From Subtercola boreus (GTDB lineage Bacteria > Actinomycetota > Actinomycetes > Actinomycetales > Microbacteriaceae): a stretch of DNA of 64,000 nucleotides. The notes beneath the pieces are model-generated. The model did no database searches. It saw only the letters and a program-made list of their open reading frames with translations, and was not told the origin of the DNA. The stretch's first letter is position 1; each line of letters begins with the position of its first letter. The position numbers and the translations under genes were made by a program. The DNA lies in NCBI RefSeq assembly GCF_003399625.1, contig NZ_NBXA01000003.1:62001-126000 (forward strand). Reading direction: 5' to 3'. This document shows positions 1 to 64,000 of this stretch, piece after piece.

Positions 1-279
1 GTACTGCGAGATGTCGCTCCAGCCCACCTCCTGGCGGTTCTGGTCGTAGAACGAGGCCAGGAGGGTGCGGTTGCCGGCGGCGTCCTGAGCGTAGATGCTC
101 GACGTCTGCGAGAGGGTGTCGGGCTTGATGTAGTCGGGGAGATCGTCGAACGCCTCGAGCGAGGAGCCCACAGCGATACCGCCCAGGGCCACCGCCGGAG
201 TGAACATCGCCGTCACCAATACGCCGGCCAGCGCACTCGCGACCACCAACCCCAGCACCGCTCGAACCCTGCCGACCAC
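1..279 (-). CDS. Penicillin-binding protein, N-terminal fragment (transglycosylase/transpeptidase type)
   Basis: This is the first 93 residues of a minus-strand gene that runs off the left edge. It starts at GTG (277-279), with AGGGAGGT about 4 bases upstream. One hydrophobic signal-anchor helix spans roughly residues 5-36. After it comes a stretch containing LPDYIKPDTLSQTSSIYA and a partner segment ending in EVGWSDISQY, which resembles the segment before the glycosyltransferase (GT51) domain of class A PBPs in Microbacteriaceae. Such enzymes polymerise and cross-link peptidoglycan outside the membrane. The catalytic domains are outside the window, so the family call rests on the linker segment only. 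Confidence 0.7.
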   Translation of the reverse strand, partial: MVGRVRAVLGLVVASALAGVLVTAMFTPAVALGGIAVGSSLEAFDDLPDYIKPDTLSQTSSIYAQDAAGNRTLLASFYDQNRQEVGWSDISQY

Positions 280-496
280 GTGACCTCCCTCTGCCCCGCC
301 GCGTCGGCCGGGCCACGACAGCGTAGGTCGGCCACCTGTCGAATCATGATGAGGAGGCTGCGATTTCGCCGCGAACGTCAGGCGCAGGCCGACCTCTCAC
401 CTTCGTGCGTTCTCAGACGAGCGCTCAGGGGGAACGCCGCCTGAGGATGGTGACAGACGCTTCGGCGTAGCCTTGGAGCATCTCGAAAGGATGACC
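280..496. other. Intergenic region between divergent PBP and aldo/keto reductase genes
   Basis: This gap of 217 bases should hold the two divergent promoters. The PBP ribosome-binding site lies at its left edge and GAAAGG (485-490) serves the reductase at its right edge. I saw no convincing -35/-10 pair, no operator palindrome and no RNA gene. Confidence 0.4.
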
Positions 497-1441
497 ATGA
501 CCCGCATCGGTTCCAGTGACCTCGACGTCTTTCCCCTCTCCCTCGGCGGCAATGTGTTCGGCTGGACGGCCGACCGGGACGCCTCCTTCGACATCCTCGA
601 TGCCTACACCGCGGCGGGCGGCGACTTCATCGACACGGCCGACTCCTACTCGGCATTCGCGGCCGGCAACCACGGCGGGGAATCCGAGACGATCATCGGC
701 GAGTGGATGACCTCCCGCGGCAACCGTTCCGAGGTCGTCGTGGCAACGAAGGTCAGCCGCCACCCCGACTTCCTGGGCCTGGCGGGAGCGAACATCCTCG
801 CCGCCGCCGACGCCTCGCTCGGCCGACTGCAGACCGACGTCATCGACCTGTACTTCGCGCACTTCGACGACGAGGAGACCCCCCTCGAAGAGACCGCGGG
901 GGCCTTCGACGAACTGGTGAAAGCCGGCAAGGTGCGCTTCATCGCGCTCTCGAACTACTCGCCCGAGCGCATCGAGGAGTACTTCGCCGTCGCCCGCGCG
1001 AACGGTTTCGTGCTGCCCGTGGCTCTGCAGCCGCACTACAACCTGGTGCACCGCAACGACTTCGAGGACACCCTGGCGCCGATCGCCGAGCGGGAGAACC
1101 TCGGCGTCGTCCCGTATTACGCGCTCGCCAGCGGCTTCCTCACCGGAAAGTACCGCTCCACGGACGACCTCGGCGACTCCCCTCGTGCGTCGGGCGCCGC
1201 GAAGTTCGTGACGCCCCAGGGCCTCGCCATCATCGATGCCCTCGACGAGATCGGCCGGGCCCACGGCGTGAGTATCACGACCACCGCTCTCGCCTGGCTG
1301 CTCGCCAAGCCCACCGTCGTCGCGCCCATCGCCAGCGCTTCGAAGCTGTCCCAGGTCGCGGATCTCGTCGCTGTCGCGAACGTCACCCTCGCCCCCGACG
1401 AGGTGGCGAAGCTCGACGCGGTCAGCGCCTGGAACGGCTAA
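497..1441 (+). CDS. Aldo/keto reductase
   Basis: A 314-residue NAD(P)H-dependent oxidoreductase of the AKR superfamily, which reduces aldehydes and ketones in the cytoplasm. The (alpha/beta)8-barrel signatures are in order: GGDFIDTADSY supplies the catalytic Asp and Tyr, VVVATKVS the Lys, and FAHFDDE the His. The C-terminal part carries the cofactor-binding loop (PIASASKLSQV). I chose ATG 497 because GAAAGG ends 6 bases before it. The ATG at 491 directly abuts that motif, and starts further upstream have no ribosome-binding site. The gene stands alone between the PBP gene and the glycerol regulon. The substrate cannot be inferred. Confidence 0.9.
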   Translation: MTRIGSSDLDVFPLSLGGNVFGWTADRDASFDILDAYTAAGGDFIDTADSYSAFAAGNHGGESETIIGEWMTSRGNRSEVVVATKVSRHPDFLGLAGANILAAADASLGRLQTDVIDLYFAHFDDEETPLEETAGAFDELVKAGKVRFIALSNYSPERIEEYFAVARANGFVLPVALQPHYNLVHRNDFEDTLAPIAERENLGVVPYYALASGFLTGKYRSTDDLGDSPRASGAAKFVTPQGLAIIDALDEIGRAHGVSITTTALAWLLAKPTVVAPIASASKLSQVADLVAVANVTLAPDEVAKLDAVSAWNG

Positions 1442-1446
1442 CCCGA

Positions 1447-1488
1447 CTGGCGCGACTGATCCGGCTGATCCGGCTGGCGTGGCTAATC
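1447..1488. repeat. Imperfect 9-bp tandem repeat (CTGATCCGG-like)
   Basis: About four and a half imperfect 9-base units (CTGGCGCGA, CTGATCCGG, CTGATCCGG, CTGGCGTGG) fill the gap between the reductase stop and the regulator stop. The unit resembles the 9-base units at 24182-24235 and those inside purQ. Confidence 0.5.
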
Positions 1489-2460
1489 GTCGAGCAGGCC
1501 GTGCACCGTGGCCTCGTCGACGATCAGGTCGGTGATCAGGTGCGCGGCCAGCGCGCCGCGGAGGGCGGGCATCCGGGACTTGCCGGAGACCACGCAGACG
1601 CGCCTCGACACCCGGGCCAGTTGGTCAAGCGGCGGTCCGCTCGACCGGAGGTTCATCGGAACGTCGGCGCTCGATCCGTCGGAGCGGTAGAACACCGTCG
1701 CCACATCGCCGACGACATGCGACGCATTCAGGCTCTGGAAGTCCTGCTCATCGAGGTAACCACTCGTGTACACGTGCCCCGGCACGTCTGACAGCGGGGT
1801 TCCGAGGCCGAAGAGCGCGACATCCATCCGCTTCTGGATGTCGAGCACCCGCCGGATGCTGCGTTCCCGCCAGAGCACCTGCTTCGTCGCCGGGTCATCG
1901 AAGAACGCCGGCACCGGGAACTGCTGGACGTACGCGCCGTAGGCCGCACCGAACCTCGACATGATCTCGCTGGCGTACACGATGCCCGTCGTCCGCGTGT
2001 TCGCGGCACCGTTCAGCTGCACGATCTGGGAATTGTGGGTGACCTTCGGCTGCAGGTGGCGGCTGACCGCGCTCATCGTGCTGCCCCAGGCGATGCCCAT
2101 CGTCATGTTGGAGTCGAAGTACTGGTTCAGGATGCGCGCCGCCGACATCCCCACCCGCTCGAGGCGGTCCACTTCATTGGCCGAATCGGGTACCGGCACG
2201 ACGTGCACCGTGACGTGGTGCTTGTCCTGGATGCGCTGCAGCGCCGTCGAGATGCGTTCCGCCGGCGTCTTCACCTGGATCTCCACCAGCCCCGCCTCGC
2301 GGGCGTAGCTGATGAGGCGCGACACCGACGAACGGGAGGTGTGGAGCTCGGCGGCGATGGCCTCCATCGTCAGATCCTGCATGTAGTAGAGGTGAGCGGC
2401 GCGGAGAGCGTCACGCACCCTCTCGCTGGGTGCCGGATGCTCGGTCACTGGTGCTCTCAT
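1483..2460 (-). CDS. SorC/DeoR-type sugar-binding transcriptional regulator of the glycerol genes
   Basis: A 325-residue regulator. An N-terminal helix-turn-helix (about residues 20-60, with TMEAIAAELHTSRSSVSRLI) precedes a C-terminal SorC-type sugar-phosphate-binding domain, where YASEIMSRFG and GLGTPLSDVPG fit the effector pocket. The start is ATG 2460, preceded by GGGAGGG. The gene is divergent from glpD, and a perfect palindrome (2479-2494) lies between them. The same palindrome recurs before glpF. This makes it the likely local regulator of glycerol uptake and oxidation, with glycerol 3-phosphate as an inferred effector. The operators sit near -50 of plausible promoters, so activation is as likely as repression. 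Confidence 0.85.
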   Translation of the reverse strand: MRAPVTEHPAPSERVRDALRAAHLYYMQDLTMEAIAAELHTSRSSVSRLISYAREAGLVEIQVKTPAERISTALQRIQDKHHVTVHVVPVPDSANEVDRLERVGMSAARILNQYFDSNMTMGIAWGSTMSAVSRHLQPKVTHNSQIVQLNGAANTRTTGIVYASEIMSRFGAAYGAYVQQFPVPAFFDDPATKQVLWRERSIRRVLDIQKRMDVALFGLGTPLSDVPGHVYTSGYLDEQDFQSLNASHVVGDVATVFYRSDGSSADVPMNLRSSGPPLDQLARVSRRVCVVSGKSRMPALRGALAAHLITDLIVDEATVHGLLDD

Positions 2461-2478
2461 CGTGAGCCCTCCCTCGGT

Positions 2479-2494
2479 TTGCACAGATGTGCAA
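2479..2494. promoter_or_regulatory. Palindromic operator between the SorC regulator and glpD
   Basis: TTGCACAGATGTGCAA is a perfect palindrome with 7-base arms around GA. It shares TGCACRGATGTGCA with 4410-4425 before glpF. A weaker TTGCGC/GTGCAA pair follows at 2546-2559. Binding by the adjacent SorC protein is inferred. Confidence 0.75.
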
Positions 2495-2499
2495 CTACC

Positions 2500-2528
2500 T
2501 TGACCATTCGTGTCACAGTTCTCAGTAT
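2500..2528 (+). promoter_or_regulatory. Candidate glpD promoter
   Basis: TTGACC (2500-2505) is followed after 17 bases by CAGTAT (2523-2528). The operator centre would then lie near -48, a typical activator position. The -10 match is weak. Confidence 0.4.
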
Positions 2529-2588
2529 GTATTGAGTCACACGGATTGCGCGGGTGCAACCTGGGACTTACACGAAGGCGAGTGAACA

Positions 2589-4364
2589 GTGACTGACAAC
2601 ACCTCTGAAACCGCAGCGACCACCGGGCTCCGCAGCGACGTTCAGGCAATCCTCGACCGCCCCTCTGCGGAGGTCCTGGTCATCGGCGGCGGCATCAACG
2701 GCGTCGGCACGTTCCGCGACCTGGCGCTCCAGGGCGTCGACGTGATGCTCATCGAGCGCGCCGACTACGTCTCCGGCGCATCGGCAGCCTCCAGCCACAT
2801 GATCCACGGTGGCGTGCGCTACCTCGAGAACGGCGAGTTCCGGCTCGTGCGTGAGTCGGTGCAAGAGCGCAACCGGCTGCTGCGCCTCGCGCCCCACTAC
2901 GTGAAGCCGCTTCCGACGACCATCCCGATCTTCTCCACCTTCTCGGGCATCCTCTCCGCTCCCCTCCGGCTGCTGACCCACAAGCCGGGCGGCAAGACGA
3001 AGGAGCGCGGCGCGCTGCTCATCAAGCTGGGCCTCACCGGCTACGACTCCTTCTCGCGCGACGGCGGCACTGTGCCCCGCCACGAGTTCAAGGGCCACAA
3101 GAAGACCATGCAGAAGTTCCCGAAGCTGCGGGACACGGTCAAATACACCGCGCGCTACTACGACGCGGCAGTCGAAAACCCCGAGCGTCTCGCCCTCGAC
3201 ATCGTCGGCGACGGCATCGTGGCCGGTAAGGACAGGGCCCGCCAGGCCAACTACGTCGAGGCGATCGGATCTTCAGCCGGCGGCGTGGTTCTCCGCGACA
3301 ACGTCAGCGGTACCGAGTTCACCGTCAAGGCGGATGTCGTGGTCAACACCTCCGGCCCCTGGACCGACCTCACCAACGCCTCCCTCGGCAAGACCACCAG
3401 CTTCATGGGTGGCACCAAGGGCTCGCACATCGTGCTGGACAACCCCGAGCTCTACGACGCCTGCGCCGGGGGCGAGATGTTCTTCGAGAACAACGACGGC
3501 CGCATCGTGCTGATCTACCCGCTGAACGGTCGCGTTCTCGTCGGTACCACCGACATCGAGGCCGACCCGTCGAAGCCCGCGGTCTGCACAGAGGAGGAGG
3601 TCGACTACTTCTTCGAGCTGGTCTCGCACGTTTTCCCAACCATCGAGATCGATCGCTCGCAGATCGTCTTCCGGTACTCGGGCATCCGCCCCCTGCCGAG
3701 GCACGACGACACCGCCCCCGGCTTCGTCTCCCGCGACTACCGCATCGAGCAGACCGTCTTCGCCGGCGACAAGAAGACGCCGATGCTGAGCCTGGTCGGC
3801 GGCAAGTGGACCACCTGGAGAGCCCTCGCCGAGCACCTCACCAACGAGACGCTCGCGCTGCTGAAGAAGACCCGGTCAGTGAGCACCGAGAACCTGCAGA
3901 TCGGCGGCGGAGTCGACTTCCCGACCACCGATTCGGCTGTCCGCTCCTGGGTCACGGCTCACGCCGACGGCCTGGCGCCGGCCCGCGCCACCCAGTTGCT
4001 GAAGCGCTACGGCACCAAGGCGACCGAGCTGATCGCGGCCATCGCGTCGTCGAGCGACGACAAGCCGCTCGTCTCGCTGCCCGAGTACAGCACGGCGGAA
4101 CTCGACTACCTCATCGGTTCCGAGTACGTCGTGCACCTGACCGATGTGGTTCTCCGACGCACCATCGTCGCGTTCGTCGGCGGGCTGACCCAGCCCGTGT
4201 TCGACGAGCTCAGCGAGATCGTCGGCGCGAAGCTCGGTTGGTCGGCCCAGCAGCTGGCCGACGAGCGGAAGCTCGCCGCAGAGAACCTCTCGTTCTTCCA
4301 CGGCCTGACGCTCGACGCGGCGGTTCCCGCCAGCGTCGCCGAAACGGTCGCGGCAGCGAAGTAG
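2589..4364 (+). CDS. glpD: Glycerol-3-phosphate dehydrogenase (FAD-dependent)
   Basis: A 591-residue flavoenzyme that oxidises sn-glycerol 3-phosphate to dihydroxyacetone phosphate at the membrane and passes electrons to the quinone pool. An N-terminal FAD dinucleotide fold is visible (VLVIGGGINGVGTFRDLA, residues 29-46). Other family segments are SSHMIHGGVRYLE, the VNTSGPW motif, and a C-terminal DAO-associated domain with ELDYLIGSEYVVHLTDVVLRR. The start is GTG 2589, with GAAGG about 11 bases upstream. Together with glpF and glpK downstream it completes entry of glycerol into glycolysis. The divergent regulator and shared operators point to substrate control. Confidence 0.95.
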   Translation: MTDNTSETAATTGLRSDVQAILDRPSAEVLVIGGGINGVGTFRDLALQGVDVMLIERADYVSGASAASSHMIHGGVRYLENGEFRLVRESVQERNRLLRLAPHYVKPLPTTIPIFSTFSGILSAPLRLLTHKPGGKTKERGALLIKLGLTGYDSFSRDGGTVPRHEFKGHKKTMQKFPKLRDTVKYTARYYDAAVENPERLALDIVGDGIVAGKDRARQANYVEAIGSSAGGVVLRDNVSGTEFTVKADVVVNTSGPWTDLTNASLGKTTSFMGGTKGSHIVLDNPELYDACAGGEMFFENNDGRIVLIYPLNGRVLVGTTDIEADPSKPAVCTEEEVDYFFELVSHVFPTIEIDRSQIVFRYSGIRPLPRHDDTAPGFVSRDYRIEQTVFAGDKKTPMLSLVGGKWTTWRALAEHLTNETLALLKKTRSVSTENLQIGGGVDFPTTDSAVRSWVTAHADGLAPARATQLLKRYGTKATELIAAIASSSDDKPLVSLPEYSTAELDYLIGSEYVVHLTDVVLRRTIVAFVGGLTQPVFDELSEIVGAKLGWSAQQLADERKLAAENLSFFHGLTLDAAVPASVAETVAAAK

Positions 4365-4409
4365 CGTCGTTGGCCGCCTCCCCGGCGGCCGACGACACAG
4401 CACGGAATT

Positions 4410-4425
4410 ATGCACGGATGTGCAT
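4410..4425. promoter_or_regulatory. Palindromic operator upstream of glpF-glpK
   Basis: ATGCACGGATGTGCAT, extended by T and A on either side, matches the operator before glpD. Its centre is near -54 of the candidate glpF promoter, which suggests activation by the SorC-type regulator. Confidence 0.7.
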
Positions 4426-4435
4426 ACACAACGTC

Positions 4436-4465
4436 TTGTTCGCGAGACGCGGTCGGCGCTAGGTT
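4436..4465 (+). promoter_or_regulatory. Candidate glpF-glpK promoter
   Basis: TTGTTC (4436-4441), 18 bases, then TAGGTT (4460-4465). Transcription would begin near 4472 and give a leader of about 70 bases before the glpF start. Confidence 0.45.
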
Positions 4466-4539
4466 TCAATCGGCTCCGATACGCGCCTCGCGCTCGAGGC
4501 ACACCCAACGTGGCGAAGTCGCCCAAAAGAAAGGTCAAC

Positions 4540-5307
4540 GTGGATCATCTCGGTACAGATTTCCTCTCGGAGCTGGTGGGTACTGCCCTCCTCGTGCTCC
4601 TCGGCACTGGCGTCGTCGCCAACGTCGCCCTCACGAAGTCGAAGGGCTTCAACGGGGGCACCCTGATGGTCAACATCGGCTGGGGCCTCGCGGTCTTCGC
4701 CGGTGTCATCGTCTCCTACGCCTCCGGGGCGCACCTCAACCCGGCTGTGACCCTCGGTCTCTGGGCGAACGGCGCCACCCACTTCGGTGGCGCGACCACC
4801 CAGGTCGACGTGAACGCGCTGTCGATCCTCGCCTACATCGCCGCACAGCTCATCGGTGCGATCATCGGTGCCGTCTTCACGTGGCTCGCCTACAAGCAGC
4901 ACTTCGACGAAGAGCCTGAGCCTGCCAACAAGCTGGGCGTGTTCTCGACGGGTCCGTCCATCCGTTCCTACGGCTGGAACCTCGTCACCGAGATCATCGG
5001 CACCTTCGTGCTGGTCTTCGTCGTCATCGGCTTCTCCCGCAACACCGGCGGCGGCGGACTCGACGCTCTCGGTGCCCTTCCCGTGGCCCTGCTCGTGATC
5101 GGCATCGGCGCCTCCCTCGGTGGCCCGACCGGCTACGCCATCAACCCGGCTCGTGACCTCGGCCCCCGCATCGCGCACTTCCTTCTGCCGATCAAGGGCA
5201 AGGGCAGTTCCGACTGGTCGTACTCCTGGGTTCCCGTTGTGGGCCCGATCATCGGTGGCATCCTGGCCGGCCTCCTGGCCATCCCGCTGCTGCCGATCCT
5301 GACCTGA
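4540..5307 (+). CDS. glpF: Glycerol facilitator (MIP/aquaporin family)
   Basis: A 255-residue six-helix channel for passive glycerol entry. Both NPA pore loops are present, as AHLNPAVTLG and YAINPARDLGPR. The Asp after the second NPA is typical of glycerol facilitators rather than water-selective aquaporins. The start is GTG 4540, with AAAGG 5 bases upstream. Earlier in-frame starts would add a charged tail unlike the family. The gene lies 37 bases before glpK and probably shares its transcript. Import followed by immediate phosphorylation traps glycerol in the cell. Confidence 0.93.
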   Translation: MDHLGTDFLSELVGTALLVLLGTGVVANVALTKSKGFNGGTLMVNIGWGLAVFAGVIVSYASGAHLNPAVTLGLWANGATHFGGATTQVDVNALSILAYIAAQLIGAIIGAVFTWLAYKQHFDEEPEPANKLGVFSTGPSIRSYGWNLVTEIIGTFVLVFVVIGFSRNTGGGGLDALGALPVALLVIGIGASLGGPTGYAINPARDLGPRIAHFLLPIKGKGSSDWSYSWVPVVGPIIGGILAGLLAIPLLPILT

Positions 5308-5344
5308 CGCTTTCCAGAACTACGAAACTACAAAGGAGTAACGA

Positions 5345-6865
5345 ATGAGCGAGCAGTATGTCATCGCCATCGACCAGGGAACCACCTCGTCGCGTGCCAT
5401 CATCTTCAACCATGAGGGTGGAATCGTCTCGACGGGCCAGAAGGAGCACGAGCAGATCTTCCCGAAGGCGGGCTGGGTCGAGCACAACCCCAAGGAGATC
5501 TGGGACAACGTCCGCGAGGTCATCGGCCAGGCCCTCTCGAAGGCCAACCTGACCCGCCACGACATCGTGTCGATCGGTATCACCAACCAGCGCGAGACCG
5601 CTGTGGTCTGGGACAAGAACACCGGCGAGCCCGTGTACAACGCCATCGTCTGGCAGGACACCCGCACGCAGTCGATCGTCGACCGCCTCGCAGGCTCCGA
5701 CGGTGTCGAGAAGTACAAGGACATCGTCGGCCTCCCCCTTTCGACCTACTTCGCCGGAACCAAGATCGTCTGGATCCTCGAGAACGTCGACGGGGCCCGC
5801 GAGCGTGCCGAGGCCGGAGACCTCATCTTCGGCACCACCGACACCTGGGTTCTCTGGAACCTGACCGGCGGCACCAACGGCGGCATCCACGTCACCGACG
5901 TCACGAACGCGTCCCGCACGATGTTCCTCGACCTCAAGACGCTCGAGTGGCGGGATGACATCCTCGCCGACTTCGGTGTGCCGAAGTCGATGCTCCCCAC
6001 CGTCAAGAGCTCTTCCGAGGTCTACGGCACCGCGAGCGACAACTCGCTGCTGCGTGAGGTGCCCATCGCGGGCATCCTCGGCGACCAGCAGGCCGCAACG
6101 TTCGGCCAGGCCGCCTACGACAAGGGTGAGGCGAAGAACACCTACGGCACCGGTAACTTCATCATCTTTAACACCGACACCGAGATCGTGAAGAGCGAGA
6201 ACGGCCTGCTGACGACGATCGGCTACAAGCTGGGCGACGGCGAGACGCACTACGCGCTCGAAGGCTCGATCGCTGTCACGGGTTCGCTCGTGCAGTGGCT
6301 GCGCGACAACCTCGGCATCATCAGCTCGGCCCCCGAGGTCGAGACGCTGGCGAAGACGGTCGAGGACAACGGTGGAGCGTACTTCGTGCCCGCGTTCTCC
6401 GGTCTGTTCGCCCCGCACTGGCGCTCGGATGCCCGTGGCGCCCTCGTGGGCCTCACGCGGTACGTCAACAAGGGTCACATCGCCCGGGCTGCGCTCGAAG
6501 CGATCGCCTTCCAGACCAAAGAGGTCATCGACGCGGTCAACGCCGACTCCGGCGTGCCGCTGACGGAGCTCAAGGTGGACGGTGGCGCCACCGCCAACGA
6601 CACCCTCCTGCAGTTCCAGGCAGACATCCTGGGCGTGCCCGTGGTGCGCCCGGTCGTCGCCGAGACGACCGCCTTGGGTGCCGCCTACGCCGCAGGGCTC
6701 GCGACCGGCTTCTGGGCCAACCTCGACGACCTCCGCGCCAACTGGCTCGAAGACAAGCGCTGGGAGCCCAACATGGACGAGGACGAGCGCGCGCGCCTCT
6801 ACCGCAACTGGAAGAAGGCCGTCACAAAGACCCTCGACTGGGTCGACGAAGACGTCCGCGAGTAG
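5345..6865 (+). CDS. glpK: Glycerol kinase
   Basis: A 506-residue FGGY-family kinase that converts glycerol and ATP to sn-glycerol 3-phosphate. The N-terminal phosphate-binding loop ([12 protein letters not shown], residues 8-19) is intact, as are VWQDTRT, the GDQQAA segment and the C-terminal [17 protein letters not shown] motif that binds ATP. The length matches the family norm. AAAGGAG lies just upstream of ATG 5345. It is the last gene of the glpF-glpK unit and is followed by a strong hairpin at 6888-6937. Confidence 0.97.
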
Positions 6866-6887
6866 TCTCGCTTCCGTCTTCTGACGG

Positions 6888-6937
6888 GCACAGGAAAGAG
6901 GCGGGTACCCCTTCGGGTACCCGCCACTTTCCTGTGC
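6888..6937. terminator. Strong bidirectional hairpin terminator after glpK
   Basis: Outer arms GCACAGGAAAG and CTTTCCTGTGC enclose inner arms GGCGGGTACCC and GGGTACCCGCC around a TTCG loop. It lies between convergent genes and probably ends both transcripts. Confidence 0.85.
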
Positions 6938-7015
6938 TGCCTGCTGAGTGCGTCGCTTTGACTGCACATCAGGCCGTCACGACATCGAGCCGCGGTGGGC
7001 GGTTTCGGTCTTCCG

Positions 7016-8539
7016 TCAGCGAACCGAACGGCGCCGGCGCCTCTGCAACGACAGCATCATGGCCGCTCCACCGAGGAGCGCTGCCACGGCGAGTGCGACA
7101 GCCGAAGCGGGTTCGAATCCAGTACTCGCCAAGGTGCCCGCGGAACCACCAGAACGTCCCGTCGCCCCGGGTGGTGTTGTCGCAGTTCCGGGAGGCGTTG
7201 TTGCGGGCCCGGTGGGCGGAGGGGTGGCCGCCCCGCCCGCCGCGACAACAATGACGTAGTCGGCCCCGGCGACCGGATTCACACCGTTCCTCACGGTGAT
7301 TGTGAATGAGAATGTGCCCACGGTGGCCGGCTTGCCGGAGATGAGGCCTGTGGCCGGTTCGATACTCAACCCGTCTGGGAGCGAGCCTGCGGTGACTCTG
7401 AAGCTCGCGGGGGCCGGCTGGCCGGTCGCTGTCACCCGGTGTGAGTAAGGCACGCCGACTGTCGCACCGGATGGAGCTCCCGAACTGATCACCGGGCTGA
7501 CAGACTCACGCACCACGGTGGTCGGGCTGCCCGCGTCGAAGTCCGTTGCGTACACGGTTCCATCGACGCCCGACACAGCGAGATCCCTGGCGATGCTCGA
7601 ACCCGCCAGATCGACCGACTGGAGAATCTTCGCGGTCGCGCCGTCGAGAGAGAGAAGTGCTTCCCCCGAATCGGTGCAGATGAACGCCCGCCCGGTGCGC
7701 GGGTCGACAGCCAGGTTGCTGCCCACATCGCCCGTCGAGATGAAGCTCACCGTAGGCGGGGCCGAACTGGCCTTGATGACTGCCACGACGCTCGCCGCGG
7801 CGGCATCGTTCGAGACATACACGAGTTGCGTCTTCGGATCGACGGCGATCGACTGTGGTTTCGCAGCCACCTTCACGGCGACACCAACCTGCTTGCGTGT
7901 ATCGAGGTCGACCGTGAGAACGCTGGCATCGGTGAAGTCGGTGATGTAGGCCCGCCTGTGCGTCGAGTCGATGGCAATGTCGAGCATCGCCTTGGTCGGT
8001 ACCACAACCGGTGTGACCTCGACAGTCTTCGAGTCGCCGTCGATCACGGTGAGAGTGTTCGCCTTCGTTGTGATGTAGAGCTCGTTCTGCAGCGTGTCGA
8101 TGGCGATGTTCTGGGCACCGGCACCGACGGAGAGGGACTTCACCCCGCGAGTCCTTCCGTCGATGATCGACAGGGTGGCGTCGGAATTGAGAACGAACGC
8201 GTCGTGTGTCTGCGGATTCACGACGATCTCGGTCGGAGACGCGCCCACCGCCAGCGGCGCCCCGACGGGCTTGCCTGTCGAGGCATCGACCAGCGTGACG
8301 GCTCCCGCCGCCTGATCGACCAGGTAGAGCAACCCGGTCGAATCGTCGACGGCGATCAGGCGCCCACCGGTGGCGATGGTGCCGGCAACCACATACGGCC
8401 CCGTCGCAGCAGACACGGCGCCAGCGCCTGTCAGGACCAGGCAGGCTGCAAGACCGGCAGAACCGGCGGCGACGAGAAGTGCGGGCACACCGCGGTGGGC
8501 GCGCTGGGAGAGACGTCGTGAAGGGCGGAATTGTGACAT
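7016..8539 (-). CDS. Secreted beta-propeller/Ig-like surface protein with LASTG sorting signal
   Basis: A 507-residue exported protein. An Arg-rich N-terminus and hydrophobic signal peptide (to about residue 48) lead into a six- or seven-bladed propeller built from YVTN-like repeats (DDSTGLLYLVD, DTLQNELYIT, DPKTQLVYVS). A putative Ig fold follows (GVPYSHRVTATGQPAPASF...SGKPATVGTFSFTITV). Next is a Pro/Thr linker and then LASTG, a hydrophobic helix and an Arg-rich tail, which form a sortase signal of the LAXTG type. I chose ATG 8539 because it directly precedes the signal peptide. It is a plausible substrate of the class F sortase at 18958-19668 or of another sortase elsewhere. Its ligand is unknown. 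Confidence 0.8.
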   Translation of the reverse strand: MSQFRPSRRLSQRAHRGVPALLVAAGSAGLAACLVLTGAGAVSAATGPYVVAGTIATGGRLIAVDDSTGLLYLVDQAAGAVTLVDASTGKPVGAPLAVGASPTEIVVNPQTHDAFVLNSDATLSIIDGRTRGVKSLSVGAGAQNIAIDTLQNELYITTKANTLTVIDGDSKTVEVTPVVVPTKAMLDIAIDSTHRRAYITDFTDASVLTVDLDTRKQVGVAVKVAAKPQSIAVDPKTQLVYVSNDAAAASVVAVIKASSAPPTVSFISTGDVGSNLAVDPRTGRAFICTDSGEALLSLDGATAKILQSVDLAGSSIARDLAVSGVDGTVYATDFDAGSPTTVVRESVSPVISSGAPSGATVGVPYSHRVTATGQPAPASFRVTAGSLPDGLSIEPATGLISGKPATVGTFSFTITVRNGVNPVAGADYVIVVAAGGAATPPPTGPATTPPGTATTPPGATGRSGGSAGTLASTGFEPASAVALAVAALLGGAAMMLSLQRRRRRSVR

Positions 8540-8611
8540 GGCCACTACCGTAGATGACGAATCGTCACTTGTACAGCCAGAGGCTTTCATGCGCCTCTTT
8601 CGGGGCGGTGG

Positions 8612-8721
8612 ATGCTCGACTATGCCTCCGTCGAGATCGATGGCGCGAATCCCCGCGCGGTCTCGCCTTTGTGATCGTCACGGGGCACAGCTGCCCGGAT
8701 GCGTACGTGACCGTCGGCTGA
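8612..8721 (+). pseudogene. Possible small ORF with one frameshift, just before a terminator
   Basis: The ATG at 8612 opens MLDYASVEIDGANPRAVS with GC-rich third positions and then meets a stop. A one-base shift continues as AFVIVTGHSCPDAYVTVG and stops at 8719-8721, ten bases before the hairpin. The segment is not recognised. It could be a decayed small gene, a sequencing error or chance. Confidence 0.2.
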
Positions 8722-8730
8722 CGGTTTCGG

Positions 8731-8762
8731 GAGGGCGGGCATCCATTCGGGTGTCCGCCCTC
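8731..8762 (+). terminator. Hairpin terminator between divergent genes
   Basis: GAGGGCGGGCATCC pairs with GGGTGTCCGCCCTC around ATTC, with two G-U-compatible positions, and is followed by TCTTGCG. No annotated gene ends immediately upstream on the plus strand. Confidence 0.5.
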
Positions 8763-8825
8763 TTGCGTACCCGGGTGGGCACCGTGGCAGGATCGTGGGG
8801 CGGGGGGCAGACCACAGGAGAACGG

Positions 8826-9971
8826 ATGCCGCCTGCAGAGCCCATGTTCGGGGACGACGAGCGATGGTTGCGCGCGCACGGTCTCCCGGCCTTCGTGGTA
8901 CGGCACAGACGGGCGTCACAGCTGGTTGCACGAACCGCCCCGTTCATCCTGCTGCTGAGCTCCGCCGACCTCGGGGCGTGGATGATCGACCACGCGACGG
9001 TCAGCCTCAACTCTTCCTCGCCGCTCGCGGGCCTCGGCGCCCTCCTGCTGACCGGCCTCGGCCTCATCGTGCTGCTGCTCACGCCGATCGCCGCGTTCCT
9101 CCGCTCCGGCGCCTGGCTCCGTTCTGCGCCGCGCGGGATGACCGTGGCGGGCTGGATGCTCCTCACCTACTACGTTGCGGTTGCCCCGTGGCTCGCCGGG
9201 CATCCACCAGCCGCCGGCAGCAGCCCACCGGAGGGCACGGGAGCACTGCTCGGCACCGCACGCGCCGCGATCACGGCAGGGCTCTCCCTGGCGGCCACCG
9301 GGCTCGGTCTCGGGTCTCTCGCGAGCTGGTCGCTGCGGTCGGCGATCCGGCAGTTCAAGGCCCTGGGTGAATTGACGACACGCGCCCTGCCCCTGCTGAT
9401 GCTCGTCGTCGTGGTGTCGTTCTTCTCCCGCACGCTCTGGGAGGTGACCAATGCCATGTCCCCGGAGCGACTGGCGGGCGTCGTCGCCTTCTTCGTCGCG
9501 CTCGGGCTCATCTTCATCGTTCCCGTCACCCGCCGGGAGACGGTCGGGCTCGAGAACGCCGGCCCGCCGCTCAGCCGCCTCGAACAGCTCAACGTGACCA
9601 CCGTGCTCGTGCTCGCGCAGGGCTTCCAGGTGGCCGTCTTCTCGGGCCTCGTCTGCCTCTTTCTCACCGCGCTCGGCCAGATCGCCTTCAGCGGCGCTGT
9701 GCTCGACGCCTGGCTCGGGCCGGGGCGGGAGCAGCTCGAGGTGGCCGGGATCCGGTTTCCCGTGGATGCCGCACTCGTCAAGACGGCCGTCTTCCTGAGC
9801 TGCGTGTCGTCGCTGAACTTCCTCATCTCAGCGACCACGACGGCCTCCTACCGTTCGGCGTTCTACGACCCGCTCTTCGAGGATGCTCGGCAGGCGTTGG
9901 AGGTGCGTGCAGCCCACCTCGCGCCGGCGGGCCGGAAAACCGGGCCAGAGATCGTTGTGGAGTGGGAATAA
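8826..9971 (+). CDS. Integral membrane protein of unknown function
   Basis: A 381-residue polytopic protein with about eight predicted helices. Clear ones are APFILLLSSADLGAWMI, GLGALLLTGLGLIVLLL, GWMLLTYYVAVAPWLAG, a segment near LPLLMLVVVVSFFSRTLWEV, VVAFFVALGLIFIVPV, VTTVLVLAQGFQVAVFSGLVC and ALVKTAVFLSCVSSLNFLIS. The start is ATG 8826, with GGAG 5 bases upstream. Longer in-frame extension to the left lacks a ribosome-binding site and would overlap the divergent promoter. I recognise no domain. It lies 42 bases before a KimA-like permease on the same strand and may be co-transcribed with it. Confidence 0.8.
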   Translation: MPPAEPMFGDDERWLRAHGLPAFVVRHRRASQLVARTAPFILLLSSADLGAWMIDHATVSLNSSSPLAGLGALLLTGLGLIVLLLTPIAAFLRSGAWLRSAPRGMTVAGWMLLTYYVAVAPWLAGHPPAAGSSPPEGTGALLGTARAAITAGLSLAATGLGLGSLASWSLRSAIRQFKALGELTTRALPLLMLVVVVSFFSRTLWEVTNAMSPERLAGVVAFFVALGLIFIVPVTRRETVGLENAGPPLSRLEQLNVTTVLVLAQGFQVAVFSGLVCLFLTALGQIAFSGAVLDAWLGPGREQLEVAGIRFPVDAALVKTAVFLSCVSSLNFLISATTTASYRSAFYDPLFEDARQALEVRAAHLAPAGRKTGPEIVVEWE

Positions 9972-10013
9972 AAGCGATTCCCGTGCAGTTTGAGACGCCT
10001 AATCTGAGGTGTA

Positions 10014-12209
10014 GTGTCGTCACTCGTGACCAACGAACCCAAGTCGGCGAAGCGCTGGATAATCGGGGATCCGCTACCCAGCCACAAGCTCGAGGGCCAG
10101 CTCCTGCCGAAGCGTCTGGCACTGCCGATCTTCGCGAGCGACCCGCTGTCGAGCGTCGCCTACGCCCCGCAGGAACTCTTGATGATCCTGCTGATCGGCG
10201 GGCTCGCGTTCTTCTCCTTCGCCCCCTGGGTCGCCGCGGCCGTGGTGCTGCTGCTGGTCGTCGTGGTTGCGTCGTACCGGCAGCTCGTGAAGGCCTACCC
10301 CTCGGGCGGCGGCGACTACGAGGTCGCACACAAGAATCTCGGCGAGAAGGCCGGCCTGGTGGTCGCCTCCGCCCTGCTAGTCGACTACGTGCTGACGGTG
10401 GCCGTCTCCGTCGCCAGTGGCGTCGACAACATCATCTCGGCCATCCCCGAGCTCAACGGCTTCCGGGTCGAACTGGCCATCTTCTTCGTGATCCTGCTCG
10501 CCGCTGTGAACCTCCGCGGGGTTCGCGAGTCGAGCAAGGCCTTTGCCATCCCCACCTATGTCTTCGTCGGCAGCGTGCTCGTCATGATCGTGGTCGGGCT
10601 CAGCCGCACGGCCCTCGGCGGAGCTCCGGTCGCCGAATCGGCTGACTACGCGGTGAAGGCCGAAGGCCTGGGGCAGGTGGCGGTCATCCTGCTGCTGCTG
10701 CGGGCGTTCTCCAGTGGATGCTCGGCCCTCACCGGCGTCGAGGCGATCGCGAACGGCGTGCCCGCCTTCCGCCGCCCCAAGATCCAGAACGCCCAGCGCA
10801 CGCTGGTGCTGATGGGCAGCATCGCGATCGTGCTGTTCGCCGGCCTGATCACCCTCGCGCTGATCTCGGGTGTGCACTACGCCGAGAACAGCTGTGACCT
10901 GATCGGGTTCGCGAACTGCGAGTCCACGCCGCAACGGAGTCTCATGGCGCAGGTCGCCGCCTCCGTGTTCGGCAACAACTCCGTTCCCTTCTTCATCATC
11001 CAGGCCGCCACCGCCGCGGTGCTGCTGTTGGCCGCGAACACCGCCTTCAACGGGTTCCCTCTGCTCGGATCCGTGCTCGCGAAGGACTCCTACGCACCGA
11101 AGGCCATGCTCACGCGCGGCGACCGGCTCGTGTTCTCGAACGGCATGATCCTGCTGGCGCTGGCTGCGGCCGCGATCCTGCTCGTCTACCAGGCGTCCCT
11201 GACCCAGCTCATCCAGCTGTACATCATCGGCGTCTTCGTCTCGTTCACCCTCGGGCAGACCGGGATGATCGTGCACTGGATCAAGCTTCTCCGAAGTGGA
11301 GCACCCGACCGGGGCGCGACCATCCGGAGCCTCACCATCAACTCGTTCGGTGCCCTCCTCACGGGCGTGGTGCTGATCGTCGTGACGATCACCAAGTTCA
11401 CCCACGGCGCGTGGCTGGTGTTCGTCATCATGCCGATCCTGTACATGTTCATGCTCGGCATCAACCGGTACTACCGCGACGTGAACAAGGAGATCGAGGT
11501 CGACCCGGTCACCACCTTCGGTGCGAAGGGCGACCATGCGATCGTACTGGTCGGCCGCATGCAGAAGCCGGTGCTGAAGGCGCTCGACTACGCGATCGCG
11601 GCCCGCCACGCCTCGCTCGAGGCGGTGCACATCTCGATCGACGAGGAGCAGACCGCCCAGCTCGAACGGGACTGGTCCGGCCAGAACATCGCCGTGCCGC
11701 TTCACATCATCGAGTCTCCGTACCGCGATGTCGCCGAACCGCTCTGCGCCTACATCAAGAAGCACCGCCTGGCCCATGGCGCCGAGGTCGTGACCGTGTA
11801 CACGCCGATCTACATCGTGGGCCACTGGTGGGAGAGCCTCCTCCACAACCACAAGGCCCGGCGTCTCAACAAGCGCCTCATGCTCGTGCACGGAGTGACG
11901 ATCTCGCTGGTGCCGTGGCTCCTCGACTCGAGCGAGCTCATCTACGGTCGCCGCTCGCGCCCCGTGCCCGGCCAGGAGCGGCGTGGAGACCCGATGCGGC
12001 CCATCGTGCGCGCCCACACACCGACCGTGCATGACGGTGCCCCGTCGCATCCGGCAGCGACCCACTCGGGTTTTCCGGGCGACGGATCCCCTTCGGCAGC
12101 CGGCTTCATCGCCGACGCCGGTTCAGCGGAACAGCCTCTGGCGGTGCCCGCCGGACGGTCGGGTCGTGACGCCAGGCGCCAGGCCGCCCGCGACGCCGCA
12201 GACGAGTAG
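10014..12209 (+). CDS. APC-superfamily permease resembling potassium importer KimA
   Basis: A 731-residue transporter with about twelve helices (residues ~35-490) and a cytoplasmic C-terminal domain. Signature stretches SDPLSSVAYAPQE, AYPSGGGDYEVAHKNLGE, LLVDYVLTVAVSV and AFSSGCSALTGVEAI closely match Bacillus subtilis KimA (YdaO), a high-affinity potassium-proton symporter. The C-terminal region (GDHAIVLVGRMQKPVLKALDYA onward) looks like a universal-stress-type nucleotide fold, where KimA proteins bind c-di-AMP. The start is GTG 10014, with GAGGT upstream; GTG 10026 is an alternative. A tail of about 90 hydrophilic residues follows the domain. Potassium uptake is inferred; a generic amino-acid permease is the other possibility. 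Confidence 0.82.
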   Translation: MSSLVTNEPKSAKRWIIGDPLPSHKLEGQLLPKRLALPIFASDPLSSVAYAPQELLMILLIGGLAFFSFAPWVAAAVVLLLVVVVASYRQLVKAYPSGGGDYEVAHKNLGEKAGLVVASALLVDYVLTVAVSVASGVDNIISAIPELNGFRVELAIFFVILLAAVNLRGVRESSKAFAIPTYVFVGSVLVMIVVGLSRTALGGAPVAESADYAVKAEGLGQVAVILLLLRAFSSGCSALTGVEAIANGVPAFRRPKIQNAQRTLVLMGSIAIVLFAGLITLALISGVHYAENSCDLIGFANCESTPQRSLMAQVAASVFGNNSVPFFIIQAATAAVLLLAANTAFNGFPLLGSVLAKDSYAPKAMLTRGDRLVFSNGMILLALAAAAILLVYQASLTQLIQLYIIGVFVSFTLGQTGMIVHWIKLLRSGAPDRGATIRSLTINSFGALLTGVVLIVVTITKFTHGAWLVFVIMPILYMFMLGINRYYRDVNKEIEVDPVTTFGAKGDHAIVLVGRMQKPVLKALDYAIAARHASLEAVHISIDEEQTAQLERDWSGQNIAVPLHIIESPYRDVAEPLCAYIKKHRLAHGAEVVTVYTPIYIVGHWWESLLHNHKARRLNKRLMLVHGVTISLVPWLLDSSELIYGRRSRPVPGQERRGDPMRPIVRAHTPTVHDGAPSHPAATHSGFPGDGSPSAAGFIADAGSAEQPLAVPAGRSGRDARRQAARDAADE

Positions 12210-12322
12210 CCGCACACAGAAGAACCCCCGGCGCTACATGCTAAACTCACGTGTAGTTTTTCTTGTATTCAACTCATCCGGGTGGCGTTCATCCCCCGGC
12301 CCGAAAGGTGAGGGGGTCACGC

Positions 12323-12565
12323 ATGGGGCGCGGCCGTCAAAAAGCTAAGCACACCAAGGTTGCGCGCGAGCTGAAGTATTTCAGCCCCGACACCAATTAC
12401 AGTGCACTCGAGCGCGAGTTGGGCACACACTCCGAACCCGATTTCGCTGCGCTCGCGGCGAAGTACGACGTGGCAGACAGCGACGACGAGGCCGACGACG
12501 ACCTCGAGGACGATGACGACCTCGCGATCTCCTGGAACCCGGGCGACGAGCAGAGGCGCGCCTGA
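12323..12565 (+). CDS. DUF3073 family protein
   Basis: An 80-residue acidic protein. A basic N-terminus (MGRGRQKAKHTKVARELKYF) and the SPDTNYSALERELG segment identify DUF3073, a family found in actinobacteria. The C-terminal half is strongly acidic (DSDDEADDDLEDDDDL). The start is ATG 12323, with AGGTGAGGGGG upstream. Function is unknown. The charge-split, disordered character suggests a nucleic-acid or protein-binding adaptor, but that is a guess. Confidence 0.88.
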   Translation: MGRGRQKAKHTKVARELKYFSPDTNYSALERELGTHSEPDFAALAAKYDVADSDDEADDDLEDDDDLAISWNPGDEQRRA

Positions 12566-12641
12566 TTCAGGCCATTCGGGGCGCCGTGGAGCATCCGGGC
12601 CTCGCACCGCGCCTGAGCTGAATTGCGCGCGGGCGGTGCCG

Positions 12642-13040
<399 letters not shown>

Positions 13041-13105
13041 TCCTCTATTGTCGCCCACTGTCGCGGCGGCGACTCCCACCGGCCGCAGACACACCACCCG
13101 GCCGA

Positions 13106-13501
13106 CTACGGCAGCGCGACGGGCACGTATCCGCGCAGATCGGCCCGCTGGCCGGAGGCGTGGATGTCGCCCCTCTCCACCCCGGTCTCCCAGGCCAGGT
13201 CGCCGGTGGCGAGTGCCACCCAGGTCGAGGCATCCATCTCGACGACATTCGGCGGGGTTCCGCGGGTGTGCCCGGGGCCCTCGATGCACTGGATGGCGCC
13301 GAACGGCGGAACCCGCACCTCGACGGTGTTGCCCCTGGCGCGTTCCGACAGCACCTGGAGCGAGTAGCGCACCGCCATGGCGAGCACGGGTCGAGGCAGC
13401 AGCGAGGTGAGAGCCGCCTGGTCTGGCGCCGATCGAACAGCCGACCGGGCGTCGCGGAGGGCGGCGGCCCCCTCAGCGTCGAGGATTCGTGCGCGGGCCA
13501 T
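13106..13501 (-). CDS. Sterol-carrier-like (SCP2) family protein
   Basis: A 131-residue cytoplasmic protein of the actinobacterial sterol carrier family. Characteristic segments are RYSLQVLSERARGNTVEVRVPPFGAIQC and PNVVEMDASTWVALATGDLAWE, the latter being the SCP2-fold beta-helix region. This family is commonly found near purine genes in actinobacteria, as here (purDC begins 436 bases away). A lipid-binding role is suggested by the fold only. The start is ATG 13501. The gene is transcribed away from purDC. Confidence 0.82.
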   Translation of the reverse strand: MARARILDAEGAAALRDARSAVRSAPDQAALTSLLPRPVLAMAVRYSLQVLSERARGNTVEVRVPPFGAIQCIEGPGHTRGTPPNVVEMDASTWVALATGDLAWETGVERGDIHASGQRADLRGYVPVALP

Positions 13502-13680
13502 TCACCAAGGCTACCCGCGGGCGGGGTTCGCGGGGCAGCCGATGGGGGGAGACCTGCTGCCCCGCGAAGTGGCTTCGTGCGACCGACCGCAGGGGGGATG
13601 CGATCGGCCGCACGAAGAGGGTTCGCGCGCCGGGCGGGCCAGCCGGGGGGAGGTGGGACCCGACGCGCGAAGTCTGTGGT

Positions 13681-13744
13681 GTTGAGTTGTGCTGGTGTTG
13701 AGGTGTGCTGGTGTTGAGGTGTGCTGGTGTTGAGTTGTGGCGGG
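13681..13744. repeat. Four 16-bp tandem repeats
   Basis: Units start at 13681, 13697, 13713 and 13729, with consensus GTTGAGKTGTGCTGGT. The second and third are identical; the fourth degenerates after 12 bases. No spacer-repeat alternation is present, so this is not CRISPR. Confidence 0.85.
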
Positions 13745-13924
13745 TGCCGAGTTGTAGCTGGTGCTGCGTTTTCGTGTGACGGGCAGCTAGGGGGGATACC
13801 ACCCGCCACACGAGTGTGCGATACCTCAAACAGCACCTCACATAGAGAAGAGAGTGCCCACCGGTCATTCCATTACGCGGACTTCGCAAAATTCTTCAAA
13901 ACTTTTCGGATACCCCCGCCGCCC

Positions 13925-13930
13925 TAGAAT
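13925..13930 (+). promoter_or_regulatory. -10 box of the leaderless purDC promoter
   Basis: TAGAAT lies exactly 6 bases before GTG 13937, and no ribosome-binding site is present. Transcription should therefore start at or next to the start codon. Confidence 0.65.
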
Positions 13931-13936
13931 CGTCGA

Positions 13937-16192
13937 GTGAAGATTCTCGTTCTCGGTTCCGGTGCTCGCGAGCACGCCATCGTCACCTCCCTGCTCAGAG
14001 AGACCACCTCCGCCGGCTCTCCCGCGCACGAGATCGTCGTGGCGCCGGGCAACGCCGGCATCGCAGCCGTCGTCCAGACGGCAGACCTCGACCCGAACGA
14101 TCCCGAGGCTGTCGCGAACTTCGCGATCGAGCGCGACATCCAACTCGTGGTGATCGGACCGGAGGCACCCCTCGTGGCCGGGGTCGCCGACGCGCTCCGC
14201 ACCCGCGGCATCCCTGTTTTCGGCCCGTCGAGCGCTGCAGCGGCCCTCGAAGGCAGCAAGACCTTCGCCAAGCGCATCATGGATGAAGCGGGGGTGCCCA
14301 CCGGCCGCGCCCGCCGCGCCGCGACCACCGCGGAGATCGAGACCGCCCTCGACGAATTCGGTGCCCCCTGGGTGGTCAAGGCCGACGGCCTCGCTGCCGG
14401 CAAGGGAGTGCTCGTCACGAGCGATCGCGACGCCGCGCTCGCCCACGCCACCGGCTGGCTCGCCCACGGCGACATCCTCTTCGAGGAGTTCCTCGACGGC
14501 CCCGAGGTGTCGCTCTTCTTCGTGAGCGACGGGCACACCGTGCTGCCCCTCTCCCCCGCGCAGGACTACAAGCGCCTGGCCGACGGCGACGAAGGCCCGA
14601 ACACCGGCGGAATGGGTGCCTACTCCCCCCTGCCCTGGCTCGACGACGAGTTCGAGAGCGAAGAGGCGTTCGTCGACGAGGTGCTCGTCTCCATCGCGCT
14701 TCCGACGGTGCGCCGACTCGCCCACGAGGGAACACCGTTCATCGGCCTGTTGTACTGCGGACTCATCCTCACCGCCTCCGGCATCCGCGTGATCGAGTTC
14801 AACGCGCGATTCGGCGACCCCGAGACGCAGGTGGTGCTGCCGCGCCTCACCAGCCCCCTCAGCGACCTGCTCTTCGCGAGTGCGACGGGAACGCTCGCCG
14901 ACCAGCCGCAGCCCACGTTCTCGACCGCGAGCGCCGTCACGGTGGTGCTGGCGAGCGAGAACTACCCCGAGCATCCGGTGACCGGCCGAGTGCTGACCGG
15001 AGTCGACGACGCCGACCGGATCGAGGGCGTGCACGTCACGCACGCCGCCACGGCACTGTCGGGCGGCCGGCTGGTCGCGACCGGAGGCCGGGTGCTGAGC
15101 GTCGTCGCGACGGGCAACGGTTTCGGCGAGGCGCGGGAGCGCGCCTACCGCGCGCTGTCGCTGATCCAGCTCGACGGTGGCCAGTTCCGCAGCGACATCG
15201 CGCTCCGCGTCGACGAGACGGCCGCAGGGGCCGGCGACAGGGCCGGAGCGGGTAACGGGGCCGGCACGGGCGACGAAGCCGACGTGCCCGGGGCCGAGCA
15301 GCAGCTCGCTCCCCTGGCCGGCTGGCGCCACGTGTACTCGGGCAAGGTACGGGACCTCTACGTTCCGGCTTCGGCCGCGTCTGTGGATGACGCCGCCGCC
15401 CTCCTGGTGGTGGCAAGCGACCGGGTGAGCGCCTTCGACGTGGTGCTCGAGCCGGGCATCCCCGCCAAGGGCGAGCTTCTGACGTCGCTCAGCCGCTGGT
15501 GGTTCGACAGGCTCGGCGGGTTTCCGAACCACCTCGTCGACGAGGCAGCGGCCGAGGCGCGCGGCGTACCGGCCGTGCCCGAATCTGTGCGCGACCGCGC
15601 CATGCTGGTGAAGCCGCTCGACATGTTCCCGATCGAATGCGTCGTGCGGGGATACCTCTCAGGCAGTGGCTGGATCGAGTACCAGGCCTCGCAGAGCGTC
15701 TGCGGGGTACCGCTGCCGGCCGGGCTGGTCGACGGCGACCGTCTCCCGCTGCCGATCTACACGCCCGCGTTCAAGGCCGAGCTCGGCGACCACGACGAGA
15801 ACATCACGTACGAGCGCACCGCTGAGCTGGTCGGCCCCGAGATCGCGGAGGCGCTCCGCGGGCTCTCGCTCGCGATCTACGCCCGCGCCGCTGAGATCGC
15901 CGAAGATCGGGGGATCATCCTCGCGGACACGAAGTTCGAGTTCGGGGCCGACCGCGAGACGGGCGAGATCACCCTCGCCGACGAGGTTCTCACCAGCGAC
16001 TCCAGCCGCTACTGGGATGCCGCAGCCTACGATTCGGGCGAGCGCACGGCGAGCTTCGACAAGCAGATCGTGCGCAACTGGCTCTCCGCGAACTGGAACC
16101 GCGTGGGTACGCCCCCCGCCCTCCCCGCCGAGGTCGTCGAACGCACGTCCGCCCGCTACCGCGAGCTCATCGAACGCCTCACGGCTGCCTGA
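13937..16192 (+). CDS. purD-purC: Bifunctional GAR synthetase / SAICAR synthetase (PurD-PurC fusion)
   Basis: A 751-residue fusion of two non-consecutive purine enzymes. Residues 1 to ~423 are phosphoribosylamine-glycine ligase: KILVLGSGAREHA, ATP-grasp segments KADGLAAGKGV and EFLDGPEVSLF, and IEFNARFGDPETQ. A Gly/Ala/Asp-rich linker (~424-460) follows. Residues ~461-751 are SAICAR synthetase: YSGKVRDLY, SDRVSAFD, VRGYLSGSGW, DTKFEFG and SFDKQIVRNWL. All catalytic signatures look intact in both halves and no internal stop occurs. The start is GTG 13937, leaderless. Fusion should give equal amounts of steps 2 and 8 (bacterial numbering). It is followed by a hairpin repeat and convergent purM. 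Confidence 0.95.
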   Translation: MKILVLGSGAREHAIVTSLLRETTSAGSPAHEIVVAPGNAGIAAVVQTADLDPNDPEAVANFAIERDIQLVVIGPEAPLVAGVADALRTRGIPVFGPSSAAAALEGSKTFAKRIMDEAGVPTGRARRAATTAEIETALDEFGAPWVVKADGLAAGKGVLVTSDRDAALAHATGWLAHGDILFEEFLDGPEVSLFFVSDGHTVLPLSPAQDYKRLADGDEGPNTGGMGAYSPLPWLDDEFESEEAFVDEVLVSIALPTVRRLAHEGTPFIGLLYCGLILTASGIRVIEFNARFGDPETQVVLPRLTSPLSDLLFASATGTLADQPQPTFSTASAVTVVLASENYPEHPVTGRVLTGVDDADRIEGVHVTHAATALSGGRLVATGGRVLSVVATGNGFGEARERAYRALSLIQLDGGQFRSDIALRVDETAAGAGDRAGAGNGAGTGDEADVPGAEQQLAPLAGWRHVYSGKVRDLYVPASAASVDDAAALLVVASDRVSAFDVVLEPGIPAKGELLTSLSRWWFDRLGGFPNHLVDEAAAEARGVPAVPESVRDRAMLVKPLDMFPIECVVRGYLSGSGWIEYQASQSVCGVPLPAGLVDGDRLPLPIYTPAFKAELGDHDENITYERTAELVGPEIAEALRGLSLAIYARAAEIAEDRGIILADTKFEFGADRETGEITLADEVLTSDSSRYWDAAAYDSGERTASFDKQIVRNWLSANWNRVGTPPALPAEVVERTSARYRELIERLTAA

Positions 16193-16220
16193 CCCTCCGG
16201 GCGGAGAAGAACGCCGGAAC

Positions 16221-16280
16221 GAACGGGCACTTCGGGCCCTGTCTCGCGGGATTTTGGGGCCGGAACTGCCCACTCGATTC
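16221..16280. repeat. Interspersed hairpin repeat, copy A (degenerate left arm)
   Basis: The right arm GGGGCCGGAACTGCCCACTC (continuing GATT) matches copies at 32729, 33812 and 37096. The left arm is eroded before GGGCACTTCGGGCCC. It sits between convergent purDC and purM and may act as a bidirectional terminator. Confidence 0.75.
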
Positions 16281-16358
16281 GGAAACGATGGCGCGCGGGG
16301 CGGGGCGCGGGGGCGAGGCCGGGGGGCGCGGGGACGAGGGGGTCAGGCGGCGCGGGGG

Positions 16359-17465
16359 TCAGGCGGCGTAGGCGCCCACGAGGCGCACCGCTCCGCCGTC
16401 GACACCCTTCGCGCCCTGCTCGAAGCCCGACCCGGCGAAGTCGCGGGCGGACGTCGAGACGACACCGACCGGCCACGTGCGGATGCCGTCGGCCGCGAGC
16501 GCCGCCGCGACCGCAGAGGCCGACGACGCCGCGACCACCGCGAACATTCCGATCCCGAGGTTCCAGGTGCCCTCTGCGCTCTCCAGCGTGGTTCCGGCCC
16601 AGGCGCCGAGCACGCGGAACACGGGCAGCGGCGACCACGTCGAACGGTCCACCTCGACCCACGAACCGCGCGGCAGCACGCGCGCGAGGTTCGCCGCGAT
16701 ACCGCCACCGGTCACGTGCGACAGGGAGTGCACCGCCCCGGCGAGGGTGGGATCATCCAGAACCCGCAGCAGCGGCGAGGTGTAGAGGCGGGTCGGTTCG
16801 AGCAGGATCTCCCCCACTACTCCGCCGAGCTCGGCGGAGGTCGACGTGTACGAGATCGACGCCCCGGCGAGGATGTGCCGAACCAGGGAGAACCCGTTCG
16901 AGTGGAGCCCCGACGATTCGAGTGCCAGTACCACGTCGCCGTCGACCACGCGTTCGGGGCCGAGCAGGGCATCCGCTTCGACCGCACCGGTCGCGGCCCC
17001 CGCCACGTCGTAGTCGTCAGGCCCGAGGAGCCCCGGATGCTCGGCCGTCTCTCCCCCGACGAGCGCCGTTCCCGTGGCGGAGCAGGCGCGGGCGATGCCG
17101 GCCACGATGTCGGCGATCCGCGACGGCACCACCTTGCCGCAGGCGATGTAGTCGGTCATGAAGAGGGGGCGCGCGCCGACCACCACGATGTCGTCGACGA
17201 CCATGCCGACGAGGTCCTGCCCGATGGTGTCGTGCTTGTCGAGGGCCTGCGCGATGGCGACCTTCGTGCCGACGCCGTCGGTGGAGGTCGCGAGCAGCGG
17301 CCGACGGAACTCCCGGAGCGCCGAGACGTCGAACAGCCCCGCGAAACCGCCGAACCCACCGACCACGTTCGGCCCGTGCGTCGCCGAGACGGCGGACTTC
17401 ATCAGTTCGACCGCGAGGTCTCCGGCCCGGGTGTCGACACCGGCGGCGGCATAGCTGTTCGTCAT
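16359..17465 (-). CDS. purM: Phosphoribosylformylglycinamidine cyclo-ligase (AIR synthetase)
   Basis: A 368-residue enzyme that closes the imidazole ring of FGAM with ATP. The segments YAAAGVDTRAGDLAVELMK, LLATSTDGVGTKV, DLVGMVVDDIVVVGA, ALVGGETAEHPG and SSGLHSNGFSLVR follow the PurM family order, including the conserved DGVGTK loop. The start is ATG 17465, with AGGA 4 bases upstream and GAGAAT 7 bases upstream, so the mRNA may be leaderless. The C-terminus is Gly/Ala-rich. It is convergent with purDC, so these two purine genes are not in one operon. Confidence 0.95.
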   Translation of the reverse strand: MTNSYAAAGVDTRAGDLAVELMKSAVSATHGPNVVGGFGGFAGLFDVSALREFRRPLLATSTDGVGTKVAIAQALDKHDTIGQDLVGMVVDDIVVVGARPLFMTDYIACGKVVPSRIADIVAGIARACSATGTALVGGETAEHPGLLGPDDYDVAGAATGAVEADALLGPERVVDGDVVLALESSGLHSNGFSLVRHILAGASISYTSTSAELGGVVGEILLEPTRLYTSPLLRVLDDPTLAGAVHSLSHVTGGGIAANLARVLPRGSWVEVDRSTWSPLPVFRVLGAWAGTTLESAEGTWNLGIGMFAVVAASSASAVAAALAADGIRTWPVGVVSTSARDFAGSGFEQGAKGVDGGAVRLVGAYAA

Positions 17466-17523
17466 GCGTCCTATTCTCGCCGATCCGGCGCACTTGACGG
17501 GAACGGCGGCCCGACACGGCCGC

Positions 17524-18336
17524 TCAGGACGAAAAGCTGCCGCGCACGATCGAATCCGATGAGTGGGCAGGGTTGCCGTCGAGCGGTTCCGAGGAGACGT
17601 CGACGATGGAGTACTGCGACATGTCGATGTCGGCGGGAATGGCAAAGGTCCCCGAGTCTCCCGCCAGCAGGCCGAGACTGACCAGCTTCGTGAGGTCGGC
17701 GCTCAACAGCCAGACCTCGCGGTAGGCGTCGGGGCGGTCTGTGGCCGCGTTGACGGAGATGACCATGGAGGTCGTGGATCCGTTCGATTCGACGACAGCG
17801 TCACCACTGGCACCCGGCCAGTCGGGCAACGCGGTGAGAGCCACACGCGCCAGCACCGAGACGCCCGGGCCCGGGGTGGAGCCATCCCGCGGCTGAAGCG
17901 CGAGGGTGGTCGCGACCCCGCCGACGGTAGCGGCCAGCACGACAGCCGCAGCGAGTGCCAGCCACCGGACCGGCAGACGGCTCCGCCGAGGTCTCGGCCG
18001 CACGGAGCCTGCCAGCTGCTCGACGGACTCCGCAGGGCTCGCCAGGGCGGCCTGCGACGCGGATGCACCGGGGCGCACCGGCGCCACGGATGCAACCGGG
18101 CGCACCGGCGCCGCAGCTTCCGCGGCCACAGCCCGGGCGACCTGCTCCCACACCCTTTCGTGCGGCGAGACGAGGGTGGGCACCGATGAGCTCGAGCGAC
18201 CCGCAGCAGCCGCCCCGGTGAAGGCCTCGAGCGTTGCAGCGCACTCCAGGCAGCCCTCTGTGTGGGCCCGGTCGGCGTCGGTGCCCGCGGGCTCGCCCAG
18301 GGCGAGCAGTGCGAGGATCTCGGGATCAGTGTGCAT
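17524..18336 (-). CDS. Anti-sigma factor, RskA-like
   Basis: A 270-residue single-pass membrane protein. The N-terminal cytoplasmic part carries a zinc-binding-like motif (HTEGCLEC, residues 25-32), a loop that typically clamps an ECF sigma factor. An Arg-rich stretch and one helix (WLALAAAVVLAATVGGVATTLAL, about 129-151) follow. The exported C-terminal domain fits the RskA/anti-sigma-K fold (VVESNGSTTSMVISV, YREVWLLSADLTKLVSLG). The start overlaps the sigma-factor stop by 11 bases, indicating translational coupling. Release of sigma probably needs regulated proteolysis of the outer domain; the signal is unknown. Confidence 0.88.
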   Translation of the reverse strand: MHTDPEILALLALGEPAGTDADRAHTEGCLECAATLEAFTGAAAAGRSSSSVPTLVSPHERVWEQVARAVAAEAAAPVRPVASVAPVRPGASASQAALASPAESVEQLAGSVRPRPRRSRLPVRWLALAAAVVLAATVGGVATTLALQPRDGSTPGPGVSVLARVALTALPDWPGASGDAVVESNGSTTSMVISVNAATDRPDAYREVWLLSADLTKLVSLGLLAGDSGTFAIPADIDMSQYSIVDVSSEPLDGNPAHSSDSIVRGSFSS

Positions 18337-18961
18337 CGGTGTTCACCTCCAACCGGACTTTCAGTTTCTCCAGGCTCCGCCTGATGTGGCTCTTCACCGT
18401 ACCGAGTGGCAGGGCGAGCCTCTCTGCGATCTGCACGTGCGTCAGGTCGTCGTAGAACGCCAGGTACATCACCTGCCGCGCAACCGGGTCGAGCCTTTTG
18501 AGTTCGTCGGCCACCAACAACCTGTCCGCTACGTCTTCAGGGTCTTTGGAGACCTCGGGACCAGCGGTTGCTTCGAGTTGCTGGGAGAGCGCCCGCGCTC
18601 GCGAACGGGCGGTGTGGGCATCCGCGATCTTGTTGCGCGTGATTCCGACGAGCCACGACGGCAGACGCGACCGGCTGCGGTCGAAGGTCGCCCGCGATCT
18701 CCACGCCGACACAAAGACGCCCTGCGTCACGTCTTCGGCCTCGCCCACGTCGCCCAGGGATCGGAGGGCGAGGGTGTAGACCAGGGCAGACCACCGCGCG
18801 TAGACCTCGGCGAGCGCGCGATCGTCCCCGTCGATGAACCCCTGAATGAGGGCTTCGTCGTCGTCGGGGGCCTGGTCTGTCACGATCTCGCGGACTTTCT
18901 GGTGGATGCTCGTCAACCGAATGGATGCTGCGTGCACAATGATCGCGCTTTCGCCGGTCAC
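18326..18961 (-). CDS. ECF-family RNA polymerase sigma factor
   Basis: A 211-residue sigma-70 protein with regions 2 and 4. Region 2 spans EALIQGFIDGDDRALAEVY to AEDVTQGVFVSAWRS, and region 4 has AFYDDLTHVQIAERLALPLGTVKSHIRRSLEKLK. It resembles the SigK group. The start is GTG 18961, whose first four bases (GTGA) overlap the sortase stop; GTG near residue 27 is an alternative that matches usual family length better. Its anti-sigma factor follows, and the upstream sortase and DUF4397 genes are probable regulon members read from the same transcript. Confidence 0.92.
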   Translation of the reverse strand: MTGESAIIVHAASIRLTSIHQKVREIVTDQAPDDDEALIQGFIDGDDRALAEVYARWSALVYTLALRSLGDVGEAEDVTQGVFVSAWRSRATFDRSRSRLPSWLVGITRNKIADAHTARSRARALSQQLEATAGPEVSKDPEDVADRLLVADELKRLDPVARQVMYLAFYDDLTHVQIAERLALPLGTVKSHIRRSLEKLKVRLEVNTDAH

Positions 18962-19668
18962 GCGACAGGGGTGGCGGTGACGATCACGTTGTCGAGGTAG
19001 TGACCGGTGTCCCTGTTGAAGACTCCGCCGCAGGTCACCAGAACCAACCGGGGCGCACCCGACCGATCGAAGATCTCATCGATTGCCACGTCGGTCTTCG
19101 GTGTGCGGGTGATCTGGGAGACCGTGTAGGTGCGCTGGGCTCCGTCGGCGGATGCGACGACCACGGTCTCCCCGGCCACAATGTCACGGAGCCGAACGAA
19201 CTGCCCGAGACCGAACTCGAGCGAGTCGACATGCGCCGCGATGACGGTGGTACCCGAGGTGTCGGCCGGCGCGGGCCCGAACCTGTACCACCCGGCCTGT
19301 GCGGAATCCTCCGGCAGCTGCATCTGGCCTGCCGAATCGACTCCCATCGGCAGCACGGCCATGTCGATGCCGACCGCGTCGATGGTGAGGTGTGTCGGTG
19401 GAACGACGATGGGCGCCACCTGCGATCCGGGATCGGAGCGCTTGATCGGCACGGGTGGAACGGACGCCCCCGCCGAAGATCCGCCCGCCGAAGCTCCCGG
19501 CGCAGAAGTCGAGGTCGGCGCGGGGGTGGGCGACGTAAGGGCGACCGGGGGCATGGGCGTGCCGAGTGGCACAGGGTCGGAGCCGGCGCAGCCCGCCAGT
19601 GCGAGCGTCGAGAACCCGAACGCCGCCACGAGAAGGAGAAGGCGCTGCCGAACATGCTGTGATTTCAC
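18958..19668 (-). CDS. Class F sortase, probable lipoprotein
   Basis: A 236-residue transpeptidase acting outside the membrane. Residues 10-27 form a hydrophobic signal ending in LAGC, a lipobox. A Pro/Thr/Ser-rich spacer reaches about residue 85. The sortase barrel then supplies His146 (AAHVD), Cys213 (LVTCGG) and Arg219 (NRDTGHYLDN), all catalytic residues. The start is GTG 19668, with GGAGAGG upstream. It is preceded by the DUF4397 gene and coupled to the sigma gene. LAXTG-bearing proteins occur at 7016 and 44720, outside this operon, as possible substrates. Confidence 0.9.
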   Translation of the reverse strand: MKSQHVRQRLLLLVAAFGFSTLALAGCAGSDPVPLGTPMPPVALTSPTPAPTSTSAPGASAGGSSAGASVPPVPIKRSDPGSQVAPIVVPPTHLTIDAVGIDMAVLPMGVDSAGQMQLPEDSAQAGWYRFGPAPADTSGTTVIAAHVDSLEFGLGQFVRLRDIVAGETVVVASADGAQRTYTVSQITRTPKTDVAIDEIFDRSGAPRLVLVTCGGVFNRDTGHYLDNVIVTATPVA

Positions 19669-19730
19669 AGTACCTCTCCTCCTCGTTCGCGGTGTCTCGG
19701 TCAGTGCACGCTGGGTCGTCGAGTGCGGTG

Positions 19731-20567
19731 TTATGCGTTCGCGCGGCTGCGTCGACGCATCAGCAGAACAACGCCGGCGGCGAGCAACAGGGCCACAGCG
19801 GTCCCTCCGGCGATGAGCGATCCCGAGTCGTCGCGGTCACCGGCAAGGCCGGCCGTACCGCTCGGGATTCCCGACGGGTTGCCGTGCAGGCCGTCAATGG
19901 TCTGAACCGCCAGCTTGAGGTTGTTCGCCGAGAGGCTGCCCCAGGCATAGACGATCGTGTTCGTGCCCTCGGCCACGGTGACGTCGGTCGGGCCGACCAC
20001 AGGCGTGGTGGTTCCGGCTGCGGCGACCGCGGCGGAGATGGTGCCGGCGGGGAGGTTCAGCACCTTCTCGCCGGGATTGGTGAGTCCGCTGATCACCGGG
20101 GTGCCGCCGGCGAGCACGTCGACGGCGGGCGCCGCTGCGGTGTGCCGCACCGTCAGTCGACCCTCACCGGCCGCAGTCGTCTGCACATCGTTGGTGTAGA
20201 GGGTCGCGGTGGGGGTACCGTCCTCCTTGAGATGTGCGACGGCGGTGTAGTTGCCGCCGTCCGCCAGCGGCAGGTCGATCGGGCCGATGACAGGCTTCGA
20301 CGCGTCTGCAGCGTCGGCGGCAGTGATCGCGACCGAGTAGGTTCCGGCGGCGAGATCGAGCGGGCCGGCGAGGTCGCCCGGCATGAAGTTGTCGAGCGTC
20401 AGGGCGCCGTTGACGTAGACGTCGACAGGCGTGTCGGGTACGGCGTGCAGCACCGACAGCTTTGCTCCTGTGGCCGCGTGGGCGCTCATCGGCACCGCCA
20501 GTCCGATGACAGCGACGGAACCCGCCACCAACCCGGCCAGCACTCTGGTTTTCACAATCTTTCTCAC
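19731..20567 (-). CDS. Secreted DUF4397 protein with C-terminal membrane anchor
   Basis: A 278-residue exported protein. The signal peptide (about residues 1-31, ending AHA) is followed by two DUF4397 beta-sandwich repeats that begin LSVLHAVPDTPVDVYVNG and LTVRHTAAAPAVDVLAGG. The C-terminus has a hydrophobic helix and MRRRSR tail, as in sortase substrates. However, no LPXTG or LAXTG is visible; the nearest segment is GLAGDRDDSG. The start is GTG 20567, with AAGGAGG 6 bases upstream. It is the first gene of the sortase/sigma/anti-sigma unit and may be an anchored or simple membrane-tethered surface protein. Function is unknown. Confidence 0.85.
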   Translation of the reverse strand: MRKIVKTRVLAGLVAGSVAVIGLAVPMSAHAATGAKLSVLHAVPDTPVDVYVNGALTLDNFMPGDLAGPLDLAAGTYSVAITAADAADASKPVIGPIDLPLADGGNYTAVAHLKEDGTPTATLYTNDVQTTAAGEGRLTVRHTAAAPAVDVLAGGTPVISGLTNPGEKVLNLPAGTISAAVAAAGTTTPVVGPTDVTVAEGTNTIVYAWGSLSANNLKLAVQTIDGLHGNPSGIPSGTAGLAGDRDDSGSLIAGGTAVALLLAAGVVLLMRRRSRANA

Positions 20568-20650
20568 GGTCGTCCTCCTTGACAGCGCCCGATACCGGGC
20601 CGGGCGGATTTCGCCTTCACCAAGTAGTTCTGCCGAAAGGGCTGATCCGG

Positions 20651-20666
20651 ATGCACCGATGTGCAG
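20651..20666. promoter_or_regulatory. Third copy of the glycerol-type palindrome
   Basis: ATGCACCGATGTGCAG shares TGCACNGATGTGCA with the operators at 2479-2494 and 4410-4425. It lies between the divergent DUF4397 and purF genes. Whether the SorC-type protein binds here is untested. Confidence 0.45.
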
Positions 20667-20747
20667 ATTGGTGGAGAAAGTCGGCCTCGGGCATCCACCG
20701 GCCGACGGGCATCCACCGATCAGGGGAACCACCCCCCGCCCCGCCGA

Positions 20748-20753
20748 TAGACT
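20748..20753 (+). promoter_or_regulatory. -10 box of purF
   Basis: TAGACT lies 43 bases before the purF start. It resembles the TAGAAT boxes of purDC, purS and purL. A ribosome-binding site TGGAG follows at 20781-20785. Confidence 0.5.
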
Positions 20754-20796
20754 GGAGCACGGCCTATTTCTCTACCCGTCTGGAGCCCGCCAAAGC

Positions 20797-22254
20797 ATGT
20801 GCGGCATCGTTGGCATCGTTTCGTCTGAGCCCGTCAATCAACTCGTCTACGACTCGCTCCTGCTGCTGCAGCACCGCGGCCAGGACTCGACCGGGATCGC
20901 CACGGCCGAACGGGACACCTTTCACGTCATCAAGGCGAAAGGGCAGGTGAGAGAGGCATTCCGCACCCGCGACATGCGGTCGCTGCTCGGCACGATGGGC
21001 CTCGGCCATGTGCGCTACGCCACCCGCGGCAACGCCGGGAGCGAGCAGGAAGCGCAGCCGTTCTACGTGAACGCGCCCTACGGCATCATCCTCGTGCACA
21101 ACGGCAACCTGACGAACACGCGGGAGTTGACGCAGGAGCTGTTCCACATCGACCGCCGGCACCTCAACACCGACAGCGACACCGAACTGCTGCTGAACAT
21201 CCTCGCCCACGAACTGCAGGAGCAGGTCTCGGGCCTCGACCTCGACCCGGAGCAGGTCTTCAACGCCGTGTCACGCGTGCACGAGCGCGTCGAGGGCTCG
21301 TATGCCACGATCGCCATGATCGCCGGGCACGGGCTGCTGGCATTCCGCGACCCGTTCGGCATCCGCCCGTTGACGCTCGGCAAGCGCGTGCTCGAGTCGG
21401 GCCGCGACGAGTGGGTCGTGGCATCCGAATCGCTCGTGATGGAGAGCCTCGGCTACGAAGTCGTGCGCGACGTGGCGCCCGGTGAGGCCGTCTTCATCAC
21501 GATGGGCGGCGAGCTGATCTCCAAGCAGTGCGCTCCGGATGCCCGGCTCATCCCCTGCTCGTTCGAGTTCGTCTACCTGGCCCGCCCCGACTCGGTGCTC
21601 TCGGGCATCTCGGTGTACGAGGCGCGCCTGCGTCTCGGAAACCGCCTCGCCGACACCGTCGCCCAATGGGCCCCGTCGGGCGACATCGACGTGGTCATGC
21701 CGATCCCCGACTCATCCAGACCCGCCGCCATGCAGGTGGCGCAGAAGCTCGGCATCGAGTACCGCGAGGGGTTCTACAAGAACCGGTACGTCGGCCGAAC
21801 GTTCATCATGCCCGGCCAGGCCGTTCGCAAGAAGTCGGTCAGGCAGAAGCTGAACGCGATGTCGACGGAGTTCAAGGGCAAGAACGTGCTGATCGTCGAC
21901 GACTCGATCGTGCGCGGAACCACCTCGAAGGAGATCGTCGACATGGCCCGCCAGGCCGGTGCGAACAAGGTCACTTTCGCATCCGCGGCACCACCTGTGC
22001 GGTTCCCCCACGTCTATGGCATCAACATGCCCTCGCGCGACGAGCTCGTGGCTCACAATCGCAAGATCCCCGAGATCGCGGCCTACATGGGCGCCGACCA
22101 CCTCATCTACCAGGAGGTGGCCGACATGCAGGCTGCCATCATCGAGGGTTCCGCGGTGGAGTCACTCGAGATGAGCTGCTTCACCGGTGACTACGTGACC
22201 GGCACGGTCAGCCCCGAGTACCTGTCCTGGGTGGAGCGCACGCAGAACTCGTAG
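20797..22254 (+). CDS. purF: Amidophosphoribosyltransferase
   Basis: A 485-residue enzyme that commits PRPP and glutamine to purine synthesis. Cys2 right after Met (MCGIVGIVSS) is the Ntn glutaminase nucleophile, so there is no propeptide. GHVRYATRG and HNGNLTN line the glutaminase site. The phosphoribosyl half shows VMPIPDSSRPAAMQ and the PRPP loop VLIVDDSIVRGTTS. Feedback inhibition by purine nucleotides is usual in the family. The start is ATG 20797, fixed by the Cys2 requirement. It stands alone, divergent from the DUF4397 operon. Confidence 0.96.
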   Translation: MCGIVGIVSSEPVNQLVYDSLLLLQHRGQDSTGIATAERDTFHVIKAKGQVREAFRTRDMRSLLGTMGLGHVRYATRGNAGSEQEAQPFYVNAPYGIILVHNGNLTNTRELTQELFHIDRRHLNTDSDTELLLNILAHELQEQVSGLDLDPEQVFNAVSRVHERVEGSYATIAMIAGHGLLAFRDPFGIRPLTLGKRVLESGRDEWVVASESLVMESLGYEVVRDVAPGEAVFITMGGELISKQCAPDARLIPCSFEFVYLARPDSVLSGISVYEARLRLGNRLADTVAQWAPSGDIDVVMPIPDSSRPAAMQVAQKLGIEYREGFYKNRYVGRTFIMPGQAVRKKSVRQKLNAMSTEFKGKNVLIVDDSIVRGTTSKEIVDMARQAGANKVTFASAAPPVRFPHVYGINMPSRDELVAHNRKIPEIAAYMGADHLIYQEVADMQAAIIEGSAVESLEMSCFTGDYVTGTVSPEYLSWVERTQNS

Positions 22255-22324
22255 CGGCTGGCGCCGTGCGCCGTGTCCGTGACGCGGATCCACGGCCCGG
22301 AGGAGACCCCCGGAGGGAGACCTA

Positions 22325-22894
22325 TTGGCCCTGTCTCGTCTCCGCCGCGCTCAGGTTATGGCGATCATCCTCGCCGTCGTGGTGCAGGTCAGTGTGGTGC
22401 TGGTCGGGCTGCGGCTCTACGCCTACCCCGACACGGATGCCCCAGCCCCGACCGACGCCGTCTTCGTGATCGGTCCGCCGACTCCGACCCGCATCGCGAT
22501 CGCCCAGCAGATGGTGGATGCCGGACTCGCGTCGAACGTCGTCATCTCGGTGCCGCCGCCGGGCTCCGACTCCCCCGGGTTCGAGGCGTCGGCCCTGCCG
22601 ATCTGCTCGCAGCCGCAGTCGTTCGCGGTGTACTGCGTCACGCCGTCACCGTTCACCACGCAGGGTGAAGGTCGCGTGCTGCAGTCGCTCGCGGCATCCC
22701 ACGGCTGGACGTCTGCGACCGTGATCACGTTCACCCCGCACATTCTGCGCGCCCGCATCATCATGCAGCGGTGCTTCACGGGCGACCTGCGGATGGTGGC
22801 GGACCGGGCTCCGATCGGCGCTCTGCGCTGGATCTACGAGGCGGTCTACCAGACGTCGGCGTTCGTGAAGGTGCTGGCCGAGCCCGCCTGCTGA
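22325..22894 (+). CDS. Membrane-anchored DUF218/YdcF-like protein
   Basis: A 189-residue protein with one N-terminal anchor helix (VMAIILAVVVQVSVVLVGLRLYA), so most of it is extracytoplasmic. The body has a Rossmann-like segment DAVFVIGPPTP, and TVITFTPHILRARIIMQRCF resembles the conserved helix of DUF218 (SanA/YdcF) proteins. Two Cys pairs are possible. The start is TTG 22325, preceded by GGAGGGAG. The gene follows purF by 70 bases. DUF218 members affect envelope integrity in other bacteria; a role here is a guess. Confidence 0.65.
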   Translation: MALSRLRRAQVMAIILAVVVQVSVVLVGLRLYAYPDTDAPAPTDAVFVIGPPTPTRIAIAQQMVDAGLASNVVISVPPPGSDSPGFEASALPICSQPQSFAVYCVTPSPFTTQGEGRVLQSLAASHGWTSATVITFTPHILRARIIMQRCFTGDLRMVADRAPIGALRWIYEAVYQTSAFVKVLAEPAC

Positions 22895-22933
22895 GCGCCG
22901 CGCGGAACACGGCCGCCGGAGTCCCGACCCCAG

Positions 22934-22990
22934 AAGAGGATCAGGCGCGCGCTGCGTCGACCTGGGGGCCAGCGGCGCTCCCATCCTCTT
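22934..22990 (+). terminator. Terminator-like repeat, family 2, first copy
   Basis: AAGAGGAT pairs with ATCCTCTT across a GC-rich stem containing GGGGGCC, and TT then ACGCGC follow. The same ends occur at 50723-50781. It lies between convergent genes. Confidence 0.7.
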
Positions 22991-23033
22991 TTACGCGCGG
23001 CGCGGGGCGGGACTGGGGGCGCGCGCGGCCCGG

Positions 23034-24080
23034 TCAGAGCACGGGGACGGCGTTCGCGGGGGCCCAGCCGAAGGCGGGAGCGACGTAGCGGGCGATCGAC
23101 TCCAGGAGGTGCGCGTTGTACTCCACCCCGAGTTGGTTCGGCACGGTGAGCAGCACGGTGTCGGCCGCCTGCACCGCCGCGTCGGCCGCGAGCTGCGCCG
23201 CGATCACGTCGGGCTCACCGGTGTAGCTCTTGCCGAAACGGGCGATACCGCCGTCGAGGTAGCCGACCTGGTCTTCGGCGTCGCCCCGTGCGCCCGCGCC
23301 GAAGTATCGACGGTCGAGGTCGGTCGTGATCGGAATCACGCTGCGGGAAACAGAGACGCGCGGCTCACGCAGGTGCCCGGCAGCCTTCCACGCATCGCGG
23401 TAGAGCTGGATCTGCTCGGCCTGCAGCTCGTCGAAGGGCACGCCGGTGTCCTCGGTGAGCAGCGTCGACGACTGCAGGTTCATGCCCTGCTCTGCGGCCC
23501 AGACCGCGGTCGCGCGCGTGCCGGACCCCCACCAGATGCGCTCGCCGAGCGACGGCGACTGCGGCTCGATGGCGAGCGGGGTGGTGGACCGCGACATCTG
23601 CGGGTTGGGGTGCACGACGCCGGCACCGGCAATGGCGGCGCGGAAGATCGCCGTGTGTGTGCGGGCGAGGTCCGCATCCGTCTCTCCCTCCGCGGGAACA
23701 TAGCCGAACGCCTCGGAGCCGCGGAGGGCCGTCTCGGGCGATCCCCGGCTCATGCCGAGCTGCAACCGCTCTGCGGCGATCAGGTCGGCGGCGGCCGCAT
23801 TCTCGGCCATCGCGAGCGGGTTCTCGTACCGCATGTCGATCACGGCCGTGCCGAGCTCGATCGTCTTCGTGCGCGCGCCCATCGCGGCGAGCAGCGGGAA
23901 CGGCGACGCGAGCTGGCGGGCGAAGTGGTGCACGCGAACGTACGCGCCGTCAATGCCGAGTTCTTCGGCGGCCTCCGCGAGTTCGATCGACTGCAGGAGG
24001 GCATCCTGGGCCGTGCGAGCACGCGAGCCCACCACGGGCTGGTAGTGGCCGAACGACAGGAACCCGATCTTCTTCTTCAT
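23034..24080 (-). CDS. Luciferase-like (LLM) flavin-dependent oxidoreductase
   Basis: A 348-residue TIM-barrel monooxygenase or F420/FMN-linked oxidoreductase. The start MKKKIGFLSFGHYQP, ELGIDGAYVRVHHFARQLASPFPLLAAMGARTKTIELGTAV, LQLGMSRGSPE and GSGTRATAVWAAEQGMN are typical of the bacterial luciferase family. The start is ATG 24080. It is divergent from a VOC-family gene and convergent with the DUF218-like gene. Substrate is unknown. Confidence 0.88.
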   Translation of the reverse strand: MKKKIGFLSFGHYQPVVGSRARTAQDALLQSIELAEAAEELGIDGAYVRVHHFARQLASPFPLLAAMGARTKTIELGTAVIDMRYENPLAMAENAAAADLIAAERLQLGMSRGSPETALRGSEAFGYVPAEGETDADLARTHTAIFRAAIAGAGVVHPNPQMSRSTTPLAIEPQSPSLGERIWWGSGTRATAVWAAEQGMNLQSSTLLTEDTGVPFDELQAEQIQLYRDAWKAAGHLREPRVSVSRSVIPITTDLDRRYFGAGARGDAEDQVGYLDGGIARFGKSYTGEPDVIAAQLAADAAVQAADTVLLTVPNQLGVEYNAHLLESIARYVAPAFGWAPANAVPVL

Positions 24081-24181
24081 GCCCGGTACAGCGCTCGGCG
24101 GACGCGCCGTATTCCCGACTCGATACATTCGCATGAAAATGCAGGGGCGAGGCCCCGGCGGCCCGGATGCCCGGGATCCGG

Positions 24182-24235
24182 CTGATCGGGCTGATCGGGC
24201 CAATCGGGATGATCGGGATGATCGGGATGATCGCC
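24182..24235. repeat. Six 9-bp tandem repeats (VTGATCGGG)
   Basis: Units CTGATCGGG (twice), CCAATCGGG, ATGATCGGG (twice) and ATGATCGCC follow without gaps. Related 9-base units occur at 1447-1488 and inside purQ. Confidence 0.85.
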
Positions 24236-24348
24236 AGCAGAATGGCGATAAGGAGGCGGTCCGAGACGACTCTGGGCGGTGCGGCATCCATTGTTCCCCC
24301 TCGTTCCGCTGGCGCCAGCCCAGGGGAATGTCTGGCGCCGCAGTTTAG

Positions 24349-24361
24349 TTGTAGCTACAAT
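24349..24361 (+). promoter_or_regulatory. Palindrome TTGTAGCTACAA overlapping a -10 box
   Basis: The perfect 12-base palindrome (24349-24360) covers most of TACAAT (24356-24361), which lies 7 bases before ATG 24369. A dimeric repressor, MarR-like by motif, bound here would block the VOC promoter. Confidence 0.5.
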
Positions 24362-24368
24362 GAATGAC

Positions 24369-25259
24369 ATGACTTCCCCGAACGGCGTCGCAGCGTCGAA
24401 CACCGACATCCTCGCCGCCGCAACCGGCATGGGCCCGGTCACCCTGCGGGTGGGCGACCTCGACGCCATGATCCGCTACTACCGTGACGGCGTGACGCTC
24501 GACGTGCTGAGCACCGACGGCGACTTCGCGGTGCTCGGACGGGGAACCACCCCCGTGCTGATCCTCCAGCACGCACCCGAACTGAAGTCGCCGGAACCTC
24601 GGGCGGCGGGGCTGTACCACACGGCCATCCTGTTCGATTCGCGGGAGGCTCTCGCCGCCGCGATCTACTCGGTCGCCACGCTTTCACCCGGAAGCTTCAC
24701 CGGCAGCGCCGACCACAAGGTCAGCATCGCCTTCTACTTCACCGATCCCGAGGGCAACGGGGTCGAGCTCTACTGGGATCGCGACCGCACCGAATGGAGC
24801 TGGGTGCACGGCAGCATCGAGATGGCGACGCTCTACGTCGACCCGAACGCGTTCCTCCAGCAGTACCTCACGCCCGAGACCGTGGAGAACCCACGCGTCG
24901 GCGGGGCATCCGTGGGGCACGTGCACCTCTCGGTGGGGGATGTCGCGCAGGCCGCGGAGTTCTACGTGGGGCGGCTCGGCTTCGAGTCGACCTTCGAGGT
25001 GCCGGGCAGCGCGCTGTTCGTGTCGGCGGGCAAGTACCACCACCACATGGCGATGAACACCTGGGAGAGCGCGGGCGCCGGGCGCCGACGGCTGGCCCTC
25101 GGGCTGGCGCAGGTGGACATCGTGGTGCCGACACGCGACGACCTGGGTGCGCTCGAGGAGCGGCTCGGGCACTACGGCACGGCGTTCCGGAACGATGGAC
25201 TCGGCCTGGCGATCGACGACCCGTGGGGCAGCCTCGTGAGGGTGTCGGCCGCCGACTAG
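24369..25259 (+). CDS. VOC-family dioxygenase-like protein (two-domain)
   Basis: A 296-residue protein with two vicinal-oxygen-chelate modules, as in extradiol dioxygenases and CatE-like catechol 2,3-dioxygenases. Metal-ligand positions are visible: MGPVTLRVGDL starts module 1 (the usual His is replaced by Thr), GLYHTAILF gives His and DPEGNGVELYWD gives Glu. In module 2, VGHVHLSVGD gives His, HHHMAMNTW gives His and DPWGSLVRV ends the fold. I prefer ATG 24369, leaderless after TACAAT; ATG 24360 is also in frame. Divergent from an LLM enzyme, so a role in aromatic or quinone breakdown is possible. Confidence 0.85.
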   Translation: MTSPNGVAASNTDILAAATGMGPVTLRVGDLDAMIRYYRDGVTLDVLSTDGDFAVLGRGTTPVLILQHAPELKSPEPRAAGLYHTAILFDSREALAAAIYSVATLSPGSFTGSADHKVSIAFYFTDPEGNGVELYWDRDRTEWSWVHGSIEMATLYVDPNAFLQQYLTPETVENPRVGGASVGHVHLSVGDVAQAAEFYVGRLGFESTFEVPGSALFVSAGKYHHHMAMNTWESAGAGRRRLALGLAQVDIVVPTRDDLGALEERLGHYGTAFRNDGLGLAIDDPWGSLVRVSAAD

Positions 25260-25306
25260 GGATGCCGCCGGTGCAGGGCGGCCGCCTGCGGTGAGAGTGA
25301 GCGCGG

Positions 25307-26065
25307 CTACGAGACCAGGTCGGCGACGCGGGCGATGGTCGCGTGCCAGATCGGGGCGGCAGGGTCGATGACGGCGAAGTGGTCGCCCGACCGTTCGAGC
25401 AGCTCCGGATGCCCGACCCGGCCGTTCGCGGCCAGAGCACGGTTCGGCAGGGCGAAGTCGTCGACGTCGTCCGTGCCCTGTACGAGCAGCCACGGTGCAC
25501 GGCGCCCCTCGAACAGGCTCGGCGAAGCCGCGGCGTAACGCGCAGGCTGCTCGGTGGGCGAACCGCCGAGAGCCAGTGCTACGGCACCGTCGCTCGAGTT
25601 GCGCTCGTATGCGCCCGGCAGGTCGACGACTCCGGCGAGCGATACGGCCAGCGCGATGGGCGGGACGGTGGCGGCAGGACTCCCGGCGGCGGACGTGGCA
25701 GCCGCCCAGTCTTCGGCGAGCTGCAGCGCCAGCTGACCCCCGGCGGAATGGCCGATCACGATGAGCGGCACGTCGGGGGCGAACGACGGGATGCGAGCGA
25801 GAGCCGCGAGGGCGGCCCGCACATCGGACACCGTGGCGGCCCAGTCGTGGGCATCCGGACGCCGGTACTCGACGTTCCACACGGCCCAGCCGCGCTCCGC
25901 GAGGTCGGCGGCCATCGGATCCATCAGGTCGAGGTTCCGCCCGGAACGGTAGTAGCCCCCGTGAAGCAGCACGGCGGTGCCGATGGCACGCGAGCTGCCG
26001 TCGGGCATCCACCACTCGCCGAACTGGTCGGAGTCGTCTCCGTACGCGATACGCCCGCCACCCAT
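25307..26065 (-). CDS. Alpha/beta hydrolase, kynurenine-formamidase-like
   Basis: A 252-residue serine hydrolase. VLLHGGYYRSGRN gives the oxyanion HGG motif, VIGHSAGGQLAL the nucleophile elbow Ser, GTDDVDDF the acid and SGDHFAVID the His. The HGGYY and trailing organisation resemble small esterases and arylformamidases of the BD-FAE type. The start is ATG 26065, with AAGGGAAG upstream. It stands alone. Substrate not assigned. Confidence 0.87.
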   Translation of the reverse strand: MGGGRIAYGDDSDQFGEWWMPDGSSRAIGTAVLLHGGYYRSGRNLDLMDPMAADLAERGWAVWNVEYRRPDAHDWAATVSDVRAALAALARIPSFAPDVPLIVIGHSAGGQLALQLAEDWAAATSAAGSPAATVPPIALAVSLAGVVDLPGAYERNSSDGAVALALGGSPTEQPARYAAASPSLFEGRRAPWLLVQGTDDVDDFALPNRALAANGRVGHPELLERSGDHFAVIDPAAPIWHATIARVADLVS

Positions 26066-26214
26066 GTGCTTCCCTTCGCCGCTCGAAGCCTACCCGCAGC
26101 ATCCCGGTCGGGAAGCGCGCACCTGTGTCGCTTCTGCTGGTGCGCGCGCAGGTGCGGAAACGACAAACCGCGGCGCATCCGGCGTGGCCGGGGACTGGCG
26201 GGCGGGCGGGTGCG

Positions 26215-27468
26215 TCAGCGGAGCGGGGCGGTCCCGTCGTCGGCCCCCGAATCGGCGGCCTCAGCCGCACGGGCGGCGGCGCGCGCCTCGCGCGGCACTT
26301 CGAGCGGCCCGGTGAACTGCGAACCGCGGAGGGCCGCCGACGCGTCGCCGCTGAACAGCGCGTCGGGCAGCGTGTCGGTCGGCACGGCGCGCTTTCGCGG
26401 CACGTCCGACTCGAGCGGGGTCTCCGAGTGCTCGACCCGCGTGCGAGGCACGGACAGCGGCGAGACCTGCTGGATCCACCGCACGAGCTGCTCGCGCACA
26501 TAACAGCGGAGGTCGAAGAGGGTGGGCGCATCCACCGCCGTCACCAGGATGCGGATGTGCACGAAGCCGCCCACGGCATCCGTGACCTGCAGGATGGCGA
26601 CGCGGTGATCCCAGAGGTCGGTGAGTTCCACGACGCGGTGCAGTTCGTCGCGCATACCGTCCGGATCGACCCGCCAGTCGAGGTCGAAGTCGACGGAACC
26701 CATCAGCTCGGAGTTCTTGCGGGTCCAGTTCTGGAACGGTGTCGTCGTGAAATAGGTCGACGGCAGCACCATCCGCCGGTCATCCCAGAGGTGCACCACG
26801 ACGTAGGTGAGCGTGATCTCCTCGATGCGGCCCCACTCGGTCTCGACGATGACCACGTCGTCGACCCGGATCGCGTCGCTGAAGGCCAGCTGCATTCCGG
26901 CGAACACGTTGGCGAGCGTCGACTGCGCGGCGAGACCGGCCACGATCGAGATGAGCCCGGCCGACGCCAGAAGTGACGCGCCGGCGGCCGAGACACCGGG
27001 GAACGTCAAGAGGATCGCCCCGAGCCCGATGAGCACCGCCGCCACAACCGTGACGCGCCGGATGATCAGCACCTGTGTGCGGAGGCGCCGGGCATGCCGA
27101 TTGTCGGGCACATCGGTGCGGTACCGTGCGAGACCGAGATCCTCGAGGAAGATGGCGAGCGCGCAGAACAGCCAGGCACCGGAGGCGATGGTGGCGATCA
27201 GCGCGCTGTGGCTGAGGAACTCGCGCCACCACGGATCGACGTTGGTGGCCTGCAGCGCGATCCAGAGCGCAATCACCAGCAGGAACAGCCGGAAGGGCAC
27301 CCGGGCACGCCGGATCAGGTGTTTCGCCCAGTCCTTCCGGCGACTGATGCGACGGATGACAAAGGCGGTGGCAGCCGTCACGACGACCGCGGCCACGACC
27401 GCCAGCACGACGAAGAACAGGGCCTGCAGCAAGGGCGTCGACGTAAGACCTGCGAAGAATTCAGTCAT
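26215..27468 (-). CDS. Small-conductance mechanosensitive channel (MscS family)
   Basis: A 417-residue membrane protein with about four N-terminal helices and the conserved pore helix ASAGLISIVAGLAAQSTLANVFAGMQLAFSDAIRVDDVV. The beta-domain (VETEWGRIEEITLTYVVVHLWDDRRMVLPSTYF) and an alpha/beta C-terminal vestibule follow. Such channels open on hypo-osmotic shock. A disordered Ala/Arg-rich tail of about 70 residues extends beyond the core. The start is ATG 27468, with GGAG 4 bases upstream. Confidence 0.93.
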   Translation of the reverse strand: MTEFFAGLTSTPLLQALFFVVLAVVAAVVVTAATAFVIRRISRRKDWAKHLIRRARVPFRLFLLVIALWIALQATNVDPWWREFLSHSALIATIASGAWLFCALAIFLEDLGLARYRTDVPDNRHARRLRTQVLIIRRVTVVAAVLIGLGAILLTFPGVSAAGASLLASAGLISIVAGLAAQSTLANVFAGMQLAFSDAIRVDDVVIVETEWGRIEEITLTYVVVHLWDDRRMVLPSTYFTTTPFQNWTRKNSELMGSVDFDLDWRVDPDGMRDELHRVVELTDLWDHRVAILQVTDAVGGFVHIRILVTAVDAPTLFDLRCYVREQLVRWIQQVSPLSVPRTRVEHSETPLESDVPRKRAVPTDTLPDALFSGDASAALRGSQFTGPLEVPREARAAARAAEAADSGADDGTAPLR

Positions 27469-27526
27469 TCGCTCCAGCGTAGGCCGCGAGGCTGGATCCT
27501 GAATCTGAGCGCCCGAATCCGAACGC

Positions 27527-27555
27527 TTGAATCTGGTCCGACGAAGGTTTAGCGT
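27527..27555 (+). promoter_or_regulatory. Candidate promoter of the HhH protein
   Basis: TTGAAT (27527-27532), 17 bases, TAGCGT (27550-27555). The leader would be about 36 bases and includes the ribosome-binding site GGAG at 27588. Confidence 0.5.
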
Positions 27556-27597
27556 TCGACAGGTACGACAACCTCGGATCTAACAATGGAGATAGTC

Positions 27598-27804
27598 ATG
27601 GCGGGAATCGCAACGAAGTTCGACAAGGCCTACGAGACGCTGCCGGTCGAGGAGCTGGCTGGCGCCCCCGTCGCAGCCCTGGAGGGTGTCAGCGACAGTG
27701 ATGCCGAACACCTGAAGGCAGCCTTCGGCATCAAGACGGTCAAGGATCTCGGCACCAACAAGTACTTCCTCTGGGCCCAGGCCGTGGCGAAGCTCGCCGA
27801 GTAG
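27598..27804 (+). CDS. Small helix-hairpin-helix protein
   Basis: A 68-residue protein. LEGVSDSDAEHLKAAFGIKTVKDLG has the spacing of a helix-hairpin-helix DNA-binding or oligomerisation motif (LxGVxxxxAxxLxxxxGIxTVxDL), and an aromatic C-terminal helix follows. I chose ATG 27598 because GGAG lies 6 bases before it; ATG 27586 has no such site. No enzyme motif. It ends next to a convergent MFS gene. Function is unknown. Confidence 0.8.
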   Translation: MAGIATKFDKAYETLPVEELAGAPVAALEGVSDSDAEHLKAAFGIKTVKDLGTNKYFLWAQAVAKLAE

Positions 27805-27834
27805 CGCAGGGCTCGCCGCGCGCGGGCAGACGCG

Positions 27835-29055
27835 TCAGGCGGGGCCGGGCATCGCACGAGTGGATGCCCGGCCCCGCTCTCGCCGAACCGCGAGCGCCCA
27901 CACCACCAGGGCCAGCCCCACCAGCACGATCGCCTGGACGGCGACGAGCGTCATCCCACCCAGGCCGAACGCAATCGGCCCGAGGAGCGCACCCAGCGAC
28001 CCGCCCAGGAACACCGCCACCATGAACATCGTGTTCGCCTGCGCCGGCGACTGCGGGTTCGCCTGCAGCGCCCGGTTCTGGTTCGCAGACTGAGCGGCCT
28101 GGTTGCCGAGGGTCAGCACGAACATCGAGAGGCCGAACAGGATGCCCTGGCTCGAGTCGATCACGACCGTGATCACGCCCACCAGCGCGATGCCGAGTGT
28201 CACCCCCGCCACCTTCAGGGCCCCGAACCGGTCGACGAAACGGCCGGCGAAAGGGGTGGCGGCCCCCGCCGCGAGCCCGACGAGACCGAACAGGCCGGCC
28301 TGGGCGACCGTCCACCCGTAGAGCGGGCCGGTCAGGTGCAGCACCATCACCGTCCAGAACGAGTTGAACATGGCGAACGAGAAGAAGTTCGTGAGCGCCG
28401 AGTACACCAGCGGGGGGCTCTTCGTCACCAGCCGCAGGGTCGAGGCGAGCAGTGCGCCGTAGGAGGTTCCGACGCCGCTCAACTCCACGTCGGTTCGAAG
28501 CGCCCGCCTCAGAAGCGGGATGAGGAGCAGCATCAGCCCGGCGAAGATCACGGTCACCAGGCGCCAGCCGAGGGCATCCACCAGCAGGCTCGCCACGATG
28601 CGACCGCCGAAGATTCCCACCAGCAGGGCCCCGACCAACGCTGTCGTCGTCGCGCCCGAGCGCCCCGCGGGCGCCAGCCGGTTCGCCGCCGGGATGGTCA
28701 GCTGGGCGATGTTCGCGACAACGCCCACGATCAGGAACCCGATGATGACACCGGCGATGTCGGGAAGCACGCTGGTCGCCACGAGGGCCACGGCGAGCAG
28801 CACGAGTTGGATGGTGATCTGCCGACGCGGCTGGATGCGGTCGCTGAGCGGCACCAGCAGGAAGATGCCGACGGCGTAACCCACCTGCACGGCGGTCGCG
28901 GTGAAGCTCGCCACGCCGGGTGTCACTCCGAGGTCGCGCGCGATGTTCGTGAGCATCGACTGCGGCAGGTAGATCGCACTGACCGCGACGGCTGCGACGG
29001 TCGCGAGCACGAAGAGCTGCACGCTCCAACGGCGGTGTGCGGGCAGGCTCGGCAT
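27835..29055 (-). CDS. MFS transporter
   Basis: A 406-residue protein with twelve predicted helices. Motif A is visible between helices 2 and 3 (VPLSDRIQPRRQ) and again in the second half (FAGRFVDRFGALK). The layout fits drug-proton antiporters of the arabinose-efflux type. The start is ATG 29055. A perfect 15-base hairpin covers its last codons. Substrate is unknown. Confidence 0.9.
   Translation of the reverse strand: MPSLPAHRRWSVQLFVLATVAAVAVSAIYLPQSMLTNIARDLGVTPGVASFTATAVQVGYAVGIFLLVPLSDRIQPRRQITIQLVLLAVALVATSVLPDIAGVIIGFLIVGVVANIAQLTIPAANRLAPAGRSGATTTALVGALLVGIFGGRIVASLLVDALGWRLVTVIFAGLMLLLIPLLRRALRTDVELSGVGTSYGALLASTLRLVTKSPPLVYSALTNFFSFAMFNSFWTVMVLHLTGPLYGWTVAQAGLFGLVGLAAGAATPFAGRFVDRFGALKVAGVTLGIALVGVITVVIDSSQGILFGLSMFVLTLGNQAAQSANQNRALQANPQSPAQANTMFMVAVFLGGSLGALLGPIAFGLGGMTLVAVQAIVLVGLALVVWALAVRRERGRASTRAMPGPA
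27839..27877. terminator. Hairpin overlapping the MFS stop region
   Basis: Perfect 15-base arms GCGGGGCCGGGCATC and GATGCCCGGCCCCGC enclose 9 bases. It lies between the convergent HhH and MFS genes and overlaps the MFS 3' end. Confidence 0.75.
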
Positions 29056-29130
29056 CGGTCAGGTTCCGTTCAAGTGGATCACGCGGGTTCTGGATGCCCG
29101 GGGCCGGGGGGTCCCGGCGTTCCGGGCAGA

Positions 29131-29168
29131 ACGAAGGGGCCGGCGCCTCGAGGCACCGACCCCTTCGT
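29131..29168. terminator. Hairpin terminator after the catalase gene
   Basis: ACGAAGGGG pairs with CCCCTTCGT around a GC-rich loop that itself pairs in part. It lies 41 bases beyond the catalase stop on the minus strand. Confidence 0.75.
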
Positions 29169-29208
29169 CACGTCGTACGACTGACGTTACCCCTCACGGG
29201 GCGCGCCG

Positions 29209-30753
29209 TCAGACCTTCAGCGCGACATCCGCCTCGGCTTCGCGGTTGATCCCCGCGGCGTTCGGCGGAGCCACATCGGGGTCGATTCCGCTGTCGGCTG
29301 CCGCGGCATCCAGGGCAGCCTCGACGCGGTCGCCGAGCGTCTGGTCGACGTTTCGCCAGTACTGCAGGGCGCGAGCCTTGATCTCCGGGATCGTGACCTG
29401 CCCCACGTGGCCGGCGATGTTGTCCACGAGGCGGTCCCGCGCAGCGTCGTCGAGCACCTCGCGCACGAGGGTTCCGGCCTGGCCGAAGTCGTCGTCCTCC
29501 GGGTGCAGGGTGGCCGCGGTCCGCTGCAGCTCACCGTCGTTCTGCCACCCGGCACTGTCGGCCGCAGCATCCGCAGACGCAGCAGGGCCGCCCATCGAGT
29601 TCGGGGCGTAGACCGGCGTCGACGGCGCATTGAAGGAGTAGCGCGCTGCGCCGTCCTTCGAGTACGAGTTGACGGGGGCCGCGTGCGGGGAATTGACCGG
29701 CAGCTGGGCGTGGTTCGTGCCGACACGGTAGCGGTGGGCATCCGCGTAGCTGAAGATGCGGGCGAGCAGCATCTTGTCGGGGCTGGCCGCGATTCCGGGA
29801 ACGAAGTTCGAGGGGGCGAAGGTGGCCTGCTCGATCTCGGCGAAGTAGTTCTCCGGGTTGCGGTTCAGCGTGAGGGTTCCGACGCGGTGCAGCGGATAGT
29901 CGCTGTGCGGCCAGACCTTCGTGAGGTCGAACGGGTTGAACCGGTAGGTCGCCGCCTCGGCGTACGGCATGATCTGCACCGAGAGGGTCCAGCTCGGGAA
30001 CTCCTCGCGGTCGATGGCCTCACCGAGGTCGCGGATGTGGAAGTCGGCGTCCTCACCGGCGATCTGGTTGGCATCTGCCTGGCTCAGGATCTCGATGCCC
30101 TGGTTGGTCTTGAAGTGGTACTTCACCCAGAAGCGCTCCCCCGCGGCGTTGATCCACTGGTAGGTGTGCGAACCGAAACCGTCCATGTGGCGCCAGGACT
30201 TGGGCAGCCCACGGTCACCCATCAGCCAGGTGACCTGGTGGGCGCTCTCGGGGCTCAGCGACCAGAAGTCCCACTGCATGTCGTTGTTGCGGAGGTGGCT
30301 GCCCGGCAGGCGCTTCTGCGAGTGGATGAAGTCGGGGAACTTGATGCCATCACGGATGAAGAACACCGGGGTGTTGTTGCCCACGAGGTCGTAGTTGCCC
30401 TCGGTGGTGTAGAACTTCAGCGCGAAGCCGCGGGGGTCGCGCCACGTGTCGGGGCTGCCCTGCTCGCCGGCGACGGTGGAGAAGCGGGCGAGCGCCTCGG
30501 TGGTGGTGTCGGGCTGGAAGAGCGCGGCACGGGTGTAGGCCGACACGTCGTCGGTGATCTCGAGCGTGCCGAACGCGCCGCCGCCCTTCGCGTGCACAAT
30601 GCGCTCGGGGACCTTCTCGCGGTTGAACTGGGCGAGCTTCTCTACGAGGTAGTGATCGTGCAGGGGGATGACGCCGTCGGCGCCGACACTCTGCGAGTGG
30701 TCGTCGCTCGCGACGGGTGCGCCGGATTCTGTGGTGGTCACGTAGTCGGTCAT
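29209..30753 (-). CDS. katA: Monofunctional haem catalase
   Basis: A 514-residue clade-type catalase that splits hydrogen peroxide. The distal His54 sits in [12 protein letters not shown], Asn127 in [10 protein letters not shown], and the proximal haem Tyr336 in [14 protein letters not shown]. The length matches small-subunit catalases. The start is ATG 30753, with AAGGAG 6 bases upstream. It follows the fur-like gene by 10 bases, so the two are co-transcribed, as in the catR-catA and furA-kat arrangements of other actinobacteria. Induction by peroxide through that regulator is inferred. Confidence 0.95.
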
Positions 30754-30763
30754 GGGTGCTCCT

Positions 30764-31270
30764 TCAGTTTCGTGGGGAGGGGATGGTGTGGTGGATGGCG
30801 GTCTCATGGATGGCGGGGTGGTGTTCGGCGGGCTGGTGCTCGGCGGCCTGGCGCTCGGCGGCCTGGCACGCTGCGCAGAGCCCCCAGTAGGTGACCTCGG
30901 CGGTGGCGATTGCGAATCCGCCGGCGTCGGACGGCTCGAGGCACGGTGCCTGGCCGACGGCGCAGTCGATGTCCTCTACTGCGCCGCAGCCGGTGCAGAT
31001 CGCGTGGTGGTGGTTGTCGCCGATGCGGCGTTCGTAGAGCGCAGGCGAACCGGCAGGCTCGATGCGGCGGAGGAGTCCAGCCTCCGTGAGCGCAGCGAGC
31101 ACGACGTAGACCGACTGCACGGTGATGCCCGGCTGGCTGACCTGCACACGGCGATGGATGGCATCCGTGTCGGCGTGCGGCATGTCTTCAAGCGCCTGCA
31201 GCACGGCCACGCGCTGGGTCGTGACACGCAGGCCGGAGCGGCGGATGCTGTCAACGGGTTCGGGGGTCAC
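30764..31270 (-). CDS. Fur-family regulator (CatR/FurA-like) with His-rich tail
   Basis: A 168-residue metalloregulator. A winged helix ([26 protein letters not shown], then [26 protein letters not shown]) precedes the dimer domain with [16 protein letters not shown] and WGLCAAC, two CxxC pairs for structural zinc. The last ~30 residues are unusual: [19 protein letters not shown] carries many His. The start GTG 31270 is chosen by alignment to the HTH; the ribosome-binding site is weak. It precedes katA by 10 bases, so it probably represses katA and itself until oxidised by peroxide. Confidence 0.9.
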
Positions 31271-31290
31271 GTCATCCAGTGTGGCACTTG

Positions 31291-31307
31291 TTGTGAGTAA
31301 TTCATAA
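31291..31307. promoter_or_regulatory. Candidate Fur/PerR-type box
   Basis: TTGTGAGTAATTCATAA is an AT-rich imperfect palindrome (TTGTGA/TCATAA arms, one mismatch) 21 bases upstream of the regulator start. AT-rich dyads of this kind are usual Fur-family targets. Confidence 0.45.
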
Positions 31308-31415
31308 GAGGGATCGCCTGTGAGTCGGCCGCGGTGGAGGAAGATCGTTCGCGGCCGGGCACCCCGGTCATCCATCCGGCAGCGCCCTCGCCGGGCGATC
31401 GGGCCTCTGCCCGCG

Positions 31416-31421
31416 TAGAAT
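31416..31421 (+). promoter_or_regulatory. -10 box of purS-purQ
   Basis: TAGAAT, identical to the boxes before purDC and purL. The expected start lies near 31428 and leaves about 32 bases of leader with TAGGAG at 31448-31453. Confidence 0.55.
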
Positions 31422-31459
31422 GGATGGCGATCCGCCCGCCCCGTTCGTAGGAGTCCCTG

Positions 31460-31828
31460 GTGCCCACAATCGTCGTAGAGGTCATGCCCAAAGCCGAGCT
31501 GCTCGACCCGCAGGGCAAGGCCGTCGCCGGCGCGCTGTCCCGCCAGGGTCGTTCAGAGATCACCGGCGTGCGCGTCGGCAAACGTTTCGAGATCGAGGTC
31601 GCCGGCCCCGCCGACGATGCGATCCTCGCCGAAGTGGCCGCGCTGGCGGATGAACTGCTCGCCAACCTCGTGATCGAAGACGTGATCAGCGTGCACTTCG
31701 CCGGCGCCGACGGGTTCGGGCTCGATGCGGCGGCCGACTTCGCCTCGGGCAACGTCACGACCGATACGTCGTTCGACGAGGCGTCGACGCCTGAGGCGCA
31801 GGCCGAGATCCGCGAGGGCCTGTCCTGA
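31460..31828 (+). CDS. purS: FGAM synthase subunit PurS
   Basis: A 122-residue protein that tethers the PurQ glutaminase to Pur[34 protein letters not shown] and [14 protein letters not shown] match the small dimeric PurS fold. A C-terminal extension of about 40 residues ([12 protein letters not shown] onward) exceeds the usual ~80-residue length. The start is GTG 31460, with TAGGAG 6 bases upstream. Its stop TGA overlaps the purQ ATG by one base. Confidence 0.93.
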
Positions 31829-32691
31829 TGGGCGTTGCCTCGGGCGCCCCGCGCGTCGGTGTCGTCACCTTCCCCGGTTCGCTGGATGACCGCGACGCCG
31901 CCCGCGCCGTGCGCCTGGTCGGAGCGACCGCTGTGCCGCTCTGGCACGGAACGCACGACCTCGAGGGCGTCGACGCGATCATCCTGCCGGGCGGTTTCAG
32001 CTACGGCGACTATCTGCGGGCCGGCGCGATCGCGTCCCTGTCGCCCATCATGGCCGAGGTCGTGACGGCCGCGGAGGCCGGGATGCCCGTGCTCGGCATC
32101 TGCAACGGATTCCAGATGCTGACCGAGGCGCACCTGCTACCCGGCGGGCTGATCCGCAACGACCACGGGAACTTCATCTGCCGCGACCAGCGGTTGCGCG
32201 TCGAGAACACGTCGACGGCGTGGACGTCGGGGTATGCGGCCGCGGCGCGCGACCGCGCGGCCCTGGCCGGCACGGGTGATGGGCCTGGCGGGTCTGGCGC
32301 AGCTGGCGGGCCTGGCGCATCCGGCACGGCTGGCCGGTCTGGTACAGCATCGGCGACCGGCGATTTCGCGTCGTCCGCTGCATCCGGGGCGCCCGAGATC
32401 ACCATTCCGCTGAAGAACGGTGAAGGCGGCTACATCGCCTCGGCCGAGACCATCGCGCGGCTGGAGGGCGAAGGCCTCGTGGCCTTCCGTTACCTCGACG
32501 TGAACCCGAACGGATCGATGAACGACATCGCGGGCGTCACGAACGCCCGCGGCAACGTGGTCGGCCTGATGCCGCACCCCGAGCACGCCGTCGAGCCCGG
32601 CTTCGGCCCCGACACCGCCCTCGCCATGCGTTCCGGCATCGATGGCCTCCCCCTCTTCGCCTCCCTCCTAGCGTCCCTCCTCCCCGCCTGA
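31828..32691 (+). CDS. purQ: FGAM synthase glutaminase subunit PurQ with a low-complexity insertion
   Basis: A 287-residue class I glutamine amidotransferase. Catalytic Cys92 (LGICNGFQM), His250 and Glu252 ([10 protein letters not shown]) are present. It makes ammonia for conversion of FGAR to FGAM together with PurL and PurS. Residues ~137-189 are a Gly/Ala/Ser-rich insertion not found in ordinary ~225-residue PurQ. It lies between WTSGY and [13 protein letters not shown] and is encoded partly by 9-base repeats. The reading frame is intact. It is coupled to purS and followed by hairpin repeat copy B. Confidence 0.93.
32280..32345. repeat. 9-bp repeats encoding the PurQ insertion
   Basis: About seven imperfect 9-base units (such as CTGGCGGGT, CTGGCGCAG, CTGGCGGGC, CTGGCGCAT, CTGGCCGGT) lie in frame in purQ. 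Changes in unit number add or remove three codons each. Confidence 0.7.
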
Positions 32692-32728
32692 CCCCCGTCC
32701 CCCTCCCCCTCCCCTCCCCCACCACCTA

Positions 32729-32788
32729 ATCGAGTGGGCAGTTCGGGCCCTGAAAATCAGTTCTGGGGGCCGAAACTGCCCACTCGAT
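32729..32788. repeat. Interspersed hairpin repeat, copy B
   Basis: Left arm ATCGAGTGGGCAGTT then CGGGCCC; the right arm ends AACTGCCCACTCGAT. The outer 15 bases pair perfectly, with about 15 bases of loop. It lies 37 bases after purQ and 65 bases before the DUF559 gene. Confidence 0.85.
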
Positions 32789-32853
32789 CGAAGGGCTTTC
32801 GGGCCTGTGGATAACTCGGGACGCAGTTCGGCGGATTTTGCCATCATTGCCGG

Positions 32854-33798
32854 ATGTCACGTCCACATCAGCTGCCCGCCGAATTCGCTCTCCGACCGTT
32901 CTCCGTGCGCGCAGCCGAAGCGAGCGGGGTCGGAAAGCGTCGGCTCGACGGCGGCGACCTGGCCGCCCCGTACCGCGGCGTGCGGATGCGATCGGCGAAG
33001 ATCGAGTCGGCGGTGGAGCAGGCCGCCGCATACGCGCCCCGACTCGCAGCCGACCAGTTCTTCAGCCACACCACCGCCGCACGCCTGTGGCAGCTGCCTC
33101 TGCCGCGCAGGTTCTCGGCAGACGACACCATCCACGTCGCCACAGCGAACCGCGTCAACCGGGTGCGGGCGACGGGGGTGACCGCGCACCGGCTCTGCCC
33201 TCCGACCCATCGGGTGGTGCTACTGGGGCGAGCCAGGGCGAGCGACGCCGTGAGCACGTGGCTGCAGCTGGCGAGCATCCTGAGCATCGACGATCTCGTG
33301 GCCGTCGGTGACGCACTTGTACTCGTACCGGTCTATCCAGACACGCACGCGCCAGCTCTCCGACCGTATGCCTTGCCGGAAGAATTGCGAAGTCGCGTGG
33401 GCGCATTCCGCGGGCCCGGCAAACAGAAGCTCGTGGCAGCGCTCGAGCTCGTGCGGCTGGGGTGCGAATCACCCAAGGAGACGCTGCTGCGCCTGTTGAT
33501 CATCCGGAGCGGGATGCCCGAGCCAGCCATCAACGTTCTGATCCACGGCACTCGGTCGTCGTTTGTACCGCGCGTCGATCTCGTCTATCTCACGTGGAAG
33601 GTGATCGTCGAGTACGACGGGCAGCAACATCGTGAGGATTCGGAGCTGTACGAACGGGATCAACAGCGCGCGGCTGACCTGCGCGCAGCCGGCTTCACGC
33701 TGGTCACCGTGCGAAAGGCGGGACTGACCCGCGCCGGTCGGCATCGCACGGTGACGGAGATCCGTGACGCCCTCATCGCGGCTGGCTGGAGAGCCTGA
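32854..33798 (+). CDS. DUF559-type endonuclease-fold protein (AbiEi-like N-terminus)
   Basis: A 314-residue protein of a type common in actinobacteria. The N-terminal part (RPFSVRAAEASGVGKRRL, DLAAPYRGVRM, FFSHTTAARLWQLPLP) resembles AbiEi-like winged-helix antitoxins. The C-terminal part is a DUF559/Vsr-like nuclease fold: PRVDLVYLTWKVIVEYDGQQH holds the Asp and Glu of a PD-(D/E)xK site, followed by RDQQRAADLRAAGFTLVTVRK. Start ATG 32854 lacks a clear ribosome-binding site. Hairpin copies B and C flank it. Its role is unknown; a DNA-repair or defence nuclease is possible. Confidence 0.8.
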   Translation: MSRPHQLPAEFALRPFSVRAAEASGVGKRRLDGGDLAAPYRGVRMRSAKIESAVEQAAAYAPRLAADQFFSHTTAARLWQLPLPRRFSADDTIHVATANRVNRVRATGVTAHRLCPPTHRVVLLGRARASDAVSTWLQLASILSIDDLVAVGDALVLVPVYPDTHAPALRPYALPEELRSRVGAFRGPGKQKLVAALELVRLGCESPKETLLRLLIIRSGMPEPAINVLIHGTRSSFVPRVDLVYLTWKVIVEYDGQQHREDSELYERDQQRAADLRAAGFTLVTVRKAGLTRAGRHRTVTEIRDALIAAGWRA

Positions 33799-33811
33799 GC
33801 ACCGCACCAGG

Positions 33812-33871
33812 ATCGATGGGGCAGTTCGGGCCCTCGATTCTGCGCCTGAGGGCCCGAACTGCCCCTTCGAT
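33812..33871. repeat. Interspersed hairpin repeat, copy C
   Basis: Arms ATCGATGGGGCAGTTCGGG(CCCT) and the matching (AGGG)CCCGAACTGCCCCTTCGAT agree at 22 of 23 positions. Relative to copies B and D, one arm base changed from T to G with its partner from A to C, so the pair is kept. Confidence 0.85.
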
Positions 33872-33944
33872 TGAGCGCGACGGGCGGGGCGGGGCGGGAC
33901 GGGGCGGGAGAGCGGGCGGGGGGCGGAGGCGGCGGGCGCGCGGG

Positions 33945-34562
33945 TCAGGGGGACTCGTGCACGCAGCCGGGCGGCTCGGAGTTGCCGCTGATGGTGAAGT
34001 CCTCGCAGGTGAGGAAGCGGGATTCGTTGGCGCCGAGCGCGAACGAGGCGATCGCCACGACCGCGACGGTCGCCAGCACGAGCATCTTGCCCCTCTGCGG
34101 AACCGTCTCGCTGATCTCCGGCCAGGCGAGGCGAGCGAGCGCCCAGACCATGAACGGAACTCCGAGCAGCACCACGAGAACCCCGACTACGGCGACGATC
34201 GCGACCCCGAGGTTCTCGGACTCGTTCGGCACCGCAAGCGAGAGCACCAACCAGAGGCTGGGGAGCAGGAGTGTGAGCGAGGTCCAGCCGAGGCGGCGGC
34301 GCGCAGCGGGCACGAGCATCGCCAGCACGAAACCCGCCGAGGCTGCAGCCCAGACGGAGAGCAGGGTGTCGAAGAAGATCTCCCCCCACGCTCCGAGCGT
34401 GAACGCGGGCCACCAGACGGCGACGCTCATGCCGACGACGATCACCCCCAACTGCTGGAACGGGAGCGCCGCACGACGGGAGGGCAAGGGGGCGGCGGAT
34501 GGTTCCGGCCCAGGCGCGAGCGGATCCGATCCTGCTGCCGGAAGAGCCTCGTCGTCGCCCAC
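33945..34562 (-). CDS. Small polytopic membrane protein
   Basis: A 205-residue protein with about five helices (LGVIVVGMSVAVWWPAF, TLLSVWAAASAGFVLAMLV, LTLLLPSLWLVLSLAV, GVAIVAVVGVLVVLLGVPFMV, MLVLATVAVVAIASFALG). The tail FLTCEDFTISGNSEPPGCVHE has two Cys that could form a disulfide outside the membrane. The start GTG 34562 is tentative, because the frame stays open far upstream, antisense to purL. It is convergent with the DUF559 gene and divergent from purL. No family recognised. Confidence 0.65.
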   Translation of the reverse strand: MGDDEALPAAGSDPLAPGPEPSAAPLPSRRAALPFQQLGVIVVGMSVAVWWPAFTLGAWGEIFFDTLLSVWAAASAGFVLAMLVPAARRRLGWTSLTLLLPSLWLVLSLAVPNESENLGVAIVAVVGVLVVLLGVPFMVWALARLAWPEISETVPQRGKMLVLATVAVVAIASFALGANESRFLTCEDFTISGNSEPPGCVHESP

Positions 34563-34673
34563 GCCGCCACGGTACCACCGCGGAGCGAACCGGGGTCGCG
34601 CTGCGGAGAGTCCTGGGGCGGGCAACGCACGTCCGGTCCGCCCCACCCCCGCCCGCGCCTCGCGTCGCACCGG

Positions 34674-34679
34674 TAGAAT
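34674..34679 (+). promoter_or_regulatory. -10 box of purL
   Basis: TAGAAT lies 39 bases before the purL start. A ribosome-binding site AAGGAG (34704-34709) follows, so purL, unlike purDC, has a leader of about 33 bases. Confidence 0.55.
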
Positions 34680-34718
34680 TGGCGCGCCTGCCCACGCCCC
34701 CCGAAGGAGCCCCTCCGC

Positions 34719-37058
34719 GTGTCTGACACCGCCGAAACTGCCGCCGAAACCGCTGCCCGCCCCGTTGTCGACAGCGTCGAGGTCGCCATGGCGACACCCG
34801 ACAAGGAGCAGCCCTACGCGGCGCTCGGCCTGAAGCCCGACGAGTACGCGCGCATCCGCGAGATCCTCGGGCGCCGCCCGACGAGCGGCGAACTCGCCAT
34901 GTATTCGGTGATGTGGAGCGAGCACTGCTCCTACAAGTCGAGCAAGATCTACCTCCGGCAGTTCGGTTCGAAGACGACCGAGAAGATGCGCAAGAACCTG
35001 ATGGTCGGCATCGGCGAGAACGCGGGCGTCGTGGATGTCGGCGAGGGCTGGGCTGTCACGTTCAAGGTCGAGTCGCACAACCACCCGAGCTACATCGAGC
35101 CGTTCCAGGGCGCAGCCACCGGCGTCGGCGGCATCGTGCGAGACATCATCTCGATGGGGGCCCGCCCCGTCGCGGTCATGGACCAGCTGCGCTTCGGAGA
35201 CATCGACAACCCGGACACGGCACGCGTCGTGCACGGCGTGGTCGGCGGCATCAGCTTCTACGCGAACTGCCTGGGACTTCCGAACATCGGTGGCGAGACC
35301 TACTTCGACTCCGTGTACCAGGGCAACCCTCTCGTGAACGCTCTGGCGGTCGGCGTGCTCCGCCACGAGGACATCCACCTGGCCAACGCATCGGGCGCGG
35401 GCAACAAGGTCGTGCTGTTCGGGGCTCGCACCGGCGGAGACGGGATCGGCGGGGCATCCATTCTGGCGAGTGACACGTTCGACGCCAAGGGTCCGACCAA
35501 ACGCCCGGCCGTCCAGGTCGGCGACCCGTTCGCCGAGAAGGTGCTCATCGAGTGCTGCCTCGAACTGTTCCGCGAGAAGCTGGTGGAGGGCATCCAGGAC
35601 CTGGGCGCTGCCGGCATCTCGTGCGCGACCAGCGAGCTGGCCAGCAACGGCGACGGCGGCATGTACATCGAACTCGACAAGGTGCTGCTGCGCGATCCGT
35701 CGCTGAACGCCGAAGAGATTCTGATGAGCGAGAGCCAGGAGCGCATGATGGCTGTCGTTCAGCCGTCGAAGCTCGACGCTTTCCTCGCGGTCGTGGCGAA
35801 ATGGGATGTCGAGACCAGCGTTCTGGGCGAGGTCACCGACACCGGGCGCCTCATCATCGACTGGCGCGGGGAGCAGATCGTGAACGTCGAGCCGCGCACG
35901 GTCGCGGTCGACGGGCCGGTCTACGATCGTCCGGTCGAGTACCCCACGTGGATCGACAAGCTGCAGGCCGACAACGCGCTGTCGCTGCCCCGGGCATCCG
36001 ATGCCGGCGAACTGAAGGCGCAGGTGCTCACCCTTCTCGGCAGCGCGAACCTGGCGTCGAAGAGCTGGATCACCGACCAGTACGACCGCTACGTCATGGG
36101 CAACACGGCCCTGTCGTTCCCGGATGACGGGGGCATGATCCGCGTCGACGAGGAGTCCGGGCTGGGCTTTGCCATCGCGACCGATGCGAACGGGCGCTAC
36201 TGCCAGCTCGACCCGTACTTCGGTGCGCAGCTCGCACTGGCCGAGGCGTACCGCAACGTCGCTGTGACGGGCGCGGTGCCTGTCGCTGTGACCGACTGCC
36301 TGAACTTCGGCAGTCCGGAGAATCCCGAGGTCATGTGGCAGTTCTCGCAGGCCGTTGCGGGGCTCAGCGATGGATGCCTCGAGCTCGAGATCCCGGTGAC
36401 CGGCGGCAACGTGTCGTTCTACAACCAGACCGGCGGGGCGCCGATCCACCCGACGCCGGTCGTCGGCGTGCTCGGCGTGATCGACGACGTCGCGCGGCGG
36501 GTGCCGAGCGGCTGGCAGGACGAAGGCAACAACATCTACCTGCTCGGCATCACCCGCGAGGAGTTGGACGGGTCGGCCTGGGCCGGCACGATCCACGACC
36601 ACCTCGGCGGGCGTCCGCCGATTGTCGACCTTGCGCGCGAAGCCGCGCTGGCCGGGCTGCTGCACGCGGGTGCGATGCAGGGCCTGCTCGCCTCGGCACA
36701 CGACCTCTCAGACGGCGGGCTGGCCGAAGCGCTGGCCGAGGCGGTTCTGCGGTTCGGTGTGGGTGCGCGGGTCTGGCTCGACGAGCTGATGCTGCGGGAT
36801 GGCATCGACCTCACGACCGCCCTGTTCAGCGAGTCGACCGGGCGCGTGATCGTGTCGGTTCCGCGCGAGGACGACGTGAAGTTCATGGGGCTCTGCGAGG
36901 GCCGCGACTACCCGGTGCTGCGGATCGGGGTGACCGACAGCGGTTCGGACGGCGCTGCCGCGCTCGACATCCAGGGCCAGTTCGTGATCGGTCTCGACGA
37001 GCTGCACGCGACGCACCGCGGCACGCTCCCCGCGCGCTTCGGCGCCGCGGCAGTCTGA
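34719..37058 (+). CDS. purL: FGAM synthase large subunit PurL
   Basis: A 779-residue synthetase of the small type that works with PurS and PurQ. It forms FGAM from FGAR, ATP and channelled ammonia. [80 protein letters not shown] and [11 protein letters not shown] follow the family order. The start is GTG 34719. It lies 2 kb from purSQ, separated by the DUF559 gene and a minus-strand membrane gene, so the three subunits are on two transcripts. Confidence 0.96.
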
Positions 37059-37095
37059 CGCTCGCCTGCCCGGTGCGCTCCCTCCCCCCTGCCGG

Positions 37096-37159
37096 TAATC
37101 GAGTGGGCAGTTCCGGCCCCCAGCGCTGACATTTGGGGCCGAAACTGCCCACTCGATTA
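37096..37159. repeat. Interspersed hairpin repeat, copy D
   Basis: The longest copy: 25-base arms beginning TAATCGAGTGGGCAGTT and ending AACTGCCCACTCGATTA match at 24 of 25 positions. It lies between convergent purL and the chorismate mutase gene. Confidence 0.88.
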
Positions 37160-37202
37160 ATGTGAAGCGGGACGGCCGCGGGGCCGGGGGCGGGCGAGCG
37201 GG

Positions 37203-37571
37203 TCAGGCCGCGGGCGGGCGGGGGGACGCGGGAGCCGCGGCGGCGCCCGCGATCTTCTCGTGATGATGGATGACCTCGGCGACGATGAAGCCGAGGAACT
37301 TCTCGGCGAACTCGGGGTCGAGGTGCGCCTCTGAGGCGAGGCCGCGCAGGCGCCTGATCTGCCGCGCCTCACGGTCGAGGTCGGCGGCCGGCAGCCCGTG
37401 CCGGGCTTTGAGCCGGCCGACCTGCTGGGTGAACTTGAACCGCTCGGCGAGCAGGTGGATCAGTGCCGCATCGACATTGTCGATGCTCTCCCGGATGCTC
37501 TCGAGCTGTCTCAGCGCCCACGCCGTCTCTTCGGAGTCCGGCGTCGTGGCTGAGGCTTCGTTCGCATCCAT
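37203..37571 (-). CDS. Chorismate mutase (AroQ class)
   Basis: A 122-residue all-helical enzyme converting chorismate to prephenate for Phe/Tyr synthesis. ESIRESIDNVDAALIHLLAERFKFTQQVGRLKARHGLPAADLDREARQ carries the family Arg and Lys residues, including R-x2-ID at the start and the KxxxGLP turn. The start is ATG 37571. TAAAGT lies 7 bases upstream and no good ribosome-binding site exists, so a leaderless mRNA is possible. It may also be read from the EamA gene 10 bases upstream. A low-complexity Ala/Pro tail ends the protein. Confidence 0.9.
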   Translation of the reverse strand: MDANEASATTPDSEETAWALRQLESIRESIDNVDAALIHLLAERFKFTQQVGRLKARHGLPAADLDREARQIRRLRGLASEAHLDPEFAEKFLGFIVAEVIHHHEKIAGAAAAPASPRPPAA

Positions 37572-37581
37572 ACCTGAAACT

Positions 37582-38559
37582 TTATGGGGTCGCGGCTGGA
37601 TCGGCGCCCACCGGCTGGGCGGGGTGCACGGACTCGACACGCGTGCGCAGCAGTCGCAGCCGCCGCTGGGTGAGCAGGATGCCCAGCAGAACGAGGGCTG
37701 CACCCACCGGCGCGTTCCAGCCGAACCGGTCGCCCAGCACGAGGACGCCGAGCAGTACCCCGATCACAGGCGTGATGTAGGTGACCGTCGATGTGGAGGT
37801 GGGGCCCCACGAGCGCAGCACAGTGATGTTCCAGACGTACACGATGCCCGTTCCCAGCGCGCCGAGGGCGACGAGCGAGGCGACGACGGGCACATCCAGA
37901 GCCACAGGCGCGAGTGCGAGAACGGGAGTCAGCACCAGCATCACTGCCGCACCCATGCCGATCTGCAGAAAGGCGAACGGCACGCCCTGGATCGATGACC
38001 GCGAGCTGAGGAAACGCCGGGTGTACCCGAACGTGAACCCGTAGCAGAGCGATGCAAGCAGGCAGGCGAACTGGCCCAGCAGGTCACCGGTGAGGGCCGC
38101 ATAGGCCCACGGACCGATGATGACGACCGTACCGAGGATGCCGAGGGCGATTCCGAGCACCTGATTGCGGTTCAGCCGCTCCACCCGAAAGGCGAGCGTC
38201 GCCATCAACGCTGTCATGATCGGGGTCGTGGCGTTGTAGATGCTGGCGAGGCTCGACGAGACGTACTGCTCGGCCCAGGCGAAACACAGGAACGGCACGA
38301 CGCAACCCACTGCACCGAGGACGAGGAAGTGCAGGTAGACGATCGGTTCGCGCGGCAGTGGATAGCGCCCGATCAGCACGATGAGCCCGAGCGTCAGGGC
38401 ACCGAGCACGAGACGCGCCCAGGCCACCTGACCGAACGAGACCCCGGTGAGCGCCACTTTCATGAACAGAAAGCTCGAGCCCCAGACAAGCCCCATCGCA
38501 ATGAACAGCAGCAGCATGCGCGGCGAGCCAGCGGCTGCGGGAGGCGGGGTTGTGGTCAC
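37582..38559 (-). CDS. EamA/DMT-family transporter
   Basis: A 325-residue protein with ten helices in two EamA repeats (MGLVWGSSFLFMKVAL and the second repeat from FACLLASLCYGFTFGYTRRFL). ASIYNATTPIMTALMATLAFRVERL and TSTSTVTYITPVIGVLLGVLVLGDRF are the usual repeat ends. Such proteins export metabolites or amino acids. The start is GTG 38559 with TAGTGT 6 bases upstream and no ribosome-binding site. Substrate is unknown. Confidence 0.9.
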   Translation of the reverse strand: MTTTPPPAAAGSPRMLLLFIAMGLVWGSSFLFMKVALTGVSFGQVAWARLVLGALTLGLIVLIGRYPLPREPIVYLHFLVLGAVGCVVPFLCFAWAEQYVSSSLASIYNATTPIMTALMATLAFRVERLNRNQVLGIALGILGTVVIIGPWAYAALTGDLLGQFACLLASLCYGFTFGYTRRFLSSRSSIQGVPFAFLQIGMGAAVMLVLTPVLALAPVALDVPVVASLVALGALGTGIVYVWNITVLRSWGPTSTSTVTYITPVIGVLLGVLVLGDRFGWNAPVGAALVLLGILLTQRRLRLLRTRVESVHPAQPVGADPAATP

Positions 38560-38565
38560 CCGGAG

Positions 38566-38571
38566 ACACTA
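38566..38571 (-). promoter_or_regulatory. -10 box of the leaderless EamA gene
   Basis: TAGTGT on the minus strand, exactly 6 bases before GTG 38559. Confidence 0.5.
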
Positions 38572-38656
38572 TCGCCAACCGGCGACGGTATCCCCGGGCA
38601 TCCGGAACCTGTGGAGAATCGGCACGAATGTGCCGCATGTTGACGAGAAGGGCGCG

Positions 38657-39076
38657 CTAGGAGACGACCGCGATCGTGACCTCGACGTTGCCGCGGGTCG
38701 CATTCGAGTAGGGGCACACCGTGTGGGCCGCGTCGGCTGCCTTCTGGGCGTCTTCGGCTGTGGCGTTCGGGATGTACACGTCGAGCTCGACGGCCAGGGC
38801 GAAGCCGCCTTCGCCGTTGCTGCCGATACTGACGCTGGCCGAGACCTCCGCGCCCTTCGTGTCGACGCCGAGGTTCTTGCCGACCACGTGCAGCGCACTC
38901 AGGAAGCACGCCGAGTAACCGGCAGCGAAGAGCTGTTCGGGGTTCGTTCCCTCGCCCGTGCCGCCCATCTCCTTGGGCGGGCGCGTGTCGAGGTCGAGTC
39001 GGTCGTCTTCGCTTCGGACGTGACCGTCGCGGCCACCACCGGACGCGTGGGCAATTGCAGTGTAGAGAGCTTCCAT
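38657..39076 (-). CDS. ohr: Organic hydroperoxide resistance protein
   Basis: A 139-residue Ohr/OsmC-fold thiol peroxidase that reduces organic hydroperoxides. Redox Cys57 (GYSACFLSAL) and Cys121 (HTVCPYSNATRGN) are both present, as are YTAIAHASGGGRDGHV and TNPEQLFAAG. The start is ATG 39076, with TGGAGG just upstream. No OhrR-type regulator gene is next to it; the neighbours are the EamA gene and a divergent DinB-like gene. Confidence 0.95.
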   Translation of the reverse strand: MEALYTAIAHASGGGRDGHVRSEDDRLDLDTRPPKEMGGTGEGTNPEQLFAAGYSACFLSALHVVGKNLGVDTKGAEVSASVSIGSNGEGGFALAVELDVYIPNATAEDAQKAADAAHTVCPYSNATRGNVEVTIAVVS

Positions 39077-39134
39077 GCCTCCAGTCCATCACAGATTTGC
39101 AGGTGCAGGCCGCGCCTTGTGCCACGATGGTGCC

Positions 39135-39743
39135 ATGGGCAACGTAGCCAACTTCCACCAGGCGGCAGACGCCTTCGTCGCACTGGTCGGCCGGATCACC
39201 GACGACCAGTGGGATCTGCCGGGCCTCGGCGAATGGTCGGTGCGCTCGCTGGCGGGTCACACCACCCGGGCGATCCTCACAGTCGAGACGTATCTCGGCC
39301 ACGATGATGCCGAACGGATCGGGTTGCCCACCGCAGAGGACTACTACGCGTTGATCTATCGCGACTTCTCCGATCCCGAGGCCGTGGCCGCGCGCGGCGT
39401 CGAGGCCGGGCGCTGGCTGGGCGAGCATCCGGTGCAGCAGATCCGGGATGCGCTGGCGAGGGCGAGCGCGGCGATCGACGCTGCCCCCTCTGGCCGGGTC
39501 GTCTCCGTGGGCGGCCACGGCATCGAGCTCACCCAGTACCTCCGCACCCGGAGCTTCGAGCTCGTGGTGCACTCGATGGACATCGGCCGCGCCATCGGCC
39601 AGCCGCACGGGCAGCCTGTCGGCTGCGTGACGGATGCCACCTCCCTCGCCGCGCGCATCGGAGCCCGGGCGGGCCAGGGTGAGGACATCCTGCTCGCCCT
39701 CACCGGCCGCCAGAGCCTCCCGGGCGGTTTCACCGTCGTCTGA
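39135..39743 (+). CDS. DinB/maleylpyruvate-isomerase-like metal-binding protein
   Basis: A 202-residue four-helix protein of the mycothiol-dependent maleylpyruvate isomerase N-terminal type. LPGLGEWSVRSLAGHTTRAI carries the first His of the metal triad, and TRSFELVVHSMDIGRAIG supplies the later His and Asp. The C-terminus is short and lacks the full isomerase extension, so the reaction is unknown; a thiol (mycothiol) S-transferase role is usual in the group. The start is ATG 39135, with CACGAT 6 bases upstream. Confidence 0.82.
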   Translation: MGNVANFHQAADAFVALVGRITDDQWDLPGLGEWSVRSLAGHTTRAILTVETYLGHDDAERIGLPTAEDYYALIYRDFSDPEAVAARGVEAGRWLGEHPVQQIRDALARASAAIDAAPSGRVVSVGGHGIELTQYLRTRSFELVVHSMDIGRAIGQPHGQPVGCVTDATSLAARIGARAGQGEDILLALTGRQSLPGGFTVV

Positions 39744-39791
39744 GCCAAGCGACCGCCTGAGATACTCGACAGTTGTTCATGTTCGAAAGGG

Positions 39792-39797
39792 TAGGGT
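39792..39797 (+). promoter_or_regulatory. -10 box of the leaderless GNAT gene
   Basis: TAGGGT, 6 bases before ATG 39804. No ribosome-binding site is present. Confidence 0.55.
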
Positions 39798-39803
39798 CGG
39801 CAG

Positions 39804-40268
39804 ATGACAGTCACCCTCCGCCCCCTGGCTGATTCGCGGTTCGATGGGTGGCTCGCCACCGAAAGCTCCCTCTATGAGGCGGAGCGGCGTGCGAACGGCG
39901 AATCCGCTGAGCTGGCCGCTCAGAAGTCGGACGAGTCCAACCGCAGGAACTTTCCCGACGGCAGGCCTCTGCCCACGCACCGCCTGCTCGAAGTGCTGGC
40001 CGAGGGGGTGCCTGTCGGCACGATCTGGATCGGGCCGCTCGACGAGAGCCGCCCCGCGGAATGGTGGGTGTACAGCATCGACATCGACGAGGTCTCGCGC
40101 GGGCACGGCTACGGTCGCGCGGCGATGTCGCTCGCCGAACTGGTCGCACGTGACAACGGCGCCACGAAGATCGGGCTGAACGTTTTCGGCGACAACGCCC
40201 GCGCGCAGAACCTCTACCGCTCCCTCGAGTACAGGGTGACGGCGATCCAGATGTCGAAGGAGCTATGA
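39804..40268 (+). CDS. GNAT-family N-acetyltransferase
   Basis: A 154-residue acetyl-CoA-dependent acetyltransferase. GTIWIGPL and WWVYSIDIDEVSRGHGYGRAAMSLAE contain the acetyl-CoA loop (R-G-H-G-Y-G-R), and KIGLNVFGDNARAQNLYRSLEYRV is the usual C-terminal Asn/Tyr motif. The start is ATG 39804, leaderless after TAGGGT. Acceptor is unknown. Confidence 0.92.
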   Translation: MTVTLRPLADSRFDGWLATESSLYEAERRANGESAELAAQKSDESNRRNFPDGRPLPTHRLLEVLAEGVPVGTIWIGPLDESRPAEWWVYSIDIDEVSRGHGYGRAAMSLAELVARDNGATKIGLNVFGDNARAQNLYRSLEYRVTAIQMSKEL

Positions 40269-40321
40269 GCAGAGCAGGCTTCCGGAGCCGTCAAGCCCTG
40301 TTCCCGTTCTCATCCGGCGCG

Positions 40322-40327
40322 TAGACC
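40322..40327 (+). promoter_or_regulatory. -10 box of the leaderless ADH gene
   Basis: TAGACC, 6 bases before ATG 40334. Confidence 0.45.
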
Positions 40328-40333
40328 GGAACC

Positions 40334-41509
40334 ATGAGAGCACTCACCTTCCAAGGCACCCAGAACGTCACCGTCGAGACGGTCCCCGACCCCACCATCG
40401 AACAGCCGACCGATGTGATCGTCAAGATCACCTCCACCGCCATCTGCGGCTCCGACCTTCACCTCTACGACGTGATGGGCGCCTTCATCAACAAGGGCGA
40501 CATCCTCGGCCACGAACCGATGGGCGTGGTCGTTGAGGTCGGCAGCGCCGTCACGAAGCTCGCCGTGGGCGATCGGGTGGTCATCCCGTTCGTGATCGCC
40601 TGCGGTCACTGCTACATGTGCAGCCGCGGCCTCACCAGCCAGTGCGAGACCACCCAGAACCGGCAGTCGGGCAGCGGGGCCTCGCTCTACGGCTACACCG
40701 AGCTCTACGGCGACGTGCCCGGGGGCCAGGCCGAATACCTGCGCGTCCAGCTGGCCGACTTCAACGCGACGAAGGTCGGCAGCGACCTGCCCGATGAGCG
40801 CTACCTGTTCCTCAGCGACATCCTGCCGACCGCCTGGCAGGGCGTGAAGTACGCGAACGTTCCCGACGGCGGCACGCTGGGAGTGCTCGGCCTCGGCCCG
40901 GTCGGCCAGTTCGCGAGCCGCATCGGCAAGCACTTCGGCTACCGTGTGCTCGCGATCGATCCCGTGCCCGAGCGCCGGGCGATGGCCGAACGGCACGGCG
41001 TCGAGACTCTCGACCTCACGGATGATGCGCTCGACCGCCTGCGCGACCTCACAGACGGTCGCGGGCCCGACTCGATCGTGGACGCGGTCGGCATGGAGGC
41101 GCACGGAAACCCCGGCGCCGAGTTCGCTCAGAAGGCTGCGGGACTGCTGCCGGATGCGATCGCGAAGAAGGTCATCACGAAGGCCGGAGTCGACCGCCTG
41201 GCGGCTCTCCATCTCGCACTCGACGCCGTCCGCCGCGGCGGAACCGTCTCTCTCAGCGGTGTCTATGCCGGCGTCGCCGACCCGATGCCGTTGAAGGACA
41301 TGTTCGACAAGGGCATGACGCTCCGCATGGGCCAGTGCAACGTGCAGAACTGGCGCGACGAACTCATGCCCCTCGTCGAGGATCCGGCCGACCCGCTCGG
41401 CACCGAAGACCTCACGACGCACGCGGTGCCACTCGAGAAGGCACCCGAGATGTACGAGCTGTTCAAGAACAAGGAGGACGGCTGCATCAAGGTGGTGCTG
41501 AAGCCGTAG
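40334..41509 (+). CDS. Zinc-dependent alcohol/formaldehyde dehydrogenase-like (MDR family)
   Basis: A 391-residue medium-chain dehydrogenase. The catalytic zinc ligands are CGSDLH (Cys38) with GHEPMG (His, Glu). A partly retained structural-zinc loop, CGHCYMCSRGLTSQCE, has four Cys. The Rossmann motif is GVLGLGPVGQFASRIG. Sequence layout (GYTELYGDVPGGQAEYLRV, VDAVGMEAHG, KEDGCIKVVLKP) fits the group containing glutathione-independent formaldehyde dehydrogenase. The likely cofactor is NAD(H); substrate uncertain. Starts at ATG 40334. Confidence 0.9.
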   Translation: MRALTFQGTQNVTVETVPDPTIEQPTDVIVKITSTAICGSDLHLYDVMGAFINKGDILGHEPMGVVVEVGSAVTKLAVGDRVVIPFVIACGHCYMCSRGLTSQCETTQNRQSGSGASLYGYTELYGDVPGGQAEYLRVQLADFNATKVGSDLPDERYLFLSDILPTAWQGVKYANVPDGGTLGVLGLGPVGQFASRIGKHFGYRVLAIDPVPERRAMAERHGVETLDLTDDALDRLRDLTDGRGPDSIVDAVGMEAHGNPGAEFAQKAAGLLPDAIAKKVITKAGVDRLAALHLALDAVRRGGTVSLSGVYAGVADPMPLKDMFDKGMTLRMGQCNVQNWRDELMPLVEDPADPLGTEDLTTHAVPLEKAPEMYELFKNKEDGCIKVVLKP

Positions 41510-41516
41510 GCCAGCC

Positions 41517-42455
41517 TCAGTACGCCAGCACCGCCGGCTCGAACCGCGCCTCGGACGCCCCCACCAGCGTCTCGTCGCGCGGGTCGAGCCGCAGCACCTC
41601 TGTACCGTCGGCGAGGTCGGCCAGGCTCACCCAGAACATGCTGGGGCTCCGGGTCGACACGAAGTAGTAGATGCCGTTCGTGAGGTCGGCCCCGGCCTCC
41701 CACCAGGTCGGGTAGACGCCGCCGTCCTGGTACGGCGCACCGTACGGCACGGCCACGTTCTGGATCAGCTGGAACACCCCCGCGACCGCCTGCTGCAGGT
41801 TCTCGGGCTCGGGCAGGTAGTGGCGGAAGTAGCTGGCTCGCACGAACCGGTCGAGCGACGTGATGTCGCCGGGTGGCGTGAGCGTCCCGCCGAACGGGGC
41901 GTAGCGGGCGAGGTTCGCGAGCTGGGCATCCATCACCGGGGAGTTCGCCATCACGCTGAATTCGCGGCCGTGGTGCACGACGATCCGGTCCCCCTGCGGC
42001 TCGAAGATCGCGGAGTCGCCCGAGGCGTCTTCGATGGCGAGGTGCACGCCGAGGCGCTGGCCGCGGAGTTCGGGCGCGGTGATGCGGATGTCGCCCACCG
42101 CCAGAACCGCTTCGGCCACGGTCGCGAAGGTGTCGAGCACGTACTGCACCCAGAGCGAGTTCGGCACGGCCGGCCGGTCGTCGACCGGCCACTCGCCGAC
42201 GTCGACGGGGTCGAGGTAGAGGCCGTGGACGGCGAGGCCCTTCTCATTCAGACCGTCGGACGTACCGAGCCGCCACATGCTGAGCACGACGCTTGAGTAC
42301 TTCGACGTCCAGCCCAGGGCATCAGCGCCCTGCCCACCCCGGGAGAGGCCGCGGGGCACGAACCAGAGGTCGGGCTCGTCGCTGACCTCCCAGTCCATGC
42401 AGCGGGCCACGGTGGTGGCGATGGGGTTGTCGTTCCAGAGGATCCGGGTGCACAT
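41517..42455 (-). CDS. Choloylglycine-hydrolase-family (linear amide) Ntn hydrolase
   Basis: A 312-residue Ntn hydrolase. Cys2 directly after Met (MCTRILWNDN) is the nucleophile, and VARCMDWEVS gives the Arg and Asp of the site. SSVVLSMWRLGTSDGLNEKGLAVHGLYL and VMANSPVMDAQLANL follow the penicillin-V-acylase pattern. The family cleaves linear amides such as bile salts, penicillin V or acyl-homoserine lactones; the substrate is not predictable here. The ATG at 42455 is fixed by Cys2. TACTCT lies 6 bases upstream, so the mRNA is probably leaderless. Confidence 0.9.
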   Translation of the reverse strand: MCTRILWNDNPIATTVARCMDWEVSDEPDLWFVPRGLSRGGQGADALGWTSKYSSVVLSMWRLGTSDGLNEKGLAVHGLYLDPVDVGEWPVDDRPAVPNSLWVQYVLDTFATVAEAVLAVGDIRITAPELRGQRLGVHLAIEDASGDSAIFEPQGDRIVVHHGREFSVMANSPVMDAQLANLARYAPFGGTLTPPGDITSLDRFVRASYFRHYLPEPENLQQAVAGVFQLIQNVAVPYGAPYQDGGVYPTWWEAGADLTNGIYYFVSTRSPSMFWVSLADLADGTEVLRLDPRDETLVGASEARFEPAVLAY

Positions 42456-42461
42456 GTGGCC

Positions 42462-42467
42462 AGAGTA
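42462..42467 (-). promoter_or_regulatory. -10 box of the leaderless Ntn hydrolase gene
   Basis: TACTCT on the minus strand, 6 bases before ATG 42455. Confidence 0.5.
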
Positions 42468-42506
42468 GCGCGCCACGGTTCCGGATGCCCGCGGCCTGCC
42501 GCCGCG

Positions 42507-42713
42507 CTACTTCTTCTTCAGCGCATCAGGCTTGTGCACGGCCTCGCCACCCGACTTGTCGCTCTTGACGAGGTACTGAGGGTCATCCTTCGAGGCCTTC
42601 ACATCACGCTTGGCCGCGTGGGTGTCGGAGGTGATCTTCTTCTCGACCTTGCCCTCGGCCGTCGACCCGTGGGACTGCCAGGTGACCTCGTCACCCTTCT
42701 TCAGTTCGCTCAT
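42507..42713 (-). CDS. DUF2945 (HVA1 Tudor-like) protein
   Basis: A 68-residue basic protein. LKKGDEVTWQSHGSTAEGKVEKKIT and QYLVKSDKSGGEAVHKPDAL match DUF2945, a small SH3/Tudor-like barrel of unknown function found in bacteria and fungi. Starts at ATG 42713 after TAGCGT, 6 bases away, with no ribosome-binding site. It stands alone. Confidence 0.9.
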   Translation of the reverse strand: MSELKKGDEVTWQSHGSTAEGKVEKKITSDTHAAKRDVKASKDDPQYLVKSDKSGGEAVHKPDALKKK

Positions 42714-42719
42714 GCTTCG

Positions 42720-42725
42720 ACGCTA
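42720..42725 (-). promoter_or_regulatory. -10 box of the leaderless DUF2945 gene
   Basis: TAGCGT on the minus strand, 6 bases before ATG 42713. Confidence 0.5.
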
Positions 42726-42790
42726 CGCTCCGGGCTCCGGATGCTCGCGGGCTTGTTTCAGCGCCCCGCGCGCCGTACCCTGCCGCCGCC

Positions 42791-42838
42791 AGAGCCCGAG
42801 CAGGTCAGAGCCCGAGCAGGTCAGAGCCCGAGCAGGTC
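42791..42838. repeat. Three tandem 16-bp copies of the purA 3' end
   Basis: AGAGCCCGAGCAGGTC occurs at 42791, 42807 and 42823 without gaps. The third copy encodes the last residues and first stop base of purA; the other two are duplicates beyond the stop. Confidence 0.85.
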
Positions 42839-44110
42839 GTGCCGCACGACGATCTCCTCGCGGCCGGGGCCCACGCCGATCGCCGAGATGCGCGACCCGC
42901 TCATCGCCTCGATGGCCAGCACGTAGCGCTGGGCAGCGGGAGGCAGGTCGTCGAAGGTTCGGGCGCCGGTGATGTCCTCGTCCCAGCCCTCGAACTCCTC
43001 GTAGATCGGCACCGCGTGGTGGAAGTCGCTCTGCGACACCGGAACCTCGTCGACACGCACACCGTCGACGTCGTAGGCGACGCAGACCGGGATCGTCTTC
43101 AGGCCGGTGAGCACATCGAGCTTCGTGAGCACGAAGTCGGTGACACCGTTGATGCGCGCCGAATAGCGCGCGATGGGGGCGTCGTACCAGCCGCAGCGAC
43201 GCGGGCGGCCGGTGGTGGTGCCGAACTCGAAGCCGTTTGCGCGGAGGAACTCGCCCGACTCGTCGAAGAGCTCCGTCGGGAAGGGGCCGGCGCCGACGCG
43301 GGTCGTGTACGCCTTGACGATGCCGATCACGCGTTCGATGCGGTTGGGGGCGACACCCGATCCGGTCGAGGCGCCACCGGATGTCGCGTTCGACGACGTG
43401 ACGAACGGATAGGTGCCGTGGTCGACGTCGAGCATGGTGGCCTGGCCGCCCTCGAAGAGCACGGTCTTGCCGGCGTCGAGGGCCTGGTTCAGCACGAGCG
43501 ACGTGTCGACGACCATCGGGCGGAGGCGGTCTGCATACGAGAGGAGATTCTCCACGATGTCGTTCACCTCGATGGCGCGGCGGTTGTAGACCTTCACGAG
43601 CAGGTGGTTCTTCTGATCGAGCGCGCCCTCGACCTTCTGGCGCAGGATGTTCTCGTCGAAGATGTCCTGCATGCGGATGCCGAGGCGATTGATCTTGTCG
43701 GCGTAGGCCGGGCCGATGCCGCGACCGGTCGTTCCGATCTGGCGTTTGCCGAGGAACCGCTCCGTGACCTTGTCGAGCGTGCGGTGGTAGGCGGTGATCA
43801 CGTGGGCGTTGGCGCTGATCAGCAGGCGGGAAACATCCACACCCCGGGAGGCGAGAGCCTCGAGCTCGTGGAACAGCACCTCGATGTCGACGACGACGCC
43901 GTTCGTGATGACCGGAGTGACGTTGGGGGTGAGGATGCCCGACGGCAGCAGGTGCAGGGCGTACTTCTGGTTGCCCACCACGACGGTGTGGCCGGCATTG
44001 TTGCCTCCGTTGAACTTGACCACGTAGTCGACACGGGTGCCGAGGAGGTCGGTGGCCTTACCTTTGCCTTCGTCGCCCCATTGGGCGCCGATCAGAACGA
44101 TTGCGGGCAC
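42821..44110 (-). CDS. purA: Adenylosuccinate synthetase
   Basis: A 429-residue enzyme joining IMP and aspartate with GTP, the first step from IMP to AMP. The P-loop-like [66 protein letters not shown] and [13 protein letters not shown] are all intact. It starts at GTG 44110, with AAAGG about 11 bases upstream and only 3 bases after the DUF3151 stop. A 16-base tandem triplication covers its 3' end. It is the seventh scattered purine locus in this window. Confidence 0.97.
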
Positions 44111-44113
44111 GTC

Positions 44114-44575
44114 TCAGAGCCTTTCGGATGCTGCGGAAGAGGGTTTTTCGATCGCCGCGGCGGCCGTCGGGTCGGCGCCGTTCAGGAACTCGGTGAGCCG
44201 CACGACCTCGTCGGTCTCACCGATCGCCTCGGCACCCCGGCGGAGGGCGTAGAGCGAGCGGAGAACCCCGCGGTTCGGTTCGTGCGACCACGGCACAGGG
44301 CCGTGCCCGCGCCAGCCGCCCTTCCGGAGCGCATCGAGGCCGCGGTGGTATCCGACCCGGGCGTAGGCATACGACGGAAGGATCTCGCCGGCCTCGAAGG
44401 CCCGGTCGGAGAGCAACGCCCAGGCGAGCGACGACGTGGGGAACTGGCGTGCGAGCGCCTCGAGTTCGGGGCCACCCGGCGAAACACCGGGGTTCGCGGA
44501 TGCGGCCAGAGCCTCCTCCACACCATCGGGGTTCAGCAGGGTCGGGGGCACTCCCAAGAGATTTTCACCAGTCAC
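44114..44575 (-). CDS. DUF3151 family protein
   Basis: A 153-residue protein of an actinobacterial family often found next to purA. GPELEALARQFPTSSLAWALLSDRAFEAGEILPSYAYARVGYHRGLDALRKGGWRGHGPVPWSHEPNRGVLRSLYALRRGA is the diagnostic core, with a tetratricopeptide-like helical look. Starts at GTG 44575 with TAGAAT 5 bases upstream, so probably leaderless. It is co-transcribed with purA (gap of 3 bases). Function is unknown. Confidence 0.88.
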   Translation of the reverse strand: MTGENLLGVPPTLLNPDGVEEALAASANPGVSPGGPELEALARQFPTSSLAWALLSDRAFEAGEILPSYAYARVGYHRGLDALRKGGWRGHGPVPWSHEPNRGVLRSLYALRRGAEAIGETDEVVRLTEFLNGADPTAAAAIEKPSSAASERL

Positions 44576-44580
44576 ACTCG

Positions 44581-44586
44581 ATTCTA
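44581..44586 (-). promoter_or_regulatory. -10 box of the DUF3151-purA operon
   Basis: TAGAAT on the minus strand, 5 bases before GTG 44575. It is the same hexamer as at purDC, purS and purL. Confidence 0.55.
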
Positions 44587-44617
44587 TCGCAGACCCTCCC
44601 CCGGCCCCCTGGCAGGC

Positions 44618-44683
44618 GTCACAGCCGAGTCACGCAACAGTCACGCACGGGTCACGCGCGAGTCACGAAGAGGTCACGAACCG
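44618..44683. promoter_or_regulatory. Six GTCAC direct repeats at exact 11-bp spacing
   Basis: GTCAC begins at 44618, 44629, 44640, 44651, 44662 and 44673; five of six continue with G. The 11-base period places all copies on one DNA face. This arrangement is typical of OmpR-family response-regulator sites (for example PhoP or MtrA boxes). It lies 37 bases before the surface-protein start and 43 bases from the divergent purA operon start. Confidence 0.8.
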
Positions 44684-44693
44684 TGGGGAAGAA

Positions 44694-44711
44694 TACCCCC
44701 GTTGAGGGGTA
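44694..44711. promoter_or_regulatory. Short inverted repeat before the surface-protein gene
   Basis: TACCCC and GGGGTA enclose CGTTGA. It lies between the GTCAC repeats and the start codon; it could be an operator or a small 5' hairpin. Confidence 0.35.
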
Positions 44712-44719
44712 CTTAACGT

Positions 44720-46120
44720 ATGACGAGGGGCACAGCCGTGAACACGACCACAGCGCAACCGAAGGCCGCACACCACCATCGAAGGCGTGCCAAGCGCGGG
44801 GCCCACGGCCTCAGCCGACTGGCATCCGTCCGAACGATCGGACTGTTCGCAACCGTCACGATGTTCGTGGCCTTCATCGCCCTGACCCTCGGCACCATCG
44901 GTGCCTACCCGACGGCAGCCGTAGCCGCGGAGCCGGTCTCGCTCGGCCTGTGCAACGGCTCCGACAACGTCGGCGGCCAGGAGGTCAGCTGCGACACCAT
45001 CGTCGAGAACACCCTGAACCTCCAGACCGGTGCCACCACCTCGGTGACCGTCGTCACCGAGTGCCACGGTGCTGCAGGCGCCACCACCTGCAACACCGTG
45101 ACCACGCCCTCCGATGGCCTGGTGAACTCGGTCGCCCAGTGCAACGGATCGGGTAACGGCGGCGGCGGAGTCGTCGCCTGCACCGTCTCTGTGCAGAACA
45201 CCATCATCGGCAACTCCACGTCGAGCCCCGCCACCATCAACCAGTGCAACGAGTCCGGCCAGGGCGGCGGCGCCCTGACCGTCGCCTGCTCCCCGATCGG
45301 GAACACCACCAACGCGACCATCACGCAGTGCAATGGATCGGGCAACGGCGGCGGAGCCACCATGCGCGTGCAGTGCGACGTGACCACGTCGACCCAGACG
45401 ACGGCCATCCCCGTGCTCGTCGACCAGTGCAACGGATCGGGCAACGGCGGCGGAGCAACCGTCACGTGCACGACGTCGATCACCACGATCATCCAGCCCG
45501 GCGAGGTCATCCCGCCCACCGGGACGCCCGTGCCCACCGACACCCCGGCCCCCACACCCGTGCCCACCGACACCCCGGCACCCACACCCGTCCCGACGGA
45601 CACCCCGGCGCCCACACCCGTCCCCACGGACACCCCGGCACCCACACCCGTCCCCACGGACACCCCCGCACCGACACCCGTCCCGACCGACACCCCTGCG
45701 CCCACACCCGTCCCCACAGACACCCCCGCACCGACACCCGTCCCGACCGACACCCCGGCCCCGACCCCCGTCCCCACGGACACCCCCGCACCGACGCCCA
45801 CGCCGACCATGACGCCGACCCCCACAGCGACGCCCACACCCGGCCCGACAGCCACCCCCACCCCGACGGCGACCTCCCCGGCGTCACCCGCACCCACCAC
45901 CACCCCGACGCCCACGCCCACAGCGAGCACCCCGTCGACGGCCACACCCGTGACACCGGGTGGGTCCTCGGGCGGCGGCAGTGAACTGGCCGAGACGGGC
46001 GCCCAGCTCGCACCCGTCTTCGGTGCCGGATCCATCGCCTTGCTCGCCGGAATCATCGCCCTCCTCGCGGTCACTATCACACGTCGCCGCAAATCAGGAG
46101 ACCTGCGCCGAAAGATGTAG
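44720..46120 (+). CDS. Cysteine-repeat surface protein with LAETG sorting signal
   Basis: A 466-residue exported protein. A basic N-terminus and hydrophobic signal (about residues 40-69) precede a region of ~190 residues with repeats of [10 protein letters not shown] and paired Cys about ten residues apart. Next come nine [10 protein letters not shown] units and more Thr/Pro sequence, a wall-spanning stalk. Then LAETG, a hydrophobic helix and [12 protein letters not shown] complete a sortase signal. ATG 44720 is taken; GTG 44738 with GAGGGG 8 bases upstream is a good alternative. Six GTCAC repeats lie upstream. Function is unknown; an adhesive or structural coat role is a guess. Confidence 0.85.
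45536..45805. repeat. Nine 30-bp tandem repeats encoding [10 protein letters not shown]
   Basis: Units begin about every 30 bases from 45536; DTPAP restarts at 45541, 45571 and so on to 45781. Units differ only at synonymous sites until the last, which turns to TPTP. Confidence 0.9.
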
Positions 46121-46181
46121 TCGCAGTTAGGATTCCGAGTACCCCCAGACCCCGGGTGCTCGGTTTTCTTCTGCTCCCTAT

Positions 46182-46193
46182 CCTTCCGGAAGG
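46182..46193. promoter_or_regulatory. Palindrome CCTTCCGGAAGG before the BTAD regulator
   Basis: The 12-base perfect palindrome ends 9 bases before ATG 46203 and includes GGAAGG, the likely ribosome-binding site. A small hairpin or an operator could limit translation. Confidence 0.4.
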
Positions 46194-46202
46194 TCGCTAC
46201 AG

Positions 46203-46910
46203 ATGGTGCGTATCTCCCTGTTGGGTGGATTCTCCATCTCGGGCACCGGAAGCCGTGAGACCTCCTCCGGTGCCCGGCGTCTTCTGGCCTTCCTGGCGCT
46301 CAGGATGAACAGTGTCAACCGCGCCAGCATCGCCGGCAGCCTCTGGCCCGAAGCGACCGAACACAAGGCCAGCCTCAGCCTCCGTTCGACCCTGACCCGA
46401 ATGGATCCGGAGCACCGCGACCTTCTCGAGGTCGGCTCCACCACCCTGGCGCTCTCCGAAAAGGTCGAGGTCGACCTGCACTACTCGCACCGCCTCGCAC
46501 TCCGGCTGCTGCCGATGAACACGGTGCCCCTGCTGGCCGACATCTCCACCTCTGCCGTGGCCGCCCTCTCCGACGAACTGCTGCCAGACTGGTATGACGA
46601 ATGGGTGATAGCCGCCGCGGAGGACTGGCGCGGGCTCCGGATGAACGGGCTCGAAGCCCAGACGAGGGAGCTCGTCAGGCTCCACCGCCTACCCGAGGCC
46701 GGAGTGGCCGCCCGGGCCGCAATCGCAGTGGAACCGCTCCGTGAGAGCGCCCAGGCCGCCCTCATCCGCGTCCATTTCGCTGAGGGCAACCAGTCCGAAG
46801 CATTCCGCGTCTACGACCGCTACGCCCTCCTGCTGGATGACGCCCTCGGGCTCGCTCCGACCGCGCTGCTGACCGCCCTCGTTCGAGCTCAGCGGGGCGC
46901 TCTACAATAA
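46203..46910 (+). CDS. SARP-like regulator with BTAD domain
   Basis: A 235-residue protein. Residues 1-90 (VRISLLGGFSISG, ARRLLAFLALRMNSVNRASIAGSLWPEATEHKASLSLRSTLTRM) match the winged-helix DNA-binding part of SARP activators. The remainder (LLPDWYDEWVIAAAEDWRGLRMNGLEAQTRELVR, EPLRESAQAALIRVHFAEGNQSEAFRVYDRYALLLDDALG) is a bacterial transcriptional activation domain (BTAD) of TPR-like helices. No ATPase or sensor follows, so it is a short-form SARP. It begins 82 bases after the LAETG surface protein and may be co-transcribed. Its last codons lie in the TetR operator. Confidence 0.87.
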   Translation: MVRISLLGGFSISGTGSRETSSGARRLLAFLALRMNSVNRASIAGSLWPEATEHKASLSLRSTLTRMDPEHRDLLEVGSTTLALSEKVEVDLHYSHRLALRLLPMNTVPLLADISTSAVAALSDELLPDWYDEWVIAAAEDWRGLRMNGLEAQTRELVRLHRLPEAGVAARAAIAVEPLRESAQAALIRVHFAEGNQSEAFRVYDRYALLLDDALGLAPTALLTALVRAQRGALQ

Positions 46911-46940
46911 CTTGCACACCGCTGTGCAAGTTATTACGAT
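46906..46940 (+). promoter_or_regulatory. TetR promoter with 30-bp perfect palindrome
   Basis: Perfect 13-base arms (46906-46918 AATAACTTGCACA; 46923-46935 its complement) flank CCGC. -35 TTGCAC (46912-46917), 17 bases, -10 TACGAT (46935-46940). The palindrome covers the -35 and spacer, so binding blocks polymerase. Confidence 0.85.
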
Positions 46941-46946
46941 GGAGGA

Positions 46947-47642
46947 GTGACCACACCTCTTCGAACGCCCGGTAGCCGGGTTCCGCGCCGGGATGCGACA
47001 GAGAACCGCCTGGCGATCCTGGATTCCGCCCGGGTGCTGCTGAACCGCGATCCAGAAGCGTCGCTCGACGCGATCGCGACGGGCGCCGGACTTTCTCGCC
47101 GGGCCATCTACGGCCACTTCGCCACCCGCGACGACCTCGTCACCGAGCTCCTCTCGTCGGGGAGCGAACGGGTCATCGCCGCACTGGATCACGTCGATCA
47201 TCCGGATTCCCGCGTGGCGATCGCACGGATCGGCGCCCGGCTCTGGTCGGAGGTCGAGAATGTTCGCGTCATGGCTCAGCTCGCCATCCGTGGGCCCCAG
47301 CGGTACGCCGTCGCCCGCACCCTCTCGCCCGTTCGGCATCGGCTCCTCAGCATCGTCGTGGCGGGCATCGACGCGCACGAGCTCCGCCAGGACATGGCAC
47401 CGGGCACGCTGGCCGCCCTCATCGAGGGTTCGGCGCTCTCCGTGCTCGATGAGGCGATCCGGTCGAACCTGTCGAACCGCGACGGACACCGGCTCGTGAT
47501 GGTGGCGGCTCTCGCCGTCGCCGGGCTCTCCTGGCGCGAGGCAGCGGAGGTCATCGACGGCCACGACGAGCTGCGGTTCGGCTCGCAGCCACAACCAGAG
47601 CCAGAGCCACACACGACCGACCCCGAAGGGAAGACAGCGTGA
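46947..47642 (+). CDS. TetR-family transcriptional regulator
   Basis: A 231-residue repressor-type protein. The N-terminal helix-turn-helix is RLAILDSARVLLNRDPEASLDAIATGAGLSRRAIYGHFATRDDLVTELL (about residues 20-70). The C-terminal ligand-binding domain (QLAIRGPQRYAVARTLSPVRHRLLSIVVAGIDA) is variable. A low-complexity QPEPEPHTTDPEG tail ends it. It starts at GTG 46947 directly after GGAGGA, and TACGAT is 6 bases upstream. The gene overlaps the next one by GTGA. The large palindrome in its promoter indicates autorepression and control of the downstream pair. Confidence 0.93.
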   Translation: MTTPLRTPGSRVPRRDATENRLAILDSARVLLNRDPEASLDAIATGAGLSRRAIYGHFATRDDLVTELLSSGSERVIAALDHVDHPDSRVAIARIGARLWSEVENVRVMAQLAIRGPQRYAVARTLSPVRHRLLSIVVAGIDAHELRQDMAPGTLAALIEGSALSVLDEAIRSNLSNRDGHRLVMVAALAVAGLSWREAAEVIDGHDELRFGSQPQPEPEPHTTDPEGKTA

Positions 47643-48376
47643 GGATCACACTGCAGGGCGTCGCCAAGGGCGACCAGGGCGAGAACCTGCCCCCGACCAG
47701 CCTCGAGTACCAGTCGGGCGGCGTCACCGTGGTCGCCGTCGAGACGGCGCAGCGCCCGACCGTGCTCGCGCTCCTCGCGTCCGGGCGGATGGCTCCCGAC
47801 CACGGCACGGTGACGATCGACGACGCGGACGATGCGCCGCGACTGCGCTCGGTGACGGCGATCGTCGACGCACCGGATGTGAGCGAACCCGTGGGCGATC
47901 TGAAACTGAAGGCGGTCGTTCAGGAGGAACTGATGTTCGCCGGGCGGCCGTCGAGCCGCGCTGCGACCGCGCAGACGCTGGCAGAACTCGATGCCACGGA
48001 GTTCTCGGGCTGGGAGATCCAGAACATCCCGACGGCGGTGCGGCTGCGGATCCTCACCGAGCTGGCCTCGGTGCGCCCCGGCGTCGAAGCCCTCGTGCTC
48101 GCCGCACCGGATCGGCGCGGCAGCGATCCGTTCGACTGGTGGGCGGTCGCCGCCGACTTCGCGCTCCGCGGGTTCGCAGTGCTCGTCATCGCAAGCCCCG
48201 CCTCAGCCGACCTGCTCTCAGAGGTCGCCGCCCGGTTCGAAACCGAACGCCTGGCCGAGCTGGAGCGCCGCGCGGCCGCCGCCCGCGCCGAGGAGGCTGC
48301 CCGCCTGGCCGACCTGCTCGAACCCCCCACCCCCGCCGACACCACGGAAATCACGGAAATCACGGACCCCTCATGA
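47639..48376 (+). CDS. ABC-ATPase-like protein with degenerate active-site motifs
   Basis: A 245-residue protein that aligns by pattern with ABC ATPases but lacks their catalytic sequences. Where GPNGAGKST is expected (Walker A), residues 34-41 read VETAQRPT. The signature LSGG is replaced by IPTA (130-133). The Walker B end ALVLAAPDRRGSDP (151-164) has AA in place of Asp-Glu. The HGTVTIDD segment after Walker A is retained. It starts at GTG 47639 overlapping the tetR stop, and its own stop overlaps the YhgE start by ATGA. It may be a structural or regulatory partner of the YhgE protein, not an ATPase. Confidence 0.75.
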   Translation: MRITLQGVAKGDQGENLPPTSLEYQSGGVTVVAVETAQRPTVLALLASGRMAPDHGTVTIDDADDAPRLRSVTAIVDAPDVSEPVGDLKLKAVVQEELMFAGRPSSRAATAQTLAELDATEFSGWEIQNIPTAVRLRILTELASVRPGVEALVLAAPDRRGSDPFDWWAVAADFALRGFAVLVIASPASADLLSEVAARFETERLAELERRAAAARAEEAARLADLLEPPTPADTTEITEITDPS

Positions 48377-50688
48377 AGATCGTCACGCTTGTCACCACCG
48401 AGTTCCGCCGTCTCACGGCGACCGGGTTGGCGCGGTTGGCGCTCGTCGCCCTCATGCTCGTTCCGGTGCTGTACGCGGGCCTCTACCTCTGGGCGAACAG
48501 CGACCCGTACGGGAGCATCAAGAACATTCCGGTGGCCCTGGTCGTCGAAGACACCGGATCCACTCTCGACGGCACGGCCGTGAACTACGGCGCGCAGGTG
48601 CACGATCAGCTGATCGCCGACAACAGCGTCAAATGGGAGGACGCGACCGCCGAACAGGCGGCATCCGGAGTGAAGAACGGTGAGTACGACTTCGTGCTGA
48701 CCCTCGGCCCCGACTTCTCGAAACTGCTCACCTCGGCGGGAACCGCAACGCCCCAGCAGGCCGTCGTGCAGCTCACCACGAACGACACGAACAGCTTTCT
48801 CGCCTCCTCCATCGCCGCCACCGTCGCCGAGAAGGTGCGGCTGAGCATCAGCGAGCAGGTCGGTGAGGCTGCGGCGCTGCAGTTCCTGAACGGGTTCGCC
48901 ACCATCCACGACAACCTGTCGACCGCGGTGGATGGCGCGAACCAGCTCGTCGACGGCACGGGTCAGGCCGAGTCGGGGTCGGCGAGGCTCGCCGACGGTG
49001 CCGCCACGGCGAACACCGGAGCAGAGGCGCTCGCCTCAGGTGCGGCGACGGCTGCAACCGGCGCGTCGACGCTCGCGACAGGTGCTGCGTCGGCGGCTAC
49101 CGGCTCGGCCACGCTGGCCGATGGCGCCTCGCAACTGGCTGCGGGAGCATCCACTCTGTCGACCGGTGCGCGAGCGAGCGCCGACGGCGCGTCGACCCTG
49201 GCATCGGGGGCAGCGCAGACGAACGCCGGTGCCCAGAGTCTCAGCTCGGGGCTGTCGACCCTCAGCAACGGGGTCGCAGGCCTGCCGGCTGACACCACCC
49301 GCCTGGCTGCCGGGGCAGAGCAGGTCGCCGACGGGAATGCGGCCCTCGCCTCGGCGGCTGACTCGGTGACGACCGCGACCAAGGATGCTGCAGACCAGGT
49401 ACCCGTCGTACGGAGCGAGATCGTTGCCGGGCTGAAGGCCCAGGGGCTGACCGACGCGCAGATCGAGAAGGCGATCGCCCCGCTCGACACGGTCGGTACG
49501 GCGATCACGGACGGCAGCAAGCAGGCCGAGCAACTCGACGCCCAGGTGTCGGAGCTCTCGGGCGCCGCCGCCCAGGTCGCGGCCGGAACGAAGAAGCTCG
49601 CCGACGCGGCACCCGGTCTCGCCGACGGAGCAGCGAACGCCGCTGCCGGTGCCGCAACACTGGCGGGAGGCACGGCCCAGGTCGAGGCGGGAGCGTCGGC
49701 TCTGGCTGGCGGAACGCAGAAGGTCGCCGACGGCGCCTCCACGCTCTCGTCGTCGGCCGCACAGCTCTCGGCCGGGGCATCCACGCTGGCCTCCGGTACC
49801 GCGCAGGTCTCCGATGGGGCGGCCACGCTGGCGGAGGGTAACGGCCAACTGGCAGAGGGGGCATCCACCCTCGCCGGCGGAACCCAGCAGCTCGCCGACG
49901 GTTCCGCGACGCTCGCGTCGGGCGCCGCACAGCTCGACACCGGTGCGGTGAAGCTGCGGGACGGGCTCGTCTCCGGGGTCGACCAGATCCCGTACTACAC
50001 GCCCGACCAGCGGCAGACGGCGGCGGCGACCATCGCCACCCCGGCCGTCGTCGACACCGACACGGTCACCAAGGCGACGACGTACGGCGCCGGCATGGCT
50101 CCGTTCTTCATCAGCCTGGCGGCCTGGATCGGGATCTACGCGCTGTTCCTCATCATCAAGCCGCTGTCACGGCGCGCACTGACCGCCATCAAGGCTCCGC
50201 TTCGCGTGACGGCGGCGGGCTGGCTCGCCCCTGCACTCCTCGGTGCGTTGCAGATGGCTGCGGTGTACTTCGTGGTGACCGTGCCGCTCGGCTTCACCGT
50301 GGCGAACCCCGCTCTCATGCTGTCGTTCATGGTGTTCACGTCGATCACGTTCGTGGCGATCATCGGGGCGCTGAACATCTGGCTGGGCAGCGTCGGGCAG
50401 TTCCTCGGGCTCGTGCTGATGGTACTGCAGCTGGTCACAGCGGGCGGTACCTTCCCCTGGCAGACGCTGCCCGGGCCGTTGGCGGCGCTGCACCACGTGC
50501 TGCCGATGAGCTACGCGGTGGACGGCATCCGGCAGCTGATGTACGGCGGTGACCTGTCGCTCGCGCTGAACGACGTGGGAGTGCTTGCCATCTGGTTGCT
50601 CGGGGCACTGGCGTTCTCGATGTTCCTGGCGCGCAAGAAGACTGCGGCGCGGACTCTCCGCGACCTGCGCCCCTCGCTGATCGGCTGA
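48373..50688 (+). CDS. YhgE/Pip-domain membrane protein
   Basis: A 771-residue protein. An N-terminal helix (LARLALVALMLVPVLYAGLYLWA) and a conserved LVVEDTGSTLDGTAVNYG segment match the YhgE/Pip family (phage-infection protein, EsaA-like). A central ~350-residue extracellular domain has regular Ala/Gly repeats (LASGAxxxATGASxLATGAxx; seven-residue period). Then five helices with an ABC-2-like layout follow (MAPFFISLAAWIGIYALFLI to LGALAFSMFLA). The start is ATG 48373, coupled to the ABC-like gene. Members serve as transport or envelope-assembly components. The partner and cargo are unknown. Confidence 0.88.
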   Translation: MKIVTLVTTEFRRLTATGLARLALVALMLVPVLYAGLYLWANSDPYGSIKNIPVALVVEDTGSTLDGTAVNYGAQVHDQLIADNSVKWEDATAEQAASGVKNGEYDFVLTLGPDFSKLLTSAGTATPQQAVVQLTTNDTNSFLASSIAATVAEKVRLSISEQVGEAAALQFLNGFATIHDNLSTAVDGANQLVDGTGQAESGSARLADGAATANTGAEALASGAATAATGASTLATGAASAATGSATLADGASQLAAGASTLSTGARASADGASTLASGAAQTNAGAQSLSSGLSTLSNGVAGLPADTTRLAAGAEQVADGNAALASAADSVTTATKDAADQVPVVRSEIVAGLKAQGLTDAQIEKAIAPLDTVGTAITDGSKQAEQLDAQVSELSGAAAQVAAGTKKLADAAPGLADGAANAAAGAATLAGGTAQVEAGASALAGGTQKVADGASTLSSSAAQLSAGASTLASGTAQVSDGAATLAEGNGQLAEGASTLAGGTQQLADGSATLASGAAQLDTGAVKLRDGLVSGVDQIPYYTPDQRQTAAATIATPAVVDTDTVTKATTYGAGMAPFFISLAAWIGIYALFLIIKPLSRRALTAIKAPLRVTAAGWLAPALLGALQMAAVYFVVTVPLGFTVANPALMLSFMVFTSITFVAIIGALNIWLGSVGQFLGLVLMVLQLVTAGGTFPWQTLPGPLAALHHVLPMSYAVDGIRQLMYGGDLSLALNDVGVLAIWLLGALAFSMFLARKKTAARTLRDLRPSLIG

Positions 50689-50722
50689 CCGACTGAGCTG
50701 TCGCCGCGTGGGTGCGTGACTG

Positions 50723-50781
50723 AAAGAGGATGACAGCAGCGGTACGGCCCCCAGGGGCTTACCGGGCGCGTCATCCTCTTT
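50723..50781 (+). terminator. Terminator-like repeat, family 2, second copy
   Basis: AAAGAGGATGA pairs with TCATCCTCTTT, followed by TACG; an inner GGTA/TACC plus GGCCCC/GGGGC stem extends the hairpin. It ends the TetR/YhgE operon and faces the convergent oxidoreductase gene. The ends match 22934-22990. Confidence 0.78.
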
Positions 50782-50821
50782 TACGTGCAGGCGGGGGGCG
50801 GGGACGGGCGCGGACGCCGCC

Positions 50822-52402
50822 TCAGTTCACGTGCACCTTGATGGTGTGCCAACCCGTGGAGCCGTCGGGCGCGGGGGGAGCCTCGTCGGAGGTCTGCGTG
50901 TAGCCGCCGTCGTCTGTTGCGCGCACGGAGATGGCGTGATCGCCCGAGGGCGCATCCCACTGCAGCACCCACTGCCGCCAGGTGTCCGCGGAGATGGCAT
51001 CGGCGAGGGTGGCCTTCTGCCAGTCGCCGCCATCGACCTGCACCTCGACGCCCTGCACACCGGTGTGCTGGGCCCACGCGACGCCGGCGATCGGGATCGT
51101 TCCGGCGCTGAGGCTGCTGCCCTGCCGGGGAGTGTCGATGCGTGAGGAGGTCTTGATCGGGCCGAGGGCGGTCCAGCCGCGCGGGGTCCAGTAGCCCATG
51201 TCGGCGGCGAACGTGGTCACCTTCATCTCCACGACCCACTTCGTGGCCGAGACGTACCCGTAGAGCCCGGGGACCACCATGCGCACGGGGAAACCATGCT
51301 CGACGGGCAGCGGCGATCCGTTCATCCCGACCGCCAGAAGGGAGTCACGCTGGGTGTCCTGCAACACCTCGAGCGGAGTGCCGGCCGTGAAACCGTCGGA
51401 GCTCCGGGAGAGCACCATGTCGGCCCCCGCCGTGGGCTTGGCGCGCGCAAGGAGGTCGCGGATCGGGTAGCCCAGCCAGAGGGCGTTGCCGATGAGGTCG
51501 CCGCCGACCTCGTTCGAGACGCAGGTGAGCGTGGTGTAGTTCTCGACCAGCGGCAGGGCGAGGAGGTCAGCGAAGGAGATCTCCACCTCGTTCTCGACCA
51601 TGCCGACGATCTTGAGGCTCCAGGTGTCGGGGTTCAGCTGCGGCACCTGCAACGCTGTGTCGATGCGGTAGAAGTCGGCTGCCGGCGTGACGACGGGGCT
51701 GAGGTTCGTGATTCCGAGTTCGGTTCCGGCGGGCAGTGCGGCTGCGGGAGTGGATGCCGCGGGCAAAACGAGAGCGTTCCGGGCGGCCGTGACGACTGCT
51801 GCCCCGGCGTTCATCACGCGGGCACCGGCTCCGACGATGGCCGAGGCGGCTGCCGCGACGACCACCCAGGTCAGGAACTGGCGGCGTTCGAGCGCTGCGG
51901 GGGCGGTGCGGATGGCGCGGGTGCCGCCCGCTCGGGCTGCCGGGCGGCTCGCAGCCGAGTCGGCGCGCACGACCCAGCGTCGCAGGCGCGTCTGGAGCGC
52001 GTTCAGCACGACGACTCCCACGAGCATCCCGACCACTGTGGGCACGGCGGAGATGCCGGAGGCGCCCTGCCGCGTGGTCACGGCGAACACCGCGATCGCC
52101 GAGAAGACCACGAGGATCACGGTGCCGATGGGGCGGCGACGGTACTCCAGCCAGCCCGCGAGGGCGGCGCCCACCGCCACCACGATGGCGAGGATGGTGA
52201 GCAGCGCGGCCTTGTCTCCGGTACCGAAGAGCGAGATCGTCAGCTCTTTGACGCCGGGCGGTGCGAGGTCGATGACCAGGGAGCCCACGGCGAAGAGCGG
52301 ACTGGACTCAGCACCGACAAAAAGCGCGACCAGCTCGGCTGAGGCGAGAACGCTCGCCGCAGCGACAATGCCCGTGAGGGCGGCCCACATTCCGCGTCGC
52401 AT
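50822..52402 (-). CDS. Membrane-anchored molybdopterin-dependent oxidoreductase (sulfite oxidase fold)
   Basis: A 526-residue protein. About four helices occupy residues 5-140, then RRQFL at 173-177 precedes a fifth helix and resembles a Tat motif. The molybdopterin domain is extracellular: LTLTCVSNEVGG-like sequence (here YTTLTCVSNEVGGDLIGNALWLG) gives Cys294, the molybdenum ligand, and FPVRMVVPGLYGYVSATKWV is family-typical. A C-terminal Ig-like dimer domain follows. ATG 52402 is preferred: TAGGGT is 6 bases upstream. Function may be sulfite or protein-methionine-sulfoxide chemistry; substrate unknown. Confidence 0.9.
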   Translation of the reverse strand: MRRGMWAALTGIVAAASVLASAELVALFVGAESSPLFAVGSLVIDLAPPGVKELTISLFGTGDKAALLTILAIVVAVGAALAGWLEYRRRPIGTVILVVFSAIAVFAVTTRQGASGISAVPTVVGMLVGVVVLNALQTRLRRWVVRADSAASRPAARAGGTRAIRTAPAALERRQFLTWVVVAAAASAIVGAGARVMNAGAAVVTAARNALVLPAASTPAAALPAGTELGITNLSPVVTPAADFYRIDTALQVPQLNPDTWSLKIVGMVENEVEISFADLLALPLVENYTTLTCVSNEVGGDLIGNALWLGYPIRDLLARAKPTAGADMVLSRSSDGFTAGTPLEVLQDTQRDSLLAVGMNGSPLPVEHGFPVRMVVPGLYGYVSATKWVVEMKVTTFAADMGYWTPRGWTALGPIKTSSRIDTPRQGSSLSAGTIPIAGVAWAQHTGVQGVEVQVDGGDWQKATLADAISADTWRQWVLQWDAPSGDHAISVRATDDGGYTQTSDEAPPAPDGSTGWHTIKVHVN

Positions 52403-52408
52403 GCTCAA

Positions 52409-52414
52409 ACCCTA
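52409..52414 (-). promoter_or_regulatory. -10 box of the leaderless molybdopterin oxidoreductase gene
   Basis: TAGGGT on the minus strand, 6 bases before ATG 52402. This supports that ATG over the in-frame TTG two codons upstream. Confidence 0.5.
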
Positions 52415-52432
52415 CGCCGCCTCTGCTTGGTG

Positions 52433-53710
52433 TCACCTGCGAGGCCGCTGGACAGCGGGGCGGGCGGAGCGCGCGAGGCCGAGGTACACCGCCAGCGCGA
52501 CCACGCTCACCGCCGCGAGGAGCGCCACCGCCCACGTCACCCCGAGAGCATCGAACACCGAGCCGAGCGCGAGGGGGCCCACCACAGCACCCGCATCGCC
52601 GACCGTGCGGAAGAGGCCGACCGCCCCGCCCACCCGCGACCGCGGCGTGACATCGGCGAGGATCACGCCCGGCACGAGACTTCCGACGCCCGAGAGCACC
52701 CCGGTCGCCACGATGAGCGCGCCGAAGAACCAGGGCGACTGCGCCAGCGGATAGAGGCAGATCGCGCCCGCCGCCAACAGGGTGGGAACGATGAGCAACC
52801 CGAGGCGCGCGCCCGCGTTCAGACGGCGGCCGACCCACGGGAGCAGGGCGAGCGACACCACGGTCGTCAGACCGTAGGCGATCCCGAGCGTGAGCGGCGT
52901 GAGCCCGCCCCGGTCATATGCCAGAAGAGGAATGAGCGACTGGTCGCCGCCGAACCGCACGAAGAAGATGCCGAAGGCGAGCACGCAGATGCCGACCAGC
53001 ACGCGCCGGCGAGCCCGGGCATCCATGCTGCCCGCGGGTGCGGATGCCGCACCGACCTCCGAGGCACCTCCCCCGGTGTCGGGGGTCTCTGCAGCGGCAT
53101 CGCGCACGAACTCCGACGACCAGAAAGCCGGGCTGGGGCGCACCAGCGCCCAGACGATCACCCCGATCAGCGGGATCGCCGCCACCACGAAGACGAGCGG
53201 AAGCGTGCCGAACGTCAGTACGACGCCGCCGAGCACCGGACCCACCGCCGCTCCCGCCAGTTGCACGGCCTGTACGGTCGACAGGATCGAGCCCCGGTTC
53301 GCGGGCGTGGTGCGCTGGGTGAGCACCGCGAGCCCCACCGTGACGGCCGCGCCGCCCAGGATGCCCGCCAGGAACCGTGCCGCGATGAGCAGCACGACGT
53401 TGTCGATGAAGCCGGTGACGAGGGTGAGCAGGGCGAGGGCTCCGGTGGCGCCCAACAGCAGAGTCCGGGCGGGCACGCGCTTCAGGAGGAGCCCGGCGGG
53501 CACATTCACGAGCAGCCGCCCGAGCCCGAACGACGACACGATCAGCCCCAGGATGACCGCCGAGGCACCGAACTGCTGGGCGTACTGCGGCAGCGCCGGC
53601 ACCAGCGCACCCCACGTCATCTGGGAGGTGCCGACCAGCGCGCAGACGAGAATGACCTGCTCCCAGGGCACCTCGAGGCCCGCCGGCGGTTTCCGGGAGG
53701 TATCGGTCAC
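52433..53710 (-). CDS. MFS transporter of the Rut-like operon
   Basis: A 425-residue protein with twelve helices. Motif A-like sequences FGLGRLLVNVPAGLLLKRVPAR and LLPWVGRRLNAGARL mark both halves. A central loop of about 40 Ala/Gly/Pro-rich residues separates them. It starts at GTG 53710, overlapping the stop of the upstream monooxygenase by GTGA, so it is the last gene of a seven-gene operon. It may export a breakdown product or take up an alternative substrate. Confidence 0.9.
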   Translation of the reverse strand: MTDTSRKPPAGLEVPWEQVILVCALVGTSQMTWGALVPALPQYAQQFGASAVILGLIVSSFGLGRLLVNVPAGLLLKRVPARTLLLGATGALALLTLVTGFIDNVVLLIAARFLAGILGGAAVTVGLAVLTQRTTPANRGSILSTVQAVQLAGAAVGPVLGGVVLTFGTLPLVFVVAAIPLIGVIVWALVRPSPAFWSSEFVRDAAAETPDTGGGASEVGAASAPAGSMDARARRRVLVGICVLAFGIFFVRFGGDQSLIPLLAYDRGGLTPLTLGIAYGLTTVVSLALLPWVGRRLNAGARLGLLIVPTLLAAGAICLYPLAQSPWFFGALIVATGVLSGVGSLVPGVILADVTPRSRVGGAVGLFRTVGDAGAVVGPLALGSVFDALGVTWAVALLAAVSVVALAVYLGLARSARPAVQRPRR

Positions 53711-55038
53711 GCGAGCAGGTTCTCGCGGAGGGTCCCGCCGGGGTAGGCGGGCCCGACCGCACCACGCCGGCGGAGTTCCGGCGCCAGCAACTCCACTACG
53801 TCGGCGAGCGACGACGGGGTCGAGAGCGGGTTCGCGATCATGAATCCCCCGCGGGATCCTGTCGCCTCGAAGTTCTCCTCCAGAGCGTCGGCAACCGAGG
53901 CGGCCGTGCCGGCGTAGGTCTGGTCGTACCCGGTGGCGTAGCGCCAGCCCCGCTCGAAGAATTCGTCGCGCGACATCCGTGCGTCTTCGCCCACTTCGTC
54001 GATGACGAGTTGCACGAACCCGGCCTGGGTTCCTTCGGCGAGCCGGATCTGCTCCGCGACATCCGACAGGGTGAACGAACGGGCGAGGGTCGAGAAGTCG
54101 AAACCGCTGTTGTAGGAGAGGTATGCGCCGACCGCCTCGTGGCTCCAGACGTCGAGCATGGCCTCCTTGCGGGCGGCGGCCTCGTCGGCGGTGCGACCGA
54201 GGATCACCTGCACCGCCCAGAGGATCCCCACGCGAGCGGGATCCCGGCGGGCAGCGGCGAGCGCGGCATCCAGAGCCGTGCGGTGCCGCTGCTGCGATGT
54301 GAGGTGCCCGCCGATGCCGAAGATGATGTCGGCGAACTGGGCGGAGGCCGCGATTCCGCGGGGCGACGAACCGGCCTGCACGACAACGGGATGTCCCTGC
54401 GGGCTCGGCACCGAGTTGAGCGGCCCCTGCACCGCGAAGTGCGCTCCGCGGTGGTCGATCCGGTGCACACCGGCAGGGTCGCCGAAGACTCCGGTGGAAC
54501 GGTCTGCGACGATCGCCGAGGGGTCCACCGAGTCCCAGAGGGCGGCGCAGACCGCCATGAACTCCTCCATGCGGTCATAGCGTTCGCCGTGCGGCGGCAG
54601 CATGTCGAAACCGTAGTTGCGCGCATCCGAGACCCGGGTCGACCCGACCACGTTGAACGCGATGCGCCCGCCGGTCACGTGGTCGAGCGAGTTGAGCAGC
54701 CGGGCCACGTAGTAGGGGTGCATGAACGTCGAGGAATATGTCAGCCCGAAACCGACGTGCGAGGTCACCTGCGCCATGGCGGCGATGTACGGGCTCATGT
54801 CCTGCCTCGGCCACTGGATGCCCCACTTCACGGCCGCGTCGAGAGAACCCTGCCAGGTGTCAGGAATACTCGTTCCGTCGCCGAAGAAGAGCATGTCGAT
54901 GCCGCCGCGCTCCGCAAGAACGGCGAGCTCCTGGAACATGCGCACATCGGGATATGTCCGGCCCTCCCACGACCCGGGGCTCGCCCACTTGCCCTCGGTG
55001 TGCGTGAAGGAGAGGTCGAATGCGAGGTGCATGGTCAT
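53707..55038 (-). CDS. NtaA/DmoA-type FMN-dependent monooxygenase
   Basis: A 443-residue luciferase-superfamily enzyme. LAFDLSFTHTEGKWASPGSWEGRTYPDVRMFQELA, VGFGLTYSSTFMHPYYVARLLNSLDHVTGGRIAFNVVGST and HGERYDRMEEFMAVCAALWDS follow the NtaA/SnaA/DmoA pattern. These proteins oxidise C-N or C-S compounds with FMNH2 from a separate reductase. The start is ATG 55038, overlapping the RutB-like stop by ATGA. No flavin reductase gene lies in the operon. Being next to RutA- and RutB-like genes, it may act on a related heterocycle or side chain. Confidence 0.88.
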   Translation of the reverse strand: MTMHLAFDLSFTHTEGKWASPGSWEGRTYPDVRMFQELAVLAERGGIDMLFFGDGTSIPDTWQGSLDAAVKWGIQWPRQDMSPYIAAMAQVTSHVGFGLTYSSTFMHPYYVARLLNSLDHVTGGRIAFNVVGSTRVSDARNYGFDMLPPHGERYDRMEEFMAVCAALWDSVDPSAIVADRSTGVFGDPAGVHRIDHRGAHFAVQGPLNSVPSPQGHPVVVQAGSSPRGIAASAQFADIIFGIGGHLTSQQRHRTALDAALAAARRDPARVGILWAVQVILGRTADEAAARKEAMLDVWSHEAVGAYLSYNSGFDFSTLARSFTLSDVAEQIRLAEGTQAGFVQLVIDEVGEDARMSRDEFFERGWRYATGYDQTYAGTAASVADALEENFEATGSRGGFMIANPLSTPSSLADVVELLAPELRRRGAVGPAYPGGTLRENLLA

Positions 55039-55733
55039 GAGGCGAGCCTCCAGAGCGCGACCACGTCGGCCGAGGTCACGACGACCCCGCTGTTCAGCGC
55101 CACATTCGCCAGCGAGTTCGCCTGGAGCTCGGCGTCGTAGGACGCCGTCGCGTCGGCGGGCACGAGCACCGGCCAGCCGGCCTGGAACGCGTCGCGGGCC
55201 GTCGCGTCGACGCAGCAGTCGATCGTGAGGCCCACGATACTCACCCAGTCGATGCCCCGCTCGCGGAGTTCGGCCTCGAGCGTCGTGCCGAAGAACCCGC
55301 TGTAGCCGCGCTTCGTCACGACGAGCTCGCCCTCGGCGGGCGCCATTCCGAACCACTCCGCCCCGGGGGTGCCGAGCACACACGGCTCGTCGGCTGCCGG
55401 CCAGGGCTGGTCGGCCGGGATGTCGCGGAGCCACAGTGACGACTTCCACGGCCTGTCGGCGGTCTGTCCGAGCTGGATCCACACCACCGGAGTGCCGAGT
55501 GCGCGGGCATCCTCGACGAGCGCGGCCACGGAGGCGACCGTCTGCGCGATGACGGGCAGACGGTCGGCGTCGACCCAGGGCAGATAGTCGGGGTCGGCGA
55601 AGGAGCGCTGCACATCGACCACGAGCAACGCTCCGGTCTGGCCCGGCCTGGTGAGCGCCGCGAGCTGTCGCTCGCGAAGACCCGCGTTCGGCTGGTCGGC
55701 GCCGTGCAGGTCGCCACCAGCCGTCTCGTTCAC
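55035..55733 (-). CDS. Isochorismatase-family hydrolase, RutB-like
   Basis: A 232-residue cysteine hydrolase. Asp40 (LLVVDVQRSF), Lys141 (VVTKRGYSGFFGTTL) and Cys174 (LTIDCCVDATARDAF) form the expected triad. KRGYSGFF.T.L followed by RERGID resembles RutB, the ureidoacrylate amidohydrolase of uracil breakdown. It starts at GTG 55733, sharing GTGA with the stop of the RutA-like gene. In the Rut pathway RutB acts directly after RutA, which matches the order here. Confidence 0.85.
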   Translation of the reverse strand: MNETAGGDLHGADQPNAGLRERQLAALTRPGQTGALLVVDVQRSFADPDYLPWVDADRLPVIAQTVASVAALVEDARALGTPVVWIQLGQTADRPWKSSLWLRDIPADQPWPAADEPCVLGTPGAEWFGMAPAEGELVVTKRGYSGFFGTTLEAELRERGIDWVSIVGLTIDCCVDATARDAFQAGWPVLVPADATASYDAELQANSLANVALNSGVVVTSADVVALWRLAS

Positions 55734-56866
55734 AGCGACATCCGCTCGTCGAACGAGGCGAGGAGCCCGGAGGTGTCAGCCCCTGCAGTCGAGGCGGCCC
55801 CGGCCTGGCCGGCGCCCGACCGATCCCCGCGGAGTTTCGGCATGACCTGTTCACCGAACGGCGGCAGGTCGTCGTGGTACTCGGGGAAGACGATCATCAG
55901 CCCGTCGATGTCCGACGTCTCCATCAGCTCGTCGATGCGCTCGTGAATCGTCTCGGGCGATCCCGTCACCACGGCCGTCTGGAACGCCTCGAACTCCGGC
56001 CTGTCGGCGCTCATCGACATCGCCTTGTCAAGCGGAAGGCCCCACGAGAGCTTCATGTTCACAATCGCCTCGGTGTCGACCCCGCGGCCGTACTCGCGGA
56101 AGCGGGCCTCGGCCCGGGCATCCGTCTCGTCCATCACGACCGTGAGCATCGAATAGGTCTTGATCTCGCGACCCTGGGCGGCCGCCAGCTCCTTCACCTC
56201 GAGGCTGTTCTCGCGGAGGCCCGGCATGTCGGCGGCCGTCAGGAACGACCCGTCGACCCGCTTCGACTGGAAGTCGAGCCCCCGCGGGGAGCGCCCGGCG
56301 CTGATGAGCGTCGGATGCACGGTCGGGTGCGGCCGCGACTCGCAGTCGTCGAGCGTGAAGAACTCGCCGTGGTGGGTCACCGAGTCCTCGGCCCAGAGCC
56401 GCTCGATCACCTCGACCCACTCCTCGGTGTAGCGATAGCGGGTGTCGTGGTCGAAGTCGCTCCGCCACTGGCCCATCTGCTCGAACTCCCGGGCGTAGGC
56501 CCCGACGACGATGTTCAGTCCTGATCGCCCGTTGCTGATCTGGTCGAGCGTGGTGAACATCTTCGCAGCGACCGCGGGGTGGATGATGTTGGTGTGCACG
56601 GTGGCCCAGATCTTCACCCGGGTGGTCGCCTCGGCGAGCGCCGCCATCAGCGTGATCGACTCGAGCGTCTGGCCCCAGTGGTCGGTCGTGCCGCCGTAGC
56701 CACGCCATTTCGCCATCGACATGATGAAGTCGAAGTCGTTCTGCTCGGCCAGCACGGCCGCCTTGCGGTTGTAGTCGTAGGTGGCCTGGGGGTGGGGCGC
56801 CGTGGTCGACATCACCCACCCCCCGTTGCCGATCGGCAGGAAGATGCCGTATTCGCGCTGTTTCAC
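55730..56866 (-). CDS. RutA-like pyrimidine monooxygenase
   Basis: A 378-residue FMN-dependent enzyme. GIFLPIGNGGWVMSTTAPHPQATYDYNRKAAVLAEQNDFDFIMSMAKWRGYGG and LNIVVGAYAREFEQMGQW align by pattern with RutA, which opens the uracil ring between N3 and C4. Differences from RutA near the C-terminus mean another pyrimidine-like ring is possible. The start is ATG 56866; the gap to the binding-protein gene is 21 bases. The electron donor must come from elsewhere, as no rutF is present. Tail residues are Gly/Ala-rich. Confidence 0.85.
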   Translation of the reverse strand: MKQREYGIFLPIGNGGWVMSTTAPHPQATYDYNRKAAVLAEQNDFDFIMSMAKWRGYGGTTDHWGQTLESITLMAALAEATTRVKIWATVHTNIIHPAVAAKMFTTLDQISNGRSGLNIVVGAYAREFEQMGQWRSDFDHDTRYRYTEEWVEVIERLWAEDSVTHHGEFFTLDDCESRPHPTVHPTLISAGRSPRGLDFQSKRVDGSFLTAADMPGLRENSLEVKELAAAQGREIKTYSMLTVVMDETDARAEARFREYGRGVDTEAIVNMKLSWGLPLDKAMSMSADRPEFEAFQTAVVTGSPETIHERIDELMETSDIDGLMIVFPEYHDDLPPFGEQVMPKLRGDRSGAGQAGAASTAGADTSGLLASFDERMSL

Positions 56867-56887
56867 GGGTGGAACTCCTCAGTTCGG

Positions 56888-57994
56888 TTACGGGGCCGGC
56901 CAGATGAGCTCGGTGCCGTTGTAGATGGCCGACACGATCGACGGGTCGGTGAAGGCCGAGACATCCGGAGCCGCCGTGAGCTGCTTGCTGTCGACGAGGA
57001 ACGAGATCTCCTTGGCCATCAGGTCGGTGTTCAGCGAGCCGAGCGGCGTGCCGGCCGGCTGCGACGACGTGACAAGACCGGTCTCGGTCTTCCACACCTC
57101 CACGTTGTGGTCGACGTCGTAGCTCGCGCCACCGCCGGCGAGGGCGGCTGCGTAGCCGACGCACTCCGCGGCGTTCGTCTCGCAGTAGGTGTAGGCGTGG
57201 AACGCCGCGCGCAGGAAGTCCTCGGTCGTCGCCGTGTTGGCGGTGACGAACGCCGGGTTGGCGACGACGGTTCCGAACGTGCCCGGGATGCCGTAGTCCT
57301 CCGGGTTCCAGAGCTTCACATCGTCCCCGGCGGCCTTCAGTGTGAGCGGCTCATTCGACTTGTAGCCGGTGAGCGACTGCACCTGGCCACGCGGCAGGAT
57401 GGTCGGGTCGTAGCCCACCACGACCTGGGTGATCTTCGAGACATCCACGCCGTTCGCGACGAGCATCGCGTTGATCTCGGGCGGCAGCTGGCCCTTCTGG
57501 CCGAGCGTCGTGCCTTCGAGCTGCTTGAGGTCGGTGATGTCGGTACCGGTCATCAGGGTCGTGATCGGAACCTGCCCGTAGGTCGCGATCGCTGTCACGT
57601 CCACCCCGTTCGACTGGGCGAGCAGCAGGTCGGAGTCACCTCCGAGGTCGGTGACCGTCGCCGTGCCAGCGGCCACGAGCTGGGCATTGCCGGCCGTGTC
57701 ACCCGTGCCGGGCTGGATCTGCACGTCGAGGCAGAGTGCATCGAAGTAGCCGAGCTCCTTCGCCGCGAGGATGTCGAGGATCGACGCCGACGCCTGGTAC
57801 TGGAAGCCCGTGATGTAGGTGATCGTGCCGGCGGCCTTGTTCGAGGCGCAGCGGTCTGCGGAGATGGCGCTGGCTGCCGACGCGGCGGGCGTCGAGGTGG
57901 AGATGCCGGAGTTCGAGCATCCGGCGAGCGCAAGCGCGGCAGCGGTCGCGACGGCGGCGAGGGTGATGAGGCGGGAGGTACGTCGGGTGGGCAT
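56888..57994 (-). CDS. ABC transporter substrate-binding lipoprotein (NMT1/THI5-like)
   Basis: A 368-residue secreted lipoprotein. The signal LITLAAVATAAALALAGC ends in a lipobox (LAGC). The mature part (ITYITGFQYQASASILDILAAKELGYFDALCLDVQIQPGTGDTAGNAQLVAAGTATVTDLGGDSDLLLA) fits the NMT1/THI5 fold used for thiamine-pyrimidine, riboflavin, sulfonate and similar ligands. Cys-containing YTYCETNAAECVGYAA is distinctive. The start is ATG 57994, with AGGAG 7 bases upstream. It presumably captures the ring compound broken down by the next genes. Confidence 0.88.
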   Translation of the reverse strand: MPTRRTSRLITLAAVATAAALALAGCSNSGISTSTPAASAASAISADRCASNKAAGTITYITGFQYQASASILDILAAKELGYFDALCLDVQIQPGTGDTAGNAQLVAAGTATVTDLGGDSDLLLAQSNGVDVTAIATYGQVPITTLMTGTDITDLKQLEGTTLGQKGQLPPEINAMLVANGVDVSKITQVVVGYDPTILPRGQVQSLTGYKSNEPLTLKAAGDDVKLWNPEDYGIPGTFGTVVANPAFVTANTATTEDFLRAAFHAYTYCETNAAECVGYAAALAGGGASYDVDHNVEVWKTETGLVTSSQPAGTPLGSLNTDLMAKEISFLVDSKQLTAAPDVSAFTDPSIVSAIYNGTELIWPAP

Positions 57995-58098
57995 ATCTGA
58001 CTCCTGATTCGGGGAAGGGGCAGAGAAACGGGTGCTGTGGTGCGGGTGGAAAGGAGAGGGAGAAGGAAGGGGCGAAGGAGGGCGGTGCGCGCGAGCGC
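57995..58098. other. Intergenic polypurine tract between permease and binding-protein genes
   Basis: The 104-base gap holds a purine-rich stretch on the plus strand (about 58048-58084), so the transcript is pyrimidine-rich there. It is the largest gap in the operon. No hairpin was seen; it may allow a separate promoter or processing site for the binding protein, which is usually needed in excess. Confidence 0.4.
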
Positions 58099-59040
58099 TC
58101 AGCCGCGCTTCAGCAGCTGCGACTCGTGCCAGCGCAGAACCCGCTTCTCGAGCAGCGTCACGAGGAACAGCAGCACCGCACCCATGATCGCCAGGCACAG
58201 GATGGCCGCGTAGACCACCGCCAGCCGGGAGTTGGATGACGCCACGCTGATCACCGTGCCGAGCCCCTTCGCCGCGCCCGGGGCAGAGAACTCCGCCACC
58301 ACAGCGCCGACGATCGACAGCGGGAAGACCACCTTCAACGCCGCGAACACATACGGCAGGCTCGATGGGAGCCGGAGGCGTGTCAGCACCTCCAGCCGCG
58401 AGGCCCTGAGCGTGGCGAACACCTGCAGGATCGGCGGCGACACCGAGTTGAGCCCCGTGATCACGTTCATCAGGATCGGGAAGAACGTGATGAGCGCCGT
58501 GACGATGAGCTTCGGTGCCGGCCCGAATCCGAACGCGACGACCAGCGCGGGGGCGATCGCCACCACCGGCGTGACGTTCAGCACGACGGCCAGCGGCATG
58601 ATCGCCCGTCGGAGGATCCCGGATTCCGTCACGATCACTGCCACGATGAACGCCGCCACAAACCCGATCACGAGGCCGATCAGGGCCTCCGACAGAGTGA
58701 TCCAGGCGTTCTCGAGGTAGAACGAGGGCTGCGTGATGATGGCCTGGCCGATCATCCCGAGCCGCGGCAGCAGGTACGTGTTGTTGATCGCAATGAGCTC
58801 CCACAGCACACCGGCCACGAGGAGCGCGACGACGACAGGCAGCCAGATCGTCGGGCGGAGGATCGACCGGCGCGGGTTCGACCGGCGGGGTGTCGACCGG
58901 CTGACGGATGTCGCGGCTGCCGCCGTTCCGGATGCGGTGGCCGCGGTGGCGATCGCGGTGTCGGTGGTGTCGAGAGGCAGCGCAGCATTTCTCGCGGCGT
59001 CGCTTCTCGCCGCATCGTTTCGTACAGCGTGGTTCGTCAT
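58099..59040 (-). CDS. ABC transporter permease
   Basis: A 313-residue BPD_transp_1-type protein. A long hydrophilic N-terminus (about 60 residues) precedes six helices. The cytoplasmic EAA-like loop is TLRASRLEVLTRLRLPSSLPYVFAALKV, contacting the ATPase. This layout is that of SsuC/TauC/ThiX importers. The start is ATG 59040, overlapping the ATPase stop by ATGA. Confidence 0.9.
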   Translation of the reverse strand: MTNHAVRNDAARSDAARNAALPLDTTDTAIATAATASGTAAAATSVSRSTPRRSNPRRSILRPTIWLPVVVALLVAGVLWELIAINNTYLLPRLGMIGQAIITQPSFYLENAWITLSEALIGLVIGFVAAFIVAVIVTESGILRRAIMPLAVVLNVTPVVAIAPALVVAFGFGPAPKLIVTALITFFPILMNVITGLNSVSPPILQVFATLRASRLEVLTRLRLPSSLPYVFAALKVVFPLSIVGAVVAEFSAPGAAKGLGTVISVASSNSRLAVVYAAILCLAIMGAVLLFLVTLLEKRVLRWHESQLLKRG

Positions 59041-59885
59041 CGGGCCACCGGCCCTGAAGCCCACGCGGTCTGGAGCTTGCCGCGGATGAGGTCCTCGTAC
59101 TCGTGCATGGCCGCCGACTCGAGTAGCCCCTGCCGGCGAGGTCGTGGCAGGTCGATGTCGACCACTGCTTCGATACGGCCGGGCCGGGCCGACATCACCA
59201 CCACCCTGTCGCTCAGCACGACAGCCTCGGAGACCGAATGCGTCACGAAGACGACGGTGGTGCGCATCTGCTCCCAGAGTTCGAGCAGCTGCAGCTGGAT
59301 CGCCTCGCGGGTGAACTCGTCGAGGGCCGAGAACGGTTCGTCCATCAGCAGCACGTCGGCCTGGATGGCGAAGGCCCGGGCGATCGCGACCCGCTGCTGC
59401 ATACCGCCGGACAGCTGGTGGGGCAGGCGGTCGAGCGCATCGCCGAGCCCGATCTTGGCCAGCAGGGCACGCGGATCGGCGGGGTCACGGTGAACGTGTC
59501 CGGGGAGAGTGCGCCGCAGCGCATCCGCCCGCCGGTTGACCTTCGACGGCAGCGTGACGTTGCCGACGACCGAGAGCCAGGGCAGCAGGGCCGGAACCTG
59601 CGGAACGAAACCGATCATCTTCGCAGCGCACGCCTGGTCGGGATCGGCCCCGAACACGGAGACATCGCCGGAGTCGGCCGTCTCGAGCCCCGCAATGAGG
59701 CGGAGCAGCGTCGACTTGCCGCAGCCCGACGGGCCGATGATGCTGACGAACTGGCCCCGGTCGACGGTGAGGTCGACGTGCGAGAGCGCCGTCACCTGAG
59801 CGGAGGAACCGGAACCGCCATAGATTTTGAGCGCGTCACTGACCACGATCTGGTCGGGTGAAGCATTCGCACGCGTTGTGCTCAC
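59037..59885 (-). CDS. ABC transporter ATP-binding protein
   Basis: A 282-residue ATPase with intact motifs: Walker A GPSGCGKST, signature LSGGMQQR, Walker B VLLMDEPFSALD and switch VTHSVSEA. It is typical of the SsuB/TauB/ThiZ group. The start is GTG 59885, with GGAGG 6 bases upstream. It is the first gene of the minus-strand operon. The operon promoter should lie in 59886-60145. ATPase, permease and binding protein together form a complete importer. Confidence 0.93.
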   Translation of the reverse strand: MSTTRANASPDQIVVSDALKIYGGSGSSAQVTALSHVDLTVDRGQFVSIIGPSGCGKSTLLRLIAGLETADSGDVSVFGADPDQACAAKMIGFVPQVPALLPWLSVVGNVTLPSKVNRRADALRRTLPGHVHRDPADPRALLAKIGLGDALDRLPHQLSGGMQQRVAIARAFAIQADVLLMDEPFSALDEFTREAIQLQLLELWEQMRTTVVFVTHSVSEAVVLSDRVVVMSARPGRIEAVVDIDLPRPRRQGLLESAAMHEYEDLIRGKLQTAWASGPVAR

Positions 59886-60145
59886 AGTGGGCCTCCGGCA
59901 TCGTGAAACAGCCTTGAGTCCATTAAAACGTGAATTCGGCCCATCTGGCCCTCCGGTGGTTTTCTCGTGGGTGCTGGCGCTCACGGACATCCTGTGCTGG
60001 CGGATGTTCGAAGCGGACTCGAGACGACGGGAGAGCGGGCGGAAGCGCAGGTCGACGGCCCGCGGGATCGTTGACATCCACGACACTAGGCGGGTCGTGT
60101 TTCGCGGAAGCCACCCATCGTGTTTCGGGCGTGTATCTTTTGGCC
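59886..60145. other. Divergent promoter region of the Rut-like operon and DUF4190 gene
   Basis: A 260-base region. It carries the plus-strand -10 TATCTT (60134-60139). On the minus strand an AT-richer stretch near 59910-59935 (TTTTAAT, TTCACG) could serve the operon. I saw no clear repressor palindrome and no gene. Confidence 0.4.
60134..60139 (+). promoter_or_regulatory. -10 box of the leaderless DUF4190 gene
   Basis: TATCTT, 6 bases before ATG 60146; no ribosome-binding site. Confidence 0.55.
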
Positions 60146-61033
60146 ATGAGCACCCTGCCACAGCCGTCGCAACCGGATCGCCCGAACCTCAACGCCCTCG
60201 CGATCCTCTCGCTCGTGAGCGCCTTCTTCCTCTCGCTGATGGCGGTGATCACCGGGCACGTCGCCCTCTCGCAGATCCGTCGCACAGGCGAGCGCGGTCG
60301 GGAGTTCGCCCTGGCCGGCCTCATCATCGGCTACATCGGCCTGCTCAGCGGCTTCGTCGTGACCGTTCTGACCATCGTGGCGATCGTGTTCGCCGCGGCA
60401 TCCGGAGCCTTCATCACCCACCGCAACGTGTTCACCACCCCTGGTCCGGATGCGCGGGGGCCCGGCAGCACGGCCGTTCCAGCGCCCACCGCCGCCCCCT
60501 ACGCACCAGCAGCCCCTGACGCACCGGATACGTCAAGCGACATCACCTTCGCCGCGGGCACCACCCTCCGCGCCGGGATCGTGCCGCACATCAGTGACGG
60601 ACTCCTCGGGGACAAGCTGTGGAAACTCACCACGCCCAAGGCCGACGGAACCTGGGTCTACTCCTCCACAGACGGGCGCTGCACGACGACGTTCCACGAG
60701 GGCGCCCTCGCCGCCGATCTCGACATCACGGCGGGCGACGACCTCGCCACCACCGACAGCTACCTCGCCGCCCTCACGTCGAGCTCGGCATCGGATGTCG
60801 CGGACTACGCCGACGACGACTACATCGCTCTCGGCCAGCCCGACGACAGCACCATCGTCGACACCCGCCGCCTCGCCGGGAACGACAGCAGCGGGCGCCC
60901 CCACGTGGCCGTCGCTCGCGCCTTCGCCGCGCTCGACCAGGGCGTCTCCATCAACATCGCCTGCGACACCAAATCGCAGGCCATCGACGCCTACGACCAC
61001 GTGCTCACCGCAACGGCGCTTCTCGTCAACTGA
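60146..61033 (+). CDS. DUF4190-domain membrane protein with exported C-terminal domain
   Basis: A 295-residue protein. Residues ~15-95 form the two-helix DUF4190 module (LNALAILSLVSAFFLSLMAVITGHVALSQIRRTGERGREFALAGLIIGYIGLLSGFVV), with the typical GHxALxQIRRTGExG loop. A Pro/Ala-rich linker leads to an extracellular domain (~135-295) with two Cys and many Asp. The start is ATG 60146, leaderless after TATCTT. Function is unknown; C-terminal domains of such proteins often bind ligands or partners at the surface. Confidence 0.85.
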   Translation: MSTLPQPSQPDRPNLNALAILSLVSAFFLSLMAVITGHVALSQIRRTGERGREFALAGLIIGYIGLLSGFVVTVLTIVAIVFAAASGAFITHRNVFTTPGPDARGPGSTAVPAPTAAPYAPAAPDAPDTSSDITFAAGTTLRAGIVPHISDGLLGDKLWKLTTPKADGTWVYSSTDGRCTTTFHEGALAADLDITAGDDLATTDSYLAALTSSSASDVADYADDDYIALGQPDDSTIVDTRRLAGNDSSGRPHVAVARAFAALDQGVSINIACDTKSQAIDAYDHVLTATALLVN

Positions 61034-61039
61034 CCCGGC

Positions 61040-61513
61040 TCAGGCCGCGTACGCAGCAGCCACGTCGAGGATCCACGTCACGCCGAAGCGATCGGTGAGC
61101 ATCCCGAAGCCGGGGCTCCAGGCCGGCGCCGCGAGCGACTCGACGACGGTGCCGCCGACCGAGAGTGCGGACCAGTAGCCCTGGACTTCCTCGAGGGTCT
61201 CGCCGCGCGCCGAGACGAAGAACGACTGGTCGGTCAGGGTCACACCGTTCTCGCGGTGCGTCGAGCCAGCCACACCGGCAGAGGCCGAACTAATACTGGC
61301 CTCCCCCGGCACGTCATATGCCATCACCCGGAACCCGTTCTCGCTCCCGACCTGGCCGAAGACGACATTCGAAGCGCCCGGGGCCCCTGCGGGCATCCCG
61401 AAGTCTCCATACGTCGCGATGACGAGCGGGCCGCCGAAGACGGACTGGTAGAACTCGAGTGCCGCCCGCGCCTCGCCGCGGAAGTTCAGGTGGGTCGTCG
61501 TCTGGATGCTCAT
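61040..61513 (-). CDS. VOC-family protein, PhnB/glyoxalase-like
   Basis: A 157-residue protein. QTTTHLNFRGEARAALEFYQSVFGGPLVIATYGDFG is the PhnB-type start (3-demethylubiquinone-9-methyltransferase-like fold). FRVMAYDVPG and GMLTDRFGVTWILDV complete the module, but metal ligands are uncertain. The start is ATG 61513, with AAGGAG upstream. It is divergent from a WYL regulator, a common pairing that suggests control by it. Confidence 0.9.
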   Translation of the reverse strand: MSIQTTTHLNFRGEARAALEFYQSVFGGPLVIATYGDFGMPAGAPGASNVVFGQVGSENGFRVMAYDVPGEASISSASAGVAGSTHRENGVTLTDQSFFVSARGETLEEVQGYWSALSVGGTVVESLAAPAWSPGFGMLTDRFGVTWILDVAAAYAA

Positions 61514-61616
61514 GGTTTCTCCTTGTTCGAAAGGTTCTGCTCGAAGGTGCCGGGTGTCTCCCCGACAACATCGACTCTCCCAGCCGTCTAGGACAGTTTC
61601 GGTCCTCCACTCGAAC

Positions 61617-61622
61617 TACCCT
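61617..61622 (+). promoter_or_regulatory. -10 box of the leaderless WYL regulator gene
   Basis: TACCCT, 6 bases before ATG 61629. Confidence 0.5.
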
Positions 61623-61628
61623 GAGATC

Positions 61629-62648
61629 ATGGCGACAACGACCACGCGACTGCTGAACCTGCTCTCCCTGCTCCAGGCGAGGCGCGACTGGCCGGGTGCC
61701 CTCCTGGCCGAGCGGCTCGAGATCAGTCACCGAACAGTGCGCCGCGACGTGGACCGGCTCCGGGAGATGGGCTACAGCATCCGGGCCACGATGGGACCGG
61801 ATGGCGGCTACCGCCTCGACGCCGGCACCGAGCTTCCGCCCCTTCTCTTCGACGATGACCAGGTCATCGCCCTCGCCGTCGCCCTGCAGTCGGCAACCGT
61901 CACCGGCGCCGGAATCGAGGAGGCGGCACTCCGGGCCCTCACCACCGTGCGGCAGGTCATGCCCTCACGCCTCCGCCACCGACTCGATGCGCTCCGGTTC
62001 GAGGTGATCCTCTCCCGACCCGTCGACTCCGTGCCCGCCACGGTCTCACCGGAGCTGCTGATCGCCCTGTCGACGGCGACGCGCGCTCGCGAAGTGCTGC
62101 GGTTCGACTACCTGAACGTCCGGGAGGATCCCGCCGCACCGAGACCACCCCGACGCGTGGAGCCGCACCACCTCGTGTCCTCCCAGGGCCGGTGGTACCT
62201 CGTGGCGTGGGACCTCGACCGCAACGACTGGCGCCTCTTCCGCGCCGACCGCATCACCCTCCGCACGCCGAACGGCCCCCGATTCGAACCCCGGGCGATC
62301 CCCGGCGGCGACGTCGGCGAGTATGTCGCCGCGCGCTTCAAAGGGTCCGAGAGCACCAACGTCTGGCCCTGCCGGGGAAAGGTCATCCTCTCCCTGCCCG
62401 TGGACGCAGTGCTGCCCTACGCCGAAGACGGCCTCGTCGAAGAACTCGACCCCGAACGCTGCACCCTGGAGTCTGGCGCCTGGTCATGGATCGCCCTCGC
62501 CGCCTCCCTCACCCGCTTCGACACCGACATCGACGTCATCGAACCGCCCGAACTCACCGAAGCGTTCGCCGCACTCGCAGCGCGTGCCGCCGCCACCGCC
62601 ACCGCCTCCGCCACCGCCCGAGCCGGAGCAGCATCACACTCGCCGTAG
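61629..62648 (+). CDS. HTH/WYL-domain transcriptional regulator (YafY-like)
   Basis: A 339-residue regulator. An N-terminal helix-turn-helix (RLLNLLSLLQARRDWPGALLAERLEISHRTVRRDVDRLREMGYSIRATMGPDGGYRL) precedes the WYL domain (VLRFDYLNVRE, VEPHHLVSSQGRWYLVAWDLDRNDWRLFRADRI), a likely ligand- or nucleic-acid-sensing fold. An Ala-rich tail ends it. ATG 61629 is taken because TACCCT lies 6 bases upstream; upstream in-frame starts overlap the VOC promoter. It probably controls the divergent VOC gene. Confidence 0.92.
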   Translation: MATTTTRLLNLLSLLQARRDWPGALLAERLEISHRTVRRDVDRLREMGYSIRATMGPDGGYRLDAGTELPPLLFDDDQVIALAVALQSATVTGAGIEEAALRALTTVRQVMPSRLRHRLDALRFEVILSRPVDSVPATVSPELLIALSTATRAREVLRFDYLNVREDPAAPRPPRRVEPHHLVSSQGRWYLVAWDLDRNDWRLFRADRITLRTPNGPRFEPRAIPGGDVGEYVAARFKGSESTNVWPCRGKVILSLPVDAVLPYAEDGLVEELDPERCTLESGAWSWIALAASLTRFDTDIDVIEPPELTEAFAALAARAAATATASATARAGAASHSP

Positions 62649-62666
62649 GCCCTTCGGCTCCGGGGG

Positions 62667-64000
62667 TCAGAACGGGGCAGCTTCAACGAACTGAGGAGTC
62701 GGTCTCACCGCTTGGGTGGATCTCACCATCTGGATCGACCTCACCGCCGGGGCCGGCCTCGCTATCGGAGTGGGGTCGACGGTGTAGGCGAAGCCGGCCG
62801 GGGAGGTCCAGACGAGGGAACCAGCTGATCTCCCGGAACCGGGATGCTGCTCAACCTTCCACTCGGTGTGGTGCTTGACCTTGTGGTGACTGGCGCAGAG
62901 CGGACTCAGGTTGCCGAGCCTGGTCTCACCCCCCTCTGCGAAGGCGACCGTGTGGTCGAGGTCGGCTGTGGCCGCGGAGGTGCAACTCAGGGGGAAGGTG
63001 CATTCCGAATGCACCGTTCGAATGAGTTCATCGAGCGCGGCGGGCACCTTGTAGCTGGTGCGGCCGTAACTGAGCGCGACGCCCGTCACGGGATCGGTGA
63101 GCACACGCTGGAACGTCGGAGCACTCCGGGTGAGCTCGAGGGCGGTGAGCCGGTCGATCGGGCCGTAACCCTCGAGCTCAGCCGAACCCGCCTGCTCGTG
63201 ACCGAGGAGGGTCAGCGCCGGAACGGTGACGCGAACGTGCGCGCGGAGTCCCCGCGGAGCCCCCGGAATCGATGACTCCCCGTTCAGCGCGAGGTCGGCG
63301 AGAGCATCGACCCTGAGCTGGGCGAGGGTTCGCGGGTCGCCAGAGGATTTCAGTGTGCGACCGAGACCCGTCGCCCGGTTGTGGATCGCTGCGGCCTCCA
63401 CAGCGGGCAGGAACAGGCTGAGCCAGGCCATTCCGTCGGCTGCAGGGTCGAGCACGAGGCGACGGCCCTGCACTGCCCGCACATGACGCTCGACGGAGGT
63501 GGTCGGCTGGGCGTCTTCGACTGCTGCCCGAGCCTCACGCTCGAGCCGCTGGACACTCATCCGCTCGGCGATCGGAACGATGCGGGCCTCGTACTCGGGG
63601 ACGGAATCCGGCGGCAGGAGGGCACCGTGCTGCACGATCTTCTCGGCATGACGGGAGGAGATGCTGCCGCGTTCGAGCGCTGCACGCGTCGCCGGGTACG
63701 GCCCAGCCAGACCCTCTGCGGTGTCGACTCGCCGCCGGGCATCCGTCTCGCTCAGGTGCGCGCCGACGGCCAGCTCGGTGATCACAGTGCGCTGCGCGAC
63801 GACCCGCTGCGACCACTTGGGGCCACCCGAGGACTGGTCGGAGAAGTGCAGCGCGAGCCCCGCCACCCGCAGACGCTCGACGAGAACGAGCTGGGCTGCC
63901 GCGGCGCGCGCCGCCTGCTGCTCCCCCGCCAGGACGGCACGAGTGGCGGCAGCGAAGTCTGCGCGCAGCTGTTGCCGCCGCAGTTGCCGTTCGTCAGTCA
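62667..64000 (-). CDS. DUF222/HNH endonuclease family protein, 5' end at window edge
   Basis: At least 444 residues are readable, and the frame is open to the right edge (first full codon at 63998). The N-terminal DUF222 helical domain (LRRQQLRADFAAATRAV to AARAAVEDAQ) is followed by the HNH zinc-finger nuclease region: CTFPLSCTSAATADLDHTVAFAEGGETRLGNLSPLCASHHKVKHH carries the Cys, DH and HH of the motif. Such genes are multicopy in actinobacteria and often called 13E12-like. The last two bases of the window read TG on this strand, so the start codon may be just outside. Confidence 0.9.
   Translation of the reverse strand, partial: TDERQLRRQQLRADFAAATRAVLAGEQQAARAAAAQLVLVERLRVAGLALHFSDQSSGGPKWSQRVVAQRTVITELAVGAHLSETDARRRVDTAEGLAGPYPATRAALERGSISSRHAEKIVQHGALLPPDSVPEYEARIVPIAERMSVQRLEREARAAVEDAQPTTSVERHVRAVQGRRLVLDPAADGMAWLSLFLPAVEAAAIHNRATGLGRTLKSSGDPRTLAQLRVDALADLALNGESSIPGAPRGLRAHVRVTVPALTLLGHEQAGSAELEGYGPIDRLTALELTRSAPTFQRVLTDPVTGVALSYGRTSYKVPAALDELIRTVHSECTFPLSCTSAATADLDHTVAFAEGGETRLGNLSPLCASHHKVKHHTEWKVEQHPGSGRSAGSLVWTSPAGFAYTVDPTPIARPAPAVRSIQMVRSTQAVRPTPQFVEAAPF

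Follow-up and report, generated by a model that had tools for sequence, protein, structure and literature searches.

A seven-gene operon of Subtercola boreus that probably imports a small nitrogen-ring compound and opens it with two flavin enzymes

In a stretch of 64,000 nucleotides from the soil bacterium Subtercola boreus, which as a whole is called the window, we characterised a set of seven genes that probably imports a small nitrogen-ring compound and opens its ring by means of two oxygen-using flavin enzymes. In our best reading, held with moderate confidence, this set is an accessory catabolic module of Actinomycetota, which opens an N-heterocyclic amide bulkier than uracil. An earlier note had combined the importer with the RutA- and RutB-like enzymes and proposed a substrate other than uracil. 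This proposal is probably correct, because the oxygen site and the catalytic triad are kept, Trp 139 (W139) of RutA is lost, tblastn at E ≤ 1e-5 found no relatives of RutC, RutE and RutG in the loci compared below, and ThiY and other thiamin-pyrimidine proteins are the closest relatives of the binding protein. We know of no ligand, activity or phenotype for any member of the module, and a search of the open-licence part of PubMed Central found no paper on it.

Results

Organisation and distribution of the operon

All seven ORFs are present on the minus strand between positions 52433 and 59885, in the order originally claimed (Table 1). Reading the sequence confirmed the four overlaps and two gaps that had been listed: ATGA overlaps join the ATPase to the permease gene and the RutB-like to the NtaA/DmoA-type gene, GTGA overlaps join the RutA-like to the RutB-like and the NtaA/DmoA-type to the MFS gene, and gaps of 21 bp and 104 bp separate the binding protein gene from the RutA-like gene and the permease gene from the binding protein gene, respectively. 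For the permease, the ORF list contains a longer version with a GTG start at 59064. A scan for promoters and terminators gave no signal exceeding that of shuffled sequences.

Table 1. Genes of the operon, listed in order of transcription
Product	Position	Strand	Remarks
ABC importer ATPase (NitT/TauT kind)	59037..59885	-	best NCBIfam match TIGR01184, 196 bits (below cut-off 292); PF00005
ABC importer permease	58099..59040	-	PF00528; ATGA overlap with ATPase gene
NMT1/THI5-like substrate-binding lipoprotein, fold nearest ThiY	56888..57994	-	PF09084, 101 bits
RutA-like FMN-dependent monooxygenase	55730..56866	-	oxygen site kept; Ala123 equivalent to W139
RutB-like (isochorismatase-fold) amidohydrolase	55035..55733	-	triad Asp40-Lys141-Cys174
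NtaA/DmoA-family FMN-dependent monooxygenase	53707..55038	-	nearest solved sequence DszA; T100/N129/V131/F240
MFS transporter	52433..53710	-	final gene of the operon

The genome search for the same gene order, which the earlier note had recommended, covered 11 further members of the genus, of which 5 (G001, G003, G008, G009, G011) have all seven genes in identical order; therefore, the arrangement is not due to chance. A scan of genome contigs gave 257 stretches encoding a relative, which may include other luciferase-like enzymes. The best 80 of these 257 were kept, so the set leans to close relatives; all counts given below for 80 loci or chains refer to these best 80 of 257. The linked chain recurs in several actinobacterial families, with Streptomyces species among its carriers. 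It contains the ATPase in 71, the permease in 72, the binding protein in 73, the RutB-like gene in 66 and the NtaA/DmoA-type gene in 54 of the 80 loci; the MFS type of the window occurs in 20 chains and a longer type in 27. The RutB-like gene is absent from 14 and the NtaA/DmoA-type gene from 26 of the 80 chains, some of which are cut by contig ends; the route may therefore branch. Four of the 80 loci (L083, L087, L090, L116) have the RutA-like gene without an importer in the chain, and some RutA relatives from the clade are instead accompanied by importers of the PnrA type (BMP), a family that imports nucleosides or bases. Next to the RutA-like gene of L083 lies a P450 gene.

Within Microbacteriaceae, at least 25 of 398 genomes possess the RutA-like gene; a phylum-wide search was positive for at least 2 of 396 genomes, including that of S. 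boreus itself. A tree was built on 42 of 95 rows; it contains long branches and was accompanied by warnings about them.

The RutA-like and RutB-like enzymes

The RutA-like protein scores 270.9 bits with TIGR03612, which is below the equivalog cut-off of 498.3; as a control, E. coli RutA reached 726.4 bits. RutA is nevertheless its closest family and closest solved structure: the structure model, prepared as the earlier note had advised, matched the fold of RutA best, followed by SfnG. SfnG (dimethylsulfone monooxygenase) is also the second-best family (TIGR04021, 180 bits versus a cut-off of 382.95), and an identity as an SfnG-type sulfone enzyme was rejected on this score.

The active site was compared in an alignment of 81 rows, which represent the window and 79 of the 80 loci, one locus contributing two rows. 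The oxygen pocket T105, N134, V136, F224 (RutA numbering) is kept in 81 of 81 rows; according to an excerpt of PMC7662398, T105, N134 and V136 are required for RutA activity, with the exception of T105S. In the RutA-like protein of the window, these three residues are T89, N118 and V120. The position of W139, which borders the si-side cavity in the excerpted text of PMC10005588, is occupied by serine (46 rows) or alanine (35 rows, the window among them), and L65 is replaced by methionine in all 81. Missing RutA active-site residues had been named beforehand as a possible objection: this applies to the substrate side, where W139 is lost in every row, but not to the oxygen site.

The RutB-like protein belongs to the isochorismatase-fold cysteine amidohydrolases (PF00857, 129 bits). 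It reaches 65.4 bits with TIGR03614, whose equivalog cut-off is 377.95, and 70.4 of 370 bits with the biuret amidohydrolase model. The D-K-C triad, whose positions in E. coli RutB we take to be D24, K133 and C166, is kept in 66 of 66 RutB-like proteins. Membership in the uracil (Rut) pathway was rejected, as the cut-offs of both TIGR03612 and TIGR03614 were failed.

At E ≤ 1e-5, tblastn with E. coli RutC, RutD, RutE, RutF and RutG found no match in the window; among the 80 loci there were no matches to RutC, RutE or RutG, one to RutD (unlinked) and 32 RutF-like ones. The statement that rutC to rutG are missing is thus correct for the window, but does not extend to RutF in the genome, which encodes two flavin reductases of family PF01613.

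The ABC importer

The permease and the ATPase resemble the TauC, SsuC, TauB and SsuB families, among others. The binding protein is NMT1/THI5-like by its PF09084 score (cut-off 20.5 bits). Its structure model, a further check proposed earlier, gave 3ix1 as top fold match (TM 0.83 on the target), the leading matches being ThiY, the thiamin-bound 4nmy and THI5. A profile search gave 80 bits for ThiY versus 19 bits for SsuA. Glu215, conserved without exception in the 28 rows compared, has a glutamate of ThiY as its counterpart in the alignment.

Rfam, applied with its gathering threshold to 7 proteobacterial and 14 actinobacterial loci (L141, L147 and 12 from the set of 80), detected a single tRNA and no riboswitch. 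In window positions 50000-64000, the only match at E ≤ 1 was to a snoRNA; it lies below the threshold, and we regard it as chance. A riboswitch link was rejected, as neither a TPP nor an FMN riboswitch occurs in the loci given to Rfam.

The second monooxygenase and the supply of reduced flavin

The NtaA/DmoA-type protein scores 368.6 bits with TIGR03860 and exceeds the cut-off of 279.7. The same oxygen-site residues as in RutA occupy the matching positions in 55 of 55 NtaA/DmoA-type proteins; those of the window protein are given in Table 1. The nearest solved sequence is DszA with 231 bits, and in a review both DszA and RutA are assigned to the flavin-N5-oxide enzymes (PMC7662398, in the same excerpt). 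The riboflavin lyase RcaE ranks ninth of 21 solved sequences with 161 bits; an identity as an RcaE-type lyase was rejected on this comparison.

RutA depends on FMNH2 supplied by a reductase (PMC7662398, excerpt). One of the two PF01613 flavin reductases is encoded on the contig that carries the operon, at a distance of 15.3 kb, where it adjoins a gene for an SsuE-like FMN reductase (the two together at contig positions 137221-138338); we infer that this pair serves the operon. Following another suggestion of the earlier note, linked flavin reductases were searched for and found in 49 of the 80 chains; an SsuE-like reductase is present in 29. In view of these linked reductases and the pair 15 kb away, the assumption that the second monooxygenase stands in for a flavin reductase is not supported. 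Downstream of the RutA-like gene, 18 of the 80 chains encode a riboflavin kinase; in some genera a single ORF encodes both the kinase and the MFS protein, and in one case the kinase and the small protein described below. Pfam confirmed the assignment for three examples of the kinase domain and for one of either type of reductase.

A small protein of about 140 residues

In 67 of the 80 loci, the chain includes a protein of about 140 residues without a Pfam family; in S. boreus its gene shares the contig with the operon at a distance of 33 kb. The earlier note mentions neither this protein nor the riboflavin kinase. At least 25 of 398 Microbacteriaceae genomes encode it, at least 23 of them together with the RutA-like gene. 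Among three examples from the module compared with Pfam at E ≤ 1, two gave no match and that of L049 matched BPL_C weakly (E 0.12, below the cut-off); in the protein fused to the kinase (L074), the kinase domain alone was matched. Neither the copy of S. boreus nor a relative from genome G640 was matched at E ≤ 0.01, NCBIfam gave nothing for one example, and the best solved sequence matched with E 0.44. Two genomes, G640 and G768, contain the small protein without a RutA-like match; these are the two weakest matches. Judged by eye, its neighbours in G640 resemble restriction-modification genes, and near the G768 copy no module gene was seen. As it is encoded in at least 23 of the at least 25 Microbacteriaceae genomes having the RutA-like gene, this protein clearly presents itself as a new target.

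Discussion

Proposed mechanism

The reaction sequence that we propose starts with the NMT1/ThiY-type ABC importer, whose family membership would fit the uptake of a small N-heterocycle. The RutA-like enzyme would then use FMNH2 to form a flavin-N5-peroxide and cleave an endocyclic amide C-N bond; the retained oxygen-site residues suggest this chemistry, and the loss of a large substrate-side residue points to a ring bulkier than uracil. The amide, ureide or amidine exposed in this way may be hydrolysed by the RutB-like cysteine amidohydrolase, whose triad is intact. The NtaA/DmoA-type enzyme would act on what is left of the molecule in a further step that uses FMNH2 and O2, and the MFS protein may move substrate or product. 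FMNH2 would be delivered by the PF01613 and SsuE-like reductases, which are cluster-linked in many relatives and 15 kb off here, and in some relatives the riboflavin kinase may secure FMN. The protein of about 140 residues is a regular partner of the module.

Alternative substrates

Our leading guess for the substrate is a thiamin-type pyrimidine; a few context clues favour it and none proves it. In this narrower form of the best reading, which is possible if somewhat doubtful, a thiamin breakdown product is imported and its pyrimidine (HMP or the deaminated 4-oxo form) is degraded. By fold, the binding protein comes closest to ThiY, which binds N-formylaminopyrimidine, and to a thiamin-bound protein, and the loss of W139 would make room for the 2-methyl and 5-hydroxymethyl groups. 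Moreover, TenA is encoded near sister RutA-like genes in 2 of 8 proteobacterial plasmid loci inspected (L138, L133). In one of them, genes annotated as N-formylaminopyrimidine deformylase and as a deaminase are also present; the second encodes an amidohydrolase and an importer of the NMT1 type. However, both fall into a sister clade whose partners are Rid and alpha/beta-hydrolase proteins rather than a RutB-like enzyme, no thiamin gene was recognised when the neighbour clusters recurring in the 80 loci were judged by eye, and the TPP riboswitch is lacking in the 21 loci and the window segment searched. A more far-reaching version, a patchy actinobacterial pathway for a vitamin-derived (thiamin-type) pyrimidine with two flavin-N5-peroxide monooxygenases in one operon and dependence on the unrecognised small protein family, is speculative and rather improbable; as part of it, the small protein family would track the RutA-like gene across genomes, even at a distance of tens of kilobases.

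Scavenging of sulfur from a sulfone or sulfonate is an unlikely role. It would explain the SsuE-like reductases, the likeness of permease and ATPase to Tau and Ssu components, and the positions of SfnG and DszA as second-best and best relatives of the two monooxygenases; yet the RutA-like protein reaches less than half of the score needed for SfnG and is closer to RutA in sequence and fold, the binding protein is nearer to ThiY than to SsuA, and it is hard to see what simple desulfonation would need an amidohydrolase with an intact triad for. Degradation of flavin or lumichrome, in which the uracil-like part of the isoalloxazine would be the ring opened by the RutA-like enzyme and the RutB-like enzyme would remove urea, seems quite improbable: the downstream riboflavin kinase and the relation of the second monooxygenase to RcaE are suggestive, but the kinase may simply supply cofactor, RcaE is far behind DszA, an FMN riboswitch is absent from the loci given to Rfam, and in the known route, as excerpted from PMC12746152, a P450 step precedes a hydrolytic opening of the ring. 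P450 does not appear among the components that were counted in the chains, although a P450 gene lies beside the RutA-like gene of L083. The Rut pathway for uracil or thymine with replaced transport and downstream steps has very little in its favour beyond RutA being the closest structure and family; the scores far below both equivalog cut-offs, the two substitutions at W139 and L65 in every row and the lack of RutC, RutE and RutG relatives in the 80 loci (tblastn, E ≤ 1e-5) oppose it. Among the points against our best reading, the opening of an N-heterocyclic amide bulkier than uracil, are the following: the nearness of the NtaA/DmoA-type sequence to DszA fits a sulfur substrate as well, and NMT1/THI5-like names can mislead, as some of these proteins belong to purine pathways (excerpt of PMC7373994).

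Comparison with known systems

The operon shares with the Rut pathway of E. coli adjacent RutA- and RutB-like genes, the oxygen-site residues and the D-K-C triad, whereas the window lacks RutC, D, E, F and G and instead has an ABC importer and a second monooxygenase. With 35% identity to E. coli RutA, a score below the equivalog cut-off and the loss of W139, the RutA-like protein exemplifies a RutA relative with an altered substrate side; the RutB-like protein is 30-31% identical to E. coli RutB and has the same triad. ThiXYZ-type importers and the ThiY/THI5 family are nearest to the binding protein in family and fold, but its identity to ThiY is only 22% over the fold alignment, and unlike for these importers no TPP riboswitch accompanies the module loci given to Rfam. 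DszA, the dibenzothiophene sulfone monooxygenase, is the best solved relative of the NtaA/DmoA-type protein, whose gene, in contrast to that of DszA, sits beside an importer and an amidohydrolase. RcaE from the Rca cluster of an actinobacterium is a related FMN-dependent monooxygenase, but not the closest relative.

Opening of pyridine and tetramethylpyrazine rings is accomplished by a luciferase-like FMN monooxygenase and a subsequent amidohydrolase, together with a flavin reductase. By this general description, and not by sequence comparison, these pathways have the same division of labour as the module. Few catabolic routes of cofactors are well characterised, and those of pyridoxal phosphate, NAD and riboflavin are named in an excerpt of PMC12746152. 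The conserved module, in which a thiamin-pyrimidine-like importer is combined with two enzymes having a RutA-type oxygen site, offers a candidate, open to testing, for a catabolic route of another heterocycle. It resembles the Lum route of riboflavin catabolism, in which opening of a pyrimidine ring is followed by urea hydrolysis, and differs from it in that the Lum ring is opened hydrolytically after a P450 step (PMC12746152, same excerpt), whereas a RutA-like oxygenase is proposed here.

Operon structure and distribution

Gene calls and a reading of the junctions bore out the earlier note's description of a seven-gene operon with this gene order and these junctions: ATGA or GTGA overlaps join four of the gene pairs, and the remaining two are separated by 21 and 104 bp. 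The seven genes occur in identical order in all five congeners which possess a RutA-like orthologue. The genome comprises 4.12 Mb in 95 contigs, and the window is C3:62001-126000.

Coordinates of the operon and of related features (C3 and C26, contigs of the same genome; L, loci examined in the comparison)
Feature	Location	Strand	Remark
ABC ATPase, ABC permease, NMT1/THI5-like lipoprotein, RutA-like, RutB-like, NtaA/DmoA-type monooxygenase, MFS transporter (in order)	window 59885 to 52433	minus	
771-aa membrane protein	window 48373-50688	plus	second gene past operon 3' end
Flavin reductase pair	C3:137221-138338		15.3 kb from ATPase start
Small protein gene, own genome	C3:155162-155563		33 kb away, same contig as operon
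Second RutA relative and cluster, C26	L041:8554-15345		
Parallel locus	L042:4647-12076; L043:2882-11823		
MFS transporter plus riboflavin kinase domain	L084:13064-14962		single ORF
Riboflavin kinase plus small protein	L074:14308-15093		single ORF
Divergent small-protein copy (G640)	L143:6678-7136		
RutA relative, Paracoccaceae plasmid pLA6_003	L138:1-9101		
RutA relative, Rhizobium daejeonense plasmid	L133:102-9487		

Among 60 related genomes compared, close orthologues of the RutA-like protein were found in five of the 11 other genus members (79-97%) and in two further genera (55-56%); the closest named relative is Subtercola boreus P27479, whose RutA-like protein is 97% identical. In these two genera, importer and enzyme genes are split into two opposite groups, and there are an extra alcohol-dehydrogenase-type gene, a third monooxygenase and, judged by eye, a LacI-like regulator.

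A scan of a species-genome collection yielded 257 stretches encoding a relative, the best 80 of which were analysed. Recognised components on the same strand with gaps between neighbours below 1000 bp were counted as a chain; contig ends cut several loci, and the counts are lower bounds. In these best 80 of 257 loci, the RutA-like gene (80) is linked to genes for the binding protein (at least 73), permease (at least 72) and ATPase (at least 71), the RutB-like (at least 66) and NtaA/DmoA-type enzymes (at least 54), a small protein (at least 67), a PF01613 flavin reductase (at least 49), an SsuE-like protein (at least 29), a downstream riboflavin kinase domain (at least 18) and an MFS transporter of a longer type (at least 27) or of the window type (at least 20). 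The fullest window-type cluster, seen for example in L070, L082, L102 and G281, reads small protein, SsuE-like, flavin reductase, ATPase, permease, binding protein, RutA-like, RutB-like, NtaA/DmoA-type, MFS. Hosts are Microbacteriaceae, Nocardiopsidaceae, Micromonosporaceae, Streptomycetaceae, Pseudonocardiaceae, Streptosporangiaceae and others; within Microbacteriaceae the RutA-like gene is patchy (at least 25 of 398 genomes).

The small protein and flavin supply

The small protein measures 126-148 residues in the 12 rows aligned; in the examples scanned, neither an above-cut-off Pfam match nor any NCBIfam match was obtained. Positions invariant in 12/12 rows include D55, Q63, R76-N77-K78, D82, K85 and W88; in two divergent copies Q63 appears by eye to be E. 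Of the 398 Microbacteriaceae genomes, 25 carry a RutA-like gene of this clade and 25 the small protein, with 23 carrying both (Fisher p 7e-33, taking the genomes as independent despite their relatedness). According to coordinates, 19 of the 23 genomes have the two genes at most 6 kb apart; the remaining four (G000, G001, G008, G009), all of the window's genus, have them on one contig, about 10 to 37 kb from each other. The two do not coincide in G011 and G651, which have the RutA-like gene only, or in G640 and G768, which have only the small protein (the two weakest matches). The copy in G640 lies beside genes which by eye resemble type I restriction-modification subunits.

The copy of the module in the window is a reduced form: flavin reductases and small protein are located outside the window on the same contig. 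The genome contains two PF01613 genes. The closest matches of the displaced reductase pair are pairs within Actinoplanes-type operons (45-50% and 49-59%); the pair lies 2.0 kb from the ATPase gene in G011 and about 4.7 kb off in S. boreus P27479, and in S. vilae the small protein and a flavin reductase of a different subtype immediately precede the ATPase gene. We infer that the displaced pair serves the seven-gene operon. Reductases and small protein are both absent from a few uncut chains in other genera (L088, L124). Past the 3' end of the operon, the 771-aa membrane protein, YhgE/Pip-type in appearance by eye, contains a long run of short degenerate Gly/Ala-rich repeats.

The riboflavin kinase domain (PF01687 in three examples checked) is encoded by a gene of its own, or in one ORF with either the MFS protein or the small protein; the L084 fusion was checked with Pfam, other MFS fusions were assigned by position. 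In L138, a ribB gene is found close to the RutA-like one. We interpret these neighbours as supplying FMN to the pair of FMN-dependent enzymes; flavin itself may be the substrate, but this is less likely.

Enzymes and importer

The RutA-like protein scored below the cut-offs of the RutA equivalog (271 bits, cut-off 498) and of SfnG (180 bits, cut-off 383). The best fold match of its model (mean pLDDT 88) was RutA, with a TM of 0.91 on the target and 35% identity, followed by SfnG. The alignment with E. coli RutA comprised 81 module rows, drawn from the window and from 79 of the 80 loci, one locus contributing two copies (L098, a copy of G021, was omitted). T105, N134, V136, F224, M67 and K69 of RutA are conserved in 81/81 rows; W139 is replaced by Ser (46/81) or Ala (35/81), L65 by Met and Q140 by Tyr (each 81/81). 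According to passages of PMC7662398, T105, N134 and V136 line the oxygen pocket of RutA and are required for activity, T105S excepted; passages of PMC10005588 place W139 next to the si-side cavity. These residues suggest that the oxygen chemistry would be that of RutA and the substrate side wider. W139 is retained in five further RutA relatives encoded by these genomes, and a tree separated the module clade and its proteobacterial sisters from these five and E. coli RutA with 100/99 support, on 42 of 95 rows, with long branches (E. coli among them) and a program warning of long-branch joins.

The RutB-like protein retains D24, K133 and C166 of E. coli RutB in 66/66 sequences; its score falls far short of the cut-offs for RutB and biuret hydrolase. 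The NtaA/DmoA-type protein belongs fully to TIGR03860 (369 bits, cut-off 280), with DszA closest among solved sequences. In 55/55 such proteins, the positions that form the oxygen site in RutA are occupied by T, N, V and F, as in the RutA-like enzyme; thus one operon encodes two oxygenases whose oxygen-site residues agree.

The binding protein matched ThiY with 56 bits as a single sequence and 80 bits as a 28-row profile, followed by clostridial 4nmy and THI5; SsuA gave 19 bits. Its model (pLDDT 89) ranked ThiY (3ix1), thiamin-bound 4nmy and THI5 before TauA and SsuA. The family name calls for caution: passages of PMC7373994 report that NMT1/THI5-like genes which follow the "NMT1 motif" RNA proved part of purine pathways. 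Three loci (L078, L079, L081) have two tandem binding-protein genes each, two (L062, L072) a second one past the RutA-like gene, and L066 and L067 two importer sets each.

Relatives and substrate

A plasmid search matched 1272 records; among the 40 listed, nine plasmids carry relatives at 41-49%, the remainder 35-38%. Eight of the nine loci were opened. Those of Novosphingobium, Paraburkholderia, Acinetobacter and Kozakia encode an isochorismatase-type hydrolase (30-35% identity to the window's), adjoining the RutA-like gene in the first three and 4.8 kb on in Kozakia. All four have an MFS gene (by eye in the unannotated Novosphingobium record), and the latter three an annotated flavin reductase. 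In the other four, Rid-type partners take the place of this hydrolase: two (L133, L138) are close to TenA and further thiamin-pyrimidine genes, three (L132, L133, L138) adjoin a PnrA-type (BMP) importer, and the Cupriavidus locus has NMT1-type importer, SsuE-like and flavin reductase genes. Two Actinoplanes loci that lack the module importer likewise have a PnrA-type importer close to the RutA-like gene; in L083 a P450 gene separates the two. The partners repeatedly point to N-heterocyclic bases, not to one single compound. L138 and L133, with TenA, a deformylase or amidohydrolase, an NMT1-type or SsuBC-like importer and a Rid protein, are possibly thiamin-pyrimidine degradation loci.

Contig C26 encodes a second RutA relative (TIGR03612, 332 bits) retaining W139, in a cluster that also encodes another ABC ATPase and no fewer than three NtaA/DmoA-like monooxygenases, which are 28-32% identical to that of the window. 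In the parallel locus, a different RutA relative retains W139 (its RutA score in L043 is 380 bits). It is accompanied by NtaA/DmoA-type (57-58%) and MFS (42-43%) counterparts of the window's proteins, a lipoprotein-like gene and an asparaginase-like 556-aa protein (PF00710 in L043); no match to the RutB-like protein was found there. A flavin reductase pair lies nearby in L043.

The module is catabolic and patchy yet widespread. We consider its general mechanism as proposed reasonably probable; a thiamin-type pyrimidine is a tentative candidate substrate of fairly low probability. The earlier note had suggested that the gene set may degrade an N-heterocycle other than uracil, and this interpretation is supported in part: the RutA- and RutB-like proteins both fail the Rut family tests, but the first two enzyme steps probably operate as in Rut.
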